From: an uncultured Candidatus Poseidoniales archaeon
GTDB taxonomy: Archaea; Thermoplasmatota; Poseidoniia; Poseidoniales; Poseidoniaceae
NCBI GenBank assembly: GCA_905181785.1
Contig: CAJIZC010000023.1
Coordinates: 1 to 64,000, forward strand
Length of the DNA: 64,000 bases
Direction: 5' to 3'
The notes below the pieces were generated by a model. That model had not been told where the DNA came from. It searched no databases and saw only the letters and a list, made by a program, of their open reading frames with translations. The translations under genes and the position numbers were made by a program. Below, one piece after another: positions 1-64,000 of the stretch. How positions within the stretch are numbered: position 1 is the stretch's first letter; every line of letters starts with the position of its first letter.

Positions 1-1
1 C

Positions 2-3000
2 GGTGTGACCAAGACGAGCGGTGCGCTTTACCTCACTGGCGATGCTTCACTCACTGGTACCTCATACGGTGCCTACGTGGATGACGCAACCGTGAGCGCA
101 ATCACTGCTCACGTTGATGGTGGCGCAACTGGAACAGGACTCTATGTCATCGACTCCGATGATGTTTGGGTTTACCCAATGAACGCCTCTGGTCTCGTCG
201 GCATGTACGTCGAAAACTCTCCGTTCCGTTGGGACGGAGGTACGGTTGATGCAACCACTGCTCTTGAAGTCGTGGAAGCACAAGGAAGTGTTGAAAACAT
301 GACCTGGACCGCTTCGACCAACCAAATCAACGCTGGCAGCAATGCCTACGTGACCTCGATCGGTAACACGATTGACGCCTCGAAGTTGATTGTCGATGCA
401 TCCGCTACCATTGATGAAGCAAACTTGTTCTCGATGACCTCGACTCACTTGACTGCTGCCCCTTCCAAGGAAGTCAGCATGCTCATTCAGTCGACTGACG
501 GATCACGTGCTTCCTACGTGTCCACAAGTTTCCAACCTGAAGTCATGAACATTGACGGATCGATGGACGACTGGAACGGTGGAAATGACCTCAACCCATC
601 TGGCTATGCAATGCCAGGTATCATGAGCGGCGACGGAACCAACGACATGGGAATTACCTACATCGAAGGCGACGACCTGTACATCGGTCTATCCGGTGTG
701 GATCTCTCAACAAGCGACTTGCTCATCTACCTCAGTGTTGATGGCGCAGGAAGCAGCGTTGGATACAACCTCGGTGGAGAACACAACTTGCCTTTCCAAG
801 CCAACTACGTGCTTTGGGCAGACAGTGAGTCCTCTTACGACTTGTACAGCTACGGCTTCCTCGGCTGGGGCCCAACTTCACTCAGCACCGCTGCAGTGGA
901 CATGGACTTCTCCACCGACTTCGCTGAGATTGCTATTCCATTCTCCCGAATGGGTGGCACACCAAGCCAAGTCGACATCGTGGCAATCGTCCAAGGCGAA
1001 ACCACCGCTGATGTGAGTACGGTTCACCCGACTCAAACCATCGACGCTGCGAACACCATCCAATCGTTCACCGAATACATGACCGTCGAGCTAACCCACG
1101 ATGATCTGTCCTCTGGTGCAATCTCTGACGAAGTGCTCGTGTACCGCTCCTACAAGGGCAGCAACACACCAAGCGTCGCGAAGAACTACGATGTGATGAT
1201 CAAGACCGAAGCAGACTGTGCCTACGATTGGGCTACAACTGACAACGTCTCGCTCGCAACCAACGTGAACTTGAACATGGACATGGCCCGTGCCTGCCCT
1301 GAAATTCAAGCTGAATTGGCTGACGTGATGGTTGACGAAGACTCTGGTGAATACACCTTCAGCCTGACCAACATGGCTGATGATGTGCAGGACGAAGAGG
1401 CAAGCCTCTCTTGGGTCTCGACCTCCGGAAACATTGTCGCTTACGACAACGTTCTCGTTGACTGGGCTCAGAACGGACACACAGTGACCATCGTTCCTAT
1501 GGACGACCAATTTGGTACCATGGAGTATGAGTTCACAGTGACTGACAGCAACGGATTGACCGACACCAAGAACATCTCGTTCGAGGTTGTTAACGTCAAC
1601 GACGCACCTGTGATCTGCAACGTGGAGCAAACTGACTGCTTGCCAATCTTCTCTGAAGATGACATCTACACCAACATCTTGGCAGAAGGTTTCGGCGTGC
1701 ACAGTAAGTTCCTTGGAAACGTGTCAAACGCTTCCAAGTCCTACATCCGTGACATGGCTAACGAGCAAACGCCCGACCGCCAAGTCTACGATTGGGATGC
1801 AAGCATTCCTGCTGACTGTATCGCATTCACTGTTGAAGTGAACGCACTGAACGAACTTGTGATCACCGAGAACACGAACAACGAACTCGGTGGAACTTGT
1901 ACGGTGACCCTTACCCTGGCTGATGACGCTGCTGCAAACAGTGAAGCAACTCCTTACGAAGTTGCCTTCTCCGTTGCTCCAGTGAACGACGCACCTGTCA
2001 TCCCAACATGGGACCGACAGAACGGTACGGTCATGGAAGCCGGAAACGGCTCCATCCCTGCAGCACCATGGCAGATCAGCTTGATGGAAGACGATGTGTC
2101 GACCGAGAACTTGACCTACGACCTAAGCTCCGTGATGACAGATGTTGACCACAACCTCTCTGACCTCACATGGACCGTTGAGCCAACGTCTCAATGTGAT
2201 TACACGAACTACTTCACCACAACCATCGTTGTGGACAAACTCGTGTTCACACTGATTCCTGACGCAACGACCAACGCTAAGGATTGGGAAATCGATTACC
2301 TCAACGACAACGGTATCCACCAAATCGGACCATCTGGCTCCGAGTTCTGTAAGATCCGCTTGGTCCTCGAGGACACCGCAACTGCCCCAAGTTACGTGCC
2401 AAACTACGACACCACCTTGATGCCAATCGCAGCCTACCAACAAGGCCAAGATGACATCGAAATCGGTGTCCGTGTCGAAAACGTTCGTGAGCAAGTCGCT
2501 GACTACTACCTAGACAGCGTCTCTGGCTTCGACTTCAACGGCGTGACCAACATCATGACTGGTACCTACGTGCCGGTTACTGTGAAGGTCGGCGCTGGTG
2601 GCGACGAAGGACCGTTCACCTACGATCACATGCTTGCTGTGACCTTCCACTCGGATGGACACACTGAGGACGAGCAAACTCGATACTACACCGTTCCATC
2701 CTACGGAACGAATGTGGCCTTCGACGAAATGGTCTACATCACCAAGGACACCACCAATGTGTGGGTTGAAATGGATGTTGTGACTTGCTTGAACGACCCA
2801 TGTGACTTGACCGCAGCAGTCTCGGACCGCTTCCAGACCGACGACCCAGCATCCCACCGTGCCAACAACAACGGCATCCAGGGCGCTGACTGGTCCAAGC
2901 CTGGACAGTACGGTAGCAACGCTACTCAGACCTCCGAACGTCGACCACTTCTCGAAGACAGCAACTGGTGTAACAACCGAATGACGTCCCTCGAGAATGG

Positions 3001-3757
3001 ATCCGTCTGTAACCACGCAAACCAACCACCTGCTAACTTCGAAGCTACTGGACAACCGCTACCAAGCGTTGTTCGTACAATCGGAGCCAGCTCGGTTCCA
3101 TCGTTCGCACCAAGCATCGTTGTGGTCAGCCTCACCGGTCTCTTCGTGAGCGCACTTGCCTTCTCCAGCCGCCGTGCTGATGATGAAGAAGAAGTCGCCG
3201 AGACCATGGTTGACAGTGATGTCGCAGTGAGCCCAGTGATTGCAACCATCCTAATGGTCGCTATCACCGTCGTTCTCTCCGGTGTGATCTATGTTTGGGC
3301 AAGCAGCCTCGCTGAAACTGATGTCAAGGGCGTTCCTCGGATCACCTTCGATATCGAAGACATCGATGGTTTCGATGCTGACCAAGGCCACTGGCGAATT
3401 ACCGTGCAGTCGGCTGAAACCGACTTGGCTACACAAGCAGTTGTGCTCCGTGTGATTTACACAGACGCTGATGGAAACACAGCGATCGACGAAGCGAACA
3501 TGGCGGATACGAACGGTGTCTACGGGTTCAACCCCGACAACAGTGATGCATTCATCACCTTTGTCGACCAGGTGAACAAAGAAGGAAGCGACTCTGTGTC
3601 GACCTTCAATACCGGAGATACCATCTTCGTGCGAACCCACGCCCCTGACGGCACTCCTCTCGAGGATGTTACAATCACTCTATCCTACGCTCCAAGCGTT
3701 GGACAAGGTGCGCTCTTGCGCTCCTGGAGTGGCTTGTCATACGACGTCAAGGCTTGA
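2..3757 (+). CDS. Large surface protein, 5' truncated, with C-terminal archaeal type IV pilin-like domain
   Basis: The frame is open from the first bases of the window, so the N-terminus (and any signal peptide) lies outside. About 1250 residues remain. The first ~150 residues look like repetitive beta structure. Around 180-330 is a domain starting DGSMDDWNG with a later YIEGDDLYIGLSG, resembling carbohydrate-binding-type beta-sandwiches. From ~435 there are tandem cadherin-like repeats ending in VNVNDAPVI and PVNDAPVI. A hydrophobic segment at ~1036-1053 is followed by SSRR and an acidic linker, then at ~1075 SPVIATILMVAITVVLSG, the hallmark N-terminus of archaeal type IV pilins and archaellin-like proteins (DUF1628/Pilin_N), with ~175 residues of beta-rich sequence after it. 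Cell-surface location is inferred. No enzymatic function is recognised. An internal ATG at 3206 could alternatively start a separate pilin-like product. Confidence 0.85.
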   Translation, partial: GVTKTSGALYLTGDASLTGTSYGAYVDDATVSAITAHVDGGATGTGLYVIDSDDVWVYPMNASGLVGMYVENSPFRWDGGTVDATTALEVVEAQGSVENMTWTASTNQINAGSNAYVTSIGNTIDASKLIVDASATIDEANLFSMTSTHLTAAPSKEVSMLIQSTDGSRASYVSTSFQPEVMNIDGSMDDWNGGNDLNPSGYAMPGIMSGDGTNDMGITYIEGDDLYIGLSGVDLSTSDLLIYLSVDGAGSSVGYNLGGEHNLPFQANYVLWADSESSYDLYSYGFLGWGPTSLSTAAVDMDFSTDFAEIAIPFSRMGGTPSQVDIVAIVQGETTADVSTVHPTQTIDAANTIQSFTEYMTVELTHDDLSSGAISDEVLVYRSYKGSNTPSVAKNYDVMIKTEADCAYDWATTDNVSLATNVNLNMDMARACPEIQAELADVMVDEDSGEYTFSLTNMADDVQDEEASLSWVSTSGNIVAYDNVLVDWAQNGHTVTIVPMDDQFGTMEYEFTVTDSNGLTDTKNISFEVVNVNDAPVICNVEQTDCLPIFSEDDIYTNILAEGFGVHSKFLGNVSNASKSYIRDMANEQTPDRQVYDWDASIPADCIAFTVEVNALNELVITENTNNELGGTCTVTLTLADDAAANSEATPYEVAFSVAPVNDAPVIPTWDRQNGTVMEAGNGSIPAAPWQISLMEDDVSTENLTYDLSSVMTDVDHNLSDLTWTVEPTSQCDYTNYFTTTIVVDKLVFTLIPDATTNAKDWEIDYLNDNGIHQIGPSGSEFCKIRLVLEDTATAPSYVPNYDTTLMPIAAYQQGQDDIEIGVRVENVREQVADYYLDSVSGFDFNGVTNIMTGTYVPVTVKVGAGGDEGPFTYDHMLAVTFHSDGHTEDEQTRYYTVPSYGTNVAFDEMVYITKDTTNVWVEMDVVTCLNDPCDLTAAVSDRFQTDDPASHRANNNGIQGADWSKPGQYGSNATQTSERRPLLEDSNWCNNRMTSLENGSVCNHANQPPANFEATGQPLPSVVRTIGASSVPSFAPSIVVVSLTGLFVSALAFSSRRADDEEEVAETMVDSDVAVSPVIATILMVAITVVLSGVIYVWASSLAETDVKGVPRITFDIEDIDGFDADQGHWRITVQSAETDLATQAVVLRVIYTDADGNTAIDEANMADTNGVYGFNPDNSDAFITFVDQVNKEGSDSVSTFNTGDTIFVRTHAPDGTPLEDVTITLSYAPSVGQGALLRSWSGLSYDVKA

Positions 3758-3794
3758 GTTCAAGTCTGAATGGTGAAGACAATCGGACGCATTG

Positions 3795-3830
3795 GGGATA
3801 GAGGCTTCGGCCTCTATCCCTCTTGTCTCC
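3795..3830 (+). terminator. Stem-loop with UUCG tetraloop after the surface protein gene
   Basis: A perfect 11-bp stem (3795-3805 pairing with 3810-3820) closed by a TTCG tetraloop lies 38 bases after the stop codon at 3757 and is followed by the pyrimidine-rich tcttgtctcc. Its stability and position suggest transcription termination or 3'-end protection of the surface protein mRNA. The T-run is short for an archaeal terminator, so mRNA stabilisation is an alternative. Confidence 0.6.
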
Positions 3831-3833
3831 CAA

Positions 3834-3936
3834 CATCCCAGAAATGGGATGATCCACCTCAACGGTGGAAAGCCCGCCCGAACGCAGGGGGTTTCCGAAA
3901 GGGGCCCCCTGTCTTCGGCCCCCCTCTTTCTTTTTC
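3834..3936 (+). other. Tandem hairpins ending in a U-rich tract (terminator, leader or small RNA)
   Basis: Three further hairpins follow the UUCG stem-loop. CATCCCA/TGGGATG (3834-3851) has a GAAA loop. TCCACC/GGTGGA (3853-3869) has a 5-nt loop. CAGGGGG/CCCCCTG (3885-3911) is topped by CC-GAAA-GG. An alternative stem, GGGGCC (3901-3906) with GGCCCC (3917-3922), excludes the last hairpin and is followed directly by ctctttctttttc, like a terminator. Stable tetraloops and mutually exclusive stems suggest a structured RNA, perhaps a 3' UTR or a leader of the phosphatase gene at 3988. I do not recognise a known family. No convincing protein is encoded here. Confidence 0.45.
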
Positions 3937-3987
3937 AACGACAGCGTGGTTGCGAAGCCTTTCAAACCCGCACTCTGTCGATAAGCC

Positions 3988-4674
3988 ATGGCACAAGATC
4001 CAAGCATTGCACCGCTCACTGAAACGACGTGTGTTGTGTTTGATTGCGACGGTGTTCTTGTCGATGCAGTCAGCTCTTGGCGCACGCTTCATGACCACTT
4101 CGGAACAGACAACGGTGCCAACCTCCAACGGTTCATCGATGGCGAAATTTCGGACACCGAGTTCATGCGCTTGGACATCAAGAAATGGAAATCGATTGAA
4201 GACCCAATTTACCGAGATGACCTCTTCAGGGCCTACGCTGGTGTGCAACTGATGAAAGGAGCACGTGAACTGGTGCAGCACCTCCAAGACCAGGGCATTT
4301 TCGTGGCCATTGTCAGCGCTGGTGTTGATTTGTTTGTTGCCTCAATCGCTGCTATGCTCAAAGTAGACGATTGGATCGCAAATGGCTTTGAATTCAACGA
4401 AGATGACACGCTTGGAGACGAGGGAATCTGCCGCCTTCATGCTACTGGCAAGGGTGAAGTCATTCAGCGGCTTTTGGCGATGAACAACCTCGAAGCAAGC
4501 GGTTGCGTCAGTGTTGGCGATTCCGAAATGGATCTTTCCATGCTTATTGATGGAGGTCATTTCATTGGTTTCAATCCGACTCGCGATTCATCCAAAGCCG
4601 CCTTTGAATCTGCAGGAGTTCCAGTGGTGATGGGCAACGATCTATTCGATATCGCTCCATACCTTGGGGTTTGA
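3988..4674 (+). CDS. HAD-family hydrolase, phosphoserine-phosphatase-like
   Basis: This is a 228-residue cytosolic haloacid-dehalogenase-fold phosphatase. Motif I is FDCDGVLVD with the nucleophile Asp19 and Asp21. Motif II is the serine in IVSAGVD, a Lys precedes motif IV (GKGEVIQRLL), and motif IV is GDSEMDLSM. The small helical cap between motifs I and II and the motif spacing fit the HAD-IB group that includes SerB. Phosphoserine dephosphorylation is therefore possible, but the substrate cannot be read from sequence. The gene is monocistronic, preceded by the structured intergenic region and convergent with the DP1 gene, whose stop is 6 bp away. The ATG at 3988 is the first start that leaves motif I near the N-terminus. 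Confidence 0.8.
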   Translation: MAQDPSIAPLTETTCVVFDCDGVLVDAVSSWRTLHDHFGTDNGANLQRFIDGEISDTEFMRLDIKKWKSIEDPIYRDDLFRAYAGVQLMKGARELVQHLQDQGIFVAIVSAGVDLFVASIAAMLKVDDWIANGFEFNEDDTLGDEGICRLHATGKGEVIQRLLAMNNLEASGCVSVGDSEMDLSMLIDGGHFIGFNPTRDSSKAAFESAGVPVVMGNDLFDIAPYLGV

Positions 4675-4680
4675 ACCCGC

Positions 4681-6315
4681 TCAAGCGAAGGGTATTGCTG
4701 TCGTTGCGTGGCTTTTGAGGTTGACAATGGTCAGCATGCATGGTTTCGGTTGGAACCCAAGCATTCGTTGGTATGAGGTTTGATCTTGCCAAGTGCTTGA
4801 ACAAATCAACGTGGTACCCTTGTAATCAATACAAGCGTGACCGTGTACGTGCCCTGTTACGAAAATGTCCGGTACTTCTCGAATGACGAGGCCATCTTCA
4901 GGTTCTGGAGATAATGGCGTTTTTCCACCCCATTGAGGGGCTAAGTGGCGCCTTCTCAGCATTTGGCGCATGGCTTCAACAGGATCTGCATACGTCACCG
5001 TTCTCAAGCCAGCCACAAAGTCGTCGATTGATTTCCCATGGTATGAGAGCAGGCGTACACCATGCAACGAGAAGTCACAGGGATTCCCAACAAACGTTGT
5101 TGTGTTGTAATCCTGTTGAATGTCTTTTTCGAACGTGGGTTGAGGCTCTGCAGGTCGAACTGCATCGTGGTTCCCCGGCAGCATGACGCACTCCACCCAA
5201 TCGGGGAGCAGTTCTAACAATCGTGCGAATTCTTGGTATTGGCCGAATAAATCAGGTATGGATAATTCACTGTCTTGGCCCGGATAAATGCCCACTCCAT
5301 CGACGCAATCGCCAGATAGAATCAGGTATTTGATGGTCTTCGCTAAGGGATCGGTATGGAACCATCGGACCATCTTATGCCATTGGGCTTCGAGGAAGGT
5401 CTTCGAACCGACGTGAATGTCTGAGAGGAAGGCAACGCTTACTCCGTGCTCAGACGTGGCCTTGACGTGCTTTTCTTTCATTGGAAAGTGAAGGTCATCC
5501 ACGTAAAACAAGTCACCAGTTTGGCTGAAGGTTCCCGATACTCCCAGCACGTCATCCGGCATGAGGCCCGCTTCGAGAATCTGCTCATGCGCCCGGTCGC
5601 GGTCATCGCCTTTTCGCTTTGTGAGAAGGCAGGTCAATTCACCCGTTTCATCTTCCAAGTTCCAAATGAGGTGACCGTTTTTTGTGTACCTTGGTTCATT
5701 GACCAAACCAATGGCTACCGCTTTGTTTTCATAGCCTTGATAGCGGCTGCTTTCAGCGTGAAGTCTGACAATTTCAGTTGGTGTACGTGGAAGGCGTGAA
5801 TTTTGAATGATCATCTTTCTGATGCTTGTTAGACGGTCGCTAAAGCAAGAGGTGATGTCGCTCATTTTTCCTTCAGTGGTGCTGTTTCCAGTGATGTCGT
5901 AGTGGACCAAAATATCACTCGAGGCGTCGTTCGCATGTTCGCTGAAATCACTTTCTTTCCAGTCCGGAAGGTTATTTCTAAACCTCACATCGAGTGGTTC
6001 AGGTTCGTGGATTGGAGCAATTGTTCGTCCTAAATCTGTGTTGTTGGTGCTGTTTATCGGTGGTACAGGCAGAGGGGATGCGGTAGGTTGGGGTGAGGGC
6101 TTATTTGCCATCATTCGCTGCTTTCCACGCCAAACAGCAACCATATCTTCAAGAATCTCAGCAGTGAGAAACCCTTTGTCAAATGCGACCGCTTCCGCAC
6201 AATCCAAAACCCCGATGAAGTCTTCCAAATTGAGTAATTCATCCCGTACGGATGCTGTAGGGACAATACCCCGTGAGCGCAGGACTGGGAGGATCTCTTC
6301 CCACGGCGCACCCAT
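4681..6315 (-). CDS. polB: DNA polymerase II (PolD) small subunit DP1
   Basis: This is the exonuclease subunit of the euryarchaeal replicative polymerase PolD, which pairs with the large subunit DP2 (not in this window). An N-terminal helical region is followed by a low-complexity Pro/Ser linker (~70-90). An OB-fold follows (region of AIGLVNEPRYTKNGHLIWNL). The calcineurin-like phosphoesterase domain carries LSDIHVGS (~296), GDCVDGVGIYPGQ, LPGNHD (~380) and VTGHVHGHAC (~486). All metal-binding motifs are intact, so 3'-5' exonuclease activity is expected. The frame stays open to 6549, but that extension overlaps cinA and reads like non-coding sequence. The ATG at 6315 gives 544 residues with a sensible N-terminal helix (MGAPWEEILPVLRSRG). 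The gene lies 67 bp downstream of cinA, probably in the same operon. Confidence 0.93.
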   Translation of the reverse strand: MGAPWEEILPVLRSRGIVPTASVRDELLNLEDFIGVLDCAEAVAFDKGFLTAEILEDMVAVWRGKQRMMANKPSPQPTASPLPVPPINSTNNTDLGRTIAPIHEPEPLDVRFRNNLPDWKESDFSEHANDASSDILVHYDITGNSTTEGKMSDITSCFSDRLTSIRKMIIQNSRLPRTPTEIVRLHAESSRYQGYENKAVAIGLVNEPRYTKNGHLIWNLEDETGELTCLLTKRKGDDRDRAHEQILEAGLMPDDVLGVSGTFSQTGDLFYVDDLHFPMKEKHVKATSEHGVSVAFLSDIHVGSKTFLEAQWHKMVRWFHTDPLAKTIKYLILSGDCVDGVGIYPGQDSELSIPDLFGQYQEFARLLELLPDWVECVMLPGNHDAVRPAEPQPTFEKDIQQDYNTTTFVGNPCDFSLHGVRLLSYHGKSIDDFVAGLRTVTYADPVEAMRQMLRRRHLAPQWGGKTPLSPEPEDGLVIREVPDIFVTGHVHGHACIDYKGTTLICSSTWQDQTSYQRMLGFQPKPCMLTIVNLKSHATTAIPFA

Positions 6316-6382
6316 AGCACAAGGTAACGGAGCCCCTCCAAAAGCACACCGGTGAGGGCGACTGATTTCCTTAGGTGAGGCG

Positions 6383-7069
6383 CTACCATTCGACGTCGCT
6401 GTCGAGGGCATCTTCTGACCCAGTTGGTTTTCCATCGCCGTCGAAATCATCATCCCGCCAAGGCGCTGCTTCTCGGGTTGCTGCATCCCTCTTGGCCCGG
6501 TCCATCTCAAACTGAGCTTGTGCCAGAGCTTCAGACTTTCTGGCTTCATCTTCGGCGCGATCGCTTTCTTCTTGTTTAGCCATAGCTATGTCGTAACGGC
6601 GAATGGCGGTGAGCAGAGCAAAGTGGACAAAGCCAATTTTGTTTTCAGCCCTGTTCCCACCAATTTGTGTAGAATCTGCGTTTGCCCATGTGGACGAGGC
6701 AATGCCGACATAGACCATGCCGACCTTCTTGCTGGTTCCATCATTGCCTGGACCAGCAATACCGGTAATGGAAATGGCGATGCTGGCGTTTGCACGCTCT
6801 CGTGCACCTTGAGCCATTTCCATAGCGACCATGGCCGAAACAGCCCCCTTCGACTCCAATGTTTCTGCTTTGACATTCAATTCTTGAATCTTCGATTCAT
6901 TCGAATAGGTCACCCAAGATTGGTTAAACCATTTCGATGCTCCGGCTATGTCTGTGAAGGAACTTGCCAGCAAACCACCCGTGCAGGATTCTGCTACGGT
7001 GATGGTGTGGCCACCTTCTTTCAGACGGCGCACAAGGCGGGCGGCAGCCGCTTGGACATCTTCATCCAT
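6383..7069 (-). CDS. CinA C-terminal-type nicotinamide-nucleotide amidase with acidic tail
   Basis: Residues 1-160 match the stand-alone CinA/PncC domain, which deamidates NMN to nicotinate mononucleotide in pyridine nucleotide recycling. Seen are VAESCTGGLLAS near the N-terminus, YSNESK, GAVS and ITGIAGPGNDGTSKKVGMVY. Typical PncC proteins are about 160 residues. Here a further ~65 residues form a charged, Ala/Glu/Lys-rich coiled-coil-like segment (DRAEDEARKSEALAQAQ) and then an acidic tail, DDDFDGDGKPTGSEDALDSD, resembling EF-hand or thrombospondin-type calcium loops. The CinA N-terminal MoaB-like domain is absent. The gene lies just upstream of DP1 on the same strand. Confidence 0.85.
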   Translation of the reverse strand: MDEDVQAAAARLVRRLKEGGHTITVAESCTGGLLASSFTDIAGASKWFNQSWVTYSNESKIQELNVKAETLESKGAVSAMVAMEMAQGARERANASIAISITGIAGPGNDGTSKKVGMVYVGIASSTWANADSTQIGGNRAENKIGFVHFALLTAIRRYDIAMAKQEESDRAEDEARKSEALAQAQFEMDRAKRDAATREAAPWRDDDFDGDGKPTGSEDALDSDVEW

Positions 7070-7150
7070 GCAACTTGAGGGCGCGACTCATCGCCTTTGA
7101 GGTTAACCCTCGAACAATGGCTTCAAGAACTGAGGCTTCTAGGGCGAAGT

Positions 7151-7223
7151 GGGTCTGTGGTCTAGTGGTTATGACACCGCCCTTACACGGCGTTGATCGA
7201 GGGTTCAAATCCCTCCAGACCCA
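7151..7223 (+). tRNA. tRNA-Val (TAC)
   Basis: A 73-nt cloverleaf can be folded by eye. The acceptor GGGTCTG (7151-7157) pairs with CAGACCC (7216-7222), the D-arm starts at GTCTAGTGG, the anticodon loop CTTACAC carries TAC, and the T-arm is GAGGG-TTCAAAT-CCCTC. The discriminator is A and no CCA is encoded. There is a C-T mismatch at the outermost anticodon-stem pair (27-43); the other stems are sound. No intron. It lies on the strand opposite to the flanking cinA and the small hypothetical gene. Confidence 0.92.
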
Positions 7224-7224
7224 T

Positions 7225-7533
7225 CTACCAAAGGTGGTCAACTATCGCCTCGTTTGAGCCAGCTACCACTTTGGTAATACCCGAAGTTCTTCTGAAGGTT
7301 TCTGCATCCACCGACGTACCATCGATCATGATGAAATGGACCGCTCGTTGCCATAACCCCGGCTCAGGTTGAGACCCACGGTGATCAACTGCAACCAAAA
7401 TGTCATCAAGTTCTGTGAACATCAACAGTGTGGTTGAATGGGCAATCTCGTCTGCCTCGAGAACCAACCATCGGGCACCGGCCATCGAAGCACGAGGGTG
7501 TTCTCCTAAATCTTTGAGATGAACGATTCGCAT
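7225..7533 (-). CDS. Hypothetical 102-residue protein downstream of Pelota
   Basis: This is a small soluble protein with no signal peptide or membrane segment and no family I recognise. It starts MRIVHLKDLGEHPRAS and contains alternating hydrophobic stretches (WLVLEAD, ILVAVDHRG, VHFIMIDG), suggesting a compact alpha/beta fold. Its start lies only 9 bp after the Pelota stop codon on the same strand, so it is probably cotranscribed and might act in ribosome rescue or RNA surveillance. That functional link is inference from position only. The stop codon almost touches the 3' end of the opposing tRNA-Val gene. Confidence 0.7.
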   Translation of the reverse strand: MRIVHLKDLGEHPRASMAGARWLVLEADEIAHSTTLLMFTELDDILVAVDHRGSQPEPGLWQRAVHFIMIDGTSVDAETFRRTSGITKVVAGSNEAIVDHLW

Positions 7534-7542
7534 AGTTCTCCC

Positions 7543-8607
7543 TCACATCGCGTACCTAAGCAAAGCAATCGCCCCACCCATACCGACCAATTGCTGACCA
7601 GCGTCATGATCGACTGAACATTGAACCATTGTAGCGCCGATATCGGCCAACCCTTCGGTCCACAACGCCCAAGATTTCCCATTGATTCTTTGGTCCTGGT
7701 TGCGGAGCAAATCAGCAGTGATTAAAAACACTTCAATAGCGCCCTCATCCATCGCTTTAGCCAGCGCTGATGGACCGTAAGCCACTGCACCATTGGTTGA
7801 CAGGCGAGTCCAAGCTTCGTCTAAAAGCGAGGTTTCTTTGGAAATAGCGTATTCACTCAACAGATCTCCTGCTAAGCCTTCTCGTAACAATTCATTGGCC
7901 CCTGCTCTCCCTGCCATCGAAGTGGCAATTGACTTCATGAACCTTGTTTGCCCTGACGCCTTCATGTCGTTGAGCAGGACATCCCTTGGATGACCAGGCC
8001 CGCACAGCAAAAGTGGTGTGGATTCATCGAGTGTGGCGGTCACTGCTTTGATGACGTTGTTGCGAAATGTGGCGGCAACACCTGAAGACTGCTTGATGTC
8101 ACCCCGCTTTCCTCCACCGCGCATGGTCCATGTTGCCCCTTCCTTGAGGCCTCTTGGTGTGATGTAGAACAGGACAATCTCATCGGTTTCCACCATCGCC
8201 AGTGCAATGTTCGTTTGTTGAGCGGCTTTTTCTGATTGGCGGAGCAGTTCGTAATCTGCCTGTGAAAAGGCGTGGGTTGCTGTCAACTCCACATCATCGC
8301 GAAGTTCAACAATGTGGGTGTGGTGGAGGCCAACATCAAATTGAGCCTCCTCGATCACACCGTGAACACGAAGCAGTTCACTGAACGCCTGGTACTCGGT
8401 TGTACCAATCTTCAGCCGAATCCACATCTTCTTTCGCTCGGCAACTTTTGCTCGACCGCCTTCTTCCCCGGAAGTCGTTTGGTCGCGCCGCTCTCCAAGC
8501 ATACCGATGCTTAGCCCGGGTCTTGCAAGATGGGACAAGGTCCACAAGTCATCCTCTGATTCAATCCGCAAACGCCACATGGTGGGTTCTCGCTTGAGGA
8601 TTTTCAT
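7543..8607 (-). CDS. pelA: Pelota (Dom34 homologue), ribosome rescue factor
   Basis: This 354-residue protein has the length and layout of archaeal aPelota. The N-terminal Sm-like domain (starting MKILKREPTMWRLRIES, with VAERKKMWIRLKIGTTEY) replaces the eRF1 decoding domain. It is followed by a central domain around VETDEIVLFYITPRG and a C-terminal eRF1-3-like domain. aPelota works with aEF1A or ABCE1 to split ribosomes stalled on broken or stop-less mRNA, and in archaea aEF1A also carries it. No GGQ motif is visible, as expected for Pelota. It begins 5 bp downstream of the Fhs stop and precedes the small gene at 7225-7533, suggesting an fhs-pelA-hypothetical transcription unit. Confidence 0.92.
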   Translation of the reverse strand: MKILKREPTMWRLRIESEDDLWTLSHLARPGLSIGMLGERRDQTTSGEEGGRAKVAERKKMWIRLKIGTTEYQAFSELLRVHGVIEEAQFDVGLHHTHIVELRDDVELTATHAFSQADYELLRQSEKAAQQTNIALAMVETDEIVLFYITPRGLKEGATWTMRGGGKRGDIKQSSGVAATFRNNVIKAVTATLDESTPLLLCGPGHPRDVLLNDMKASGQTRFMKSIATSMAGRAGANELLREGLAGDLLSEYAISKETSLLDEAWTRLSTNGAVAYGPSALAKAMDEGAIEVFLITADLLRNQDQRINGKSWALWTEGLADIGATMVQCSVDHDAGQQLVGMGGAIALLRYAM

Positions 8608-8612
8608 TCAGT

Positions 8613-10328
8613 TCACCCGAAGACGCCAGTGAGTTGTCCGTTTTCATCCATGTCCATGTCTGCTGCTGCAGGGCGCTTTGGTAGGCCTGGCATGGTCATC
8701 ATGTTGCCAAGCACGGCAACGATGAATCCTGCTCCTGCATTCAGTCGGAACTCCCGGACTGGAATTGTGAAGCCAACAGGCGCTCCCAACTGCCCCGCAT
8801 CATGTGAAAACGAATATTGGGTTTTTGCCATGCATACGGGTAGATGACCGTAGCCCCAGGATTCAATAGCAGCGAGTTGCTTCACTGCTTTTGTCTCAAC
8901 TTCTACGCCTTCTGCTTTGTAAATGCGCTTGGCAATACCGTTGACTTTGTCCATGACCGGGGCGTCCTTGTTGAACAGCGGGGTGAACGGGCGACCTGCA
9001 GCCACGTGGTCTTGGATGGCTGAGACGACGGCTCGGGCTAATTCTTCGCCACCGGCTCCACCTTTGGCATGAACTTCAGTCATAGTAACGGCATGAGCCC
9101 CGCTGGCTCGTGCTTGGGCGGCGAGCGCATCGAGTTCGCCGTCGGTATCGGCAGTAAACCGGTTGATGGAGACAATAACGGGCATCCCGAAACCAGCCAT
9201 GTTCCGGATGTGGCGATCGAGGTTTCCTTGTGCACCACGGGTGACTGCGTCGATGTTTTCTTCATCGAGTTCCTCTCTGGATGGACGGTAACCACCACGG
9301 CTCCCAAACGCACCTCCGTGCAGTTTCATAGAACGCACTGTGACGTTCATGACCACACAATCAGGGGCTTTTCCTGAAGTTGCGGCTTTGATGTGCATGA
9401 ACTTCTCAGCGCCCATATCAGAACCAAATCCTGCTTCAGTCACTACAATATCTGCTGCACCGAGCGCCAACCGATCGGCGATGATGCTTGAATTACCATG
9501 GGCAATGTTAGCAAAAGGCCCGCCATGGATGAAAGCAGGGTTGCCTTCGAGGGTTTGGACTAAATTTGGCAAAAAAGCATTGCGTAAAAGCAAGGCCATT
9601 GCTCCTGCTGCCTCAATCTCCTCCGCTTTTACCGGACGTCCTTCTGTGGATTGGCCGACAACGATATCGCCAAGTCGACGGCGTAAGTCTTCGTAATCAC
9701 TGGCAAGCACCAGGATCGCCATCACTTCACTTGCGGCGGTGATGTCGAATCGGTCTTGGCGTGGATTTCCATTTGCAGGACCGCCAAGCCCGACGGTTAT
9801 GCTGCGCAGGGCTCGATCGTTCATGTCAATCACTCGAGGCCAGAAGATCCTTGTTGGATCTAATTTAGTCGCATTGCCATGCTTGATGTGGTTGTCCACC
9901 AGTGCAGAAAGAAGGTTGTGGGCCGAAGTTACAGCATGAAGATCTCCAGTGAAATGAAGGTTGATGTCTTCCATTGGAAGCACTTGCGATTGGCCTCCAC
10001 CTGCGGCCCCACCCTTGATTCCGAATACAGGACCCATCGAAGGTTCACGAATAACGCATGTTGCGGATTGATCGATGGCACACAAGGCCTGTGTCAAACC
10101 AATGGTTGTGACTGTTTTCCCTTCCCCAAACGGCGTAGGGTTGACGGAAGTGACGAGAACGAGGCTGCCTTGAGGGCGTGAAAAGCGTTCACTGAGCGCT
10201 TCCCAAGTGATTTTCGCCATGCCCTTACCCATGGGTAACAACTCATGGCTCGAGATGCCCAATTTCCATGCGATGGTTTCAATGGGCTCTAAGGAAGCCG
10301 CTCGAGCAATTTCTAAGTCACTGGCCAT
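8613..10328 (-). CDS. fhs: Formate-tetrahydrofolate ligase
   Basis: This enzyme makes 10-formyl-THF from formate, ATP and tetrahydrofolate, feeding purine synthesis and formyl-group metabolism. At 571 residues it has the usual length of ~555-560. The N-terminus (ASLEPIETIAWKLGI) and the nucleotide-binding TSVNPTPFGEGKTVTTIG are classic for the family, as are EPSMGPVFGIKGGAAGGG and LHFTGDLHAVTSAHNLL. The enzyme is widespread in bacteria and uncommon in archaea, most of which use methanopterin derivatives. Its presence implies a folate-type C1 pool here and probably gene acquisition from bacteria. Pelota follows 5 bp downstream. Confidence 0.96.
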   Translation of the reverse strand: MASDLEIARAASLEPIETIAWKLGISSHELLPMGKGMAKITWEALSERFSRPQGSLVLVTSVNPTPFGEGKTVTTIGLTQALCAIDQSATCVIREPSMGPVFGIKGGAAGGGQSQVLPMEDINLHFTGDLHAVTSAHNLLSALVDNHIKHGNATKLDPTRIFWPRVIDMNDRALRSITVGLGGPANGNPRQDRFDITAASEVMAILVLASDYEDLRRRLGDIVVGQSTEGRPVKAEEIEAAGAMALLLRNAFLPNLVQTLEGNPAFIHGGPFANIAHGNSSIIADRLALGAADIVVTEAGFGSDMGAEKFMHIKAATSGKAPDCVVMNVTVRSMKLHGGAFGSRGGYRPSREELDEENIDAVTRGAQGNLDRHIRNMAGFGMPVIVSINRFTADTDGELDALAAQARASGAHAVTMTEVHAKGGAGGEELARAVVSAIQDHVAAGRPFTPLFNKDAPVMDKVNGIAKRIYKAEGVEVETKAVKQLAAIESWGYGHLPVCMAKTQYSFSHDAGQLGAPVGFTIPVREFRLNAGAGFIVAVLGNMMTMPGLPKRPAAADMDMDENGQLTGVFG

Positions 10329-10423
10329 GGACCTTCTACCGTGTGGTTATGGCTTTCAATCCCTCGGGTGGATGGGGGTTTTGCAACGGGTTTTGGCAAC
10401 CCATTTCGAAGCGCCGTGAGGGT

Positions 10424-11809
10424 TCAATCTTCTTTGACTCGTCCAAGGTATTCTGGCAGCTCTACACCAGCCATCTTGGCAACATCGTGCACTGGCGGGA
10501 GGCTTTGCATCAACGAGGAGATGAAGTTGGAAGTGGATCCGCCTTCGCCGTTTGCTCCGTTTCCAGAGTCCCAAACGGTGATCTTGTCAATCTTGAGGTT
10601 GGAGATTGCTTCAGTTTGTCGTGCAACCAATTCTTCCATCTTCTCGACCATGAGGAGTGTGGCAGCAGCCTTTGCATCGCCACCAGCGCTGGCAACGAGT
10701 TGGGAATAACCAGCAGCCTTTGCTTCGAGCACGGCTCTGGTCCCCTCTGCTTCTGCTTGGTATCGAGCAAGAGTTGCATCGGCTTGCCCCCTAGCAATTC
10801 GGCGTTGTCGTTCTGCTTCTGCTTCTGCAGCGATTTCGACGGTCTTCTTCGAAACTTCTTCACGAACAACTTCCAAAGCGCGCAATCGCTCGCCTTCGAG
10901 TTCATACTGGGCGGATTCGATTTCTTTCTGTGCGTTACGTTGAGCGACTTCAGAGCGCTTGCGTGCATCTGCTTGCTTGACAATGAGGTCTGCTTCAAAG
11001 TCAGCAATTTCTGCGGCAGCAACGTTTTCACCTTGCTTACCCATTGCTTCTTGCTGCATAACGAAAATACGTCGGTTGACTTCTGCTTCCTTCTGGCCCT
11101 TTTCGGACTCGGCGGAGTTTTGTGCAACACCAACTTCACGCTCTCGGTCTGCCTTGGCCTGACCAAGTTCACCAGTCGAGCGAGCAATGGCGGTCTCAAC
11201 CATTGCTTCGTTGACAGCGGTTTCTGCGGCCTTGGTACCGATCGACTCGATGTATTGGCGCTCGTCTGTGATGTCAACAACGTTGACGTTGATGAGGTAC
11301 AAACCGAGCTTGTGCAGTTCTGTGTCGACGTTGGTAAACACAATTCGAAGGAACGAATCACGGTCTTGGTTGACTTGCTCGATGGTGAGCGAAGCAACGG
11401 TCAATCGGAGCTGTCCGAAAATGATGTCTTCTGCAAGTTTTTCGATGTCGCTTTGTGGTAGGCCGAGCAGTCGTGTAGCAGCGTTCTGCATGATCGAAGG
11501 CTCAGTTGAGATTCCAATTGTGAACGATGAAGGGACGTTGATGCGGATGTTTTGCTTTGAAAGAGCGTGCTTGAGGGGGATGTTGAGGGTCATTGGACGC
11601 AGTGACAAGTATGCGTAGTGCTGGATCAAAGGCCAGACAATCTTTCCACCACCGTGGATACATTCTGCCGATTGCTTGTCTTTCACGTTACCATAGACGA
11701 CCAAAATTTGGTCAGATGGTGCGAGTTTGTATCTCTGAGTTGCAACATAGATGGTTCCGAGGAGCACGAAAAGGAAAAGTCCAATGCCGATTACGAAGAG
11801 TTCTGCCAT
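10424..11809 (-). CDS. Flotillin-like SPFH/band-7 membrane protein
   Basis: 461 residues: one N-terminal membrane helix (FVIGIGLFLFVLLGTIYVA), an SPFH/band-7 domain (~25-220), then a long Ala/Glu/Lys-rich coiled coil (~220-400) with repeated AE-rich segments and a short C-terminal tail. This is the flotillin/FloT arrangement, not the shorter stomatin type. Flotillins scaffold membrane microdomains and are usually paired with an NfeD-family protein. Here an NfeD-like gene lies 91 bp upstream on the same strand, preceded by two small membrane-protein genes. The ATG at 11809 places the membrane helix directly at the N-terminus. Confidence 0.92.
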   Translation of the reverse strand: MAELFVIGIGLFLFVLLGTIYVATQRYKLAPSDQILVVYGNVKDKQSAECIHGGGKIVWPLIQHYAYLSLRPMTLNIPLKHALSKQNIRINVPSSFTIGISTEPSIMQNAATRLLGLPQSDIEKLAEDIIFGQLRLTVASLTIEQVNQDRDSFLRIVFTNVDTELHKLGLYLINVNVVDITDERQYIESIGTKAAETAVNEAMVETAIARSTGELGQAKADREREVGVAQNSAESEKGQKEAEVNRRIFVMQQEAMGKQGENVAAAEIADFEADLIVKQADARKRSEVAQRNAQKEIESAQYELEGERLRALEVVREEVSKKTVEIAAEAEAERQRRIARGQADATLARYQAEAEGTRAVLEAKAAGYSQLVASAGGDAKAAATLLMVEKMEELVARQTEAISNLKIDKITVWDSGNGANGEGGSTSNFISSLMQSLPPVHDVAKMAGVELPEYLGRVKED

Positions 11810-11900
11810 GATGTCCCCATGCGCACCGTCCTTTAAGACCTTTCACCCGTCTAAAGAGCGTGCGTGATGGGGGCTGAGTGGAATGATTTCGGCGGTAAGT

Positions 11901-12521
11901 TTACTCAGGTGCTGTATCTTTGAGACTTAATTCTTTAACGATTAATGTCTCTCCAATGGTTCGGATGACTTCCACAAATTTGCCAGTTTCCAAAGTTGCA
12001 GTGTCGTCTTCCAGTACAGCAGAGCAGGTTCGTAGCGCACTTTGGAATTCCACCTGAACTTGACCAGATTGGCCTGGTAGGATGGTCATGTAGACTTGGC
12101 CCTGTGCACCAATTGCTTGATTATGCTGAACTGTTGCGTCAACTTCGAGGCTCTTCAACATCTGAAACACCTTTCCAATGAGCCACATGGAAATCGTTCC
12201 TGCCACCGTTCCTGCGAGAATCGCCAGTGTTGGTATCTGTGTTTCCATATTCACAGCGAGGCCAAAAATTCCAAACATCATCAAGAAACTGAGCAATCCT
12301 TGGATTGTGAGCATATTAAACACGCCTTCTGCTCCCATTTCGAGATCAATGTCAACGCCAACCGCACCAAGAGCTCCATCCGCAACGCCGCCTATCAAAA
12401 TGAGTGCAAAATAAATCAAGAATAGAAATGTACCCACAATAGCCATTGCTGCAAACAGAATATCGATGCCGCCGATGTCTCCCAAACCGATAAGTTCGAG
12501 GAAATTAGTTAGTAGACTCAT
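11901..12521 (-). CDS. NfeD/YqiJ-like membrane protein, flotillin partner
   Basis: From ATG 12521 this is a 206-residue protein with three or four predicted membrane segments in the first ~130 residues (ILFAAMAIVGTFLFLIYFAL; LLSFLMMFGIFGLAV; LAILAGTVAGTISMWLIG). A soluble C-terminal beta domain (~145-206, with GAQGQVYMTILPGQSGQVQV) resembles the NfeD OB-fold. NfeD and flotillin genes are commonly adjacent, the NfeD domain contributing to microdomain assembly. The frame stays open to 12659, but that part overlaps the preceding gene, so the internal ATG is preferred. The gene is between the small membrane proteins and flotillin, consistent with one operon. Confidence 0.82.
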   Translation of the reverse strand: MSLLTNFLELIGLGDIGGIDILFAAMAIVGTFLFLIYFALILIGGVADGALGAVGVDIDLEMGAEGVFNMLTIQGLLSFLMMFGIFGLAVNMETQIPTLAILAGTVAGTISMWLIGKVFQMLKSLEVDATVQHNQAIGAQGQVYMTILPGQSGQVQVEFQSALRTCSAVLEDDTATLETGKFVEVIRTIGETLIVKELSLKDTAPE

Positions 12522-12555
12522 AGTGTTCCCTGGTTGTTGATAGAGGCTTAGGACT

Positions 12556-12807
12556 TCAATCTTCTGCCAAGTTCTGTCTTCGAAGTGGACGAATGTAAAT
12601 GAAATAGTAATGCCCATAGACAATCGGGCCAAGCGAAATGCCAACCACGATTCCAACACCCCAGTCCGGTAAGCTCAGAGCAATTGCAAGGGCAAGTACA
12701 ATGAGCAATGCGATCAAGATTGATGCTTTCTCCAATATGATGAAAATTGGGTTCGTGCCCTCATTGACGCGTTCCTTCATGAGGAAAACGTCCATCAATC
12801 CAGACAT
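12556..12807 (-). CDS. Small two-helix membrane protein in the flotillin operon
   Basis: About 83 residues from ATG 12807 (a GTG at 12816 is an alternative). A short polar N-terminus is followed by two adjacent hydrophobic segments (ASILIALLIVLALAIALSL and VGIVVGISLGPIVYGHYYFI) and a basic tail (RPLRRQNLAED). No family is recognised. It starts about 10 bp after the stop of the gene at 12818 and is followed 34 bp later by the NfeD-like gene, so cotranscription is likely. AAGGTG seven bases before ATG 12807 may be a ribosome binding site. Confidence 0.65.
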   Translation of the reverse strand: MSGLMDVFLMKERVNEGTNPIFIILEKASILIALLIVLALAIALSLPDWGVGIVVGISLGPIVYGHYYFIYIRPLRRQNLAED

Positions 12808-12817
12808 TTCCTGCACC

Positions 12818-13174
12818 TTAATTGAAGAGCAGGCCAGTTCCTGCTGCCTCGTTCATTACGACCACAAACAGGTAAAGCAGGACAATGAACATCACTGGAT
12901 TGCGGCCCTTTTGGGCTCCGAGTGGGTCTGTGTTTTCGTTAAGGAATGACTCATCGAGGTCATAATTGCCGTTGAGCTGGATCTCTTTTTGCTGTCTTTT
13001 CGATTGAAAAATGATGAGCATGGTTGTGGTGACAACCACTGCCAGTGGCGCTCCAATGAGGAGGCCGAGGGAATCCTGTAGTTCAACCCACATCGAAGCG
13101 GTGAAGTAGACGCCAAGAAGTCCTGTGAGCAGGGAAATTGTATTGGATTTTGCTCCTTCTATCATGTTCTGCAT
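12818..13174 (-). CDS. Small membrane protein at the head of the flotillin operon
   Basis: About 118 residues from ATG 13174. Three hydrophobic stretches are visible (ISLLTGLLGVYFTASMW; LLIGAPLAVVVTTTMLIIF; NPVMFIVLLYLFVVVM), with a polar linker containing KRQQKEIQLNG between the second and third. No homologue is recognised. The frame stays open to 13312, but the upstream part overlaps the divergent aroE gene and its promoter. The minus strand carries AAAAAGGAGG about 16 bases before the ATG, a spacing too long for a standard ribosome binding site, so the start is uncertain. It is the first gene of the small membrane protein/NfeD/flotillin set. Confidence 0.6.
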   Translation of the reverse strand: MQNMIEGAKSNTISLLTGLLGVYFTASMWVELQDSLGLLIGAPLAVVVTTTMLIIFQSKRQQKEIQLNGNYDLDESFLNENTDPLGAQKGRNPVMFIVLLYLFVVVMNEAAGTGLLFN

Positions 13175-13252
13175 GGGTTTGCTAAGGATGCCTCCTTTTT
13201 GAATCCTATCCCGTTTCTCTTCATGTCTTAGGGAGAGGTTGAAGGAGGGAAG

Positions 13253-14284
13253 GTGCATGTAGGTATCATGGGTGGGGTTCGCTATGCGGTTGCAGGCAAC
13301 CCAATCACACATTCGCTCTCCCCTTTGTTGCTCGGTTTAGTTCATGCCCGACTTTTGGATTTACTTGGTAAGAAAGAACTCAACCTCGATTTGGAATCGA
13401 GTAATTTAGTCCCAACCTCGACGATCGAGGGGGCTCTGGCATGGGGCTATGCTGGTGCAGTCCCAGACCCACCAGATTGGGACTACACGGGCGCTCCCTT
13501 CGGAAAGTTCCGCACTTCGAAATTACTTGAAAAAGCAATACTGGTCGGCATGGCAATCGAAGATGCGGATGAGCGTTTTTCACCTGTCGGAGAAGAAGAC
13601 TTTTTGTCACCCTCCCTCGATTCACCAAAACCCCCACTGACACCCTTGCCAACGGGCTTTCTCAGCACAGAAATTTGGGCCAACTTGACAACGCCGCTCA
13701 AGCACCAACTGTCAAGCAATGCAGTTTCAGCTATCGATGCTTCGATGGAATATCAATGCGTCAATGCGCTGCGCTGGGACGGGCAGGGTTGGTGGTGCGC
13801 TGGGCTTGATGGCGCTGGTGTGGTTTCGTTGGCAAAGCATTTCGGTATCGATTTCCAAGACTCTCCAGTGCTTTCGATTTGTGGTGGAGGTGGAGCAGCA
13901 CGCTCTGTTGTCGCCGCATGGCTTGCAGCAGGTGGAGGCGTCCACGCTGCCTTGTCAAGACGCAAATTACCTGACAGCCTACGGGGCTCTTGCACTGCAC
14001 CCGGTAAAGATGCGGTTTTTGCTGTCAACTTTGATTCAGAATACAATTCCGCAGAAGCCCCTTTGATCCTCAATGCAACCTACCAGGCGTTCCATGGGGA
14101 TGTCGAAACAATGCTCTCCTCGATGATGGCAACTGGATTAAACGGTCGATGGCTGCTTGTGGCACAACATTTGGCATGCTGGTCTGAGTTGTGGGCGCCA
14201 CATCTTCGAGAGGTTCTTCCTTCGATTGATTTGCTTCTTACACAACTGATTCACGCCGAGGCGCTACTGAACGAGTACGCATGA
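13253..14284 (+). CDS. aroE: Divergent shikimate dehydrogenase-like protein
   Basis: 343 residues, against about 270-290 for ordinary AroE. The shikimate-binding N-terminus is clear (YAVAGNPITHSLSPLL), as is the catalytic lysine region (LTTPLKHQ), CVNALRWDGQGWW corresponding to the usual vNtl segment, and GLDGAGVV in place of GxNTDGxG. The Rossmann domain has a Gly-rich loop ICGGGGAARSV. A 50-70 residue insertion (~50-115) separates the SLSP motif from the lysine region and accounts for the extra length. It probably reduces 3-dehydroshikimate with NADPH, but the altered GLDGAG motif leaves room for a related quinate or shikimate substrate. GTG 13253 follows AGGAGG by four bases; ATG 13268 is an alternative. 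Confidence 0.78.
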   Translation: MHVGIMGGVRYAVAGNPITHSLSPLLLGLVHARLLDLLGKKELNLDLESSNLVPTSTIEGALAWGYAGAVPDPPDWDYTGAPFGKFRTSKLLEKAILVGMAIEDADERFSPVGEEDFLSPSLDSPKPPLTPLPTGFLSTEIWANLTTPLKHQLSSNAVSAIDASMEYQCVNALRWDGQGWWCAGLDGAGVVSLAKHFGIDFQDSPVLSICGGGGAARSVVAAWLAAGGGVHAALSRRKLPDSLRGSCTAPGKDAVFAVNFDSEYNSAEAPLILNATYQAFHGDVETMLSSMMATGLNGRWLLVAQHLACWSELWAPHLREVLPSIDLLLTQLIHAEALLNEYA

Positions 14285-14337
14285 TGGAACAACACTGAAA
14301 TCATCTAACGCAGAGGCTACAATAGGAGGAGAGGCTG

Positions 14338-17106
14338 ATGAGACCAAATTGTTCCGCTTTCATCCTCACCATGCTTCTCGTGTTGATGCCGCTTCAATCC
14401 ATTGCAGCGGTTCATCCGCCAGAACCCGTTGATTTCGAGGCGGTTCATGCTGGCCCAGATTACCCAGTGGGTTGGTTTGATGGGCATTACGGTGAAGACG
14501 ATGACCACATTCACTTTCGACTGATCTACCCTGCCATGGAAGACGGGGAGTCCGCAAATATGGCGGGCAATGGTCCGTTCACTTGGATTCAATTCATCGG
14601 CGATGACGGAGAAGAACTCGGAGATTACATGCAGGTGTCCACGCTTCTGGCCAAACGTGGGCATATCGTTGTGGTTCACTTGGGCGTTTCAGATGCCACT
14701 GACTTCAGTCAAACTCTCATCGACATTCAAACGGTGTACGAATACATGGCAATGCTCAATGAATCAAATGATGTAATTATGGGCTCGTTTGGACAAATCG
14801 ACTTGAATCACTGGGGCCTTGGAGGCCACGGCCACGGCGCCGCTTCTGCCTACGGTGTCTTGCCCTTTTGGAACGAAAGAAGTGGCACACAAGGGGCACA
14901 ACCTCCTCGAGGTGTGTTTGGTCTTGGGGCTGACTTCAGTTCTTGGCCGGCAGGTGAACACTGGACCACCCTCGCACCTTCGGGTTGGAGCGTTGACCCA
15001 GCCATGCCTTCAGCCGGTCTTTTCATCACCGGGACCTTGGATGGGGTTTCCGAATTCAATGAAGTCACAGCCGTGCTGGGCGCCAGCGACCAACTGGGCT
15101 GGCACGCGATGCAACTTCTCGGGGCCAATCATTACCAATTTCAGGACAGCACTTCCTTCACAGAAGGTTTTGGGGACGAGGACGCTTCAATCACCCAAGA
15201 GGAACAACTTCAACGTTCAGTTGAGCATGTCGTGCCCTACCTCAGCGTCATGCTTCATGGGGACCATGATTCGTTTAGATCTGCATTTAATCGACCAAAC
15301 GCCCCTAACACGCTCAGCGATGCAAACGCCTACCTTGAAGAAAATCTGCAGGCCGGGCAATTCGTCAAAATCCTCAACCAAACCTTTGCCCCGGCGAACA
15401 CAACCACCTTCAGCACCCAAGACACCGTCAACTGGCGCGTGGATTGGAGTTTGCGCAACGGGACATCGTCAGCCCAAATCCCTTCGAATTGGCTCGTCGA
15501 GATCGAATGCACCGTTGCCGGCATGACGCCTACAGCAGGTTCCATGACGTCCTCGCACCAAGCAGAGTGTTTGTTTCCGATGTCTGATGTAGCACCAGGC
15601 GAACATGTCATGAGCATGCAAATCCGAGTCGAAGGAGCTCCGACAACCCTCCATCAAACGTTCAACCGTACCGACGCACCGCTGATGTTTACTTCTCCGA
15701 TTCCTTACATCGATGTCGAACAACGCAGCAGCACTGAAGTTGAGGCGAACTTGTTCGCATCCGACCCAGACGGGCAGTCTGTCTTTTTCGTTGAAGCGGA
15801 AATAAACGGCGGCTCAATTGAGGATTTCAGCGCCTCGATTCACAGCGACGGCTCAACCGTTACCATTTACCACACGGCGGATGGCGAGGAAGTGGCAGGA
15901 GCTGATGTGCGCCTGAAAGTACGCGCTGCTGGCGATGGCGTGGTGGATGAAGGTGAAATCACCGCTTTGATTCGAGTTCTTCCTGTTGATGACCCAGTTG
16001 TTGTGCTCGGTTCCGTTCCGATGCAAAACATGGTTGAAGATGGACCTTCGACAACGATTCTCTTGTCCGATTATGTCAGTGACCCAGAAGGTGAGGTGCT
16101 TTTTGGAAGCATCTCGGGAGAAACTCAGGGCCAAAACGGCCCCGTTGATTTCAACATTCTCGATGATGTCCTGACGATGACACCACGCACCAACATGAAT
16201 GGGGCCTCAGTGCTTCATCTCCTCGTCGGCGACGGGGTCAATGCGCCGGTTGAACTCGATGTGCCGCTATACATTGAAGCCCTCAACGATCCAATGACGG
16301 TCAACACTTCATTTTGGGATGTGACCCTCGATGAAGACGGTTCGATTGCTTTGAACCTCTCCCAGATGGCTTGGGACATCGACAATGATGTTCTTTTCTG
16401 GACCATCTCAGACAATTCTCCAAACGTTGATGTCATTCGAGCAGCCTCCCAAATTCTAATCAGTGGTTCACTGGATTATTTTGGCATTGACTCTACCGTA
16501 TACCTCAATGTATCAGATGGCGAGATCACTCACACCGCTACCATGAACATCACAGTGCTTGCTCTGCCAGATGCCCCGGCTGTCACGATCAAGGAACTCA
16601 ACCCTGTCGATGACCGCTCAGGCGGCCTGATGTGGTGGGTGTATGATCCAGATGGTTCTGTGCCTTCCGAAGCAAACATTTCCATCAACGGGACTCAATT
16701 GGAGAATTTATCTCACTCATGCAGTTTTGACGCCGCTGCCTCGACCAACCGCTGCTTAACCTTCCTTGAGTATCCGAGCGATGCAAACGGAACCGTCGAA
16801 CTCCGCGTTGCGGTGCTTGATGCTGATTTGGGCATTGAATCAGCAGCCTACCTTGTTGTCAATTTGTCCGGCGCCACTCCAGCCTCTCCTTCGAACCCAA
16901 CAACGGATTCATCTGAAGGATCCGTACCGCTGACTGCAATTGGCTTGGTAGGCGGTCTTTTGCTTGCCATTGCGGCCCTAATGGTGGGGCTGAATCGACG
17001 GCTATCGAACCCAACTGTGCCTTCTTTGACCGAAGAAGAAGTAAGCGAAGAAATTTCAAAACCCAGCGAAGGTGGTCTGTTGGCGCGGGCTCAAAGCAAA
17101 CAGTGA
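14338..17106 (+). CDS. Membrane-anchored surface protein with alpha/beta-hydrolase-like domain lacking the nucleophile
   Basis: 922 residues preceded by AGGAGG at good spacing. A signal peptide (1-23, FILTMLLVLMPLQSIAA) leads into a ~280-residue alpha/beta-hydrolase-like domain of the chlorophyllase/PAF-acetylhydrolase/cutinase-like kind. The nucleophile elbow reads G163-H-G-H-G167, so Gly165 replaces serine, while Asp235 (TGTLDGVS) and His265 (GANHYQF) stand where the acid and base of the triad would be. Residues ~450-830 are cadherin-like repeats (YIDVEQRSSTEVEANLFASD, VNVSDGEITH-type segments). A membrane helix at ~862-885 is followed by RR and an acidic cytosolic tail. Probably a surface binding protein, or a hydrolase with unusual chemistry. 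Confidence 0.82.
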   Translation: MRPNCSAFILTMLLVLMPLQSIAAVHPPEPVDFEAVHAGPDYPVGWFDGHYGEDDDHIHFRLIYPAMEDGESANMAGNGPFTWIQFIGDDGEELGDYMQVSTLLAKRGHIVVVHLGVSDATDFSQTLIDIQTVYEYMAMLNESNDVIMGSFGQIDLNHWGLGGHGHGAASAYGVLPFWNERSGTQGAQPPRGVFGLGADFSSWPAGEHWTTLAPSGWSVDPAMPSAGLFITGTLDGVSEFNEVTAVLGASDQLGWHAMQLLGANHYQFQDSTSFTEGFGDEDASITQEEQLQRSVEHVVPYLSVMLHGDHDSFRSAFNRPNAPNTLSDANAYLEENLQAGQFVKILNQTFAPANTTTFSTQDTVNWRVDWSLRNGTSSAQIPSNWLVEIECTVAGMTPTAGSMTSSHQAECLFPMSDVAPGEHVMSMQIRVEGAPTTLHQTFNRTDAPLMFTSPIPYIDVEQRSSTEVEANLFASDPDGQSVFFVEAEINGGSIEDFSASIHSDGSTVTIYHTADGEEVAGADVRLKVRAAGDGVVDEGEITALIRVLPVDDPVVVLGSVPMQNMVEDGPSTTILLSDYVSDPEGEVLFGSISGETQGQNGPVDFNILDDVLTMTPRTNMNGASVLHLLVGDGVNAPVELDVPLYIEALNDPMTVNTSFWDVTLDEDGSIALNLSQMAWDIDNDVLFWTISDNSPNVDVIRAASQILISGSLDYFGIDSTVYLNVSDGEITHTATMNITVLALPDAPAVTIKELNPVDDRSGGLMWWVYDPDGSVPSEANISINGTQLENLSHSCSFDAAASTNRCLTFLEYPSDANGTVELRVAVLDADLGIESAAYLVVNLSGATPASPSNPTTDSSEGSVPLTAIGLVGGLLLAIAALMVGLNRRLSNPTVPSLTEEEVSEEISKPSEGGLLARAQSKQ

Positions 17107-17112
17107 AACGGT

Positions 17113-18681
17113 TCACAATGGGATGTTCCCGTGTTTTTTGGGCGGGCTCCATTCACGCTTTGAACGCAAAATGTTGAGGGCTCGACACAACCGAATCCTG
17201 CTTTCCTCCGGTTCGATCACGTCATCGAGCCAACCGTTTCGTGCTGCGACATATGGGTCGCCAAATTTGGCTTTGTATTCCGCGACCAACTTCAAGCGAA
17301 CGTTTTCCTTTTCTTCATCGGGTACAGCGTTAATTTCCCTGCGATGAATGATGTTCACGGCACCATCGGCGCCCATCACTGCGAGTTCTGCGGTTGGCCA
17401 AGCGACGTTATAGTCACTTTGAAGGTGCTTGCAAGACATAGCAAGGTACGCTCCCCCGTATGCCTTTCGTGTGACCAAGGTTAGTTTTGGGACGGTTGCC
17501 TCAGCGTATGCAAACAGAAGTTTTGCACCGTGGCGGATGATGCCACCCCACTCTTGGACTACACCGGGCAAGAAACCTGGAACGTCTTCGAACGTGACGA
17601 GTGGAATGTTGAATGCGTCGCAAGTTCGAATGAAACGCGCAGCTTTGATTGACGCATCGATGTCAAGGCAACCGGCTAAGACCTTCGGTTGATTGCCGAC
17701 CACACCAATGGTTCGTCCTTCAAGCCGGGCGAACCCAATGATGATGTTGTCTGCATAGGCTTCAAAGAGTTCGACAAAGATGCCATCATCGACGATTTCT
17801 TCCACCACTTTGACCATGTCATAGGGCTTGTTTGGGTTGTCTGGGACGAGGGTTTCGAGAATTGTGTTTTTTCGTTCCTTCGGGTCTGCTGTCTCCTCGA
17901 CAGGAGGATCTGCCATGTTGTGGTCTGGAAGGTAAGATAGGATTTCCGCTGCAAGGGAGCATGCGTCTTCTTCATCGGCTGCAATCATGCAAGCAATACC
18001 TGAGCGTGAGGCGTGCAAGTTTGCACCTCCAAGGCCAGCAGCATCGACTTCGCCGTCCAAGACCTCGGGGGTTTCGAGCGGCGAAGAGAGGAACAATTGC
18101 CCGTGTTCTTCGCCGAGGATTGTGAAATCTGCGAGGCTTGCTGCGAGCGCAGATACGCCTACAACCGGGCCGAGAACAAGCGATATCATCGGAACTCTGC
18201 CGCTGCATTGTACGAGGCGGTCAAGCAATTCACCGGTGCCTGCGAGGGCAGCAATACCGTCGTGAGCGCGTTGGCCCCCGCCGTCCCAAAGGCCGATGAT
18301 CGGCGCTTTGACGCGTTCGGCCATTTCGACCAGTTTGGCGATTTTCTTAGCGTGCATTTCCCCCATGCTGCCTCCATGTACGCTGAAGTCTTGGGCGAAG
18401 CAGTAAATCCGTCGGCCGTCGATTGTTCCGTGGCCTGCTACAACACCGTCGCCAAGGGTGTGGTGGAGGAACATGCCGTTGTCCGTGGTTCGATGGGTGA
18501 CAAAAGAATCAATTTCGATGAACGAGTCTTCATCCAGAAGCATTCGGACGCGGTCCCTTGCGGTGCCTCGTCCACTTGATCTGATGGCTTCTTGGCGCTT
18601 CAATCCGCCACCCAAACGAGCCTGCTCACGCTTGAACTGGAGTTCTTCGAGACGTTCGCTCGAGTTCCCTGCCATATCCAT
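17113..18681 (-). CDS. pccB: Acyl-CoA (propionyl-CoA) carboxylase beta subunit
   Basis: 522-residue carboxyltransferase of the PccB/methylmalonyl-CoA decarboxylase alpha family. Seen are the N-terminal helical RQEAIRSSGRGTARDRVRMLLD, the crotonase-like oxyanion region FSVHGGSMGEMHAKKI, and the C-terminal half with VTFEDVPGFLPGVVQEWGGI and TRKAYGGAYLAMS. It transfers CO2 from biotin to propionyl-CoA or acetyl-CoA, supporting odd-chain or branched amino-acid breakdown, or a carboxylation pathway. No biotin carboxylase or biotin carrier gene lies in the window. It starts 31 bp after gatD on the same strand. Substrate (propionyl versus acetyl) cannot be decided from motifs seen. Confidence 0.93.
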   Translation of the reverse strand: MDMAGNSSERLEELQFKREQARLGGGLKRQEAIRSSGRGTARDRVRMLLDEDSFIEIDSFVTHRTTDNGMFLHHTLGDGVVAGHGTIDGRRIYCFAQDFSVHGGSMGEMHAKKIAKLVEMAERVKAPIIGLWDGGGQRAHDGIAALAGTGELLDRLVQCSGRVPMISLVLGPVVGVSALAASLADFTILGEEHGQLFLSSPLETPEVLDGEVDAAGLGGANLHASRSGIACMIAADEEDACSLAAEILSYLPDHNMADPPVEETADPKERKNTILETLVPDNPNKPYDMVKVVEEIVDDGIFVELFEAYADNIIIGFARLEGRTIGVVGNQPKVLAGCLDIDASIKAARFIRTCDAFNIPLVTFEDVPGFLPGVVQEWGGIIRHGAKLLFAYAEATVPKLTLVTRKAYGGAYLAMSCKHLQSDYNVAWPTAELAVMGADGAVNIIHRREINAVPDEEKENVRLKLVAEYKAKFGDPYVAARNGWLDDVIEPEESRIRLCRALNILRSKREWSPPKKHGNIPL

Positions 18682-18712
18682 TCCACTCCGTCACGGTTCT
18701 TCATTGAAACGC

Positions 18713-20068
18713 TCAGGCCATGAGGTCGTTTCGGTTTTCGCCACACAAATCTTGACCGATTGTTTCTGCGACAGTTTTGGCGTTTGAGAGCGCCCAATGA
18801 ACCTTGACAATCACGGTTTCTGGTGTTGCAGCGCTGCCATGGCCGAGGAGGCCCATCTCGATTTGCTTGCGTCCTTTAGAGTAGACATTCATGTCGACGG
18901 GGCCATTGATGCATTGTGAGGTGACGACGATGGGGATCTCTCGGTTCACGCACCGGGTGAGTGTTCGCCAGACCTTGGTGTTCTCTGGCGCATCCTTTCC
19001 TGGGTCGGCGATGGGCAAATGGCCAAGGCCTGTTCCATGAATCACGATGGCTTGAACGCCAGTTTGGACAACCGCCTCAATATGTTCTGCATGCAACCAT
19101 GGGCCTGCAACGAACTGTGCAATTCGAACACCGGTTTCGTATGAATCCGGACGCTGGGTCACCGTTCGATTATTCTTTGATTGAAGCGCCTCACTGTATC
19201 GAGGGTTGAGGGTGTGAGAAAGTACCCCGTTGTCAATATGGACCGCTCCCAACTGTTCACAATTGATGGGTTGGAACGCATCTCGTCTCGATGAATGCAT
19301 CTTTCGAGCGCCTGTGCCGGGGAGCACAGCGCACAAGCCATCGTTGGGCCCTGCATGCATGACGACAACGGTGGCATCGCCAACTGCACCGGTTGGTTTT
19401 GGACCGTTTGCCGCCCAATGAACGGCGCAGAGGAGGTTCTCTGCCGCATCTGAGGACCCCCGGTCTGAAGAGCGCTGCGATCCGACAAAAGCGATTGGGC
19501 CGGGGGGTGTACCACCGCGGCCAGCCCAGGACATTCCCACTGCTGCAGAAGAAACGTGCAGTGTGTCTGTGCCGTGCGTCACAACAACGCCAACGCATCC
19601 ATCATCGAAGGCTTTCTTTGAGGCTTGGACAATGGCGTTCCAGTGCTGGGGGCGGATGTCATCGCTGAACATGTTTCCAAGTTTGACCGCCTCGATGTTG
19701 GCAATTTCTCGAAGTTCGGGGAGGCTCGCTATCAACTCTTCAGGCTCGAATCGAGCAACAACCGCTCCAGTGGCGTAATCGACCTTCGAAGCGATGGTAC
19801 CGCCTGTATGCAAGATTCGGACCTTTGGAAGGTCGCTGGATGGCTCAGCGGCTTGAGAGTGGACGGACTGCACCGCTTGGTGTTGGCCTGTGACTTCAAT
19901 CGATTGAACGGCTTCAAGTGGATAACTCGCGTTGTAGCCATTCACCAGCTTTAGGGTGACGTGGTGGCGCGCAGCAGGATGGAGAACGATCCCTTCAACC
20001 GTGGTCATTCCGTTGTGGCTTGCAACTTCGATTTTTACCCGTTCACCGGGCAGTGGTGCATCAACCAT
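18713..20068 (-). CDS. gatD: Glutamyl-tRNA(Gln) amidotransferase subunit D
   Basis: Archaea-specific GatD supplies ammonia by asparaginase-like hydrolysis of glutamine to GatE, which converts Glu-tRNA(Gln) to Gln-tRNA(Gln). A small N-terminal domain (GYNASYPLEAV region) precedes the asparaginase domain: ILHTGGTIASKVDYATG, VVTHGTDTLHVSSAAVGMS with the second catalytic Thr and Asp, and SQCINGPVDMNVYSKGR near the C-terminus. From ATG 20068 the length is 451, typical for the family. A GTG at 20092 would add eight residues. GatE is not in this window, which is notable because the two are often near each other. Confidence 0.93.
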   Translation of the reverse strand: MVDAPLPGERVKIEVASHNGMTTVEGIVLHPAARHHVTLKLVNGYNASYPLEAVQSIEVTGQHQAVQSVHSQAAEPSSDLPKVRILHTGGTIASKVDYATGAVVARFEPEELIASLPELREIANIEAVKLGNMFSDDIRPQHWNAIVQASKKAFDDGCVGVVVTHGTDTLHVSSAAVGMSWAGRGGTPPGPIAFVGSQRSSDRGSSDAAENLLCAVHWAANGPKPTGAVGDATVVVMHAGPNDGLCAVLPGTGARKMHSSRRDAFQPINCEQLGAVHIDNGVLSHTLNPRYSEALQSKNNRTVTQRPDSYETGVRIAQFVAGPWLHAEHIEAVVQTGVQAIVIHGTGLGHLPIADPGKDAPENTKVWRTLTRCVNREIPIVVTSQCINGPVDMNVYSKGRKQIEMGLLGHGSAATPETVIVKVHWALSNAKTVAETIGQDLCGENRNDLMA

Positions 20069-20160
20069 GAATCTCCCACCGGCCGAGGGCACATCAAGGG
20101 TTCGCCACTGCCTGACTCATTCGGACCATTGAAGATGCTGGACGCCAATCTGAGATTGAG

Positions 20161-20290
20161 TGGTGCCGGGAGCGGGGCTCGAACCCGCGACCTTCGGATG
20201 TCTCAGACACCGCAAGGGGTTTGCACGTCATACGATTGCCGTTAAGGCTGCCCTATGAGTCCGACGCGCTACCAACTACGCCACCCCGGC
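20161..20290 (-). tRNA. Elongator tRNA-Met (CAT) with intron, CCA encoded
   Basis: Read on the minus strand from 20290: acceptor GCCGGGG, D-arm, anticodon stem TCGGA, loop CTCATA, a 54-nt intron, then loop A38, stem TCCGA, T-arm GCGGG-TTCGAGC-CCCGC, acceptor TCCCGGC, discriminator A and an encoded CCA (20161-20163). The GCCGGGG acceptor and CAT anticodon match archaeal elongator tRNA-Met rather than initiator or tRNA-Ile2. The intron sits at the canonical 37/38 position. The tRNA lies between gatD and the plus-strand membrane protein gene; the flanks 20069-20160 and 20291-20389 show no other feature. Confidence 0.93.
20200..20253 (-). other. tRNA-Met intron with canonical bulge-helix-bulge
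   Basis: The exon bases CTCA pair with TGAG near the intron 3' end to give the 4-bp central helix. The 3-nt bulges are TA|G at the 5' site and AC|A at the 3' site, each cut after the second base. The outer helix is the anticodon stem TCGGA/TCCGA, and an inner helix GGCA/TGTC lies in the intron. This is the substrate geometry of archaeal tRNA-splicing endonuclease. Confidence 0.88.
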
Positions 20291-20389
20291 TTGATTCCCC
20301 CGTGCCGCCTTCCCCCTTTGAAGCATACGGCCGATTCAGGTTGGTGATTCAACCGTAGCCTTCATTCACTTCACGCCACAGGGAGGGTC

Positions 20390-21313
20390 ATGGTGGACCT
20401 CAATACGGCTATGGCCGCTGCTTCAGCAGAACAGAAGCGAAGGTCAACAGATGGCAGTCAAGAGCGTAAAAAGCGACGTACTGGGAAAGACATGGGCCTC
20501 GAAGCGTTTGATCCGGTCGTCTATGTGGCCAAGGAAAAGGCAGATACGGCCTCAATGTGGCTCGTTCTTTCATTCTCGGTCGTAGTGTCGTTGCTGATGC
20601 GCTACGTGCTGATGCCAAACACCGATCAAGCGAAATCGGATATCCTATACCTGCTACCAATTGCTATGATTGTGCTCATCCCACAGGTTCACCGGATGAT
20701 TTTACCAGAGCGTTTCATGGAAATTTACACCAAAGGAACTTGGTTCAAATCAGGATTCCTTCACTTGTTCACGTTTTTGGCGCTTTCCTTTATGCTCGTC
20801 AACCCTCCATTGGGTGACATTGTCGCTCCTCAATTGGCCAACACATGGGCTATTGCGGCCGATGATGGGACTGATTTGGTGTTCGCCAATGACAACGGCA
20901 AAGATGGCGAAATCACATGGACGGTTCAACAAGGTGAATCGTTAACCGGTGAGATTTGGCTGTTGTTTGGCCTCGCGGACAACGTCAATTCAGACGGTGC
21001 AGTGGTCACCGTCGGTCTCGAAAACAACCAAGTCAGCATCGCAGATCTTCCGGCCAATGACACTTACTGGGCTGAACATGAGGAGCAAATCAAATTCGGG
21101 CGAACCCTCGACAATCGCTCTGCTCCCGAACTTTTGCCGCATGGTACAAGCGACCAACCATTTGCAATCCTGCTTTCAGCGGATGGCCTAAATGTAGGCA
21201 CGCACAAGATCTCCGTACTCATCACCGAACAAGGCGATCCTTGGGAGAACACCCGCAGTTACAAGTGGACGCTTGAAGTGGTCGAAGAACTTCCAGATCC
21301 TGACGCTTCATGA
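20390..21313 (+). CDS. Hypothetical membrane protein with C-terminal extracytoplasmic domain
   Basis: 307 residues with a basic cytosolic N-terminus (~1-50, rich in KR: EQKRRSTDGSQERKKRR). Three membrane helices follow (WLVLSFSVVVSLLMRYVL; ILYLLPIAMIVLIPQVHRM; LHLFTFLALSFMLVNPPLG), then a ~165-residue beta-rich acidic domain, probably outside the cell, ending in a Pro/Asp tail. No family is recognised. GGGAGG lies immediately upstream of ATG 20390. It is transcribed away from tRNA-Met and converges with RFC. Confidence 0.7.
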   Translation: MVDLNTAMAAASAEQKRRSTDGSQERKKRRTGKDMGLEAFDPVVYVAKEKADTASMWLVLSFSVVVSLLMRYVLMPNTDQAKSDILYLLPIAMIVLIPQVHRMILPERFMEIYTKGTWFKSGFLHLFTFLALSFMLVNPPLGDIVAPQLANTWAIAADDGTDLVFANDNGKDGEITWTVQQGESLTGEIWLLFGLADNVNSDGAVVTVGLENNQVSIADLPANDTYWAEHEEQIKFGRTLDNRSAPELLPHGTSDQPFAILLSADGLNVGTHKISVLITEQGDPWENTRSYKWTLEVVEELPDPDAS

Positions 21314-21325
21314 GAGCATGTCGCC

Positions 21326-21490
21326 ATGAGCGAGCATGATCGTGTTGAGAAGTTTAGAAATCCGATGCACATCGCTGCGTTCTCGAGTTTGGAACTGTAT
21401 TCTGCGTCGCCTTGCTGCACCAATGAGCGGTGCAATCGGGGTCCAACAAAGGGCGTCCATGAGGTGGGAAACAAGGGTGGTCATGCTTGA
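21326..21490 (+). CDS. Possible 54-residue small protein
   Basis: A short open frame starts at ATG 21326, 12 bases after the preceding stop, and ends at 21490. The first half (MSEHDRVEKFRNPMHIAAF) has protein-like composition; the second half contains three cysteines (CC and a later C) and a Gly/Lys-rich end. No ribosome binding site or homologue is evident. It fills the gap between the membrane protein and RFC genes, so it could also be 3' UTR sequence. Weak candidate. Confidence 0.3.
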   Translation: MSEHDRVEKFRNPMHIAAFSSLELYSASPCCTNERCNRGPTKGVHEVGNKGGHA

Positions 21491-21515
21491 CGGTGGAATC
21501 GCCCTACCCTGTTGT

Positions 21516-21538
21516 TTTCATTCACCCTTTGAATGAAA
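21516..21538. terminator. Hairpin between convergent genes
   Basis: An 8-bp perfect stem TTTCATTC/GAATGAAA with a 7-nt loop lies between the plus-strand membrane protein gene and the minus-strand RFC gene. The minus-strand side is T-rich (TTTCACTTTCACTTTC) and could serve as the RFC terminator. There is no clear T-tract for the plus strand. Confidence 0.35.
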
Positions 21539-21550
21539 GTGAAAGTGAAA

Positions 21551-22504
21551 TCAGCGAAGGTGCGTCACAAGCCGTGCGGTAAGAGCGTCCAACTGGATTT
21601 GTTCCCCGCCGCCTTCTACAAGGCGGTATTCAACTTCTGCCATCCATTCGGTGATGTCTAACTTTGCGTCTTCATTGAGGAAATCAGCGGTGTACAATTC
21701 TCTATGAAGCTGATTGACGAAATCTGTTCCTGCGAGGCCGTAGCGGTCAAGCAACTCTCGAAGGCGGCGACGCGCAGCGTGGAAACCATCGTCCCTGCAC
21801 GCCATCAAGTATTGATGGAGGGCTTCTGGAGGAGCGGTTGCTGAAGTTTCGTAGATCAGGTCTCGAGTAATGTGCATGTTGATTGCAGACGCAACTTGGA
21901 GCGCTGTGATGGCTTTTCGCAGGTCGCCCTGGGAAATTCTCGTGAGGGCGTCACCTGCATCATCTTCGAGGGTCACGCCTTCATGTTCAGCCACGTGGTG
22001 AACCTGAGCGTTCACATCGGCATCAGAAAGCGGGCGGAATCGGAAGACAGCGCACCTCGATTGAATGGGTTCGATGATCTTGGAGGAGTAATTGCATGAA
22101 AGGATGAATCGGCAGGTTTCTGCATACTGCTCCATAATTCGCCTTAAGGCTCCTTGTGCATCGTTGGTAAGCGCATCGGCTTCATCGAGGAAGATGATCT
22201 TGAATTGAGCGCCGCCGTAGGGTGCTGTTCGAGCAAATTGCTTCACTTTGGTTCGAATGCTTTCGAGTTTACGCTCATCAGAGGCGTTCATCTCCAAGAG
22301 GTTTCGCCGGTATTCTTCACCAAATACATCCTTGGTCAACGCCATTGCAGCCGTTGTTTTTCCAGTTCCTGGTGGACCTGCGAACAGCAGGTGTGGGAAT
22401 TCTTTCTTGGCTGAATAAACCGTCAGCCGCTGAACAATCGCATGTTGGCCGCGAATCTCGCTCACGGCTTGTGGGCGATGGCGTTCAACCCAGAGTTCGC
22501 TCAT
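21551..22504 (-). CDS. rfcS: Replication factor C small subunit
   Basis: 317-residue clamp-loader AAA+ ATPase that loads PCNA at primer ends. Visible are the RFC box II WVERHRP, Walker A GPPGTGKTT, Walker B LDEADAL, sensor 1 SCNYSSKI, the SRC arginine-finger motif (IQSRCAVFRF), and sensor 2 GDLRKAITALQ. The frame is open to 22537, but MSELWVERHRPQ at 22504 matches the normal RFC start. It is monocistronic here, with the giant surface protein gene transcribed divergently 160 bp away. Together with DP1 it marks the archaeal replication machinery. Confidence 0.95.
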   Translation of the reverse strand: MSELWVERHRPQAVSEIRGQHAIVQRLTVYSAKKEFPHLLFAGPPGTGKTTAAMALTKDVFGEEYRRNLLEMNASDERKLESIRTKVKQFARTAPYGGAQFKIIFLDEADALTNDAQGALRRIMEQYAETCRFILSCNYSSKIIEPIQSRCAVFRFRPLSDADVNAQVHHVAEHEGVTLEDDAGDALTRISQGDLRKAITALQVASAINMHITRDLIYETSATAPPEALHQYLMACRDDGFHAARRRLRELLDRYGLAGTDFVNQLHRELYTADFLNEDAKLDITEWMAEVEYRLVEGGGEQIQLDALTARLVTHLR

Positions 22505-22628
22505 GGTCCATCCTTGACGGCGAGCGCCCTTCAACATTCGCCTGAGTTCTGACGGGATTGGAGGGCGGTCAGGTGGGAAATAACCGCCCTCTCGTGAGGC
22601 ATTGGGGATGGCGTTAGAGCGAAAAGAC

Positions 22629-22637
22629 AGTATATGT
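22629..22637 (+). promoter_or_regulatory. TATA box of the giant surface protein gene
   Basis: agtatatgt, centred about 31 bases before ATG 22664, fits an archaeal TATA box with transcription starting a few bases before that ATG. The upstream GTG at 22646 would be too close to the TATA box to be in the mRNA, so ATG 22664 was chosen. Confidence 0.5.
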
Positions 22638-22663
22638 AGCAGGTCGTGAGGGGATTGAGTCCC

Positions 22664-25600
22664 ATGCCGTCCGCGACCGAAACCCGTCGAACCCCTACGG
22701 TCATCCTCCTTGTGATGATGTTCCTTCTCGCTGATTTACTTGTCCCGCAAGCCGTGCCAGAATGGCAGCAACTGGAAGACCAGTCCATCGTTTTCAGCGT
22801 CACCACCACCGACACTGCGACCTACGACACTGTCATTTCCGACACCAACCCCAACACCGTAGGCAATCAAACTGAATCCGCAAGCCTTGGCATTTCGGAA
22901 TTCGGTGAAGAAAGTCGGCTCCTCTTCACCTTCCCAATGAACATTACATCGTCCTCTTCAATCCAATCGGCAACGTTGGCTCTTGAATGCGGCACTGACT
23001 CGGTCTCAGCCACGCAAATCCACGCCTACACCGCTTCCATCATCGCTTGGAATGATTCCGAAGCAACATGGATGCAAAGCGACTCCAACACGCCCTGGGG
23101 CGAACAGGGTGCTGACGGAAACAGCGACCGAGGCGCTTGGGAGCCACCCTTCCGCGCCTCCGCAAACGGTACGTTCACCCTGAACGTCACCGCTCACGCC
23201 CAACAGGCCGCCTCAAACAACGACACTGAACTGAACGTACTTGTTTCTGGAAACGGTGCGCTCTATTCGTGTGAAATGTCTGAAAGCCAAGCGATCAACA
23301 ACAGGCCTGAATTAACCATCGTTTCATCCACTACGCCTGCTGGAAACGGCGGTTCGATGACCTCTACTTTTGCGGAAGATGGCAAGCCATTGATGACGGG
23401 TGACTTCCTTCTCACAGCCGACCGCGCTCCCCTGATCACCTATGATTCACTGACCGGGCAAGCCGTTGAATATCAATTCTCAACCGAAGCGAATTTCAAA
23501 TCCGCACTCGATCTTGAATGGCATTACTCTTCCCTTTGGAACACCTTCACCACGACCGCAACCTCCGGATCTTACCAAATGCCGTCGGGTGAACAATTCG
23601 ACAACGGCTCAGAGGTTCACTACCGCTACCGTTCGATGGACGCGTCGGGAACCCTTGGCAACTGGACCAGCGAATCCTTCCTCCTCCCCGCTCACGATGT
23701 CGTCGACAATGGCGACAACACGGCAACCATCACCTTGGATGTTGATTCCCTCGGCCTCCCTTACGACTTCATCGAAGACACCTTCGCCAACCAGTTGAGT
23801 CGAAACACGAAGTACGGCACCTCTGCCACAATGGCGGCAACGCTGACCTCGACCAAAGAATCAGTGATTCACTTCCGAATGGACTTGGGCTTGGTGGGCT
23901 TGCACGATAACGCCACCATCACGGATGCGGATGTCGTCCTTCAGCGTCAATCCTCCAGCGGATCAACCATGCTTTCCATGCACGGCATGGACTCCAACAT
24001 TTGGGTCGAAGACCAAGTGACTTGGAACCGCGGATCGAACGGCAACAACTGGGACGATGGCGGTCGTTCGTACAGTTCTACGGCGACTGCGACTGGAATC
24101 TACGGTGATCAAACCGCTTCTCGCTTCCAATTTGGTTTCACGAACAGCCTTCAGTCTTGGCTCGAATCACCGACCAGTGATGCAGCAGATTACATTATTC
24201 TTGCACGGGGTGAAAACGGGCCTTATTCCACAGGGGGGACAATCTCAACCACCTTCCACACCTCAGAAGCATCAACAGAAGCACTCCAACCCACCGTTGA
24301 GATCACCTACGCTTGGGGAACCGGAGCGACCCTACCTGTCATGACACAAACCGCACCGGCTCAAGGCAAAGCCGTTTGGAATCAAACCGGTCATAATTTC
24401 TCCGCCAACACCACGCCGTCCCTCGGATGGGATGGAAGCGTTGCTTCGTCCTACGACATCGCCTTCCAAATGGCAACAGATGAGCACTTCCGGGACCGCG
24501 TATGGGACCTCGACAACATGGAAGCTACGACTTCAGTGGCCGCTTCTGCGGGTCAATTCAACATGACCGGAACGGATGCCCTTGATGCTGGAAACATGTA
24601 CTTCTGGCGCATGGCCTTTGTCGACACCGACGGCAGGCTTGGCGATTGGGCAACATCCAATTTCCTCGTCAGTTCGGCAGAGTCCACTTGGCTGGGCGGC
24701 GATCGATATGAGTTCCGTATGAGCCACGGCAACGGCACGGACGATGGATTGTATCCTGCATGCATGGACACCTTCATCGACAGTGGAACGCCAACCCAAA
24801 ATTACGACGATGAATCCAAGTTGCTTGTTTCATACAACCCTTACCCGAGCGAAGCGATGGCTCTGATGAGTTGCGATCTCAAGTCCAACCTCTTGCCAGC
24901 AGGTTATGCGGTGGAATCCGCCAACCTCGAATTCACCCTCGGAAGCAGCCCATACAATGCACCAACCGTTGCGGTCTGGGAAAACACCCAGCAAAACTGG
25001 TCTGCGGAAGGTGCAACATGGTCCACCTATGACGGCACCAACAACTGGGGCATGGCCGGAGCAAAAGGCAGCGAACGTGGTTCACTCCTCGATTCAGTCG
25101 CTCTCACCACGAATTACGCTTCTGGAGACAGCGTTGAATGGAACGTGACATTGGGCGTGCAAAACGCCATGCGAGAAAACCGAAGTGTGAATTTCTTCGT
25201 CGGTGTGCTTGGTGTGGGAACAGGTCAATCTCGTGAAGTGCAACTCTTCCCTGGCAGTGGTGCAGTCGCAACGCGCCCCGAACTTACCTTTGTTTATGTT
25301 CCAGGCTCCAACGCAGTACCAAACGATCCTTCACCTTCCAGTCCACTGAATGGCTCATGGGCCATCGGGGCAGGCGTTGATTTGACGCCACTCGACCAGC
25401 CAACATTGGCATGGAACTTCAACAGCAACCTCAGCGTGGGGGGCTGGGCCGTACAACTCGACACCACTTCCACCTTTGATTCATCAAACCTCCAAGTTTC
25501 TACCTCGTGGAACGATGATGGGTTCGATTTTACCAACAACACTTACACGCCAGAGACAGCCCTTGACAAAGGGGTCACATGGCACTGGCGGGTTCGAGCA

Positions 25601-28600
25601 ATCTCAGCCACAAACCAAATCGGAAACTGGTCGAACAGCTATCACTTCTTGTTGCCCGACCTCACCACATGGCAAACCTGTGCTGACGGTTCTTGCGCTG
25701 CTGTTGAACTCCATCACCGAGAAGCTATGCCTTCGCTCAACCTTCCAAACTTCGAAGACACCTACGTCTATGAAGCCGGTTCGGGTTCTCCGGATGCTCA
25801 CGATGACGACACGCAAATGAAGGTTGGAGCCATAGGTTTCAACCGCCAAGCAGTGTCCCTCATTCGAATCCCACTCAACGCCGTGCCTCAGCCTGCAAAC
25901 GCTCGCGTCACCGATGCTGCACTGAACCTCTATTCTGAATTCGGTTCCTCCACTGGAGAACCATTGGCCATACGCCCAGTGCTTCAAAGTTGGACTGGCG
26001 ATGCAAACGATACGACCTACGACGGTGTCAACAACTGGTCCGCTGTCGGTGGGCGCGACATTGGTGTTGATGCTGGCGAATACGTCGATCTCCAAACTTC
26101 AGTCAGCGCTGACTGGATGACATGGGATGTAACCGAAGCAGCACAGGCAGCGCTGGACGCTGGTGCGTCTTCGCTCTCACTGATGGTTTACGCCTCCAAT
26201 GAGATTACGGCTTGGTCCGGTGGTGCAAACGTCATCACCTTCACCACTTCGGAAGGCACGTCCTCGAACCGACCATGGCTCAACCTGACATGGACAAACG
26301 GAACGGTCGCGGTCCCAAGCACTGCAGGAACCAACGTTGGTCCAGCGAACGCTTCCATCCAATGGGACACCACCTCTCACGCAGTTTTGCCCAATTACGC
26401 ACCTGTACTTTCATGGAGCCTTCCAACCGCCACCACTGCTCCAGCAGCATGGCGGGTCATCATCTTCGAAGATGCCGACGACGACATGGCAGGACGAACG
26501 GTGTACGATTCACGCGACGCCCCATCCGCCTTTGACTTGACAAACTTGACCTTCACTCCACCAACGGACATCGAAGACATTCAAACCGTACGATGGACCG
26601 TCCAGCCGATTGATTCAGGCATGATTGGGCCGCAGAGTTCCTCGACTTTGTTTTACATCCCGAGCGTTGTGTCTGGAGAAGTCGATTCGACGCACGCATG
26701 GATTGATCTCCAAGACGGCAGCATCATTGAATCGTTGAATTATCCTTCATTGATGGCCGATACGGCAATCGATAGCGGGAACACACAATCAAACAACGGT
26801 GCAGGTGGCTACCTTTACGTCGGTCAAAGCCCATCAAGCAGCACGTTGCGGTCATCCACTCTCATCTCGGTTGACTTCAGCACCCTCCCATTGCCAACGA
26901 CGTTTGAAATCCACAACGCGACCCTCGACTTGTCTGCGGTTTCTGGAAACGGCGAAGTGTACGTCACCGTCTCCCAAATGATCACTTCATGGGATGAATC
27001 CTCGACGTGGGCCCACCCTGGAAACAACAACACCTCATGGGTGGGTGTTGGGGCTTACCACTCTGCGGATTCTCAAGTACCTGAAACAGATGGCTTCTGG
27101 ATGAACGCTTCGAGTGAGTATTCACTTAACGTCACTTCCTTGCTCCAACACGCCATTTTGCGCGGTGCTTCAAGCCTTGACATTATTCTGCAGGCCGAAG
27201 AAGTCGATGGTACCGTTGACGGGGTGTACTACATCGCAAGCAGCGAGAACACAGTCCAAGCTGATCGACCAACCCTTTCGTTCACCTATGAAACGACCAA
27301 CCCGTGGGGTCCAAGCACGCCAACAGGTCTTGTGCCTGCAGATGGCGCGACATTGTGGAACATGTCAGCAACGCGTCCAAGCGGTGCAGATGAAGTGAAC
27401 ATCAACTGGTCTTCCATCGACGCGAACCACACGCAATGGGTGATGTGCGGTTCTCCTGATGCAAGGATGATCGATGCTTCTTGCTTCGATTCAACCACCG
27501 TCACCACTTCTGATGAGTTTAACTTGACCTGGGACGCACAGAACCTCTCGCTGATGGGGACTGATGTTGACAAGGGCGATGAATGGCACTTCTGGAGAAT
27601 CCGTGGCGATCAAGACCATCGAATCGGTTCTTGGTCTTCAATCAACAAATTCCGAATCCCTGACAATCAAGGCTACGATGATGGCGATGGAAATCAATCC
27701 CTCGCACTCTACCGTGGCTCGATCTTTACCGACACAGGCCTGCTGCCAAGCGTACCGGATGCAGAGATTTCCTCGACAGTTTCCTCCAACATGGGCTCAT
27801 CTCAAACCCTCAACCTCGGAACCTCCGGGTCAGGTTCTGGTCAGAGCAGCATTCTAATGGAATTCGATTTGAGCAGCATGCCATGGCCAACCGCCATGAC
27901 GCCCACATCGATGCTGTTGAGTATGTACCGATACAACGTGGTGGGTACTTCTGCAACAACCATTTCAGCCCATGCTTGCTCTTCCTTCGTGGAATCAAGC
28001 GTAACTTGGAACAACACAGCGACATGCACGACAAGCGAAATCACTCGCTCTACGCTCACGCTCAATCCCTCGTCAGGATGGATTGAATGGGATTTGACGA
28101 GTTTGGCTCAATCCAACGTGGTGAACGGCAACATGACAATGACGGTGATGCTCGAAGTGGTTGGAACGCCTTACACAAATCATCAATTCTACTCCTCTGA
28201 TTACATCAACGAGAGTTTCCGCCCTCGGATTGTCCTTGAGTACATCGATAACGTGGATGGAATTCAACCACCAACCCAGCCTTCTCTCACTTACCCAACC
28301 GATGGAAAGGTCCTGTACAACACCAGTGGGTCGCTGCTTACACCAGATGCTTCACCGGTCCTGTCTTGGGCCCCATCAATCGGTGCTACAGGTTACATTG
28401 TGACCATTGCCAACCAATCTGGCGTGTACAAGTTCCGTTCTTGGGAAGGCACAAGCATCACGAACAGCACCTTCCGCTTCCCGACCAGTCTTGATACTGG
28501 AGAAGTGTTCCAATGGTGGGTTCAAGGTGTCAACCAATCGATCCCAGGACCATCTTCGTCCCGCTGGTCCTTTGCAATCGGCGACCCGACCCACACCGAC

Positions 28601-31600
28601 AACAATGACTTGACGTACACCTATCAATTCCAAACAGGCAACGAAGTCACTCAATTCGGACACACAAACGTGCGGGAAACTCACCTGAGTGAAGCTGATT
28701 CTGACACCAACTATGGTGATTCAGAAATGATTGAAGTTGGAACCTACTTCGGCCAGAACAGCGGAAAGAAGGCCTACATGACCTTCGCTCTCGACAACAG
28801 TCAAGTCCCACTTCCACTCCATGCAAGCATCCATTCTGCCAGCCTTGGGCTCTACCTTGACTCGTGGATTGCAGTCGGTGGAGCAAACGGCATGACCTTC
28901 GACGTTCATCGAATCACCAACACACAATGGAGCCAATCCGCATCCACGTGGAACAACGCTTCCACAGGCAATGCATGGGGCGCAGCTGGAATGCAAGCAG
29001 GCACCGATTACGATGCCACACCTGTCTCTAGTTTTATTGAAACAGACCTCAGCGATAACCGCTGGATTTGGTTCGACATCAGCGCACAAGGCATGCTGAT
29101 CGACAACGACAACGCATGGCTGATCATTGGGACACCAAACAGAGGCGACATGATGGGGAACTTCATCTCGAGCGAATCCCCAGAAACGCTCGCTGATTTC
29201 CGTCCGATCGTTCTGTTGAATCACACCAACGTGACAACGCTTGACTTGACCCCGACAGCACCAACGACAAACGCTGACACACCGATCAGTTTCGGTTCAG
29301 TGTCTTATGATCACCTTTCGATGCCAATCAGCACCCCAATCGTGTGGTCTGCATCGAATGGAACCATCTCCTCGACAGGCGTGTTCACGCCTTATGCAAC
29401 CGGGCAGCACACCGTTTCTGCCTGCTTTGGAATCATCTGTGCAACTGAAATTGTCACCGTTACGCCCGGGGCGCCAATCACCTTGATTGCAAGTGGTTCT
29501 GCCGCTGAAATCACTGCGGATGGAAGCATGACTGTCACCGCTGTTGTGGTGGATCAATTCGGCAACATCGTTCCAAATCAGGCCATTGCATACACCCCGA
29601 GCAACGGAACCATGGACCTTGCTCAACCAAATTTGTTCATGCCTTACGCAGTTGGGCTACAAACCATCGATGTTGCATGGAACGGTCAAACCGTGAGCGT
29701 TGACGTCTTGGTGACCACTGGTGTCGCTGCTTACTTTACGTTAGAAGGCTGCACTGGCACGAACCCAGCTGGTGTGTGGTGTACGATCTCGCACACGTTG
29801 TACGACCAATTCCACAACGAAATCCAAGATGTAACTGAAGCAGGATCGCTCACTTGGACGGTGGCGAATGGAAACTACAGCACCGAGAATTCCGAGTACT
29901 TCCCAGACCATGTCGGAATGTGGATGCTCAACCTCACATCCACCAGCGGGGCGCAAGGCCAACTCGCAATCACCGTCGGCCACGGCGAGATGGACCGTCT
30001 TGAACTCGATTTGTCCGAGACAGCCATCACCGCTGACGACCGCATTTACATCAACACCACTCGCATTGACGTGCGTGGAAACCGATTGCCGGTCTTCTTG
30101 CCAAGCCAAAACTGGACCAAGACTTCTGACGGTATCCTTACCGCCGGCGGACCTGCCATTTGGGATCCAATCTCACGCGGACAGAAGATTCTAGAAGCCA
30201 AGTACGAAGATCAATTCACTCAAGTGTCCATCACTGTTGAACAAGGTGCAATTGTAACGCTGGTGTTGGTTGTTGAAAACGTCGACTCGGTTGGCAACAC
30301 ATTCCAACTCACCGCCGACGATTCAATCGATGTCAAGGTCAAAGCAACCGATCAGAAGGGCAACCGCTGGTCTGTGAGTGCCAATTGGACGCTCAGCCAT
30401 GCCTCTTGGACAGATCAGGCTATTCTCGAAGGCGCGGAGATCGCTAACGATGAAGTGACCTTCCAACCGTATTTGTCTTCAGCTAACGCTTACACAATCA
30501 CCGCCATCTATGACGACAGCGTCACGGTTCACGAAGTGAGCCTCTTCGTCGAAGTTGCGCAAGGCGACCTCATCTCAACCACCATCACCGCACTTGGTGC
30601 AGACGGAACCACAGGTGAGGCATTCGACATCACCTCAGATGAATACATTGACTTTGCAGCGGCACTCGAAGACCAAGACACCAACGAAATCGATGCAAGC
30701 ACGTTGACTTGGGTCTTGATTGACGGCGCTTCTGGTGACGTGGTTGACATCACTGCACAACTTGTCGCCGACAACATGCGCTGGCAAGCAACTGAGGTTG
30801 GAAATTACACCATCGCAGGTTACGCAGTCAGCAACGCAGGATACAACATCAGCGACTCAGTCTCGATCACTGTGTTGCACGGTGTGGCCGTCAGCGTGGT
30901 TTCAGAAGTTGACACCTTTGCCCAAGATGCTGGTAAGGAAATCTCGATTCAAATCACCGGGACCGACGCAGATGGCAACACCTTCCCGCAAACCGTTGAA
31001 TGGTCAGAAAACAGCACCTCCGTCAGCGACATGACCGCTGGAACAACCGAGGGTGCTTACGCTTACTTCGCACGAACCGCTGGAACACACACACTCGAGT
31101 TCACTTCAGGCCAAGCCTCGAGTGTGCTCGAACTCTCAGTTGCGGCACAACGAACAGTGAGTTCGATTACCGTTGAATTATCAACCGACACAACCGATCA
31201 ACTTGGTTCCTTCACCGTAACCGTGCTTGCATTTGACGCTTATGAAAATCCAATTGAAGTCCCATCCAGCACCAACGTGGACTCGTCAGGTCGAGCGGAA
31301 GTTCTCGCACAGGGCCAAGGCGTATGGAAGGTTGTCACCCTCGACAGCGGCCCACAAACGATCACGGTCACCTCTGGAAAGGTTTCGGAATCCCTCGAAT
31401 ATGAGGTCCTCGGCAACGTAGGCGGCTTTTTCAAGGCAGGTGGTCCGTTGTATTACGTCGGCGCTGGATTGGCTGGAATCATCGTGTTTGTCATCCTTGG
31501 ATTGTTGGTTGTTGCCCTCCGTGGAGGCGGCGAAGACTATGATGATGAGTTTGATTATGAGGATGAAGAAGACGAACCTCAACGCTCTGCAGCAGGACCG

Positions 31601-31825
31601 TCCGGCCCAGCACCGGGCCCAAGCGGACCAGCACCGGGGCCAAGCGGACCAGCACCTGGGCCTTCAGGCCCAGCCCCAACGCCAGAGCCAGCTGTTGAGG
31701 AAGACACGTCTTGGATTCAAGAACACCGAGTTGATGACGACGGCACCGAATGGGCAGAGTCTGAAGATGGCACCTGGTTTTACCGCCAACCAGATGAGAG
31801 CGAATGGTCTGAATGGACCGATTGA
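22664..31825 (+). CDS. Giant (3053-residue) membrane-anchored surface protein with DNRLRE-like and Ig-like repeats
   Basis: Signal peptide MPSATETRRTPTVILLVMMF then about 2200 residues alternating two modules. The first is seven copies of a DNRLRE-like beta domain (openings such as DTFIDSGTPTQNYDDESKL and ETHLSEADSDTNYGDSEMI, each with SSTWNN/ATWSTYDG-type cores). The second is fibronectin-III-like segments with W.WRVRAI..TNQIGNWS. Residues ~2200-2920 are bacterial Ig-like (Big/invasin-type) repeats with phrases such as SNGTISSTGVFTPYATGQH. A membrane helix at ~2926-2950 is followed by an acidic stretch, a Pro/Gly repeat and a Trp-rich cytosolic end (DGTEWAESEDGTWFYR). Many NxS/T sequons are present. 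It is likely an adhesin, polysaccharide-binding or S-layer-associated protein; function not demonstrated. Confidence 0.85.
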   Translation: MPSATETRRTPTVILLVMMFLLADLLVPQAVPEWQQLEDQSIVFSVTTTDTATYDTVISDTNPNTVGNQTESASLGISEFGEESRLLFTFPMNITSSSSIQSATLALECGTDSVSATQIHAYTASIIAWNDSEATWMQSDSNTPWGEQGADGNSDRGAWEPPFRASANGTFTLNVTAHAQQAASNNDTELNVLVSGNGALYSCEMSESQAINNRPELTIVSSTTPAGNGGSMTSTFAEDGKPLMTGDFLLTADRAPLITYDSLTGQAVEYQFSTEANFKSALDLEWHYSSLWNTFTTTATSGSYQMPSGEQFDNGSEVHYRYRSMDASGTLGNWTSESFLLPAHDVVDNGDNTATITLDVDSLGLPYDFIEDTFANQLSRNTKYGTSATMAATLTSTKESVIHFRMDLGLVGLHDNATITDADVVLQRQSSSGSTMLSMHGMDSNIWVEDQVTWNRGSNGNNWDDGGRSYSSTATATGIYGDQTASRFQFGFTNSLQSWLESPTSDAADYIILARGENGPYSTGGTISTTFHTSEASTEALQPTVEITYAWGTGATLPVMTQTAPAQGKAVWNQTGHNFSANTTPSLGWDGSVASSYDIAFQMATDEHFRDRVWDLDNMEATTSVAASAGQFNMTGTDALDAGNMYFWRMAFVDTDGRLGDWATSNFLVSSAESTWLGGDRYEFRMSHGNGTDDGLYPACMDTFIDSGTPTQNYDDESKLLVSYNPYPSEAMALMSCDLKSNLLPAGYAVESANLEFTLGSSPYNAPTVAVWENTQQNWSAEGATWSTYDGTNNWGMAGAKGSERGSLLDSVALTTNYASGDSVEWNVTLGVQNAMRENRSVNFFVGVLGVGTGQSREVQLFPGSGAVATRPELTFVYVPGSNAVPNDPSPSSPLNGSWAIGAGVDLTPLDQPTLAWNFNSNLSVGGWAVQLDTTSTFDSSNLQVSTSWNDDGFDFTNNTYTPETALDKGVTWHWRVRAISATNQIGNWSNSYHFLLPDLTTWQTCADGSCAAVELHHREAMPSLNLPNFEDTYVYEAGSGSPDAHDDDTQMKVGAIGFNRQAVSLIRIPLNAVPQPANARVTDAALNLYSEFGSSTGEPLAIRPVLQSWTGDANDTTYDGVNNWSAVGGRDIGVDAGEYVDLQTSVSADWMTWDVTEAAQAALDAGASSLSLMVYASNEITAWSGGANVITFTTSEGTSSNRPWLNLTWTNGTVAVPSTAGTNVGPANASIQWDTTSHAVLPNYAPVLSWSLPTATTAPAAWRVIIFEDADDDMAGRTVYDSRDAPSAFDLTNLTFTPPTDIEDIQTVRWTVQPIDSGMIGPQSSSTLFYIPSVVSGEVDSTHAWIDLQDGSIIESLNYPSLMADTAIDSGNTQSNNGAGGYLYVGQSPSSSTLRSSTLISVDFSTLPLPTTFEIHNATLDLSAVSGNGEVYVTVSQMITSWDESSTWAHPGNNNTSWVGVGAYHSADSQVPETDGFWMNASSEYSLNVTSLLQHAILRGASSLDIILQAEEVDGTVDGVYYIASSENTVQADRPTLSFTYETTNPWGPSTPTGLVPADGATLWNMSATRPSGADEVNINWSSIDANHTQWVMCGSPDARMIDASCFDSTTVTTSDEFNLTWDAQNLSLMGTDVDKGDEWHFWRIRGDQDHRIGSWSSINKFRIPDNQGYDDGDGNQSLALYRGSIFTDTGLLPSVPDAEISSTVSSNMGSSQTLNLGTSGSGSGQSSILMEFDLSSMPWPTAMTPTSMLLSMYRYNVVGTSATTISAHACSSFVESSVTWNNTATCTTSEITRSTLTLNPSSGWIEWDLTSLAQSNVVNGNMTMTVMLEVVGTPYTNHQFYSSDYINESFRPRIVLEYIDNVDGIQPPTQPSLTYPTDGKVLYNTSGSLLTPDASPVLSWAPSIGATGYIVTIANQSGVYKFRSWEGTSITNSTFRFPTSLDTGEVFQWWVQGVNQSIPGPSSSRWSFAIGDPTHTDNNDLTYTYQFQTGNEVTQFGHTNVRETHLSEADSDTNYGDSEMIEVGTYFGQNSGKKAYMTFALDNSQVPLPLHASIHSASLGLYLDSWIAVGGANGMTFDVHRITNTQWSQSASTWNNASTGNAWGAAGMQAGTDYDATPVSSFIETDLSDNRWIWFDISAQGMLIDNDNAWLIIGTPNRGDMMGNFISSESPETLADFRPIVLLNHTNVTTLDLTPTAPTTNADTPISFGSVSYDHLSMPISTPIVWSASNGTISSTGVFTPYATGQHTVSACFGIICATEIVTVTPGAPITLIASGSAAEITADGSMTVTAVVVDQFGNIVPNQAIAYTPSNGTMDLAQPNLFMPYAVGLQTIDVAWNGQTVSVDVLVTTGVAAYFTLEGCTGTNPAGVWCTISHTLYDQFHNEIQDVTEAGSLTWTVANGNYSTENSEYFPDHVGMWMLNLTSTSGAQGQLAITVGHGEMDRLELDLSETAITADDRIYINTTRIDVRGNRLPVFLPSQNWTKTSDGILTAGGPAIWDPISRGQKILEAKYEDQFTQVSITVEQGAIVTLVLVVENVDSVGNTFQLTADDSIDVKVKATDQKGNRWSVSANWTLSHASWTDQAILEGAEIANDEVTFQPYLSSANAYTITAIYDDSVTVHEVSLFVEVAQGDLISTTITALGADGTTGEAFDITSDEYIDFAAALEDQDTNEIDASTLTWVLIDGASGDVVDITAQLVADNMRWQATEVGNYTIAGYAVSNAGYNISDSVSITVLHGVAVSVVSEVDTFAQDAGKEISIQITGTDADGNTFPQTVEWSENSTSVSDMTAGTTEGAYAYFARTAGTHTLEFTSGQASSVLELSVAAQRTVSSITVELSTDTTDQLGSFTVTVLAFDAYENPIEVPSSTNVDSSGRAEVLAQGQGVWKVVTLDSGPQTITVTSGKVSESLEYEVLGNVGGFFKAGGPLYYVGAGLAGIIVFVILGLLVVALRGGGEDYDDEFDYEDEEDEPQRSAAGPSGPAPGPSGPAPGPSGPAPGPSGPAPTPEPAVEEDTSWIQEHRVDDDGTEWAESEDGTWFYRQPDESEWSEWTD
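31594..31680 (+). repeat. In-frame tandem repeat encoding GPSGPAP units
   Basis: About four near-identical 21-nt units encode the heptapeptide PSGPAPG in the cytosolic tail of the giant surface protein, between an acidic stretch and the Trp-rich end. It looks like a flexible spacer. The codons vary (ggcccagcaccgggc versus ggaccagcaccgggg), so the array is not recent. Confidence 0.8.
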
Positions 31826-31864
31826 AGGGCATCTTTGATACGGGTTGAAGTGAAAGGGAGCGAC

Positions 31865-34483
31865 ATGCAGATGATACAAAACAGGTCAACAAAAAACCTC
31901 GTGTGTTTGATTCTTGTCGCCCTTTTTTGCGCACAATCCTACCAACCACTGGCACCTGAACCCTTGCTTGAATCCCCCCACGATGTGGCGCATGCAGGCC
32001 CTGCTACGCGAATTGCAATCACCTCGCCGGTCTACGCAATGACCGCTGATGAAGTGACCACATTTGAGGCCACATTGTACGATGCCGTCAACAGCGTTGC
32101 CACTGGACAAATCAACTGGTCCAGTTCAAACGGTACCATCACCGAAGACGGAACGTTCTACCCATGGCAGGCTGGCTTAGTGAGCATCGAAGCGAGCAGT
32201 GGAGCACTCATGGCCGTGTTCAACATCACAGTGAGTGCAGGTGTTGGACAAACCCTCGACATTACCACCTCCACCGCCCATGCTCGTGTGAGCACGACTC
32301 TTCAAGCCAACCTTCTGGATGCGAGGGGGAATTCCAAACCCGCTGAGAATGTGGTGTGGACGGTTGATGGCCAGTACGTCGGCATTGGTGCGCCGCAATG
32401 GACTCCAACAGAACTTGGTGACGTGCAGATCAGAGCCCGCCTCAACCAAATGGAAGACAACGCAGTCGTCGAAGTTGTTGCTGGTGCGCCATACGCCTTC
32501 CTTTTTGAGGAAAATCTGCAAATCCGGAGTGGGGAATCAACCTACCTTCAGGTTCGATTGCTTGATCATAACGGTTACGAAATGAACAACACCGAGGCAG
32601 GTTACAAAACATGGACGGCCGAAAATGGCACCATGAGTCCAGTGGGGCGATACACGGCGACTTATCCCGGCGTGTGGAACTTGACGGTGGCAGCAGGCAA
32701 TGCAACCGGTGTCGCTACGATTCGAGTGGTACCTGCTGATGCATCGCTCTCTCAACTTACAGTTGTGCCCGATCTCGATGTTTATGTCGCAGGCCAAGCC
32801 TACGAACTTGTGACCATGCGCACCGATTCAAACGGGTACACCGGTTTTTTCACACCCCCGTTGGCTAATTTTTCAACCACAAGCGGTGGTTTGGCCTTTG
32901 TTGACGGGCGAGTGCATTGGACCCCTGGTGCAATGGGCCAGCATACTTTGAACGTCATCGATGAGGGCGTTGCGTCCTCGCTTGAATTGGCGGTGACCCA
33001 TGGCGATGCCATTGACACATCACTCAGTCTCGATCCTGTGACCCTCCGCGCTGGCCAGCAAAACGTTCTTTCGTTCTGGGCCATCGATAACTCTGGCAAC
33101 CAGTGGCTCGTCAATGGGACGATGTCGCTGATCAGTGGCAATGCAAGTCACTTCACTCCGGATGAAGGCTACGCAACGCTTTCTCCTCTAGCGCTTGGCG
33201 TGTGGCGCGTTGAGGCTTCATGGTACGATTCAACCTCAAACATACGCTTTGAGAGCACCTTCCAACAGGAAACACAAACCGGGCCATTGGCTTTCATTGA
33301 ATTGAACGGTGCAAATCAAGTTCTTGCTTCAGACACCTCCCTTGACCTGAACCCAACCTTCTACGATGGGTTTGGTAACGAATTGCCACCCATTGGATTA
33401 AACTGGACTGTAGACGGTGAAGATGCGACGGTTGAATTGATGCTCGCTGACATGCATTGGACCCCCTCCAAAGTAGGCGGTCACGAAATCCGTGCGAATG
33501 CAGATGGCATCTTTGCGACCATCCGCTTAACCGTTGTAGCTGGGGAGGCACGAAACTTGGTCACCGACTATGAAAGCGGCCTCACCGTGAGTGCTGGCGT
33601 ACCTACAGAGGTGTTCGTGCAAGTGATCGACGCTCACGGGAACATGGCACCAGCAACCAATGTCAGCCTCTTGCTGAATGAAGAATTTGGCGTGCTTGAA
33701 GCCTCGCCATCTGGAAACGGATATTGGGACTTTACCGGCCGCATCTCGGGCACTTACACCCTTGAACTCAGTCAAGCCAACGCCACACATTCGATCGACT
33801 TGTTCATTCAGCCCGGCCAAGCCGTTCGCGTCTTGGCGGACTTGGACGGTTTCGACATCGCCCAAGGCGACACAGTCCTTCTGCAACTTCAAGGCGTTGA
33901 TGAATTCGACAACCTTGTGATCGTAGAACCTGAAAACACAACCGTATCCTGCACGGCTGGAAAGGCGAGTTACGTGACCTCAGATACTTGGGAACTCAAC
34001 GTCAATAAAGCAGGCGATGATCGTTCTTGCACCGTCAATTGGGACGGCTTGATCACTCAACGTTTCTTTGATGTCGAATCCGTTCTTCTTGGTGGCGCAG
34101 TTGGTTCAACGAACACAGCCATGACGCTTGCTTCGTTTTTGCTCGGGCTGATTTTAATCACCTTGGTTGTCCTTGTCCGTCGGGTGAACAGCGCGGAAGA
34201 TGAGGAATGGGTCGAAGACGCATTCGAAGAAGATGAGGAAGCCAACGATGAAGAAAGCACCTCGTTCGATGAGGCGACTGAAGGTCCAGCAAACGATCCT
34301 GCTTCAGAACCTGGTTTGTCTGATGAGGTGAAAGCAAGCCTCGCTACCAAGGCTGCAGAAGTCGGAGTTATGCAAGCCGCACCCGGCACTGAACAGGGGC
34401 AATCCGGCTGGTATGTTGATGTCAGCACCGAGGTTCAGTATTGGGATGTCGGGGCCGATGGCTCGTGGACACAGGTGAGTTGA
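31865..34483 (+). CDS. Membrane-anchored surface protein of Ig-like repeats
   Basis: 872 residues from ATG 31865, which AAAGGGAG precedes closely. Signal peptide with hydrophobic core LVCLILVALFCAQSY, then about seven Ig-like/invasin-type repeats of ~100 residues (e.g. ITSPVYAMTADEVTTFEATL; WSSSNGTITEDGTFYPWQAG), a membrane helix at ~752-772 and a long acidic cytosolic tail (DEEWVEDAFEEDEEANDEE) ending in the Trp-rich SGWYVDVSTEVQYWDVG. The repeats resemble residues ~2200-2920 of the giant protein directly upstream (39 bp gap, same strand), suggesting duplication and cotranscription. Probably structural or adhesive; no catalytic motif seen. Confidence 0.82.
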   Translation: MQMIQNRSTKNLVCLILVALFCAQSYQPLAPEPLLESPHDVAHAGPATRIAITSPVYAMTADEVTTFEATLYDAVNSVATGQINWSSSNGTITEDGTFYPWQAGLVSIEASSGALMAVFNITVSAGVGQTLDITTSTAHARVSTTLQANLLDARGNSKPAENVVWTVDGQYVGIGAPQWTPTELGDVQIRARLNQMEDNAVVEVVAGAPYAFLFEENLQIRSGESTYLQVRLLDHNGYEMNNTEAGYKTWTAENGTMSPVGRYTATYPGVWNLTVAAGNATGVATIRVVPADASLSQLTVVPDLDVYVAGQAYELVTMRTDSNGYTGFFTPPLANFSTTSGGLAFVDGRVHWTPGAMGQHTLNVIDEGVASSLELAVTHGDAIDTSLSLDPVTLRAGQQNVLSFWAIDNSGNQWLVNGTMSLISGNASHFTPDEGYATLSPLALGVWRVEASWYDSTSNIRFESTFQQETQTGPLAFIELNGANQVLASDTSLDLNPTFYDGFGNELPPIGLNWTVDGEDATVELMLADMHWTPSKVGGHEIRANADGIFATIRLTVVAGEARNLVTDYESGLTVSAGVPTEVFVQVIDAHGNMAPATNVSLLLNEEFGVLEASPSGNGYWDFTGRISGTYTLELSQANATHSIDLFIQPGQAVRVLADLDGFDIAQGDTVLLQLQGVDEFDNLVIVEPENTTVSCTAGKASYVTSDTWELNVNKAGDDRSCTVNWDGLITQRFFDVESVLLGGAVGSTNTAMTLASFLLGLILITLVVLVRRVNSAEDEEWVEDAFEEDEEANDEESTSFDEATEGPANDPASEPGLSDEVKASLATKAAEVGVMQAAPGTEQGQSGWYVDVSTEVQYWDVGADGSWTQVS

Positions 34484-34638
34484 TGCCACTCTTGCAACCC
34501 CTCGAAGAAGAGGCCGAATGGCTCTATGTTGCCGCTGCTTGCATTTGCTGGACAAGCCCATTGTGGTACAAGTGGTTCTCAACTGCACTGATCGAGCCTC
34601 TCGCTCAGTGGTCTCAATTGGGTCTGGTGTTTTTCTAA
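34483..34638 (+). CDS. Possible 51-residue membrane protein coupled to the surface protein gene
   Basis: The ATG overlaps the preceding TGA as TGATG, a common translational-coupling arrangement. The product starts MPLLQPLEEEAEWLYVAAAC, with a hydrophobic, Trp-rich stretch (YVAAACICWTSPLWYKWF) and a hydrophobic end (SQLGLVFF). The stop lies in a T-rich stretch (gtgtttttctaa) that may also terminate transcription. Real expression is plausible but unproven. Confidence 0.42.
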   Translation: MPLLQPLEEEAEWLYVAAACICWTSPLWYKWFSTALIEPLAQWSQLGLVFF

Positions 34639-34673
34639 ACGGATTGAGTGTATCTGAAGCACAGAAGCCAAGA

Positions 34674-36119
34674 TCACTCGGTCTTCACTGTGCCTTCACG
34701 TAGGCTTTGGAAGGGGGTCACTCTGTGCTCAGCGTGCTGCTTTCCATACCCGAGGTAAAAGAGGGCACCAAGTGTAAGCGCTGCTGCTGCACCGATGAAG
34801 GCTTTGCTCCCCATGAGGTAAATGAGAATGAAGCCAGCCACGATGCCCCAGATCTGAATCCACGGATAAAAATGGGATTTGTATTCGGGGTTGTACCATT
34901 CTTTGGCTGCTGGTGCTCGGCGCAGCACGATAACGCATGAATTGATAAGCATGAAAATCATAATTTTGAATCCAGACGCAAGCTTTGCTACATCCTTGAC
35001 GGGGAGGAAAAGAATGGCCAAGAGCATCATCACCCCTGTCACTATGATCGGCCAATGAGGTGTGCCGTATTTTTGATTGACATCTCCTAATGATTTTGGA
35101 AGCAGATTGTCGAGGGACATTGCGTACAAAAACCGGGATGCGGCGAGGATGCCGGCAAGAGCCATCGAGATCATTGTCAACACGGCGAGGGCCGCTGCGA
35201 GGGCGCCAATCTTTGAGCCTGCTACAACCTTGACGAATTCATACACTGGGTCTTCAATTGGCTTACCGTCTTTCATGTACCACATGTCAGGTAGCGCAGC
35301 CATCATCACGTAGGTCATAACGCAGTAGAGGATGGTTGCAATAGCCAGAGAGAGCATGATTCCCATTGGCAGGTTGCGCCCGGGTTCTTTCACTTCGCCA
35401 CCGATGGCAGCGACCTTGGTGACTCCTGCATAGGCTACAAAGACAAATGCAGCCGTCTCGGCAATCGTTGCTGGTGATTGGTCAAACGCACCGTTTCCGC
35501 CGTTAATCGGACGGGAGAAGTCCGTGCTGCCATCGAACAAGGCCATGATGCAAATGATTGCCAGAAGGACCATCGTAACGCCAAGAATTGGAGTTTGAAT
35601 CGCCTTTACCTTCTTGACGCCAAGAATATTGACAGCGGTGATGAGAACGAGTGCAGAAACTGAAACCATGAGGATTTCTCGCTCCCCAAGAGTGACCTCA
35701 AAATAAGTTGTTAATGCCAGCATGTAGGCCGAAAAACCAATCAGCGCAAACGAAGCCTTGAGTAAAAACGAAGCCCATAATCCGAGCCCGCTGATCGTTC
35801 CAAACAACGGTCCATAGGTTCGTTCAAGGTAGACATATGAGCCGCCACTGGATGGCATTGCAGAAGCAAGTTCAGATTTTGAAAGGGCACCCGGGAGCAC
35901 CACTGTTGCAGCAAGCAAGAACGCCAACCAGATGCCAGGTCCCATCATTTCAGCGGCAAAAGCAGGCATTACAAACAGGCCGGAACCGAGCATCGAGGAA
36001 AGGGATATGACGACGATACCTGACAACCCTACAGTTCGCTCAATCGTTTGAGTGACATCCTCGATGACCCCTTTGACATCACCTTGGAGAAGTTTGCCTG
36101 CTGTACTTTTCAAATCCAT
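34674..36119 (-). CDS. APC-superfamily amino acid permease
   Basis: 481 residues from ATG 36119 (a TTG at 36125 adds two). About 12 hydrophobic helices, with the APC signature in helix 1 (SLSSMLGSGLFVMPAFAAEM) and helix 2 (PGALSKSELASAMPSSGGSYVYLERTYG). It should import amino acids or amines across the cytoplasmic membrane, coupled to protons or sodium, or by exchange. Substrate is not readable. It lies downstream of the two extradiol-dioxygenase genes, 110 bp after the fusion gene, with its own TATA box and two operator-like inverted repeats. The position suggests uptake of the pathway's amino-aromatic or amino-acid precursor, as inference. Confidence 0.88.
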   Translation of the reverse strand: MDLKSTAGKLLQGDVKGVIEDVTQTIERTVGLSGIVVISLSSMLGSGLFVMPAFAAEMMGPGIWLAFLLAATVVLPGALSKSELASAMPSSGGSYVYLERTYGPLFGTISGLGLWASFLLKASFALIGFSAYMLALTTYFEVTLGEREILMVSVSALVLITAVNILGVKKVKAIQTPILGVTMVLLAIICIMALFDGSTDFSRPINGGNGAFDQSPATIAETAAFVFVAYAGVTKVAAIGGEVKEPGRNLPMGIMLSLAIATILYCVMTYVMMAALPDMWYMKDGKPIEDPVYEFVKVVAGSKIGALAAALAVLTMISMALAGILAASRFLYAMSLDNLLPKSLGDVNQKYGTPHWPIIVTGVMMLLAILFLPVKDVAKLASGFKIMIFMLINSCVIVLRRAPAAKEWYNPEYKSHFYPWIQIWGIVAGFILIYLMGSKAFIGAAAALTLGALFYLGYGKQHAEHRVTPFQSLREGTVKTE

Positions 36120-36140
36120 TGTCAAACCCCGAAAAAGTAC

Positions 36141-36174
36141 TGGTATTTCACCAATAATCTATGGTAAACCACCA
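36141..36174 (-). promoter_or_regulatory. Two operator-like inverted repeats TGGT-N5-ACCA at the permease promoter
   Basis: tggtatttcacca (36141-36153) and tggtaaaccacca (36162-36174) share the form TGGT-N5-ACCA and are 21 bp apart, two helical turns on the same DNA face. They lie between the TATA-like box (36177-36184) and the permease start codon, overlapping the expected transcription start near 36155. A repressor binding here would block initiation. The regulator is not identified in the window. Confidence 0.55.
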
Positions 36175-36176
36175 AA

Positions 36177-36184
36177 TCATATAG
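36177..36184 (-). promoter_or_regulatory. TATA box of the permease gene
   Basis: On the minus strand CTATATGA fits an archaeal TATA box. Transcription would start ~25 bp downstream near 36155, giving a leader of about 35 nt that contains one operator-like repeat. Confidence 0.5.
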
Positions 36185-36228
36185 GGTTGTGGAACACTTC
36201 CCTTAGTGAACCCCCGAAAAACGGAACC

Positions 36229-37641
36229 TCAGTTTAACTTCGGAGCCTTGGCGATGACTTTCATCTCCACTGCAATGGGCGTTGGGAGGGCGCGAATGGC
36301 GAGCGTGGTCCTTGTTGGCCCCACCCTCCCAAGCGTGTTAGCCCAGACTTCATTGTAGCCACTGAAATCCCGATCCATGTCGACAAGGAATGAAGTGACG
36401 TCCAAGACATCTTCAATCGAACCACCGGCTTCTTCTAAGATTCTGGTGATGTTGTCAACAACGGCTTGGGTTTGAGCCTTGATGTCGTATTCCAGAGGGT
36501 TGCCTTGTCCATCGCTGATCGGGCCACCGGGAATTGCGTTGGTGCCTGGTTGGCGCGGACCGACACCCGAGAGGTAGAGTAGATCCCCCACCCTTCGAGC
36601 GTGGGGGTACATGCCAACTGGTTTGGGGGCTGCATCACTGTTGACGGAATCCGCTCCTGTCGTTGGCTCCCACAGTGCGGGGCCGCTGGTCTTTGGAGTG
36701 GCTTCGACGATGATTTCAGTTTCTTCTTCTGCATCGAGGACATTCCGTTCACCTGCGAAGTATTCGACATCGTCTTCGTCGTACTCTTTGTCACCGGCAC
36801 CAGATGCAGCCGGATCGAGGTGCACAACTGCACCTCCTGCGCCATGAATTGCCTCATAGGCCAACACTTCACCTGTCAGGTTGTTTCTGTTGTCGTTCAT
36901 TCCAGAAAGCCACCACATCGGTTTGAACGCTACGACCTTTTGAACGCGAATTTGTTTATGGATGGTGCGAGAAAGTTGCCCCACGTCTTCGAGGCGGCCT
37001 TCGCCGAGGAATTCGAGGATTTTTCGGTTCCATTCATCGTCTTTTAGCGAGTGGATTTTGTCATCTTTTGGCTCGATCGGAGCGGTGAACATGCGGTTGG
37101 ACAGCGACATTGCGGTCACAGCAACGGCTTTTCGTCCGGTTGCTTTGATCACATCGAGGCATGCTTTGGCCAAAACTGTCGTTTCGGAGCGATTGGCGTA
37201 CACGTTTGATGAAACGATGACAGCAGGAATTGCGTTGTCTGGGTTGAGCAGTTTGAGCGCCACAACCGAGCCAACATCGATTGGGAATCCTGTGTAGTTG
37301 ACCGTCCTTGATTTCAAGCCTCGCTTCTCGTTTGCCTCGTTCCATGCGTGAGCAAAATCAGCGTCGATGTTGAATGAGTAAGGGATTGAACCGAGGTCGT
37401 GAAAGTCGTCATCAACCATCACCCATTCGGGGTTTGGATTGGCTTGAATCTGATGGCCAATGATGCTCGGCCAGGTGGTTGAGTAGATGATAAGGAGGTC
37501 CGCATCAGCGTCCTTAATCCGTTGCGCTGCCTCATCAAAGGCAAGACGCAAGCGCTGCCATCCTTCATTTTGTTCCGGCACCAATACTGTGTGCGGGTGG
37601 ACCGGTACAATGTAGGATCCAACAATTTCTCCTTCAGTCAT
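36229..37641 (-). CDS. Fusion: inactive extradiol dioxygenase subunit (AmnA-like) plus 2-aminomuconate deaminase-like RidA domain
   Basis: 470 residues. Residues 1-~260 are a LigB-type class III extradiol dioxygenase domain paralogous to the next gene (both begin MT[EQ]GEIV). Its iron-binding positions are lost: Val14, Thr56 (YSTTWPS) and Asn (SLSNRMF) stand where the active subunit has His14, His63 and His196. This matches the non-catalytic alpha subunit of 2-aminophenol 1,6-dioxygenase. An acidic linker (~290-335) leads to a RidA/YjgF domain (~345-470, HARRVGDLLYLSGVGPRQPG; GPTRTTLAIRALP) resembling AmnD, which deaminates 2-aminomuconate. The start overlaps the beta subunit stop as ATGA. 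The fusion would join ring cleavage to a later deamination. Confidence 0.8.
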   Translation of the reverse strand: MTEGEIVGSYIVPVHPHTVLVPEQNEGWQRLRLAFDEAAQRIKDADADLLIIYSTTWPSIIGHQIQANPNPEWVMVDDDFHDLGSIPYSFNIDADFAHAWNEANEKRGLKSRTVNYTGFPIDVGSVVALKLLNPDNAIPAVIVSSNVYANRSETTVLAKACLDVIKATGRKAVAVTAMSLSNRMFTAPIEPKDDKIHSLKDDEWNRKILEFLGEGRLEDVGQLSRTIHKQIRVQKVVAFKPMWWLSGMNDNRNNLTGEVLAYEAIHGAGGAVVHLDPAASGAGDKEYDEDDVEYFAGERNVLDAEEETEIIVEATPKTSGPALWEPTTGADSVNSDAAPKPVGMYPHARRVGDLLYLSGVGPRQPGTNAIPGGPISDGQGNPLEYDIKAQTQAVVDNITRILEEAGGSIEDVLDVTSFLVDMDRDFSGYNEVWANTLGRVGPTRTTLAIRALPTPIAVEMKVIAKAPKLN

Positions 37642-38540
37642 TGAGATGCCTCCTTGTGGTCACGTTCTGGCCATTCGACAATGGCGTTTCCAGTCCCGAT
37701 GATGGTTCCATACCCGTGCAAGGTCGCTGGATAGGTTGGAACATCAAGGGTCGAGAGGAGCCATGAGAGTCCACCTCCATCGCTTTCAGCGATGGCTTGT
37801 TCGGTGAATTCTGGCATTTCATTAAGGATTCTTTGAGCTTGGCCAGTGCGGAAGTAATCGATCATTCGCATGTCCCAAAGGTGCATGGCGTGGCTTGTGA
37901 TGTGTTCTTTGCTCATGTCTTCGGGGATGGCGGATTCAGTGGTGAAATGACGGTGGGAAAGGGAATTGCTGGCGATCACGACAACTTTCTTTCCACTTTC
38001 TAAAATTGCTTCTCGGGTCACTTTGCCGAGTTCGATCATCATTTCTTGCATCACTTCGACGGAGTAGTAGTCCCTTGAACGGTTGCTTGAGATGACCACG
38101 AGTGGTTTGTCCCATGCAGGGTTGAACATGTGGCCCGTGGTGATGGTGCCGTAGTCGACTCTGAAGTCTGGATTCTCCATCATTTTCACAGCCAAGCCTG
38201 CTTCTGCTGCTTTGTCGTGGATTTTCGAGGTCAAATCGACATCGATGTTGAGGTCATAGTGGTAGCGAAACAAGTTCGGAAACACCGGGTCCACGGACAG
38301 GCTTTTGAAATTGGGAAGGCCCAAAAAATGAGTACCTACGTAGGTTTGCCAGTGTGGGGAAAGCAAAACGATAGCGTCGTATTCGACGTCTTTTAGGGAT
38401 TCACGCAATCGTTCATAACCCCAACGCAGCTGTTCCCAACCGCCTTCTGCAACCGGTTCGTTTTGTGGTGGATTCTCAGCATAGACCAAGTGAGGCGGAT
38501 GCGGGGCTAAACAACCAGCAACGATTTCACCTTGCGTCAT
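37638..38540 (-). CDS. Catalytic subunit of LigB-type extradiol dioxygenase, 2-aminophenol 1,6-dioxygenase-like
   Basis: 300 residues, as for AmnB (~305). Expected Fe(II) ligands and base are all present with LigB-family spacing: His14 (APHPPH), His63 (SPHW), Glu252 (IAESDGGG) and His196 (SLSHRHF). The family opens aromatic rings next to an amino or hydroxyl group using O2; 2-aminophenol gives 2-aminomuconic 6-semialdehyde. Close relatives also act on protocatechuate or homoprotocatechuate, so substrate is inferred from the RidA and ALDH genes nearby. The frame is open to 38708, but a TATA box ~27 bp before ATG 38540 and the shared MTQGEIV start argue for the shorter form. Coupled by ATGA to the fusion gene. 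Confidence 0.85.
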   Translation of the reverse strand: MTQGEIVAGCLAPHPPHLVYAENPPQNEPVAEGGWEQLRWGYERLRESLKDVEYDAIVLLSPHWQTYVGTHFLGLPNFKSLSVDPVFPNLFRYHYDLNIDVDLTSKIHDKAAEAGLAVKMMENPDFRVDYGTITTGHMFNPAWDKPLVVISSNRSRDYYSVEVMQEMMIELGKVTREAILESGKKVVVIASNSLSHRHFTTESAIPEDMSKEHITSHAMHLWDMRMIDYFRTGQAQRILNEMPEFTEQAIAESDGGGLSWLLSTLDVPTYPATLHGYGTIIGTGNAIVEWPERDHKEASQ

Positions 38541-38563
38541 GGACAGAGCCACATGCTTGGTGG

Positions 38564-38570
38564 CTATATC
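38564..38570 (-). promoter_or_regulatory. TATA box of the dioxygenase genes
   Basis: GATATAG on the minus strand is centred about 27 bp before ATG 38540, predicting a leaderless transcript that begins at or near the start codon of the catalytic subunit. No TGGT-N5-ACCA repeat is seen here. Confidence 0.5.
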
Positions 38571-38641
38571 GGCATCGGCGTTTCGCCCGTTCAATCGCCC
38601 GTAGACCCAAGCCTCAAACAAGGGGGCGATTTGGCACATCC

Positions 38642-39163
38642 ATGGAGGAGAGCGCCACGGAACAAATCGTTGAGGTTCCCCTCGATTCACCTTCGTTGAC
38701 GGAAGCAAAGCCTGTGAGCCTTATTGAAGATCTCAAAACCGGATTGAAGCACATCGTTGCTCCAGCCCTTCTTGGGGCTCTGTTTGGCGGCGGCTGGCAG
38801 CGCTATGGATTGCCTAAGTTGGACTCAGTATTCGCACCAAACCCTGTCCAATTCGCCCTTCTTTCCGCTTTACTTCTTACGCCACTTATCTATCGAATAT
38901 TGGTTCATACGTCCTTTGCTCGGTGCTTGGAATACAGCTTTGGTTTCTCTGCATTGGCCCTACCCTTATGCGTGGTTTGGCTGTCTGGTTGGGGGGCTTT
39001 GTTCTGTGGAATGTATGCCATCCTTCTGGCGTGGGTGTCGGTTTCCATGATGTGGACTCGAAGGCAGTTACCACCATTCTCGTACGGGATTTGGCACGCT
39101 ATGGGCGTCGACTTGGGTGCCTTTGCCGGGGCTGTTTTGATGTACAACGCCCTTGGACTATGA
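38642..39163 (+). CDS. Hypothetical five-helix membrane protein
   Basis: 173 residues from ATG 38642. A ~35-residue cytosolic N-terminus (MEESATEQIVEVPLDSPS) precedes about five hydrophobic segments (IVAPALLGALFGGGW; FALLSALLLTPLIYRILV; GFSALALPLCVVWLSGW; LFCGMYAILLAWVSVSMMW; LGAFAGAVLMYNALGL). No family recognised. It is divergent from the dioxygenase (101 bp apart) and overlaps the end of panB by 6 bp on the opposite strand. It is the only plus-strand gene in this region. Frame open to 38465, but that part overlaps the dioxygenase gene antisense. Confidence 0.65.
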   Translation: MEESATEQIVEVPLDSPSLTEAKPVSLIEDLKTGLKHIVAPALLGALFGGGWQRYGLPKLDSVFAPNPVQFALLSALLLTPLIYRILVHTSFARCLEYSFGFSALALPLCVVWLSGWGALFCGMYAILLAWVSVSMMWTRRQLPPFSYGIWHAMGVDLGAFAGAVLMYNALGL

Positions 39164-39979
39164 GGTGTAACTTTCCGAGTCGCTCGGGAAATCGCCAGAG
39201 CGTACATCCTCGCAGTAACTTGTGATTGCGGTGTTGATGTCCTCGGCAAGGTTGAGGTAACGTCGCAAGAACCGTGGAGAGAAGTCCATCGTGATTCCAA
39301 GCAGATCGTGGAGCACCAACACCTGACCGTCGCAGTCTGGACCGGCTCCGATGCCAATTGTTGGAATCGAAATCTCTTCGCTGACTCGCTTTGCCAATTC
39401 CCTTGGAATCTTTTCAAACACGATGGCGAAGCATCCGGCGGCTTCCAATAATTTAGCGTCGGCGATGAGTTTCTCCGCTTCTTCTTCTTCTTTGGCCCGA
39501 ACGGTGTAGGTTCCAAACTTGTAGATGGATTGCGGTGTGAGGCCCAAGTGACCCATAACTGGGATCCCAGCGGTGAGAATGCGCTCGATGGACTGAATGA
39601 TTTCAGAACCTCCTTCGAGTTTCACAGCGTGGCCTTCTGCTTCCTTCATGATGCGAATGGCAGATTCAAGAGCGATTGCGGAATTGCCTTGGTAGGTTCC
39701 AAAGGGCATGTCGACCACAATAAGAGCACGGTCAACGGCTCGTTGAACGCACTGTGCGTGATAGATCATGTGGTCGAGGGTCATTGGCACGGTTGTGACT
39801 TGACCAGCCATCACGTTTGACGCCGAGTCACCAACGAGAATAACATCCACTCCCGCTTGGTCAACCAACTTGGCCAAGGAATAATCATATGCGGTAAGCA
39901 TGGTGATTTTTTCTTCAGCCCGCTTCATCTCAAGAAGCGTGTGCGTCGTCACCTTACGCGCATTGCTGTGTACGGACAT
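39158..39979 (-). CDS. panB: 3-methyl-2-oxobutanoate hydroxymethyltransferase (ketopantoate synthesis)
   Basis: 273 residues, typical PanB length. It forms ketopantoate from 2-oxoisovalerate and 5,10-methylene-THF, the first step to pantothenate and CoA. Motifs: ITMLTAYDYSLAKLVDQAGVDVILVGDS with the metal-binding Asp residues, DMPFGTYQ, VKLEGG, MGHLGLTPQS, FEKIPRELA and IGIGAGPDCDGQVLVLHDLLG. All are canonical. It needs a THF C1 donor, consistent with the folate enzyme Fhs elsewhere in the window. It lies between the dioxygenase genes and the LON-domain gene without a clear functional link. Confidence 0.96.
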   Translation of the reverse strand: MSVHSNARKVTTHTLLEMKRAEEKITMLTAYDYSLAKLVDQAGVDVILVGDSASNVMAGQVTTVPMTLDHMIYHAQCVQRAVDRALIVVDMPFGTYQGNSAIALESAIRIMKEAEGHAVKLEGGSEIIQSIERILTAGIPVMGHLGLTPQSIYKFGTYTVRAKEEEEAEKLIADAKLLEAAGCFAIVFEKIPRELAKRVSEEISIPTIGIGAGPDCDGQVLVLHDLLGITMDFSPRFLRRYLNLAEDINTAITSYCEDVRSGDFPSDSESYTS

Positions 39980-40030
39980 GGTTCCCCCACAGTTTCAGGT
40001 GCTTTGAAACCCTCGCCGGCCCTTACGTGG

Positions 40031-40759
40031 TTATTCTTCCTCGTAAACGGCTGATAATTGATGCATCAATTCTGCTAAAGCTTCCTCTTCATCGGCGCTT
40101 GCCAAAACTTGTTGCTTTGATTCAAGGCCATTGAGCACTAAGGCTGCGACAGTGAACACTGAGTTTGGATCTTCGTCTATGACATGTTCAACGCGTTCTG
40201 CAACCCATGAATCGAGCACCTGCTCATCGATACGCAGCACCGCTCCAATCCGATTCAGCACGCCGTTGAGAACATCTCGTAGCATGGTTTGGTGGGTTGA
40301 GTTTGTTGGTCCACTGCTTTCATGATAGCGCACTTTGGCAGAGATGTACAACTTCTGATGGAGTGACGATTCGGGTATGTGCTCGAGAATCGTTTGCAGG
40401 TCGGGAAACATGCCTTCTTCGGGCATCACTGCTTCCATCGAAGGGTGTTCAAACGGAGGCAAGGCTGGTGCTATGACTTCCTCGACTGTAAACCGGCGGC
40501 GTCCTACAATGGAAAGGAAATGATTGCTTCCTTTGGTTTCATGCTCTAAGATTTCAGCCTCGCAACCGTGGGTCCTCGGGCCATCCCAATGGTTTGTTGG
40601 CTCGAACGGATCGTTCATCACGAGCCCGAAGTTTTTGTTATCGAGCACACAATCATCAAGCATTTGTCTGTATCTTGGTTCAAACACCCTAAGTTCTTGC
40701 ACCTCACCAGGCATGAGCACCATAGGAAGGACAAACAGTGGAAGGGTTTCACTCGTCAT
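40031..40759 (-). CDS. Stand-alone LON substrate-binding-domain protein
   Basis: 242 residues with the N-terminal domain of Lon (PF02190-like): LPLFVLPMVLMPGEVQELRVFEPRYRQML at the start (20 residues or fewer of it suffice: LPLFVLPMVLMPGEV), GLVMND, GCEAEILEH and VGRRRFTVEEV. No ATPase or protease domain follows; the rest is helical with an acidic end. Such proteins occur in bacteria and archaea and are of unclear function, possibly substrate adaptors. The archaeal LonB at 61 kb lacks this domain, so a partnership is conceivable but unsupported. It sits 51 bp before panB and 50 bp after the aldehyde dehydrogenase. Confidence 0.82.
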   Translation of the reverse strand: MTSETLPLFVLPMVLMPGEVQELRVFEPRYRQMLDDCVLDNKNFGLVMNDPFEPTNHWDGPRTHGCEAEILEHETKGSNHFLSIVGRRRFTVEEVIAPALPPFEHPSMEAVMPEEGMFPDLQTILEHIPESSLHQKLYISAKVRYHESSGPTNSTHQTMLRDVLNGVLNRIGAVLRIDEQVLDSWVAERVEHVIDEDPNSVFTVAALVLNGLESKQQVLASADEEEALAELMHQLSAVYEEE

Positions 40760-40809
40760 GGGTGTTGTTTGGCCAAATCGCTTTTGAAGATGTGTTCATC
40801 ATCACCCAA

Positions 40810-42249
40810 TCATTTCGGATTCATAACGCAGACGTTGGTGGTTTCTGAAAAGAATTCGAGCGACCATTGCCCACCTTCGCGGCCAACACCAGAGTTCTTC
40901 ACGCCACCGAAGGGGGTTCTCAAATCTCGATGAAGCCAGGTGTTAATCCAAACAATCCCAGTTTCAATGGTCGTTGCGAGGGCTTGCCCTTTTTCGAGGT
41001 CGGCCGTCCAAATCGACCCTGCCAAACCATACTCGGTTGCGTTCGCCATCACCGTCGCTTGTTCCAGCGTCTCAAAGGTATGAACGGTCACGACAGGTCC
41101 GAATATTTCCTCAGTTGCGCACCTTGAAAGATGGCTTAAGCCAGAAATCACGGTTGGTGAGAGGTAGGCGCCATCAGGATTCGGCCCAATTGCACCGGTC
41201 ATTGCACGTGTTCCACCAGTGAGAATCGTACCGCCCTCTTCTACGGCCAAATCGATGTATGACTCCACTTTTTCGAGGTGATCCATAGAAATAAGGGTGC
41301 CAATTTGTGAAGATGATTCAACGGGGTTCCCAATTGTCATTGATTTCACTTCGGCCACGAACGCAGCAAGGAAGGTGGAGGCGATGGAGGCATGGACCAA
41401 GATGCGAGATCCACACAGGCACACCTGGCCAGAATTTGTGAAGGCAGCACGGACCGCACCGTTGACGGCTTGGTCCATGTCAGCATCCTCGAGGACAATC
41501 GTTGCGTTTTTTCCACCCAGTTCCAATGACAATTTTTTGAACAACGGTGCAGCGGTTGCGGCAACAATTCGACCGGTAGCGGTGCCGCCAGTGAAGGAAA
41601 TCCCAGTGATTCTTTGATCTTCTAAAATGGCTTGGCCGACTTCTGGGCCAAGACCGTGGACGAGGTTGAACACGCCTTTGGGCACCTGCAATTCATCAAG
41701 GGTTTCGGCCAGAATGTTTGCTGTCAAGGGCGTCAATTCACTTGGCTTGGCAACGATTGCGTTGCCCATCAACAGCGCAGGAGCCACCTTCCAAGACAGG
41801 AGGTAAAGCGGTAGGTTCCACGGTGTGATGAGGCCAACAACGCCAAGTCCATTTCGATGAACATGGTTGACCGCATCGTCCATCTCAAACATCATTGGCT
41901 TCTGTAAGCGTCCGAATTCTGCAAAGAATCTGAAATTATCCACGCTTCGAGAGGCATCAACGCGTCGAGAAAGAGAAATCGGCTTTCCCGTATCCATCGT
42001 CTCGGCCTGAGCAATCGCTTCGTGCTTTTCTTGCAACGCATCTGCGATTTTATCGAGCCAAGCGGCGCGTTCTTTGAGGCTCAAAGCGTTCCAAGCAGGT
42101 TGGGCTTTTTTTGCAGCAGCTGCTGCTTGCGCCACATCTGCTGATTGAGAGCGTGGGATTGATGCCACAACCTTTCCAGTTGCAGGATTGTAATTTTCAA
42201 GAGTCTGTCCGTCGTTGGCGTGGACAAATGTGCCGTCGATGTAATTCAT
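40810..42249 (-). CDS. Aldehyde dehydrogenase, 2-aminomuconic/2-hydroxymuconic semialdehyde type
   Basis: 479 residues from ATG 42249, a normal ALDH length. The NAD-binding segment TPWNLPLYLLSWKVAPAL, the general-base Glu in SLELGGKNATIV and the nucleophilic Cys in SGQVCLCGSR are intact. The end TPFGGVKNSGVGREGG and NVC are characteristic of ALDH8-like muconic-semialdehyde dehydrogenases (AmnC, XylG, ALDH8A1). It would oxidise the ring-cleavage semialdehyde to 2-aminomuconate, the substrate expected for the RidA domain at 36.2-36.6 kb. It begins 14 bp after the asparaginase-II gene, so cotranscription is likely. Exact substrate inferred from context. Confidence 0.85.
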   Translation of the reverse strand: MNYIDGTFVHANDGQTLENYNPATGKVVASIPRSQSADVAQAAAAAKKAQPAWNALSLKERAAWLDKIADALQEKHEAIAQAETMDTGKPISLSRRVDASRSVDNFRFFAEFGRLQKPMMFEMDDAVNHVHRNGLGVVGLITPWNLPLYLLSWKVAPALLMGNAIVAKPSELTPLTANILAETLDELQVPKGVFNLVHGLGPEVGQAILEDQRITGISFTGGTATGRIVAATAAPLFKKLSLELGGKNATIVLEDADMDQAVNGAVRAAFTNSGQVCLCGSRILVHASIASTFLAAFVAEVKSMTIGNPVESSSQIGTLISMDHLEKVESYIDLAVEEGGTILTGGTRAMTGAIGPNPDGAYLSPTVISGLSHLSRCATEEIFGPVVTVHTFETLEQATVMANATEYGLAGSIWTADLEKGQALATTIETGIVWINTWLHRDLRTPFGGVKNSGVGREGGQWSLEFFSETTNVCVMNPK

Positions 42250-42263
42250 GAGGTGGTGCAAGG

Positions 42264-43379
42264 TTATGCCTCCACATCGTACAACCAACGGTCTTGATCC
42301 GGATCCCATTCATCCCATGTTGGCAATGTTTCGAGGACTTCAAGGTACTTATCAGGAACGATTCCGGGAACAATGAAGGCTTTCTGCCTGTGGAGCGGGT
42401 ATGGGTTTCTCAGGTTGATGCCAAGCACCCCGAGCAAAGCCCGTGCTACATACCAAGTGGCTTGAGAATTCCAGCCATGCGCAATCTTGACGACAATCCC
42501 AAGACCCTTGGGGTAATCTGGATGTTCGATCGCTAAGCCCAACAAACCATCAGCGCCTTCCTTGGCGATGACCTTGCCTTCTCCTGCTTTGAGCACGGTA
42601 GAATCCAATCGATTGAACCCGCCAACCAAATCAGGATGGCGCGTCATTGCTTCCCAAATCCAATCCTTGTCTTTGTCGCGAACCAAGCCAGCGTAGATTT
42701 GAGCTAATTCGGATACAGTGTTGGACACAGTGGGTAAGCCGCAACCATCCTTGGCTACGCGCAACGGTTGCCAATCTGCGCCGAGGTAAGTTCGGATTTC
42801 GGCCATGTAAGCGTGGAACACTTCATGGGTTGGCAGGGTGTAACCGGCTCGATTCCAGCCTTTTTTCCGGCAGCCATGGAGGATGGCTGCGTGTTCACCA
42901 GAACAGGTGTGGAACCAACGGCGTGGACGACGCACTTGCCGTCCAAATTGAATCAGAGGCACATCCAACGGAGTGAGCATCAGCGGCCATTCTTCCTTTG
43001 CGAGTAAGGACTGTGCTGCTGCGACGTGTTCGGTATCGCCGTTGTGGGAGGCGACAGAAATCGCTTTCTGTTCCCATGTTGTGTCTTCCAGTTCCTTTGT
43101 GAAAGCTTTGAGCATAAACGGTTTCATCATCGAACGGCCATAACAAAGGACATTGCCTCCAAATGAATGAATCACTTCGTCACCGTGCGCCCATGCCACA
43201 GCACCGTGGATGGTGGTTTCAGAAACGCCGTTGCGGCGGTAATCAACAAGTGGCTCCCATGCCACTTCACGCCCAGTAGGAATGCCTTCGACCTTCTCGC
43301 CGAGTGGGCTGTCAGGATACATCGCACTGCCGGGTCTGCCCGGTTCGACAGCGGAAGGTGTATCGTGCTCAATGGACAT
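42264..43379 (-). CDS. Asparaginase II family amidohydrolase
   Basis: 371 residues of the L-asparaginase II family (Rhizobium etli AnsA type, PF06089), unrelated in fold to GatD-type asparaginases. Family motifs: GRSMMKPFMLKAF, SVASHNGDTEHVAAAQSLL, TCSGEHAAILHGCRKKGW, KDGCGLPTVSNTVSELAQIYA and HGWNSQA. The SxMK and cysteine motifs of the family are present. No signal peptide. It would release ammonia from asparagine or another amide. It is tightly packed between the flavin monooxygenase (9 bp) and the aldehyde dehydrogenase (14 bp), so a role in the same catabolic route, such as amide hydrolysis of a precursor, is possible. Confidence 0.88.
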   Translation of the reverse strand: MSIEHDTPSAVEPGRPGSAMYPDSPLGEKVEGIPTGREVAWEPLVDYRRNGVSETTIHGAVAWAHGDEVIHSFGGNVLCYGRSMMKPFMLKAFTKELEDTTWEQKAISVASHNGDTEHVAAAQSLLAKEEWPLMLTPLDVPLIQFGRQVRRPRRWFHTCSGEHAAILHGCRKKGWNRAGYTLPTHEVFHAYMAEIRTYLGADWQPLRVAKDGCGLPTVSNTVSELAQIYAGLVRDKDKDWIWEAMTRHPDLVGGFNRLDSTVLKAGEGKVIAKEGADGLLGLAIEHPDYPKGLGIVVKIAHGWNSQATWYVARALLGVLGINLRNPYPLHRQKAFIVPGIVPDKYLEVLETLPTWDEWDPDQDRWLYDVEA

Positions 43380-43388
43380 CTAAACACC

Positions 43389-44636
43389 TCAATTGTTCAA
43401 CTCGACTTCGACCAGTGGTACGACCTGTTCCATGTAGGCCGTCATGTTTCTACAGACGCGATCTGAATCGTGATTAAAGAAATCGAACCACGCCATAATG
43501 CGGTCTTCAGGATGGAACCGCTCGAGGATTTGCTGCGCCACTTCTTCGACGTTGCCTATGAGGGCGTTGTTTGCTGCGTTGCTGACCTTGCTCGGATCGA
43601 TGGTTCCTTCGAGGGCGTTCCAATACGCGCCAAGCGCCTCATCAGCTTCTTTCCGTGCTGCTGCACTTTGTTCAGCGGGTGTCAACCCTGGTTCTGCGTT
43701 CAAGAACACGAAGGAGGTTCTCGGCATGTCGCTTCGTTGCCATGCCCCTCCGGATGGGTGAAACACTTCGGCCATCCGAGCGTGTGTGGCTTCGATGACT
43801 TCTGGTTTGGTGATTGAAAGATTGAACACTTTGACAGGTAGAATGGTGTTGAGGAACGTTTGGGCTTTTGGGTCATGGGTTCCAGCCACGAGTTGTAAGA
43901 GTTCCTTGCGAAAGTCGGTCGGGATAATTTTCAAGTCTTCAAAGACATAGCGCTTTGGTATTGCAATTTGGTCAGGTTTTGTGGCCAAGTTTTCAGCCTC
44001 AACCGCTGCATTCTGAACCCGTTCCCAATCTTCGTCTGAACGGAAGTGAGCGCGAGTTAACACCGTCTCGTAAGTTTGCGTGGAATTGATGACATCGCCT
44101 CGCAACAAGCGGAGGAATACATCACCTGCTTCCATGAATATTTGGCCTCGCAGTGCAGGCCAGGCGGCCTCTTCTACAGCGTTTCTTGGCACGATCCCAT
44201 ATGGGCGGGCCATGAATTCAAAACGACCTGCAGAAAACCCGACGTGCAACCTTCGCTGCTCATCTTGGTTCAGTCCGTGGAGTTGGAGTGTGTTTGCGAT
44301 TCGCTCTGCTTGAGCAATCGGTCCACCAGACGCTAAGATGGACACAACAGCGCTGCCGATTTCGATGCTTGATGTTCTGCGGAATGATTCCATGGCCAGT
44401 TGAGGGAAGTCCGTGCACAACCCGACTTCACCCTGCCAGTGAGGGACCACAGGCCGAGCGTTGCTCTTTTGGGTCTCGGTGGAAAGGTGAGCCTGAGCGA
44501 TCCATCCAACGCCGAAGCCGAGGCGGTCAGCGCACTCGAGTTGTTGGAAGTAATTGGTGAACATTTGATTCTCAGTTGGCACTTGACCCGCAGCGTCGGG
44601 GGTCTGGCTGATTGAGAAAAAGATGTCATGGTCCAT
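43389..44636 (-). CDS. Luciferase-like flavin-dependent monooxygenase
   Basis: About 415 residues from ATG 44636 (MDHDIFFSISQ); ATG 44672 would add 12. It belongs to the bacterial-luciferase TIM-barrel family that uses reduced F420 or FMN: GFGVGWIAQAHLS near residue 40, IGSAVVSILASGGPIAQAERIANTLQ (cofactor-binding region), HVGFSAGRFEFMARPYG. It is probably the first gene of a tight set with asparaginase II and ALDH. It may oxygenate an aromatic or amine precursor in the pathway; cofactor and substrate are unknown. The preceding TPR gene ends about 78 bp upstream of this start. Confidence 0.8.
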   Translation of the reverse strand: MDHDIFFSISQTPDAAGQVPTENQMFTNYFQQLECADRLGFGVGWIAQAHLSTETQKSNARPVVPHWQGEVGLCTDFPQLAMESFRRTSSIEIGSAVVSILASGGPIAQAERIANTLQLHGLNQDEQRRLHVGFSAGRFEFMARPYGIVPRNAVEEAAWPALRGQIFMEAGDVFLRLLRGDVINSTQTYETVLTRAHFRSDEDWERVQNAAVEAENLATKPDQIAIPKRYVFEDLKIIPTDFRKELLQLVAGTHDPKAQTFLNTILPVKVFNLSITKPEVIEATHARMAEVFHPSGGAWQRSDMPRTSFVFLNAEPGLTPAEQSAAARKEADEALGAYWNALEGTIDPSKVSNAANNALIGNVEEVAQQILERFHPEDRIMAWFDFFNHDSDRVCRNMTAYMEQVVPLVEVELNN

Positions 44637-44713
44637 AGGTGGCACCGGTTGTTCCAGTCGAAACCACATCATAACGAGTGTGGCGGAATTGGTTGATGAA
44701 TGCCGTTTGAGAT

Positions 44714-45550
44714 TCAGCGCTTTTCGTCGGAGGGGTTGAAATTTGTTAACGCCTCAATACGCTCTCGCACAGCGATTGGCGTCGGCAAACCAGCGTTGAT
44801 GAAGGCGTGAAGACAATCTGAAAGTTGGAGCATCGCCGTTTCATAGTCCTCTTCAATTTCAGCGATGTCCGCCAAGCCCCAACGAGCGACGAGTTGACCT
44901 GAGAGATCCTCCAGAACGACCGCCAGTTCAAGCGACTGTGTGTACAAATCCTTTGCCGCATCAAACTGCCCTAGAGTTGCTTGACTGTGACCCATGTCAG
45001 CCATGGCTTCCATTTGACCTTCCTCGTCCTTCATCTTCATCAGCAATTCGATGCGCCTCGACCCGTGAACCAGGGCGGTTTCGTGGTTGTGTTGCTTCTT
45101 GGCGAGGGCCTCAAGCAAGGCCAATCCATATGCAATCCCATTTTCATCCTTGACCGCCTCTCTTAGGCGCAGTGAACGGGTAGCGAACATTTGGGCTTCC
45201 TCATACGCTTCACTGGCCATGTGGAGCAGGGCTACGTGGTGGGCCATGGCCGCAGCAAGTGGTTCAGCACCCGCCATTGTTTCAGCATGAGCGGTTAATT
45301 CAGCGAGTTTCTCGATCGGGGCCTCTTCGATTTTGAGTTGTTCAAAGGTCGCCCAACCAGATTCGAGATCATCCGCAGCGTTTGTCTTGGCATGGGTGAG
45401 CAACCGTTCTGCAAGCGATTCATCCTCCAATTCCAAAGCGAGTGGAATAAGCCGGAGTGCGAGGGGGGTGTTGATGTCCTCCATCGCTCCGCCGTTGGTC
45501 AGCATGTCCAAGATTCGGCGTGCTTGTTCTGCGGTTACCTCGCCGTCCAT
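44714..45550 (-). CDS. TPR-repeat protein
   Basis: 278-residue soluble all-helical protein with tetratricopeptide-like repeats: EEAQMFATRSLRLREAVKD, ALVHGSRRIELLMKMKDEEG, AAKDLYTQSLELAVVLED and TAMLQLSDCLHAFINAG show the TPR spacing of small and large residues. No signal peptide or catalytic motif. Such proteins scaffold protein-protein contacts; partner unknown. It lies on the strand of the LLM-asparaginase-ALDH genes and is divergent from the secreted nuclease-like gene, 53 bp apart. Confidence 0.75.
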   Translation of the reverse strand: MDGEVTAEQARRILDMLTNGGAMEDINTPLALRLIPLALELEDESLAERLLTHAKTNAADDLESGWATFEQLKIEEAPIEKLAELTAHAETMAGAEPLAAAMAHHVALLHMASEAYEEAQMFATRSLRLREAVKDENGIAYGLALLEALAKKQHNHETALVHGSRRIELLMKMKDEEGQMEAMADMGHSQATLGQFDAAKDLYTQSLELAVVLEDLSGQLVARWGLADIAEIEEDYETAMLQLSDCLHAFINAGLPTPIAVRERIEALTNFNPSDEKR

Positions 45551-45603
45551 GGTTGACGGCTGTGGCCTCGCGTCAAGAACATATCTCCCAAGGCATTCCG
45601 CCG

Positions 45604-46617
45604 ATGAACCTTCATACGCAGGACCGGCCAGGGTGGAGTATGGGTCGGTATGACGGGTACTTGCAAGGGCTGAGCCTTGCAGCCATTCTCATTCTTGCCC
45701 CGTTAGCGTTGCAGACCATGCTCGCTGGTGATGAAGCACAGGTCGTTTACGTTGCTGTGCCTGTTGAAGTCGAAAACGAGAGCCTCCCTACGAACACCTC
45801 TGGTGGTGAAGAAGCCCGGGCCCCAGAGCTCAACCGGTCGGAAGTAGCCCGCATTGCCACGTTTAACATCAAGGTCTTTGGCGAAACTAAGATGGGTAAA
45901 CCCGAGGTGATTTCAGTGCTTGTCGAGACCGTGCTTCGCTATGACCTTGTGGCTGTGCAAGAGATCAAGGACATCGATCAAACCGTTCCGTATGATTTCC
46001 TTGACGCCATCAACAACCAAAGCAACAACACATGGGCCATGCTGCTGAGCCCACGTTCCGGGCTTCAGGAAGACGATCGAACCTCCCAAGAACAGTATGC
46101 TTTCTATTACAACACCAGTGTCTTTGAACCAATTGGAAACGGCTCGCTGTACAACGACAGCGTTGACGATCATTTCCAGAGGGAACCCTTCCAAGCCAGA
46201 TTTACCCTTCTCAACGCGACCGGAGCGTCAACAGAGTTTGATCTGAGCCTCATCACTGTGCACACCAAGCCAGCCGCTGCTGTAGCTGAGATTAACGCCA
46301 TGAATCAAGCGGCAACCACCTACCTAGCAAACCATCCTGACGAGGACGATTTGGTCCTGCTCGGTGATTTCAACGCCGATTGCACTTATGCGTCTGAGCA
46401 AGACCTCTCGAATTCACAATTGGGTGGAGGCAATTACACTTGGCTGGTCGGCAACGACGCCGACACCACCGTGGCTCAGAGTTCCTGCGCTTATGATCGG
46501 ATCTTGACCAATGGCGACCTGAGTGGGCGCTTAACAGAGAGTTGGGGCATCGATAGAGTGTTCGATGACAAGGATATATCCGACCATTTCCCCGTTTGGT
46601 TTGACATCCGCAGGTAA
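45604..46617 (+). CDS. Secreted or anchored DNase I-fold (endonuclease/exonuclease/phosphatase) protein
   Basis: 337 residues from ATG 45604; ATG 45640 is an alternative giving a more standard signal peptide (GLSLAAILILAPLALQTMLA). After ~70 residues of linker the EEP/DNase I fold begins: ATFNIKVFG (Asn), VAVQEIKD (catalytic Glu), TVHTKP, LLGDFNADCTY (Asp and Asn) and SDHFPVWF (Asp-His). All catalytic positions are intact. It likely degrades extracellular DNA as a nutrient source or cleaves phosphodiesters; DNA is the most likely substrate given the DNase1-like arrangement. The gene converges with the SDR gene, one base apart. Confidence 0.85.
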   Translation: MNLHTQDRPGWSMGRYDGYLQGLSLAAILILAPLALQTMLAGDEAQVVYVAVPVEVENESLPTNTSGGEEARAPELNRSEVARIATFNIKVFGETKMGKPEVISVLVETVLRYDLVAVQEIKDIDQTVPYDFLDAINNQSNNTWAMLLSPRSGLQEDDRTSQEQYAFYYNTSVFEPIGNGSLYNDSVDDHFQREPFQARFTLLNATGASTEFDLSLITVHTKPAAAVAEINAMNQAATTYLANHPDEDDLVLLGDFNADCTYASEQDLSNSQLGGGNYTWLVGNDADTTVAQSSCAYDRILTNGDLSGRLTESWGIDRVFDDKDISDHFPVWFDIRR

Positions 46618-47478
46618 TCAGATACTTCGCAAACGCCCGCCATCAACAGCGAGGCTCACACCGCGAATTCCGCCAGACGCAGGTAGAGCCAAAAAGGCGA
46701 TTGCTGAAGCGGTTTCTAGCGGTTCAATCAACCGTTCAATCGGGACTTGATTCAACCAACCGGCCTGAACTTCATCCAGTGATTTTCCGGTTCGCTCTTG
46801 AATCGAGGCTGCTAAAGAACCGAGCCTTCCGGTGTTGGTGAACCCCGGTAGTACGTTGTTGATGGTGATGCAGGGTGCTAATTCGCGTGAAAGGGTCTTG
46901 GCCCAAGAGGCCATGGCGCCTCGCAGGGTGTTTGACAGACCGATGTTTGGAATCGGCTCTTTGACAGAGGTGGAGATGATTTGGATGATTCGGCCATATC
47001 CTGCGGCTTCCATCCCGGGCGCGAGAAGTTGCGTCAGTGTGTGAGCAGCGTGCAAATGACGCTTGAAGGGTGCTTCAAAATCTTCGAGGGAGTTTGCGAG
47101 CAGCGGTCCACCCGGCGGGCCTGCTGCATTGTTGATCAGCACGTGAACGGGCCCTTGCTGTTCAAGCAGAGTGGGAATGGCCTCTCGAATGGCAGAACTG
47201 TCTTCGAGGTCGAGGCACAACTTGGCGTGTGTGCCTTTGCCAAGCAGGGACAACTCGTCGCACAATGCGTCCAGTGCCTCACTGTTGCGGGCGCAGACGG
47301 TCACGTTCGCGCCAGCTTTTGCCATCATCTGAGCAGTGGCGCGGCCGATGCCTTTGCTGGCCCCGCATACCAGAGCATGCTTTCCTTGAAGGGCGGTTGC
47401 AGCGTAAGGAAAGTCATCACCAAGGAGGTTCATGACTGCCGCAGTAGGTGCTTGATGATAGGTCTTGGGATGTTTCAT
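46618..47478 (-). CDS. Short-chain dehydrogenase/reductase lacking the Tyr-x-x-x-Lys pair
   Basis: 286 residues from ATG 47478. Rossmann motif CGASKGIGRA, NNAAG and the FabG-like end NVLPGFTNTGRL and GIRGVSLAVDGGRLRS are clear. The catalytic segment reads STSVKEPIPNIGLSNTLRGA, so SNxxR stands where YxxxK is normal. This pattern marks a known atypical SDR subgroup whose chemistry is unclear. The ATG overlaps the stop of the upstream hydrolase as TGATG, indicating translational coupling. An additional internal ATG at 47433 is possible. Substrate unknown. Confidence 0.82.
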   Translation of the reverse strand: MKHPKTYHQAPTAAVMNLLGDDFPYAATALQGKHALVCGASKGIGRATAQMMAKAGANVTVCARNSEALDALCDELSLLGKGTHAKLCLDLEDSSAIREAIPTLLEQQGPVHVLINNAAGPPGGPLLANSLEDFEAPFKRHLHAAHTLTQLLAPGMEAAGYGRIIQIISTSVKEPIPNIGLSNTLRGAMASWAKTLSRELAPCITINNVLPGFTNTGRLGSLAASIQERTGKSLDEVQAGWLNQVPIERLIEPLETASAIAFLALPASGGIRGVSLAVDGGRLRSI

Positions 47479-48224
47479 CAAAGCCAATCGAGAACCGCAT
47501 TGAGTTGGACAAGCCAGTCATCGCTTGCCACATCTATGATGGAGTAGTGATCGCCTGGAAGCCATAATTTCTGAACATCCACACCCTTTGCCTTCATGAC
47601 ACGGGCGTAGGTTTCTGACTGTTCCTTGGGAACATCCTTGTCTTCTTCGCCGTGAACCAAGAGAATGGCAGCATCGGCTGGATTGTCAACGGGGTTCAAC
47701 CGCCGCCACTGTTCGGGAGATGCTTCTGGTGTGGACCCCATCCATCGTCGTACAGCATCCCCATCATCGGAAAGTTTGGCACGGTCAGCGCTCACCAAAT
47801 CTGTGATCGGAGCTTGGGCGATGGTTAACCATGGGCGGCGTTCAGCCTTTGCCGCCAACATCAAAGCCAAATGACCACCAGCTGAGTGCCCCATCACCAT
47901 TGAGCGTGTAATGTCGATGCCTGGCAACAATGCAAGTTGGCCCCACGCCCGAAGAACATCCGACAGCGTGTCCATCCAAACGCCTTCCTCGCCTTCGCTC
48001 CATCCCTTGAATTCAATGTTCCATGCGGCAATTCCTGCTTCAGCAAGATCATCGCCAATCGGTCTCATCAGTTCACTCGTCCATTCTGTTTTCCAAAATC
48101 CACCGTGAATCAGCATGATGCATGGAACGCCTGCGCTGTTTTGGAACGGAGATGGGTCGTCAGGCATGTGAAGGTCGGCATGTTGCCATGCTTCAGCACC
48201 CCATTGCATTCGGTCAACGGCCAT
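47478..48224 (-). CDS. Alpha/beta hydrolase with HGGxW motif, kynurenine formamidase-like
   Basis: 248 residues from ATG 48224 (MAVDRMQWGAEAWQ); ATG 48254 would add ten. The oxyanion motif LIHGGFWKTEW, nucleophile elbow MGHSAGGHLALM, Asp in HGEEDKDVP and His in LPGDHYSI complete the Ser-Asp-His triad. HGGxW is typical of the arylformamidase/esterase group (AFMID, BNA7), which hydrolyses N-formylkynurenine, though carboxylesterases also carry it. Coupled to the SDR gene. Given aminomuconate-type enzymes 4-11 kb away, a tryptophan-catabolic role is an attractive but unproven idea. Confidence 0.78.
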   Translation of the reverse strand: MAVDRMQWGAEAWQHADLHMPDDPSPFQNSAGVPCIMLIHGGFWKTEWTSELMRPIGDDLAEAGIAAWNIEFKGWSEGEEGVWMDTLSDVLRAWGQLALLPGIDITRSMVMGHSAGGHLALMLAAKAERRPWLTIAQAPITDLVSADRAKLSDDGDAVRRWMGSTPEASPEQWRRLNPVDNPADAAILLVHGEEDKDVPKEQSETYARVMKAKGVDVQKLWLPGDHYSIIDVASDDWLVQLNAVLDWL

Positions 48225-48305
48225 GATTGACTTTGGATGGGTCCGCCCTATCACCTTGCCTCTTCAACGGCAAGAGTTCAAGTGAGGCGTGTCTGTGGGT
48301 GAGTT

Positions 48306-48761
48306 ATGAGCAACCCTCTGGACATAGAATTCGAAGACATGAACGGTACGACCACGACACTGCGCGCCATTGGTGGCGATTCGACTTCCACTTGGGTGGT
48401 CGTGAATGTGGCAAGCGCTTGTGGGTTCACGCGGCAGTACGAGGGTCTTCAAACGCTATCGACTCAAGACGGCGTCACCGTCGTTGGGTTTCCCTGCAAC
48501 CAATTCGGTGCTCAAGAGCCTGGAACGCACGAAGAGATTTGCTCGTTCACCGACGCCAAGTTTAGCGTTACGTTCCCATTGATGGCCAAAACCGATGTCA
48601 AAGGCGACGAAGCAGCATCGCTCTTCAACGCTCTTTCCATGGCGACCGATGCCGGTGGCCACACCGGTGATATCCGATGGAACTTTGAAAAGTTCGTGAT
48701 CAACAGCAACGGTGCAGTTGCCCGTTTCGGATCCAAAGATGAACCTGAAGACCTTCTGTGA
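48306..48761 (+). CDS. Cysteine-type glutathione peroxidase-like protein
   Basis: 151 residues, no signal peptide. Catalytic Cys39 in VNVASACGF, followed by VGFPCNQFGAQEPG with the Gln of the tetrad and RWNFEKFV with Trp and Asn. These are the four active-site residues of the GPx family. Non-selenium GPxs usually depend on thioredoxin and reduce hydrogen peroxide and lipid peroxides. It is divergent from the hydrolase-SDR pair and convergent with a GST gene three bases away, suggesting an oxidative-stress pair acquired from bacteria or eukaryotes. Confidence 0.93.
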   Translation: MSNPLDIEFEDMNGTTTTLRAIGGDSTSTWVVVNVASACGFTRQYEGLQTLSTQDGVTVVGFPCNQFGAQEPGTHEEICSFTDAKFSVTFPLMAKTDVKGDEAASLFNALSMATDAGGHTGDIRWNFEKFVINSNGAVARFGSKDEPEDLL

Positions 48762-48764
48762 TTT

Positions 48765-49430
48765 TCACTCGCTGGCAAAAGCATCAGGTTGGTAGACCCA
48801 ACGCACTTCGCCACCGCGGTCATAGTACGCTTTGATGCGGGGATCGTTGGCGACAAAATCGTGGTACTTGAGCAATTCAGGGTAAGCTTGCACCATGCTT
48901 GCATCCACGCCGTCAAATTGACCCGAGAACAGCATGAAGGTGCCGGTAAAAGCCTTGACATCAGCCAAAGTCATGTCCTTTGTTCCCACCAACCACCCTG
49001 TCGGTGAAGCAGAAACTACGGTTTCGAGGGCCTTTAATCCGAGGTGAACTTTCCCATCCTCGGCGAACAATGCCTTTCTTGCTGCGATTTTTTCGTCAAG
49101 ATCTTCGATGTAAAAAGTCGTCGAGAAGGAGGAACGCCATTCGTCCATGACATCAAGAAGTTCGTCCACTTTTGCTCGGACATAGAGGTCCTCGGGTTCA
49201 ATTCCGGCAAGAGCAGCAGCGTACCTCATCAACGCATCTGATTCAGCAATTGTGCCTTGTGGGGTTTTCAAAATTGGTAAAAAGCCCCATGGAAGTTCTC
49301 CGTTCTGTTTGAGGGCTTGGAATCCATCCCAATCAACGGTTGTGTTTTTCCACGAAACTTGAGAAAGTTCGAGGCAAAGTCGGGTAGGTTCAGCGTATCC
49401 TGGTGATTCAAAATAAATCAGTTCGTGCAT
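48765..49430 (-). CDS. Glutathione S-transferase-like protein
   Basis: 221 residues with an N-terminal thioredoxin-like domain (LIYFESPGYAEPTRLCLEL; LPILKTPQGTIAESDALMRYAA with cis-Pro and the ESDA glutathione-site motif) and an all-helical C-terminal domain (DMTLADVKAFTGTFML, the N-capping box region). Overall like sigma/mu-class eukaryotic-type GSTs. GSTs are rare in archaea, which usually lack glutathione. The thiol used is unknown. Convergent with gpx. Confidence 0.85.
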   Translation of the reverse strand: MHELIYFESPGYAEPTRLCLELSQVSWKNTTVDWDGFQALKQNGELPWGFLPILKTPQGTIAESDALMRYAAALAGIEPEDLYVRAKVDELLDVMDEWRSSFSTTFYIEDLDEKIAARKALFAEDGKVHLGLKALETVVSASPTGWLVGTKDMTLADVKAFTGTFMLFSGQFDGVDASMVQAYPELLKYHDFVANDPRIKAYYDRGGEVRWVYQPDAFASE

Positions 49431-49475
49431 GCCTGTGGCTCAATAAGCCGGTTGATGAACGCTTCTGCTTCACCA

Positions 49476-50882
49476 TCAGGGGCTGACTCGACGTCGGTCA
49501 CGTGGGAAGAGTACGGTTTCTCGAACGTTTTTGGCGCCGGTGAGTTTCATCAAAATGCGCTCAACACCGAGGCCCCAACCAGCGTGTGGAGGGACGCCAT
49601 GGCGGAATCCAGCAACGTAGAATTCAAACTCTTCTGGGTCGAGATCCATGTCCTTTAGATTTTCAATCAGGACATCAATTCGATGTTCTCGCTGCCCACC
49701 TGATGTCAATTCGTCGCGACCAAAGTTGAGGTCGAAACCACGGCTGAGTTGCTTGCCTGTGCTGCCATCTTCACCTTCGACATGATGAATGTAGAACGGT
49801 TTGAGTTCCATTGGCCAGCGCGGAAGGAAGTAAAATTGAGGCAGGTCTTCAGCCAATAAGTCAGAATTCTCGGCGTCAATGTCGTCGCCCCATTCGATCG
49901 AGCCTCCTTTCGCTTTGATTGTTGCAATGGCGTCGCAGTAAGAGAGCCGTGGGAACGGCAGCTCAGGAACGATGACTTCGATTGGTTCCTCTTCTTGAGT
50001 GGCTCGGTAAGCGTTGATCGTATCGATGTGGCCGATGCACGCTTCATCGGCGGCAATGGAACTCCAAATGTGGTGAATCATGCGTTCCAAGACCCCCATG
50101 ACGTCTTCGTCGTTCGCCCATGAACACTCCATGTCGAAGGAGATGAATTCGTTAAGGTGGCGGTAAGTGTCGTGCTTCTCTGCTCTGAACGCTGGCCCGA
50201 CTTCAAACACCCGTTCCAAACCACCGGACATGCACAATTGCTTGTACAATTGAGGCGACTGGTTGAGGAAAGCAGGGGTGTCGAAGTACATCATCGGGAA
50301 CAGGTCTGTGCCACCTTCAGTTGCGGTGGCTACAATCTTAGGAGTGTGAGTTTCAAAGAATCCTTCTGAGATGAGTGCTTCTCTTCCGTATTGCAAAACC
50401 TTTCCGCGCAGCCGGAACATGGCGTTGACTTGGGTGCGACGCAAATCGAGGAACCGATTGTCGAGCCTCGTGTCGAGGGCGACGTGGACGGTGTCTGTGA
50501 CGCCGAGTGGAAGCGGGGCTTCGGCTCGAGCAATCACTTCAACCGCAGTGGCTACAACTTCGTAAGCAGGTGGCGGTGTCGGCTCGCCTTCCTTCGTCTT
50601 TGGGGGTCGCTTCTGAGAAACGGTTCCAGTGAATTGGAGCGTTGATTCACGGGTCATGCGCTGGACTAAGTCCAGGGCTTCTTCACCAATGTTGTCGGCT
50701 TTGAGGAAAATTTGGGTGGTTCCTGTTCCATCTCGTAGGTCGACGAAGCAGATTGCTCCTTTCCCTCGATTGGCTTCCATGAAGCCAGCAACGGTCACTT
50801 CGTTGCCGATGAGATCGGCCCCTTCGTGTTGGATTTGTCCTAATGTGTGGGTTCGGTATGCGGTGGGCACCCATGTGGTCAT
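49476..50882 (-). CDS. aspS: Aspartyl-tRNA synthetase, archaeal/eukaryotic type
   Basis: 468 residues from ATG 50882. N-terminal OB-fold anticodon-binding domain ([23 protein letters not shown], of which [18 protein letters not shown] is typical), then class II core with [21 protein letters not shown], motif 2 [15 protein letters not shown] and motif 3 [13 protein letters not shown]. No bacterial GAD insertion, so it is the archaeal type. Whether it also charges tRNA-Asn cannot be judged with confidence. The frame stays open to 51011, but the added part reads through the divergent intergenic region. metK starts 158 bp away in the other direction. Confidence 0.95.
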
Positions 50883-51010
50883 ACCCCGACGGCATCGTAT
50901 CGAGGCCATCAACCATTCGTTTGAATGGCCAGCGATGAACAACCCAAATTGGACATAAATCAATAAATTATTCTTTTTGGGAATAACTGCGGTGCGGAAT
51001 AAGCGTTGCA

Positions 51011-51020
51011 TTCATATACC
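51011..51020 (+). promoter_or_regulatory. TATA box of metK
   Basis: ttcatatacc is centred about 25 bp before ATG 51041, so transcription should begin at or next to the start codon, a leaderless mRNA. The upstream ~30 bp are A/T-rich. Confidence 0.5.
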
Positions 51021-51040
51021 GCTGGTCGAGGCGGCGTGGT

Positions 51041-52276
51041 ATGACTGGTGACTTGTTCTCATCTGAATCCGTGACTCGCGGCCACCCAGACAAACTCTGT
51101 GATACCGTTTCAGACGCTATTGTCGATGCCTGCATCGCCGTTGATCCCAACGCAAGGGTCGCCGTTGAAACCTGCGTCAAAGGGAAGCAGGACCTCGGCC
51201 TGATCGTGCTGGCTGGCGAAGTTTCGTTGAACGGGCCTGCTCCTGATTACGAAGCAGTGGCTCGCGAGGCAGCTCTCAACGTCGGCTATGATTCCCATGA
51301 CATCGGTATGGATGCTGGATCCTCCAAGTGGACAGAAGTTCAAGTCCACATCACCACCCAGTCCTCGAACATTGCGCAAGGTGTCAACAAGGATGGTTTG
51401 TCGCAAGGTGCGGGTGACCAAGGCTTGATGTTTGGATATGCATGCACTGAAACCGAAGCTTTTGAAGAACTCAAAGGACGTTATTTCCCGCTCGCAGCCG
51501 CCCTCTCACAGCGCCTGACTCGAAGGTTGACGACCGTACGGGAGCAGAACATTCTGCCATGGGCTCGTCCTGATGGAAAATCACAGGTCACGGTCGAATA
51601 CGACGAGAAGGGTCAAATTTCTAAAGTTCACACTGTCATCATTGCCATCCAGCATGACAAAGCCTTGAAGGATCAATTTGATGGCTCGGAAGAAGCAGAA
51701 CTGGCTCATGTTCGCAGCGAAATTGAAACCCACGTCGTCAAGCACGTGATACCATCAACGCTTCTCGAACAAGGCTACAAACTCGTCGTCAACGGCACTG
51801 GGCGCTTCGCAGATCCAGGTGGCCCATACGCCGATGCAGGACTGACTGGCCGGAAAATCATCGTCGATACATACGGCGGCATGGGACGGCACGGCGGTGG
51901 GGCCTTTTCTGGGAAAGACCCCTCGAAGGTCGATCGATCGGCTGCGTACGCCGCCCGCTGGGCGGCCAAGCACGTGGTCGCTGCGGGGGTTGCTGACCGT
52001 TGCGAAATCCAACTCGCTTACGTGATCGGTGTGGCGGAACCTGTCAGCGTTCGCGTCGAGACATTCGGAACCTCAGAAGTTCCAGAACGCACCATCGCAG
52101 AGCGGGTCAAATCAGCGTTTGACTTCCGGCCTGGTGCCATCGCCCGAGACCTCGATTTGCTCAAGCCAATTTATTCCCAAACTGCAGCAGGTGGTCACTT
52201 TGGACGGCTGCCCGGTCAAGACGGAACCTTCCCTTGGGAAACCCTCGAGGAAGCCCGGTTGGCCCAACTTCGTTGA
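51041..52276 (+). CDS. metK: S-adenosylmethionine synthetase, bacterial/eukaryotic type
   Basis: 411 residues of the classical MAT family: FSSESVTRGHPDKLCDTVSD at the N-terminus, QGAGDQGLMFGYACTET, and GGGAFSGKDPSKVDRSAAY with the catalytic Lys and Asp residues. It makes AdoMet from methionine and ATP. Most archaea instead carry the highly divergent archaeal MAT (COG1812-type), so this copy points to acquisition from bacteria. It is somewhat longer than the ~384 usual because of small insertions. Divergent from aspS. Confidence 0.96.
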   Translation: MTGDLFSSESVTRGHPDKLCDTVSDAIVDACIAVDPNARVAVETCVKGKQDLGLIVLAGEVSLNGPAPDYEAVAREAALNVGYDSHDIGMDAGSSKWTEVQVHITTQSSNIAQGVNKDGLSQGAGDQGLMFGYACTETEAFEELKGRYFPLAAALSQRLTRRLTTVREQNILPWARPDGKSQVTVEYDEKGQISKVHTVIIAIQHDKALKDQFDGSEEAELAHVRSEIETHVVKHVIPSTLLEQGYKLVVNGTGRFADPGGPYADAGLTGRKIIVDTYGGMGRHGGGAFSGKDPSKVDRSAAYAARWAAKHVVAAGVADRCEIQLAYVIGVAEPVSVRVETFGTSEVPERTIAERVKSAFDFRPGAIARDLDLLKPIYSQTAAGGHFGRLPGQDGTFPWETLEEARLAQLR

Positions 52277-52288
52277 GGCAAAGATTGA

Positions 52289-52326
52289 GCGTTAACAAAC
52301 GCAATTTCTCACGGCCCGTAGGGCCG
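52289..52326 (+). terminator. Two hairpins after metK
   Basis: GCGTT/AACGC with loop AACA (52289-52302) is followed by aatttctc, and CGGCCC/GGGCCG with a 3-nt loop (52312-52326) lies just after. They start 12 bp beyond the metK stop and are good candidates for terminating metK before the surface protein gene. Confidence 0.45.
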
Positions 52327-52367
52327 ATTCACTCAAGTGGTATGCGATGGTGGCTTGACTTGGTCTT

Positions 52368-55300
52368 ATGTCGTCTTCCTCCGTTCGTGCTGTGGGCTTT
52401 GTGTTCGTCCTGCTCATGGCAAGCCTCTCCCCGCTGGCGGCACCTGCGGCGGCTCACAGTGCTATCTTGCTCGATGTCAACACCCATCATGTGGTGCTGC
52501 AACCCGGCGATTCAGCCAACATCAGCCTCTCGATCGAAAATAACGGTTCAGCCATTGAATCCTACAACATCACCATCAACACGGGCTCTCTCTCCTCGGT
52601 TTGGGCCATTAACGCCACTGAAGATGTGATCGAGAACGTCTTTCCCACGTGGAGCAGAAACACAACCATTGTGATTCAACTCTCTAGCACCGCAGTCCCT
52701 TCTAACAGCGGCTCATTCAACATCCATGTCACTGAACCAGAACAAAACATCACGACAATCATCACTGTCTTTGTCAGCGTTGCTCCGTCCTATTCACCAC
52801 TGCTTTCCTTCGACACCTTGGGTTCCTCGCTTGCCTCAATGGAAGCCGGCGCTTCTTCGACGTACACCATCGATGTCACGAACGCAGGTTCGGTCAGCGA
52901 CACGCTTCTGCTCGACGTTGAATACGAAACCGACTTGGTCGCCTGGTGGGCATCACAGCAAAGCAACAACACCGGAGGAAACGGTACTGCTGGCAACAAC
53001 ACCGGTGGCAACAACACAGGTGGCAACAACACCGGTGGCAACAACACCGGTGGCAACAACACTGGTGGTAACGGCACGGGTGGCAACGGCACAGGTGGCA
53101 ACAACACTGGTGGCAACAACACTGGTGGCAACAACACCGGTGGCAACGGCACAGGCGGCAATTCAAGTACCAATTTTAGCGTCGTTTCGAACGTGTTAAT
53201 GTACGGTAACAGTTACACTGCATCCAACAGCCTCAATGGTTTGCTTGAATCAATGGGGGTGCTCAATGCCGACGCCATCAGCCCGGGAGGAACTCGGCTT
53301 GCGCAACACTGGAGCAACGTGAACACACCGTCGCATGCGTCAAACACTACGCTTCGGGATGCGAGCATCGATTGGGACTACGTCGTGCTCCAAGATCAAA
53401 GCCAAGTTCCCGGATTCGACCGCAATGATACATACTGGACGGCAAGCAAAGACGGGGCAGTAAACCTCGCTCAAGCCATCGAGGACGAAGGCTCACAATC
53501 CGTGCTGTTTATGACTTGGGGGCGCCGAAGCGGTGATCCAACAAACCCCCTGATTTATTCCAACTTCACCGCCATGCAAGATCGCTTGGAAGACGGTTAC
53601 CTCGACTACCGTGACAACATGACTTCAAGCGGCGCAGTGGTGTGGGTTGCACCTGTTGGTCTCGCCTTCAAACACATCCATGACAACGTGGTTGCAGGCG
53701 GGCTGAACGCTTCATTGAGTGGTAATTTATTCTATGATTTGTACAGCAGCGATGGCAGCCATCCTTCAGTTGCAGGCAGTTACCTTGCTGCTTGCGTCTT
53801 GTACGCCACCATGACTGGGACTTCACCAGTCGGATCCAATGACACCGTGGTTCTCAACAGCACAGTGAAACTCCAACTCCAACAAGCAGCTGCAGCAACC
53901 GTGTTTAACGAAACTTCACACCTCGATTACCCCTGGTCCACCAGCATCACCGCAAGTTCCTCCTCTCGTGGTCTTGGCGGCGGAGTACCAAACGGATGGA
54001 ATGTCCAATGGGCTGATGACCAATTTGACAACATGGAGGCTGGCTCATCCGATCAAGCATCCCTCCAAATCACTGTGCCTGCTGATGCCGCACCAGACTA
54101 CTACGGATTCCGCTTATTTGTTGCTTCAACCCAAGGCAACACCAGCACCTCAACCTTGCTCGTCGTTCACGTCGATGAAGAGCACAACCTAAGCATGGCT
54201 TTCCTTGACCAAGATGCACACTTCATTCCTGGCACCACGCTGAACACAACGGTGCGTGTGACAAACACAGGGAATGCAGAGGCGAATTACGATTGGGAAG
54301 CGACGGCAATTGGCGGACCTTGCATGTTCAGCCTCCCAACCTCTTCTACACTCAACTTCACCCCGGACGCATCGCTCGATCTTCCGCTTCAAGTGACCGT
54401 AGATGCTTCGGCAACAACCGCCGACAGTTGTGACTTCCACCTCAGCGGAGTCACGCCGGATGGAACCACCACATTCACCAAGGGCGCAACATTCACCCTG
54501 CAGGTTGATGAACTGCTCGCCTTTGAACTGGTGACCTCTGTTGCGTCGATTGAAGTGCAGCCAGGAACGGCTGCAATGTACGAAGTTCGCGTGCTCAACA
54601 ACGGCAGCGAAACTCGAAACTTTGTGCTTCAAATCATGGGCCACCCAAACCTCAGCACTCAACTGACATCACCAAGCGACCTTTTGGTAGAGGCTGGTGA
54701 AACCGGAAGTTGGCAAGTGGAAACTTCGGCGGCTGCGGGAGCGGTCGGTGTTTACACTCAAGAATTCGAAGTCACTCGGGGTTCAGTTTCATCCGATGCT
54801 TCGATCGAGGTTGATGTTTTGCCATCGAAAGAAATTGAACTTTCAGGTCCTTTAGATGGCCGGATTTTAATGGAACCAGGCAGCATGTCCTCGACTCTGT
54901 TTACCGTCGTCAACTCTGGCACTGGCAACGTTACGCTTGTCGCCTCGCTCTCGGGGTTACCCGCATCGGTCGAAGCGGACATCAGCCACACCTCATTGAT
55001 GCTGGCAGCGGGGGCATCCATTGATGTGGTGTTGAACCTCACGCTTGCCGACAATGCGCAGCCAGGCACCCATTCACTCGTCTTTGGCTATGGTGGCTCG
55101 GGCGTGTCTGCGACACAAACCGTTGATTTGCAAATCCAAGATCGCTTTGCGGTTCTCGTTTCCAGTACTGTTGCTGATCTTGTTGCAGGACCGGCCAACG
55201 ACGCTCGACTGGTCTTTGACATTACGAACCTTGGAACCTCGACCGATACCATCCAGTTGAGTCTAAGCGATGAAGCCGAAGGTGATTGGTTCTCATACTC

Positions 55301-56510
55301 CCTGTTCACAACATCACTCTCCATTTCCGCAGGAAGCTCAGCGGCGGTAGAACTCACCGTTCGAGAAATTTCTGCTGGTGCTCCGCTGGAGGGCGTAATC
55401 GTTACCCTCCATGCCAAGTCTGGAATCGACCAAACTGCAATGCATCACCTCAATGTCACCGTCCGGCCACAAATCGCTGGTGCTGAAATCACCGTCATCG
55501 CTGATGACGATGAGGCACAACCCGGTGATGCAATCAGAGGAACCGTTGTGGTCCAAAACACAGGCACAGGGGCAGATCAACTCCTCCTGACAACCGTCGG
55601 TATGGACTGTGGGCTCACAAGCCAATTTGATCTTGCTGCCGGTTCGTCTTCACCTGCCGTTGCTTGGTCTTGCGTCCTTGACGAAAACGCACAATCTGGC
55701 CTTGGCGAACTGAAGTTCCGCGTCACAAGTTCAGCCCGCTCAGAATACGTTCAAACCTACACGGAGATCTACACCATTGAACCATCATGGGATTCAGAGT
55801 CCGTCTTGATGCTGACCACCGATAAGGCAGACTACAATGTTCCCTATTCTGGTGGAACCACACTTGTGGTCACCGTGGAAAACCTCGCCAACACCCAAGT
55901 GAGCGGTGTTTTAGATCACGGTGGCGAAGGTTCAGCAATGCTGATTGCACAATGGACGAGGTACCTCGACAACGAATCCACCTCGGCCTTTGTTCTGGCG
56001 CCGTTTGCAACCGCTGACTTTGAACTCACCCTCACGTCCGATGTTCAAGCCAATGAAATGGCGGTGTTGTTTGTGAAAGCAACCTTTACCATCGACGCGA
56101 CCAGCACAACCTCATCAAGCGAATCTGCTGCCTTTGACGTTTCAATAGCGGGGCCTGAGCAAGCGCCACAGGGCGTATCGCTCCCACTTGGCTTCCAACT
56201 TAATGGTGCTACAACCCTTAACGCACTGTTCGGCGGGTGGGCTTTTGCGCTTCTTCTCATCGGCGTCATGTACATGCGTCGACCACGTTCCGAGGATGAA
56301 ATTACATTCACCGAAGGCCCTGATGAAGAAGAGCCGGAAGAGGACGAAGTGGCAGAACCAACAGCCTTAGGTTACAACGAGTGCAGAATGGAAGATGGAA
56401 AAGTCAGTTGCCCATCGTGCGATGCTCGACTCGGTGTGCCTCGTGCTAGCGAACCACCGTTTAGATTCACGTGTCCGAAATGCACCACAATGATTCGCGT
56501 TATTGAGTGA
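52368..56510 (+). CDS. Membrane-anchored surface protein with embedded SGNH-hydrolase domain, sequon repeat and zinc-ribbon tail
   Basis: 1380 residues. Signal peptide (FVFVLLMASLSPLAAPAAAH), an N-terminal CARDB/NEW3-like beta domain, then a 13-unit GGNNT array (~200-268). An SGNH/GDSL-like domain follows (~275-490) with block I MYGNSYTAS (Ser) and block V DGSHPSVAG (Asp-His), consistent with a catalytic esterase or acetylhydrolase. About eight NEW3/CARDB-like repeats follow (e.g. VQPGTAAMYEVRVLNNGSETR). A membrane helix lies at ~1288-1306, then an acidic segment and a zinc ribbon CPSC...CPKC at the cytosolic end. It may remove acyl groups from polysaccharides outside while the ribbon binds a partner inside; both are inference. 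Confidence 0.85.
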   Translation: MSSSSVRAVGFVFVLLMASLSPLAAPAAAHSAILLDVNTHHVVLQPGDSANISLSIENNGSAIESYNITINTGSLSSVWAINATEDVIENVFPTWSRNTTIVIQLSSTAVPSNSGSFNIHVTEPEQNITTIITVFVSVAPSYSPLLSFDTLGSSLASMEAGASSTYTIDVTNAGSVSDTLLLDVEYETDLVAWWASQQSNNTGGNGTAGNNTGGNNTGGNNTGGNNTGGNNTGGNGTGGNGTGGNNTGGNNTGGNNTGGNGTGGNSSTNFSVVSNVLMYGNSYTASNSLNGLLESMGVLNADAISPGGTRLAQHWSNVNTPSHASNTTLRDASIDWDYVVLQDQSQVPGFDRNDTYWTASKDGAVNLAQAIEDEGSQSVLFMTWGRRSGDPTNPLIYSNFTAMQDRLEDGYLDYRDNMTSSGAVVWVAPVGLAFKHIHDNVVAGGLNASLSGNLFYDLYSSDGSHPSVAGSYLAACVLYATMTGTSPVGSNDTVVLNSTVKLQLQQAAAATVFNETSHLDYPWSTSITASSSSRGLGGGVPNGWNVQWADDQFDNMEAGSSDQASLQITVPADAAPDYYGFRLFVASTQGNTSTSTLLVVHVDEEHNLSMAFLDQDAHFIPGTTLNTTVRVTNTGNAEANYDWEATAIGGPCMFSLPTSSTLNFTPDASLDLPLQVTVDASATTADSCDFHLSGVTPDGTTTFTKGATFTLQVDELLAFELVTSVASIEVQPGTAAMYEVRVLNNGSETRNFVLQIMGHPNLSTQLTSPSDLLVEAGETGSWQVETSAAAGAVGVYTQEFEVTRGSVSSDASIEVDVLPSKEIELSGPLDGRILMEPGSMSSTLFTVVNSGTGNVTLVASLSGLPASVEADISHTSLMLAAGASIDVVLNLTLADNAQPGTHSLVFGYGGSGVSATQTVDLQIQDRFAVLVSSTVADLVAGPANDARLVFDITNLGTSTDTIQLSLSDEAEGDWFSYSLFTTSLSISAGSSAAVELTVREISAGAPLEGVIVTLHAKSGIDQTAMHHLNVTVRPQIAGAEITVIADDDEAQPGDAIRGTVVVQNTGTGADQLLLTTVGMDCGLTSQFDLAAGSSSPAVAWSCVLDENAQSGLGELKFRVTSSARSEYVQTYTEIYTIEPSWDSESVLMLTTDKADYNVPYSGGTTLVVTVENLANTQVSGVLDHGGEGSAMLIAQWTRYLDNESTSAFVLAPFATADFELTLTSDVQANEMAVLFVKATFTIDATSTTSSSESAAFDVSIAGPEQAPQGVSLPLGFQLNGATTLNALFGGWAFALLLIGVMYMRRPRSEDEITFTEGPDEEEPEEDEVAEPTALGYNECRMEDGKVSCPSCDARLGVPRASEPPFRFTCPKCTTMIRVIE
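52965..53171 (+). repeat. 15-bp minisatellite encoding 14 consecutive N-glycosylation sequons
   Basis: Thirteen 15-bp units close to GGTGGCAACAACACC, plus a final NSST, encode (N-N-T/N-G-T)-G-G. Every unit contains an N-x-S/T sequon with a five-residue period. Units are nearly identical in DNA sequence, so unit number may vary between strains by slippage. It separates the N-terminal domain from the SGNH domain and likely acts as a heavily glycosylated linker. Confidence 0.9.
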
Positions 56511-57306
56511 GTTCATCGACGGATATCCGTTGAGCAATGAGCAAAAAGGCAGTGTGGCCAAATGGCCCATTCACGGGCCGCATGCCACCTTTCGAGGCCT
56601 TGCCCCACTGACGTTCGATCAATTCACCAGCCCATTCAACTTCGAGACCCGCTTCCTCACAAGCGAACCAGGCTGCTTCTACTTGGCTGGTGACGGGGCA
56701 GTAACAAGCCAACCGACCACCGACTGCCAATAGGGGAGCTACAGCCCCAACAGCAGGTGTGTGGTTTGGTAAATCCAAGATGATGGCATCAAAGGTTTCG
56801 GCATGGGTTTGAATGGCATCCGTGACTTCTTCAATCGCTCCTTCGACATGGTGATGTTCGGGGAATTCCGCCCAACTTTGCTTGGCACGAATCATGTTTT
56901 TCAAACCAACTTCTGCGTGTTCTGTTCTTGGCTCGACGGTTACATGTAGGCCACTGCCTCCAAGCGAGCGTGCGATGTGCATCGAAAGACCAGCGCTGCC
57001 AAGGCCAGCCTCCAAAACGCGGTCACCGGAGCCAAGGCCCATTCGGGCGATGAGGTAGCCTGCGTCCTTGGCGCTGATCGTTTGCGCTCTTCGCAACATG
57101 CCTTTGGACAGTTCTGGCAAGCGCGGTGGCATTCGCGTCAACTTCTTTTGCCCCACTGTGATTGTCGCTCCGTAAGCCGCCTTACCAATGGCCTCGATTG
57201 GGTCAAAAACCCCTAAGCCCTTGACCTTGCGTACGCCTGGTTGCATTTCGACCACATGCACTTTGCCTTCTGGTTCGACTAAAACAGCCCATGCATCGTT
57301 GTCCAT
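56500..57306 (-). CDS. trmI: tRNA (adenine-N1)-methyltransferase
   Basis: 268 residues from ATG 57306 (TTG 57318 adds four). Class I AdoMet methyltransferase of the TrmI family, which makes m1A58 (and in archaea m1A57) in the tRNA T-loop. N-terminal beta domain followed by the family signature LRRAQTISAKDAGYLIARMG, AdoMet loop VLEAGLGSAGLS, acidic VEPRTEH and catalytic-region LDLPNHTPA. Its last 11 bp overlap the end of the convergent surface protein gene. Confidence 0.93.
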   Translation of the reverse strand: MDNDAWAVLVEPEGKVHVVEMQPGVRKVKGLGVFDPIEAIGKAAYGATITVGQKKLTRMPPRLPELSKGMLRRAQTISAKDAGYLIARMGLGSGDRVLEAGLGSAGLSMHIARSLGGSGLHVTVEPRTEHAEVGLKNMIRAKQSWAEFPEHHHVEGAIEEVTDAIQTHAETFDAIILDLPNHTPAVGAVAPLLAVGGRLACYCPVTSQVEAAWFACEEAGLEVEWAGELIERQWGKASKGGMRPVNGPFGHTAFLLIAQRISVDELTQ

Positions 57307-57460
57307 GAAAGACGCCAAACGCTGCTTGGTTTCAATACTTCGCGAAAGAAAGGGGCATCACTCATCGAACTAAGAAAATATATGACTTCTAATATAGAAT
57401 TGCCATGGGCCCTCAGTGCGCCTTTTACAAAGTACCCTTTGTTGTCGGGAAAGGGGTTGG

Positions 57461-57470
57461 TTCAAATACC
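57461..57470 (+). promoter_or_regulatory. TATA-like box of the CxxC surface protein gene
   Basis: ttggttcaaataccaa includes TTCAAATACC centred about 25 bp before ATG 57491, again suggesting a leaderless start. The flanking TTGGT/ACCAA arms form an inverted repeat that may be an operator. A second A/T-rich element (aaaatatatgac, 57376-57387) lies farther upstream and may serve either this gene or trmI. Confidence 0.35.
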
Positions 57471-57490
57471 AACGGGGCTGTGTCCAGTTC

Positions 57491-60400
57491 ATGAAGATGC
57501 CCGCACGCATTCTTGCCTTGATGATTGTGACTCTATTCGTCGGAAGCGTACTCACCGGATTTACCGCTGAAATGAACGCCCCAGTGAACGAAATAACCCT
57601 AGAAGAAGACATTGCAGTCCAACATGCAAGTTCAGCAACAAGCCCTGGACACGTCGTGTTCGGTCAGTACATTTCATCTGACAATTGCGGGCACTGCTCG
57701 AAAACCGGCGGTGGCTCAGATGCCCATCATGCGGTGAAGGGCCTTCACCCTGACGAATACGTCTACATCACTTACATGTCTGCTTCCTACGGTGACACGG
57801 ACACCGCTCGAGCTGGCGCAGTCGCTCCATACAACTGGGCTTGGTCCACTGGTGGCGCTCCTGACGCTTACTTTGGCGACCGCACCGACAAGAACCAAGG
57901 CGGGGCCTCGGCAAACTACGACACCTATGACAGCCTCTTTTCCTCTGGTGGAGGCATGGCACCGACAACCAACGACTACGGCATGTCGGCTTCGATCTCC
58001 CAGAGCGGTGGCACCTACGACATTGATATCTCCTACAGATACTCCGGATCCGCCTCACCTGCAAGCAACATGAAATTGTATGCAGCGCTTGTCGACAAGG
58101 ATTGCACTGGTTACACCTACTCCTCTGGCATCCCTCACGGCTACAATTGTTGGATGTCATGGCTCACCGATGGTGACACCTACAAGTCCAAGAACGCCGG
58201 TACCGGAACATCGTTCACCAGCGTCACACCTTCATCCACCTCTCAGTCCGAAACTTGGACAAGTGTCCCTGCATCCGTTGTTCCTGGTGGCCTCAACAAG
58301 GCCGTCGTCATCGGCGTCCTCATGGCAGGCAACACCGTCTCAGTCGGTGGAAGTTCCGCTCACGTTTACCACGCTATTGATTCAACCATGGGTCCAAAGA
58401 TGGACCTTGCACCGGGCGCTCTCACCGTCACCAACCCAGCAGGTGGAGCATCTTACAAAATCGGCGATAGCCTCACCCTCCAATCAACCATCAGCAACGT
58501 TGGTGATTTGGATTACTCGGCAGGTGGTACAATCGAATTCTTTTACAAGAACGGCGTTAACTTCGTCACCATTGACACAGTCCCTCTGAACACGATTACA
58601 ATGGGCGGTTCACAACCTGCATCAGTTTCGTTCGATACCTCCTCCTTGCCCAGCAATGGATGGAAGACGACCTTTGGCGTGCGCCTCACTGGCTTGGTTG
58701 ATGAAACGCAAAGTGCCAACAACATGGCTCAGCAAGAACTCGACCATGACCGTCCTCCACTGGCAAAGAAGGCTCAAGTCGAAGGTTCCAATGTGATCGC
58801 CCGTGGCAATCAATTCACCATCCTTGCAAAGGGCGATGCTGACGACAACGTCGATACGATTGACACCATGACCTTCAACATCGAAGTTTCCCCTGCTGGA
58901 CAAAACCAATGGACAAGCAGCATCGTCTCCGGCGGCGATACCATCCTTTACCCAGGGTCTTCCAACGAAGGAAGAGAATATGTTCTCAACCCCTCAATGG
59001 ACATGACCTCTGGTTGGTATGACATCCGCTCACAAACCGTGGACAGCCGCGACCAAACAAGCAACTGGGTGATCACACCAGGAACAGACGGTTTCAAACT
59101 GGCCAACGGCATTCCATCAATTGTTGCTGAACCTGTCCCATCGGTGCTTTGTGACATCACAACCAAGGTCGACCTAACCGGTCATGTTTCAGACCCCGAA
59201 ACAGTCCTTTCAGACCTCACAATCTCCTCCGACAGCCCTTCCTTCGTCGCTTGGCACCCAACCACCACCGAACTCGAAGTCAAGTTTGCTTGGAGCGAAG
59301 TGAACGGTTGCCCTCTCGGCCAACAAGGCATGGAGATTCGAGTTGATGACGGCGGAGATTACTCCGAATCTGGCGAACTACCATACGGAACCCTTCTTTT
59401 CAACGTGCTCGAAAACGGTCAGCCACGGTGGGGAGGATTGCCAACTCAAACCATAGAAGAAGGCGGCTCAGGCCTCATCGATTTGCTTCCGTACCTTTCT
59501 GACACGGATGACACAGGTCAGTCCGTGGATGCAAACACGCTCGCTGTTTCTATGATCAGCAGCACAAATCCAGAGGTAATCTCCTTTGAGTTAAACGGAT
59601 ATGCACTCGCATTCGAAGCGTTGGATGATGACGTTAACGGTCAAGCGGTCGTTACACTAAGGGCCAGCGATGGGGAGCAAATCTCTGAGCAAACAATGCT
59701 CGTTCAGATTAATCCTCGCAACGATGCACCCCGCATCGACATGGAATCCATTGAAACCATCCAACTCAAGCGGAATGAACAGATGGTCATCAACTTGGTC
59801 TCCCTGGTCAGCGACATCGACAATCCTGCTTCCGAAGCGTTCCTTACGGTGACGCCTTCTGAAGCCGGAGCAGCTCGTTACAACCTGCTCAGCGGATTGA
59901 TGACCCTGCAATTCGAAGAGGTCGGCGCCCAAACGGTTTTGCTATCGGTTTCCGACAAGTACGACAGCAACCTCTACACCATGACTGTAAATGTGTACGA
60001 CTCCCTCTCGCTCGACATCTCGACCGTCAACGATGGTAGCGGTCACATCTACGCAGAAATGACGGACACGTACATTGGTCAAACGCCAACGATGACCATG
60101 TCATTGACTGACAATGCGCCAGTGTTCACCTACATGTACGCAAACTGGAACGTGTGCAACGCCCTCACCGGAACCTGTGATGGTCTGCTCACCTATGAGT
60201 TGGATGTCACACAATCAACCAACGGATGGGTCAATCTCCTGGACATGCCCTCGTTGGTGTTCGAAGACCAATCAGCACGTGAAGACGGCTCAAGGGATCG
60301 AGATTACTACGAACTTGAAATGACCGCCTCTGACAGCACAGGTGATGACTTCAAAACCCTTACCAAGCTAAAGTGGGACATCACAGAAACTGAACCTACG

Positions 60401-60952
60401 CCTGCTGAAATGGATAAAGCCACCTTGGACTCTCATCTTGTCGGTCTCCTTGCAAGCAAGGCAGCCCTCGAAGGAAGCATCGAGGAATCTACGGGAGACA
60501 CCACTGGATTGGAAGCCGAACTTGCTGAAGTCGAACAGGATCTCCAACTCGCATGCGCCGACGCCCGTGCCGAGTGCCCAACAGAAGGAAACTCAGGTTC
60601 TTCGGTCCTTGATTCGCAAGAACTCCCAATGCAAACGATCGCTCTCGTTGGGATTGCTGTCATCATCATGGCCCTTCTCGGCTTGTTGTTGACTCGCAGG
60701 TCAAAAGGAGACCTTGAACCGGACTGGACTGCAAAACAACTGCCAGCGCACGATACCGTGGCCAACTCAATGTATGGAGGTGCTCAACAAATCTTCCAAG
60801 CACCAGCGCCTGTGATTCAGCAAGCACCTGCTGCAGTCATTCCAGAAGCCCCGGCTGCCGGACCTCAATTGCCAGCAAGCGGTTTGCCTGCTGGCTGGAC
60901 CATGGAACAGTGGGTCTACTACGGCCAACAATACCTTGACGACCAACTTTGA
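57491..60952 (+). CDS. Membrane-anchored surface protein with thioredoxin-like CxxC domain
   Basis: 1153 residues from ATG 57491; the open frame upstream (from 57416) is probably untranslated. Signal peptide RILALMIVTLFVGSVLTG, then a ~250-residue Omp28/thioredoxin-like domain with C66-G-H-C69 (SSDNCGHCSKTGGG), conserved GAPDAYFGDR (cis-Pro-like loop) and a cystine pair further on. CARDB-like, cadherin-like and Ig-like beta domains follow to ~1000 and then a short coiled coil (EAELAEVEQDLQLACADARAE). A membrane helix lies at ~1047-1068, and the cytosolic tail has Gln/Pro-rich repeats and ends GLPAGWTMEQWVYYGQQYL. Possible extracytoplasmic disulfide exchange or redox-sensing protein. Confidence 0.85.
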   Translation: MKMPARILALMIVTLFVGSVLTGFTAEMNAPVNEITLEEDIAVQHASSATSPGHVVFGQYISSDNCGHCSKTGGGSDAHHAVKGLHPDEYVYITYMSASYGDTDTARAGAVAPYNWAWSTGGAPDAYFGDRTDKNQGGASANYDTYDSLFSSGGGMAPTTNDYGMSASISQSGGTYDIDISYRYSGSASPASNMKLYAALVDKDCTGYTYSSGIPHGYNCWMSWLTDGDTYKSKNAGTGTSFTSVTPSSTSQSETWTSVPASVVPGGLNKAVVIGVLMAGNTVSVGGSSAHVYHAIDSTMGPKMDLAPGALTVTNPAGGASYKIGDSLTLQSTISNVGDLDYSAGGTIEFFYKNGVNFVTIDTVPLNTITMGGSQPASVSFDTSSLPSNGWKTTFGVRLTGLVDETQSANNMAQQELDHDRPPLAKKAQVEGSNVIARGNQFTILAKGDADDNVDTIDTMTFNIEVSPAGQNQWTSSIVSGGDTILYPGSSNEGREYVLNPSMDMTSGWYDIRSQTVDSRDQTSNWVITPGTDGFKLANGIPSIVAEPVPSVLCDITTKVDLTGHVSDPETVLSDLTISSDSPSFVAWHPTTTELEVKFAWSEVNGCPLGQQGMEIRVDDGGDYSESGELPYGTLLFNVLENGQPRWGGLPTQTIEEGGSGLIDLLPYLSDTDDTGQSVDANTLAVSMISSTNPEVISFELNGYALAFEALDDDVNGQAVVTLRASDGEQISEQTMLVQINPRNDAPRIDMESIETIQLKRNEQMVINLVSLVSDIDNPASEAFLTVTPSEAGAARYNLLSGLMTLQFEEVGAQTVLLSVSDKYDSNLYTMTVNVYDSLSLDISTVNDGSGHIYAEMTDTYIGQTPTMTMSLTDNAPVFTYMYANWNVCNALTGTCDGLLTYELDVTQSTNGWVNLLDMPSLVFEDQSAREDGSRDRDYYELEMTASDSTGDDFKTLTKLKWDITETEPTPAEMDKATLDSHLVGLLASKAALEGSIEESTGDTTGLEAELAEVEQDLQLACADARAECPTEGNSGSSVLDSQELPMQTIALVGIAVIIMALLGLLLTRRSKGDLEPDWTAKQLPAHDTVANSMYGGAQQIFQAPAPVIQQAPAAVIPEAPAAGPQLPASGLPAGWTMEQWVYYGQQYLDDQL

Positions 60953-60965
60953 GTTGGGAATTGAC

Positions 60966-60989
60966 TCCACCATCTTGATACATGGTGGA
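60966..60989 (+). other. Perfect 8-bp hairpin between surface protein and lonB
   Basis: TCCACCAT/ATGGTGGA with an 8-nt loop begins 14 bp after the surface protein stop. There is no T-tract, so it may be a regulator site for lonB or a weak terminator. GGAGG lies seven bases before the lonB GTG. Confidence 0.35.
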
Positions 60990-61028
60990 TTGTAAACCCA
61001 TAAAGGGGAGTAGCGTGGAGGACATAAC

Positions 61029-63107
61029 GTGACCGAAGATACTGATGGCGTTGACGCCCCTCTCGATGCGGTTGATTCAACCGTTGTTGCTGGCGATGAA
61101 CCAGTGATTGCACCAGAGGATACAGAGGTGACCGTCTGGGCGCCAGAGCCCTCGCTAGGGGCCGATGACGTCGTTGCAGACAGTGTTGATGAATGGATTA
61201 AATCTGTAAATTTCGAATCCACAGAGGACGTTCCTATCCCTGACCGGCTCGTTGACCAAGTCATCGGTCAAGAAGCAGGCTCAGTCGTGATCAAGAAGGC
61301 TGCAGAACAACGCCGCCACATGCTGATGATCGGCGATCCTGGCACGGGGAAATCCATGCTTGCACGGTCAATGAGCGACCTCCTCCCCAAAGATGCACTG
61401 GAAGATCTTCTTGTTTACCCCAATGAAGACGATGAGAATGAACCTCGCGTCCGCTCTGTACCGGCTGGACGTGGCGACCGCATCGTTAAACTCCAAAAAG
61501 AATCGATGAGAACCCAGCGCGAACGCTCTCAAAAGATGTTGCTCATTGCCTTCGCTGCAGTCGGTTTCCTGCTTCTTATTGCCACCCTTCAATCGGGTGA
61601 TATCATCACCTTGCTGTTTGGTGGTTTCCTGCTGATGTTTGGTTACATGTTTATCCGTGGACGCTTGAGTTCTGGTGACGAAAGTCGTATTCCAAAGGTC
61701 CTCGTGAAGCATGAAAACACATCGGCTCCACCGTTCGTTGACGCTACAGCTACGCTCTCCGGCTCTTTGTTGGGCGATGTACGGCACGACCCGTTCCAAT
61801 CTGGTGGTATGGAAACACCTGCACACGACCGAGTTGAACCCGGTGCCATTCACCGCGCTCACAAGGGCGTTCTCTACATCGACGAAGTGAACCTTCTCCG
61901 ATTAGAAGAGCAACAAGCCTTGCTCACCGCCATGCAAGAGCGTGCTTTCCCAATCTCTGGGCGCTCCGAGCGTTCCTCTGGTGCCCTGACCAAGACCGAA
62001 CCAGTTCCTTGCGATTTCATCCTCATTGCAGCTGGAAACTTGGATGCAATCCAAGGCATGCATCCTGCTCTGCGCAGCCGTATCCGTGGTTATGGTTACG
62101 AAGTCTACGTAAACTCTGAGATGCCAGACACCGCTCGCAACCGACGCAGGTTGATCCGATTCATCGCTCAGGAAGTTCGACGCGACATGGGAACAAGCAG
62201 AGAAATTCCACACTTCGAAAAGGGTGCTGTTGCCATCATTCTTCGAGAAGCACAACGCCGTGCAGGACGCCGAGGCAAGTTGTCCCTCCGTTTGAGGGAA
62301 CTTGGCGGCCTTGTCCGAATTGCAGGCGACATCGCCATGGAAGAAGGCGCACCCCTCACCACAGCAGCCCACGTTCTCGGGGCACGCAACATCGCTAAAC
62401 CTTTGGAACAACAAGTTGCTGACCGCATGATCGAACGCCGACAAGATTACGCCTTGGTTGTGAATTCGGGCGAGCGCGTCGGTCGAGTGAATGGTCTTGC
62501 AGTTCTCGGAGCCAACTCCGGTCTCTCTGACTTCAGCGGCATCATGCTCCCTGTCGAAGCCCTCGTTACGCCTTCACTCGGCGGCGGTGGTAAGATCCTC
62601 GCAACGGGTGGTCTCTCAGACCTCGCAAAGGAAAGCGTAACCAACGTCAGTGCGGTGATTAAGAAATTAACAGGCAAGGACATCTCTGATTACGACATTC
62701 ACATTCAGTTTGTGGACACCCATGGTGTGGATGGCGATTCCGCCTCAATCACCATTGCCACTGCCATCATTTCCGCACTTGAGAGCATTCCAATCCGCCA
62801 AGACCTGGCCATGACTGGGTCCCTTTCGGTTCGTGGTGAAGTGCTCCCAATCGGCGGTGTAACTGCGAAGATTGAGGCGGCAGCCCAGTCCGGAATCAAG
62901 ACCGTTGTCATCCCTCGTGCCAACATGCAAGATGTCTTGCTCGATACGAAGTATGAATCCATGGTTGAAGTGATTCCTGTCGATTCACTCGATGAAGTCA
63001 TGGAAATTGCACTGATCAAACACGCTGAAAAAGCAGGGTTGGTCGAGCGTTTGGGTGCGGTTATTGACCGGCTCACTCCTATCAGCAGCCAAGTGCCTTC
63101 AGCGTGA
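61029..63107 (+). CDS. lonB: Membrane-bound archaeal Lon protease (LonB)
   Basis: 692 residues starting at GTG 61029 with GGAGG at good spacing. An acidic N-terminal extension (~70 residues) precedes the AAA+ module: Walker [14 protein letters not shown]. Two membrane helices are inserted between Walker A and B ([34 protein letters not shown]), as is typical of LonB. Walker B is [11 protein letters not shown], with sensor regions after it. The protease domain has catalytic Ser in [10 protein letters not shown] and Lys in [10 protein letters not shown]. It degrades damaged and specific membrane or regulatory proteins in an ATP-dependent manner at the inner face of the membrane. It lacks the N-terminal LON domain, as LonB does. 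Confidence 0.97.
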
Positions 63108-63179
63108 AGCCTACTATGAGAGCCATGGCTCAAGGCATCGGGGCGTTGGGTACAAGAAGGCCAGTCGATTGGCGAGGGC

Positions 63180-64000
63180 ATGAACACCACGACGTCCTCG
63201 AACCAACACGTCGTTGATGCGAGTAAAGGCGCTCTCCTCGTCTTGTTTCTCGTCACAGTAATTGACATGATTGGATTCGGGATCGTCATCCCCTTTCTGA
63301 CCTATTTAGTGGAAGACCTCACTCCTGCATCGCAAGAAGCAAGCATCGGTATATGGGTCGGAGTGCTCATGACTTCTTACTCTGCGGCTCAATTCCTGTT
63401 TTCACCGTTTTGGGGATCGCTTTCCGACCGGATTGGTCGTCGCCCAGTGTTGATGGTTGGTTTGGTTGGGAACACCGTTTTCTTTGCCATGTTTGGACTC
63501 GCAAACACGCTTGTCTTGGCTCTTGTAGCTCGTTTCCTTGCGGGCGTGTTCAACGGCAACTTGGCCGTTGCCCGCGCCTACATTGGTGATGTCAGTACCC
63601 CACAGCAGTTGGCCACACGAATGGGCTTGATTGGTGCTGCTTTTGGCCTTGGTTTCACCTTCGGGCCGTTCATTGGCGGTGAACTCTCGGACCCCGCAAG
63701 CCGATGGTCAATCTTTGAGGGAACAATCTTTGAAACGCATCCATACTTTTTACCATGCGCTGTAGCGAGTTTGCTGTCCATCATCTCGTTGCTTGTAGCG
63801 ATTCGCAACTTACCTGAATCGCTTCCACCTGAACGTCGAACAAAGGGTGAGCGGAAGTCATGGGCTGGAGGCATGGTTCAAACGATGAAAAGCACGGGTT
63901 CGATGCTTCGCTCCGGTAGCGTTTCCGTTGTTATTTGGGTGTCCATGCTGTTCATATTTGGGTTTACCATCATGCACGCTGTGTTCATCCTCTACACACA
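63180..64000 (+). CDS. MFS transporter, TetA-like (3' truncated by window end)
   Basis: The first 273 residues, with no stop before the window end. About eight hydrophobic helices are seen. Motif A is [16 protein letters not shown] between helices 2 and 3, and GFGIVIPFL and [20 protein letters not shown] fit the drug:H+ antiporter-1 family that includes TetA and MdtG. It probably exports a small hydrophobic compound; substrate unknown. The ATG at 63180 follows the lonB gene by 72 bp on the same strand, so readthrough is possible. Confidence 0.88.

Follow-up and report, generated by a model that had tools for sequence, protein, structure and literature searches.

We propose that the window (the whole stretch of DNA analyzed, 64,000 nucleotides) encodes the central portion of a tryptophan-degrading pathway that works without kynureninase, and place the probability of this reading, taken as a whole route, at roughly 0.6. 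Somewhat less firmly, we favor the broader view that tryptophan is broken down independently of kynureninase in Marine Group II archaea and in the probable members of Marine Group III, through Baeyer–Villiger oxidation by a luciferase-like monooxygenase (LLM), release by an asparaginase-family enzyme, and aminophenol meta-cleavage. The route would start with tryptophan 2,3-dioxygenase (TDO), which would convert tryptophan to N-formylkynurenine, and an α/β hydrolase would remove the formyl group to give kynurenine, with deformylation coming either before or after ring release. The LLM would insert an oxygen atom where the aromatic ring of kynurenine meets the side-chain carbonyl, yielding the β-(2-aminophenyl) ester of aspartate—which could rearrange to N4-(2-hydroxyphenyl)-asparagine—and an asparaginase-II-like hydrolase would then free L-aspartate and 2-aminophenol. 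The latter would be carried to 2-aminomuconate semialdehyde by AmnB/AmnA, to 2-aminomuconate by an aldehyde dehydrogenase (ALDH) and to 4-oxalocrotonate by a RidA domain; finally, an SDR may convert 4-oxalocrotonate to 2-oxoadipate, followed by CoA metabolism.

Table 1 Features of the module and its neighbors in the window.
Feature	Coordinates	Strand	Basis or remark
APC-family amino acid permease	34674..36125	-	frequent, non-universal neighbor
Fusion of AmnA-like α subunit (residues 6-278) and 2-aminomuconate-deaminase-like RidA domain (337-467)	36229..37641	-	
AmnB-like catalytic β subunit, 2-aminophenol 1,6-dioxygenase, LigB family	37638..38540	-	PDB match, tree, residues
PanB	39158..39979	-	neighbor, judged outside pathway
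2-Aminomuconate-6-semialdehyde dehydrogenase-like ALDH	40810..about 42249	-	PDB match, residues
L-asparaginase II family (PF06089) hydrolase; proposed splitter of aspartate β-ester or β-anilide	42264..43379	-	
Luciferase-like flavin monooxygenase (LLM); proposed kynurenine Baeyer–Villiger monooxygenase	43389..44672	-	
SDR with S-N-x-x-R replacing Y-x-x-x-K; proposed 4-oxalocrotonate ene reductase	46618..47487	-	
α/β hydrolase with GHSAG; proposed N-formylkynurenine formamidase	47478..48254	-	

Judged by homology, the three Amn steps are very probable. An earlier note on this DNA had reported a two-subunit LigB-type dioxygenase, a 2-aminomuconate-deaminase-like RidA domain and a muconic-semialdehyde-type ALDH; all three activities are indeed encoded there on the minus strand, and the archaeal, planktonic origin of the genes was borne out. 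To the extent that sequence can address them, the refuting conditions set in that note were decided in its favor. The best PDB match of the β subunit was 2-aminophenol 1,6-dioxygenase β (E 5e-107), and that of the α domain was an aminophenol dioxygenase α subunit (E 7e-38). The β-subunit ORF as listed extends to 38708, with homology beginning at MTQGEIV, hence the coordinates in Table 1. In a tree whose comparison set included four other LigB-type proteins, both subunits grouped with bacterial Amn α and β, apart from the others; this tree, together with an HpaD model far under its cut-off, ruled out an HpaD-type or other LigB dioxygenase. The β subunit was 50–54% identical to five plasmid-borne homologs, and the iron ligands and key residues already noted (His14, His63, His196, and Glu252) were kept in 100/100 aligned loci.

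The identity of the RidA domain likewise held, with 2-aminomuconate deaminase 6izh as its best PDB match (E 2e-25) and the RutC model far under cut-off, with the refinement that the domain shares one 470-aa ORF with the α subunit. This fusion recurred in 91 of 97 scorable loci and is a natural pointer to a joint pathway of both. Cleft Ser, Gly, Arg, and Lys were present in 94/94 rows, corresponding to Ser35, Gly36, Arg117, and Lys135 of the aminomuconate deaminase AmnE (cleft residues from PMC6742747); the check, limited to these four, paired them by motif and without alignment to 6izh. The ALDH matched 2-aminomuconate-6-semialdehyde dehydrogenase best (E 3e-135) and possesses both of its substrate arginines: Arg120/Arg464, Glu268, and Cys302 (PfAMSDH numbering; roles from PMC4286809) were kept in 98–99 of 99 rows, with one gap and one X.

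Tryptophan is very likely the source for the module, on the strength of linkage and of absences. The company of TDO, a formamidase-type gene, the LLM, the asparaginase-II homolog, and the SDR points to this amino acid. We detected TDO in 266 of 292 genomes (265 over the Pfam cut-off); the proteins of loci L099 and L193 were over the Pfam cut-off and under the stricter NCBIfam one. The TDO gene of the window's genome sits on contig C5, apart from the module, whereas probable Marine Group III loci, as well as a single genome from beyond the class (L193), have theirs within the block. The block carries one of three unrelated families, with a formyltransferase-fold gene or an arylformamidase standing in place of the α/β hydrolase in relatives, and N-formylkynurenine deformylation is a possible job common to them. 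The matches of the window's α/β hydrolase were esterases, with no formamidase among the matches listed; the formyltransferase-fold protein matched several formyltransferase models, all far under cut-off, and the L193 arylformamidase matched TIGR03035 with E 6e-58, yet under cut-off.

Kynureninase itself was over cut-off in one of 116 genomes (G045), with 20 weaker matches, and 3-hydroxyanthranilate dioxygenase (3-HAO) in two of 60, strongly in G045 and marginally in G033 (25.5 bits), with ten further weak matches and none in the control genomes. G045 carries kynureninase, 3-HAO, and, by eye, an ACMSD-like gene alongside the module. PF01494, the broad family of kynurenine 3-monooxygenase, matched in 60/60 genomes; nine of these matches were classified, eight as geranylgeranyl reductase family and one as MhpA-like. 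No carboxymuconate-semialdehyde decarboxylase was recognized among the window genes scanned. These results bear on an alternative in which an unrecognized kynureninase and hydroxylase lead to 3-hydroxyanthranilate, AmnBA cleaves that compound, and the LLM is the ring hydroxylase. The linkage of TDO and formamidase-type genes to the module would suit this scheme, 3-hydroxyanthranilate, too, belongs to the ortho-aminophenols, flavin monooxygenases are able to hydroxylate such rings, and the breadth of PF01494 makes a kynurenine 3-monooxygenase possible. However, the rarity of kynureninase, the lack of a recognized decarboxylase among those window genes, and the grouping of dioxygenase, ALDH, and RidA with 2-aminophenol enzymes render it unlikely, and it leaves the asparaginase homolog without a role.

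Linkage and absences also lead us to favor, with reserve, the Baeyer–Villiger/asparaginase step of the kynureninase-free route. The window's LLM, whose conserved start is probably near 44636, was without a match in a Pfam search; PF00296 was over cut-off in L192, L193, and L099, and structural matching gave a luciferase-like fold, with 11–18% identity to solved chains among the matches listed. The same fold also matched F420 enzymes, RutA, and sulfonate monooxygenases and is therefore no proof of Baeyer–Villiger chemistry; structural matching left Baeyer–Villiger, sulfonate, RutA-like, and F420 enzymes inseparable. No flavin reductase was recognized inside the block. A homolog with 46% identity, carried by a plasmid of Streptomyces clavuligerus, had no module genes linked to it. 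The adjoining PF06089 protein was assigned by its Pfam match and by a solved match, 7os3 (E 4e-16), which we take to be Rhizobium etli ReAV. It has the Ser-Lys-Ser motif of what are presumably the ReAV catalytic residues (Ser48/Lys51/Ser80). At the site we assume to bind zinc in ReAV (Cys135/Lys138/Cys189), the lysine was absent (of 94 rows, 89 have Glu and 5 have Gln) and each cysteine was kept in 89/94, both being replaced in five f3 rows.

Alternatively, the LLM and the asparaginase homolog might work downstream of ring cleavage or have a different substrate—the LLM, for instance, as an F420/FMN 4-oxalocrotonate reductase—with some other enzyme splitting kynurenine. The LLM fold family does include F420 reductases and dehydrogenases, and the lower pathway is unassigned. 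We consider this rather improbable, as the kynureninase model finds no other kynurenine-splitting enzyme and the LLM→asparaginase pair is as tight as amnB–amnA, which fits successive steps.

Regarding the lower pathway, reduction by the SDR is a tentative proposal suggested by one motif together with linkage and absences: its S-x-x-x-R was kept in 77/77 rows, and YwfH 3u49 matched the motif segment (E 1e-4). As the earlier note had observed, the later Amn steps are absent from the window, and genome-wide searches left the FAA_hydrolase pair (ten genomes) and the aldolase DmpG (60 genomes) undetected. In place of the hydratase/decarboxylase pair, nine of the ten genomes had one FAA_hydrolase match and the tenth none; this single protein was rejected as the Amn decarboxylase, the best model in the window's genome being PRK10691, under cut-off. 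For 4-hydroxy-2-oxovalerate aldolase DmpG (TIGR03217), 0/60 genomes were over cut-off and 50 matches were weaker, in a search without positive control since all 14 control genomes also fell under cut-off. PanB was rejected as the missing aldolase: given its copy number (one in nine of ten genomes, two contig-end matches in G020) and its absence from five f3 loci spanning the block, it most likely serves CoA biosynthesis. Glutaryl-CoA dehydrogenase was likewise rejected for the proteins scored, G000's three acyl-CoA dehydrogenases and one of G011's four being far under the model cut-off.

The conserved module extends to about 48254, beyond the 36229–42249 first noted, and appears to be core to the class. 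AmnB was found in 258/292 genomes and the LLM in 183/194; amnB→amnA adjacency held in 94/94 testable loci. The initial picture was of a free-standing pathway on environmental 2-aminophenols with its neighbors there by chance, suggested by the three successive Amn activities together with a permease. The Amn genes stand, but the module also holds the formamidase-type gene, LLM, asparaginase-II homolog, and SDR, with TDO linked in some lineages, including the same-block loci of probable Marine Group III and L193. Its presence in 25/25 genera of small genomes, the adjacency of LLM and PF06089 (92/92 testable loci) and of PF06089 and an ALDH following it (95/97), the persistence of the LLM–PF06089 linkage beyond the class, and the undetected lower Amn steps make this picture quite improbable. 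A pyrimidine pathway of the Rut kind, made up of LLM, RidA, hydrolase, and dehydrogenase, is highly improbable, as the RidA domain best matches aminomuconate deaminase rather than RutC and no place would be left for an aminophenol dioxygenase or TDO.

We found no description of the module in Poseidoniales in the searchable part of the open-licence PMC literature; the kynurenine search was swamped by human papers and thus gives weak evidence of novelty. Keyword searches of the main texts of PMC6336850, PMC6864105, and PMC9723583, as available, returned no aminophenol, kynurenine, or dioxygenase, and terms including kynurenine and tryptophan were absent from the available text of PMC10470539 (aminophenol microcompartment). 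PMC9535955 attributes a capacity for downstream aromatic intermediates to archaea that include Poseidoniales and Marine Group III; the signal had therefore been counted in part. Marine Group II archaea are thought to metabolize lipids and peptides (PMC9723583), and 2-aminophenol is called a pollutant in PMC3790839. If true, the kynureninase-free route would point to a natural origin of 2-aminophenol and constitute a previously unrecognized branch of the kynurenine pathway, a core trait of abundant ocean-surface archaea. It would provide a route, shared across the class, for the carbon and nitrogen of tryptophan, a testable new way of splitting kynurenine, and a new use for the luciferase-like monooxygenase and asparaginase II families. 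For the Marine Group II archaea, none of which is in culture, the route would offer a concrete substrate for cultivation and for expression studies.

Among known systems, the SDR with its S-x-x-x-R may be comparable to BacG/YwfH-type SDR ene reductases, in which an atypical catalytic motif replaces YxxxK. The PF06089 protein shares family and Ser-Lys-Ser motif with the L-asparaginase II ReAV, but lacks the presumed zinc-site lysine and would act on an aryl derivative. With the type II Baeyer–Villiger enzyme 3,6-diketocamphane monooxygenase, the LLM has the luciferase-like superfamily in common, at 13% identity over aligned residues and with kynurenine as its putative substrate. The bacterial Amn/Cnb pathway (for example, Comamonas testosteroni CNB-1 plasmid pCNB and Burkholderia xenovorans LB400) has the same AmnB/AmnA, semialdehyde dehydrogenase, and RidA deaminase; in contrast, the archaeal module fuses AmnA to RidA, comes without a detected hydratase/decarboxylase pair or DmpG, and, as a class core, is linked to the LLM, the asparaginase-II homolog, and, in some lineages, TDO. 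The bacterial and eukaryotic kynurenine pathway shares TDO, a candidate deformylation gene, and the 2-aminomuconate semialdehyde dehydrogenase and deaminase stages, whereas in these archaea kynureninase (1/116) and 3-HAO (2/60) are rarely over cut-off and the ring would enter cleavage as 2-aminophenol.

Archaeal AmnB shares 50–54% identity with five plasmid-borne bacterial β subunits, as against 21–27% for the next LigB-type proteins. In a 34-row tree, for which the tool warned that long branches meet (including the outgroups and the bacterial α rows), ten archaeal β rows were sister to the five bacterial β rows and ten archaeal α rows to the five bacterial α rows, each with strong support. 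AmnB preserves its iron ligands in 100 of 100 rows, the α domain, inspected by eye, lacks the second histidine, and the ALDH retains the pair of arginines used in binding 2-aminomuconate semialdehyde. The RidA domain shares 42% identity with one RidA protein from the Pseudomonas veronii amn cluster and 27% with that of pCNB. These data confirm the earlier note's observation of Amn-type genes: its dioxygenase, ALDH and RidA core was correctly identified, and the phylogeny groups both archaeal subunits with bacterial Amn β and α.

The Amn module is a class-wide core trait. AmnB was found in 258 of 292 class genomes, in 25 of 25 genera and in 37 of the 38 best genomes (at least 90% completeness, at most 5% contamination); when 292 genomes were drawn from across the phylum (E ≤ 1e-30), only G324 and G354 among 83 matches lay outside the class. 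Tryptophan 2,3-dioxygenase (TDO) occurred in 266 of 292 class genomes (34/38 of the best) and the luciferase-like monooxygenase (LLM) in 183 of the 194 that were 75% or more complete (35/38 of the best). Two genomes of family f3, G010 (97% complete) and G022, are absent from the AmnB, TDO and LLM match lists alike, which suggests that they lost the entire route; f3, a member of another order, we infer to be Marine Group III. Single stops inside amnB or LLM matches were seen in several assemblies (G077, G161, G159, G122 and others); as these matches extend to the last residues, the stops may be the genes' own ends.

The window comes from a Marine Group II archaeon, as its AmnB relatives and their neighbourhoods show; the genome measures 1.66 Mb and is 79.75% complete. 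Among the best 80 of 161 AmnB relatives from a scan of named genomes, the module neighbourhood is mostly conserved, being partly inverted in two loci (L062, L078); their sources are genomes named Poseidoniales, Poseidoniaceae, Poseidonia, Euryarchaeota or euryarchaeote, and one Rhodobiaceae bin. This bin, filed as an uncultured Rhodobiaceae bacterium (L068), carries archaeal amn genes, its acyl-CoA dehydrogenase matches have scores resembling those of genome G000, and it is likely misnamed. Flanking the window's module are an ORF of 3059 aa and, after it, one of 882 aa, which by eye resemble surface proteins.

Features of the window and of fetched loci (L numbers)
Feature	Location	Strand
Amino acid permease, AmnA-RidA fusion, AmnB, PanB, LON-N-like protein, ALDH	within 34674–48254	−
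PF06089 L-asparaginase II homologue, 427-aa protein without Pfam match, TPR protein, SDR, α/β hydrolase	within 34674–48254	−
panB, window copy	39158–39979	−
Flanking ORFs	22646–34483	
TDO region, window's genome	L135:4337–8848	
Formyltransferase-fold gene	L099:7345–8061	
Lyase and carboxylase, G324	L192:15508–18451	
LLM homologue, pCLA1	L154:15001–16245	
Kynureninase; 3-HAO, ACMSD-like and ALDH genes, G045	L155:5089–6330; L156:3006–4631, 8518–9105, 9123–10166	

The context of the module points to tryptophan as the source. The Amn interpretation of the earlier note is supported, and this context extends it. TDO adjoins the SDR in all six fetched f3 loci, and five of them share the order TDO–SDR–LLM–asparaginase–ALDH–AmnB–AmnA–RidA–formyltransferase fold, with an extra hydrolase ahead of AmnB in two; the sixth (L180) ends after the asparaginase. 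Over 114 loci, AmnA and RidA are fused in 91, split in 6 (the five f3 blocks and L048, with one in-frame stop) and incomplete in 17. Outside the class, L193 combines TDO, LLM, asparaginase, ALDH, AmnB, fused AmnA-RidA, arylformamidase and SDR on one strand in <11 kb, a lipoprotein-like ORF lying on the opposite strand between TDO and LLM. The block of L192 runs from SDR to AmnA-RidA, with neither TDO nor a formamidase-type match within the 20 kb fetched; a CitE/RipC-like lyase lies next to it, as does a biotin carboxylase (by eye), and both are possible lower-pathway genes. The LLM block is separable from amnBA: 13 of the 30 unnamed testable loci, 12 of them f2, have no AmnB downstream of ALDH. 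On the Streptomyces clavuligerus plasmid pCLA1, an LLM homologue (46% identity) has no module gene within 15 kb. TDO of the window's genome lies on a different contig, near two genes resembling haem A synthesis (CtaA/CtaB, by eye). Two TDO signature motifs were present in 14/14 and 12/14 sequences.

The SDR is carried by 79 loci, 47 with at least 1.5 kb of flank on each side. Of these 47, 26 have a window-type α/β hydrolase within 4 kb and 21 have a formyltransferase-fold gene at any position in the locus, never both and never neither; the 32 with shorter flanks divide into 25, 2 and 5 with neither. All these loci share descent and do not count as independent events. Since an arylformamidase, a third family, adjoins the SDR in L193, N-formylkynurenine is the likely common denominator of the three. 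All 49 hydrolases have GxSxG, and the formyltransferase-fold proteins have N-x-H (23/23) but D-x-D-x-G in only 7 of 23; among the matches listed, no formamidase model is hit by the window's hydrolase or by the formyltransferase-fold protein. The formyltransferase-fold proteins could transfer the formyl group to folate instead of hydrolysing it. The panB gene is a near neighbour of amnB in the majority of f1 loci and in several f2 loci; PanB consumes a folate one-carbon unit, and a tie to the formyl group is conceivable.

Kynureninase exceeded the cut-off in one of 116 genomes (weak matches in 20 more) and 3-HAO in two of 60, one marginally. For PF01494, a broad model that does not separate KMO, the best match in the window's genome belongs to the geranylgeranyl reductase family, as do 7 of 8 other top matches. 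One f2 genome, G045, carries kynureninase on one contig and 3-HAO, an ACMSD-like gene (by eye) and ALDH on another, besides LLM and AmnB; this set is either a second, classical route or contamination. The earlier note had placed the lower Amn steps outside the window's gene set. In a genome-wide search the aldolase DmpG was above cut-off in 0/60 genomes, with the control genomes also all below it.

In all 77 SDR rows, S-N-x-x-R replaces the Y-x-x-x-K catalytic motif of classical SDRs; alignments show the same in 5idx, 5va8, 5vps and 1o5i. YwfH, presumably BacG, matches the motif segment (E 1e-4). A passage of one paper describes BacG as a reductase of bacilysin synthesis (PMC9147277). Tentatively, the SDR would reduce 4-oxalocrotonate to 2-oxoadipate; a glutaryl-CoA step sought for the lower end was not confirmed. 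As predicted from sequence, the archaeal pathway has three steps in common with the bacterial Amn route but departs from the definition of that route in its lower part. It has the same beginning as the kynurenine pathway but departs from the definition of that pathway beyond kynurenine.
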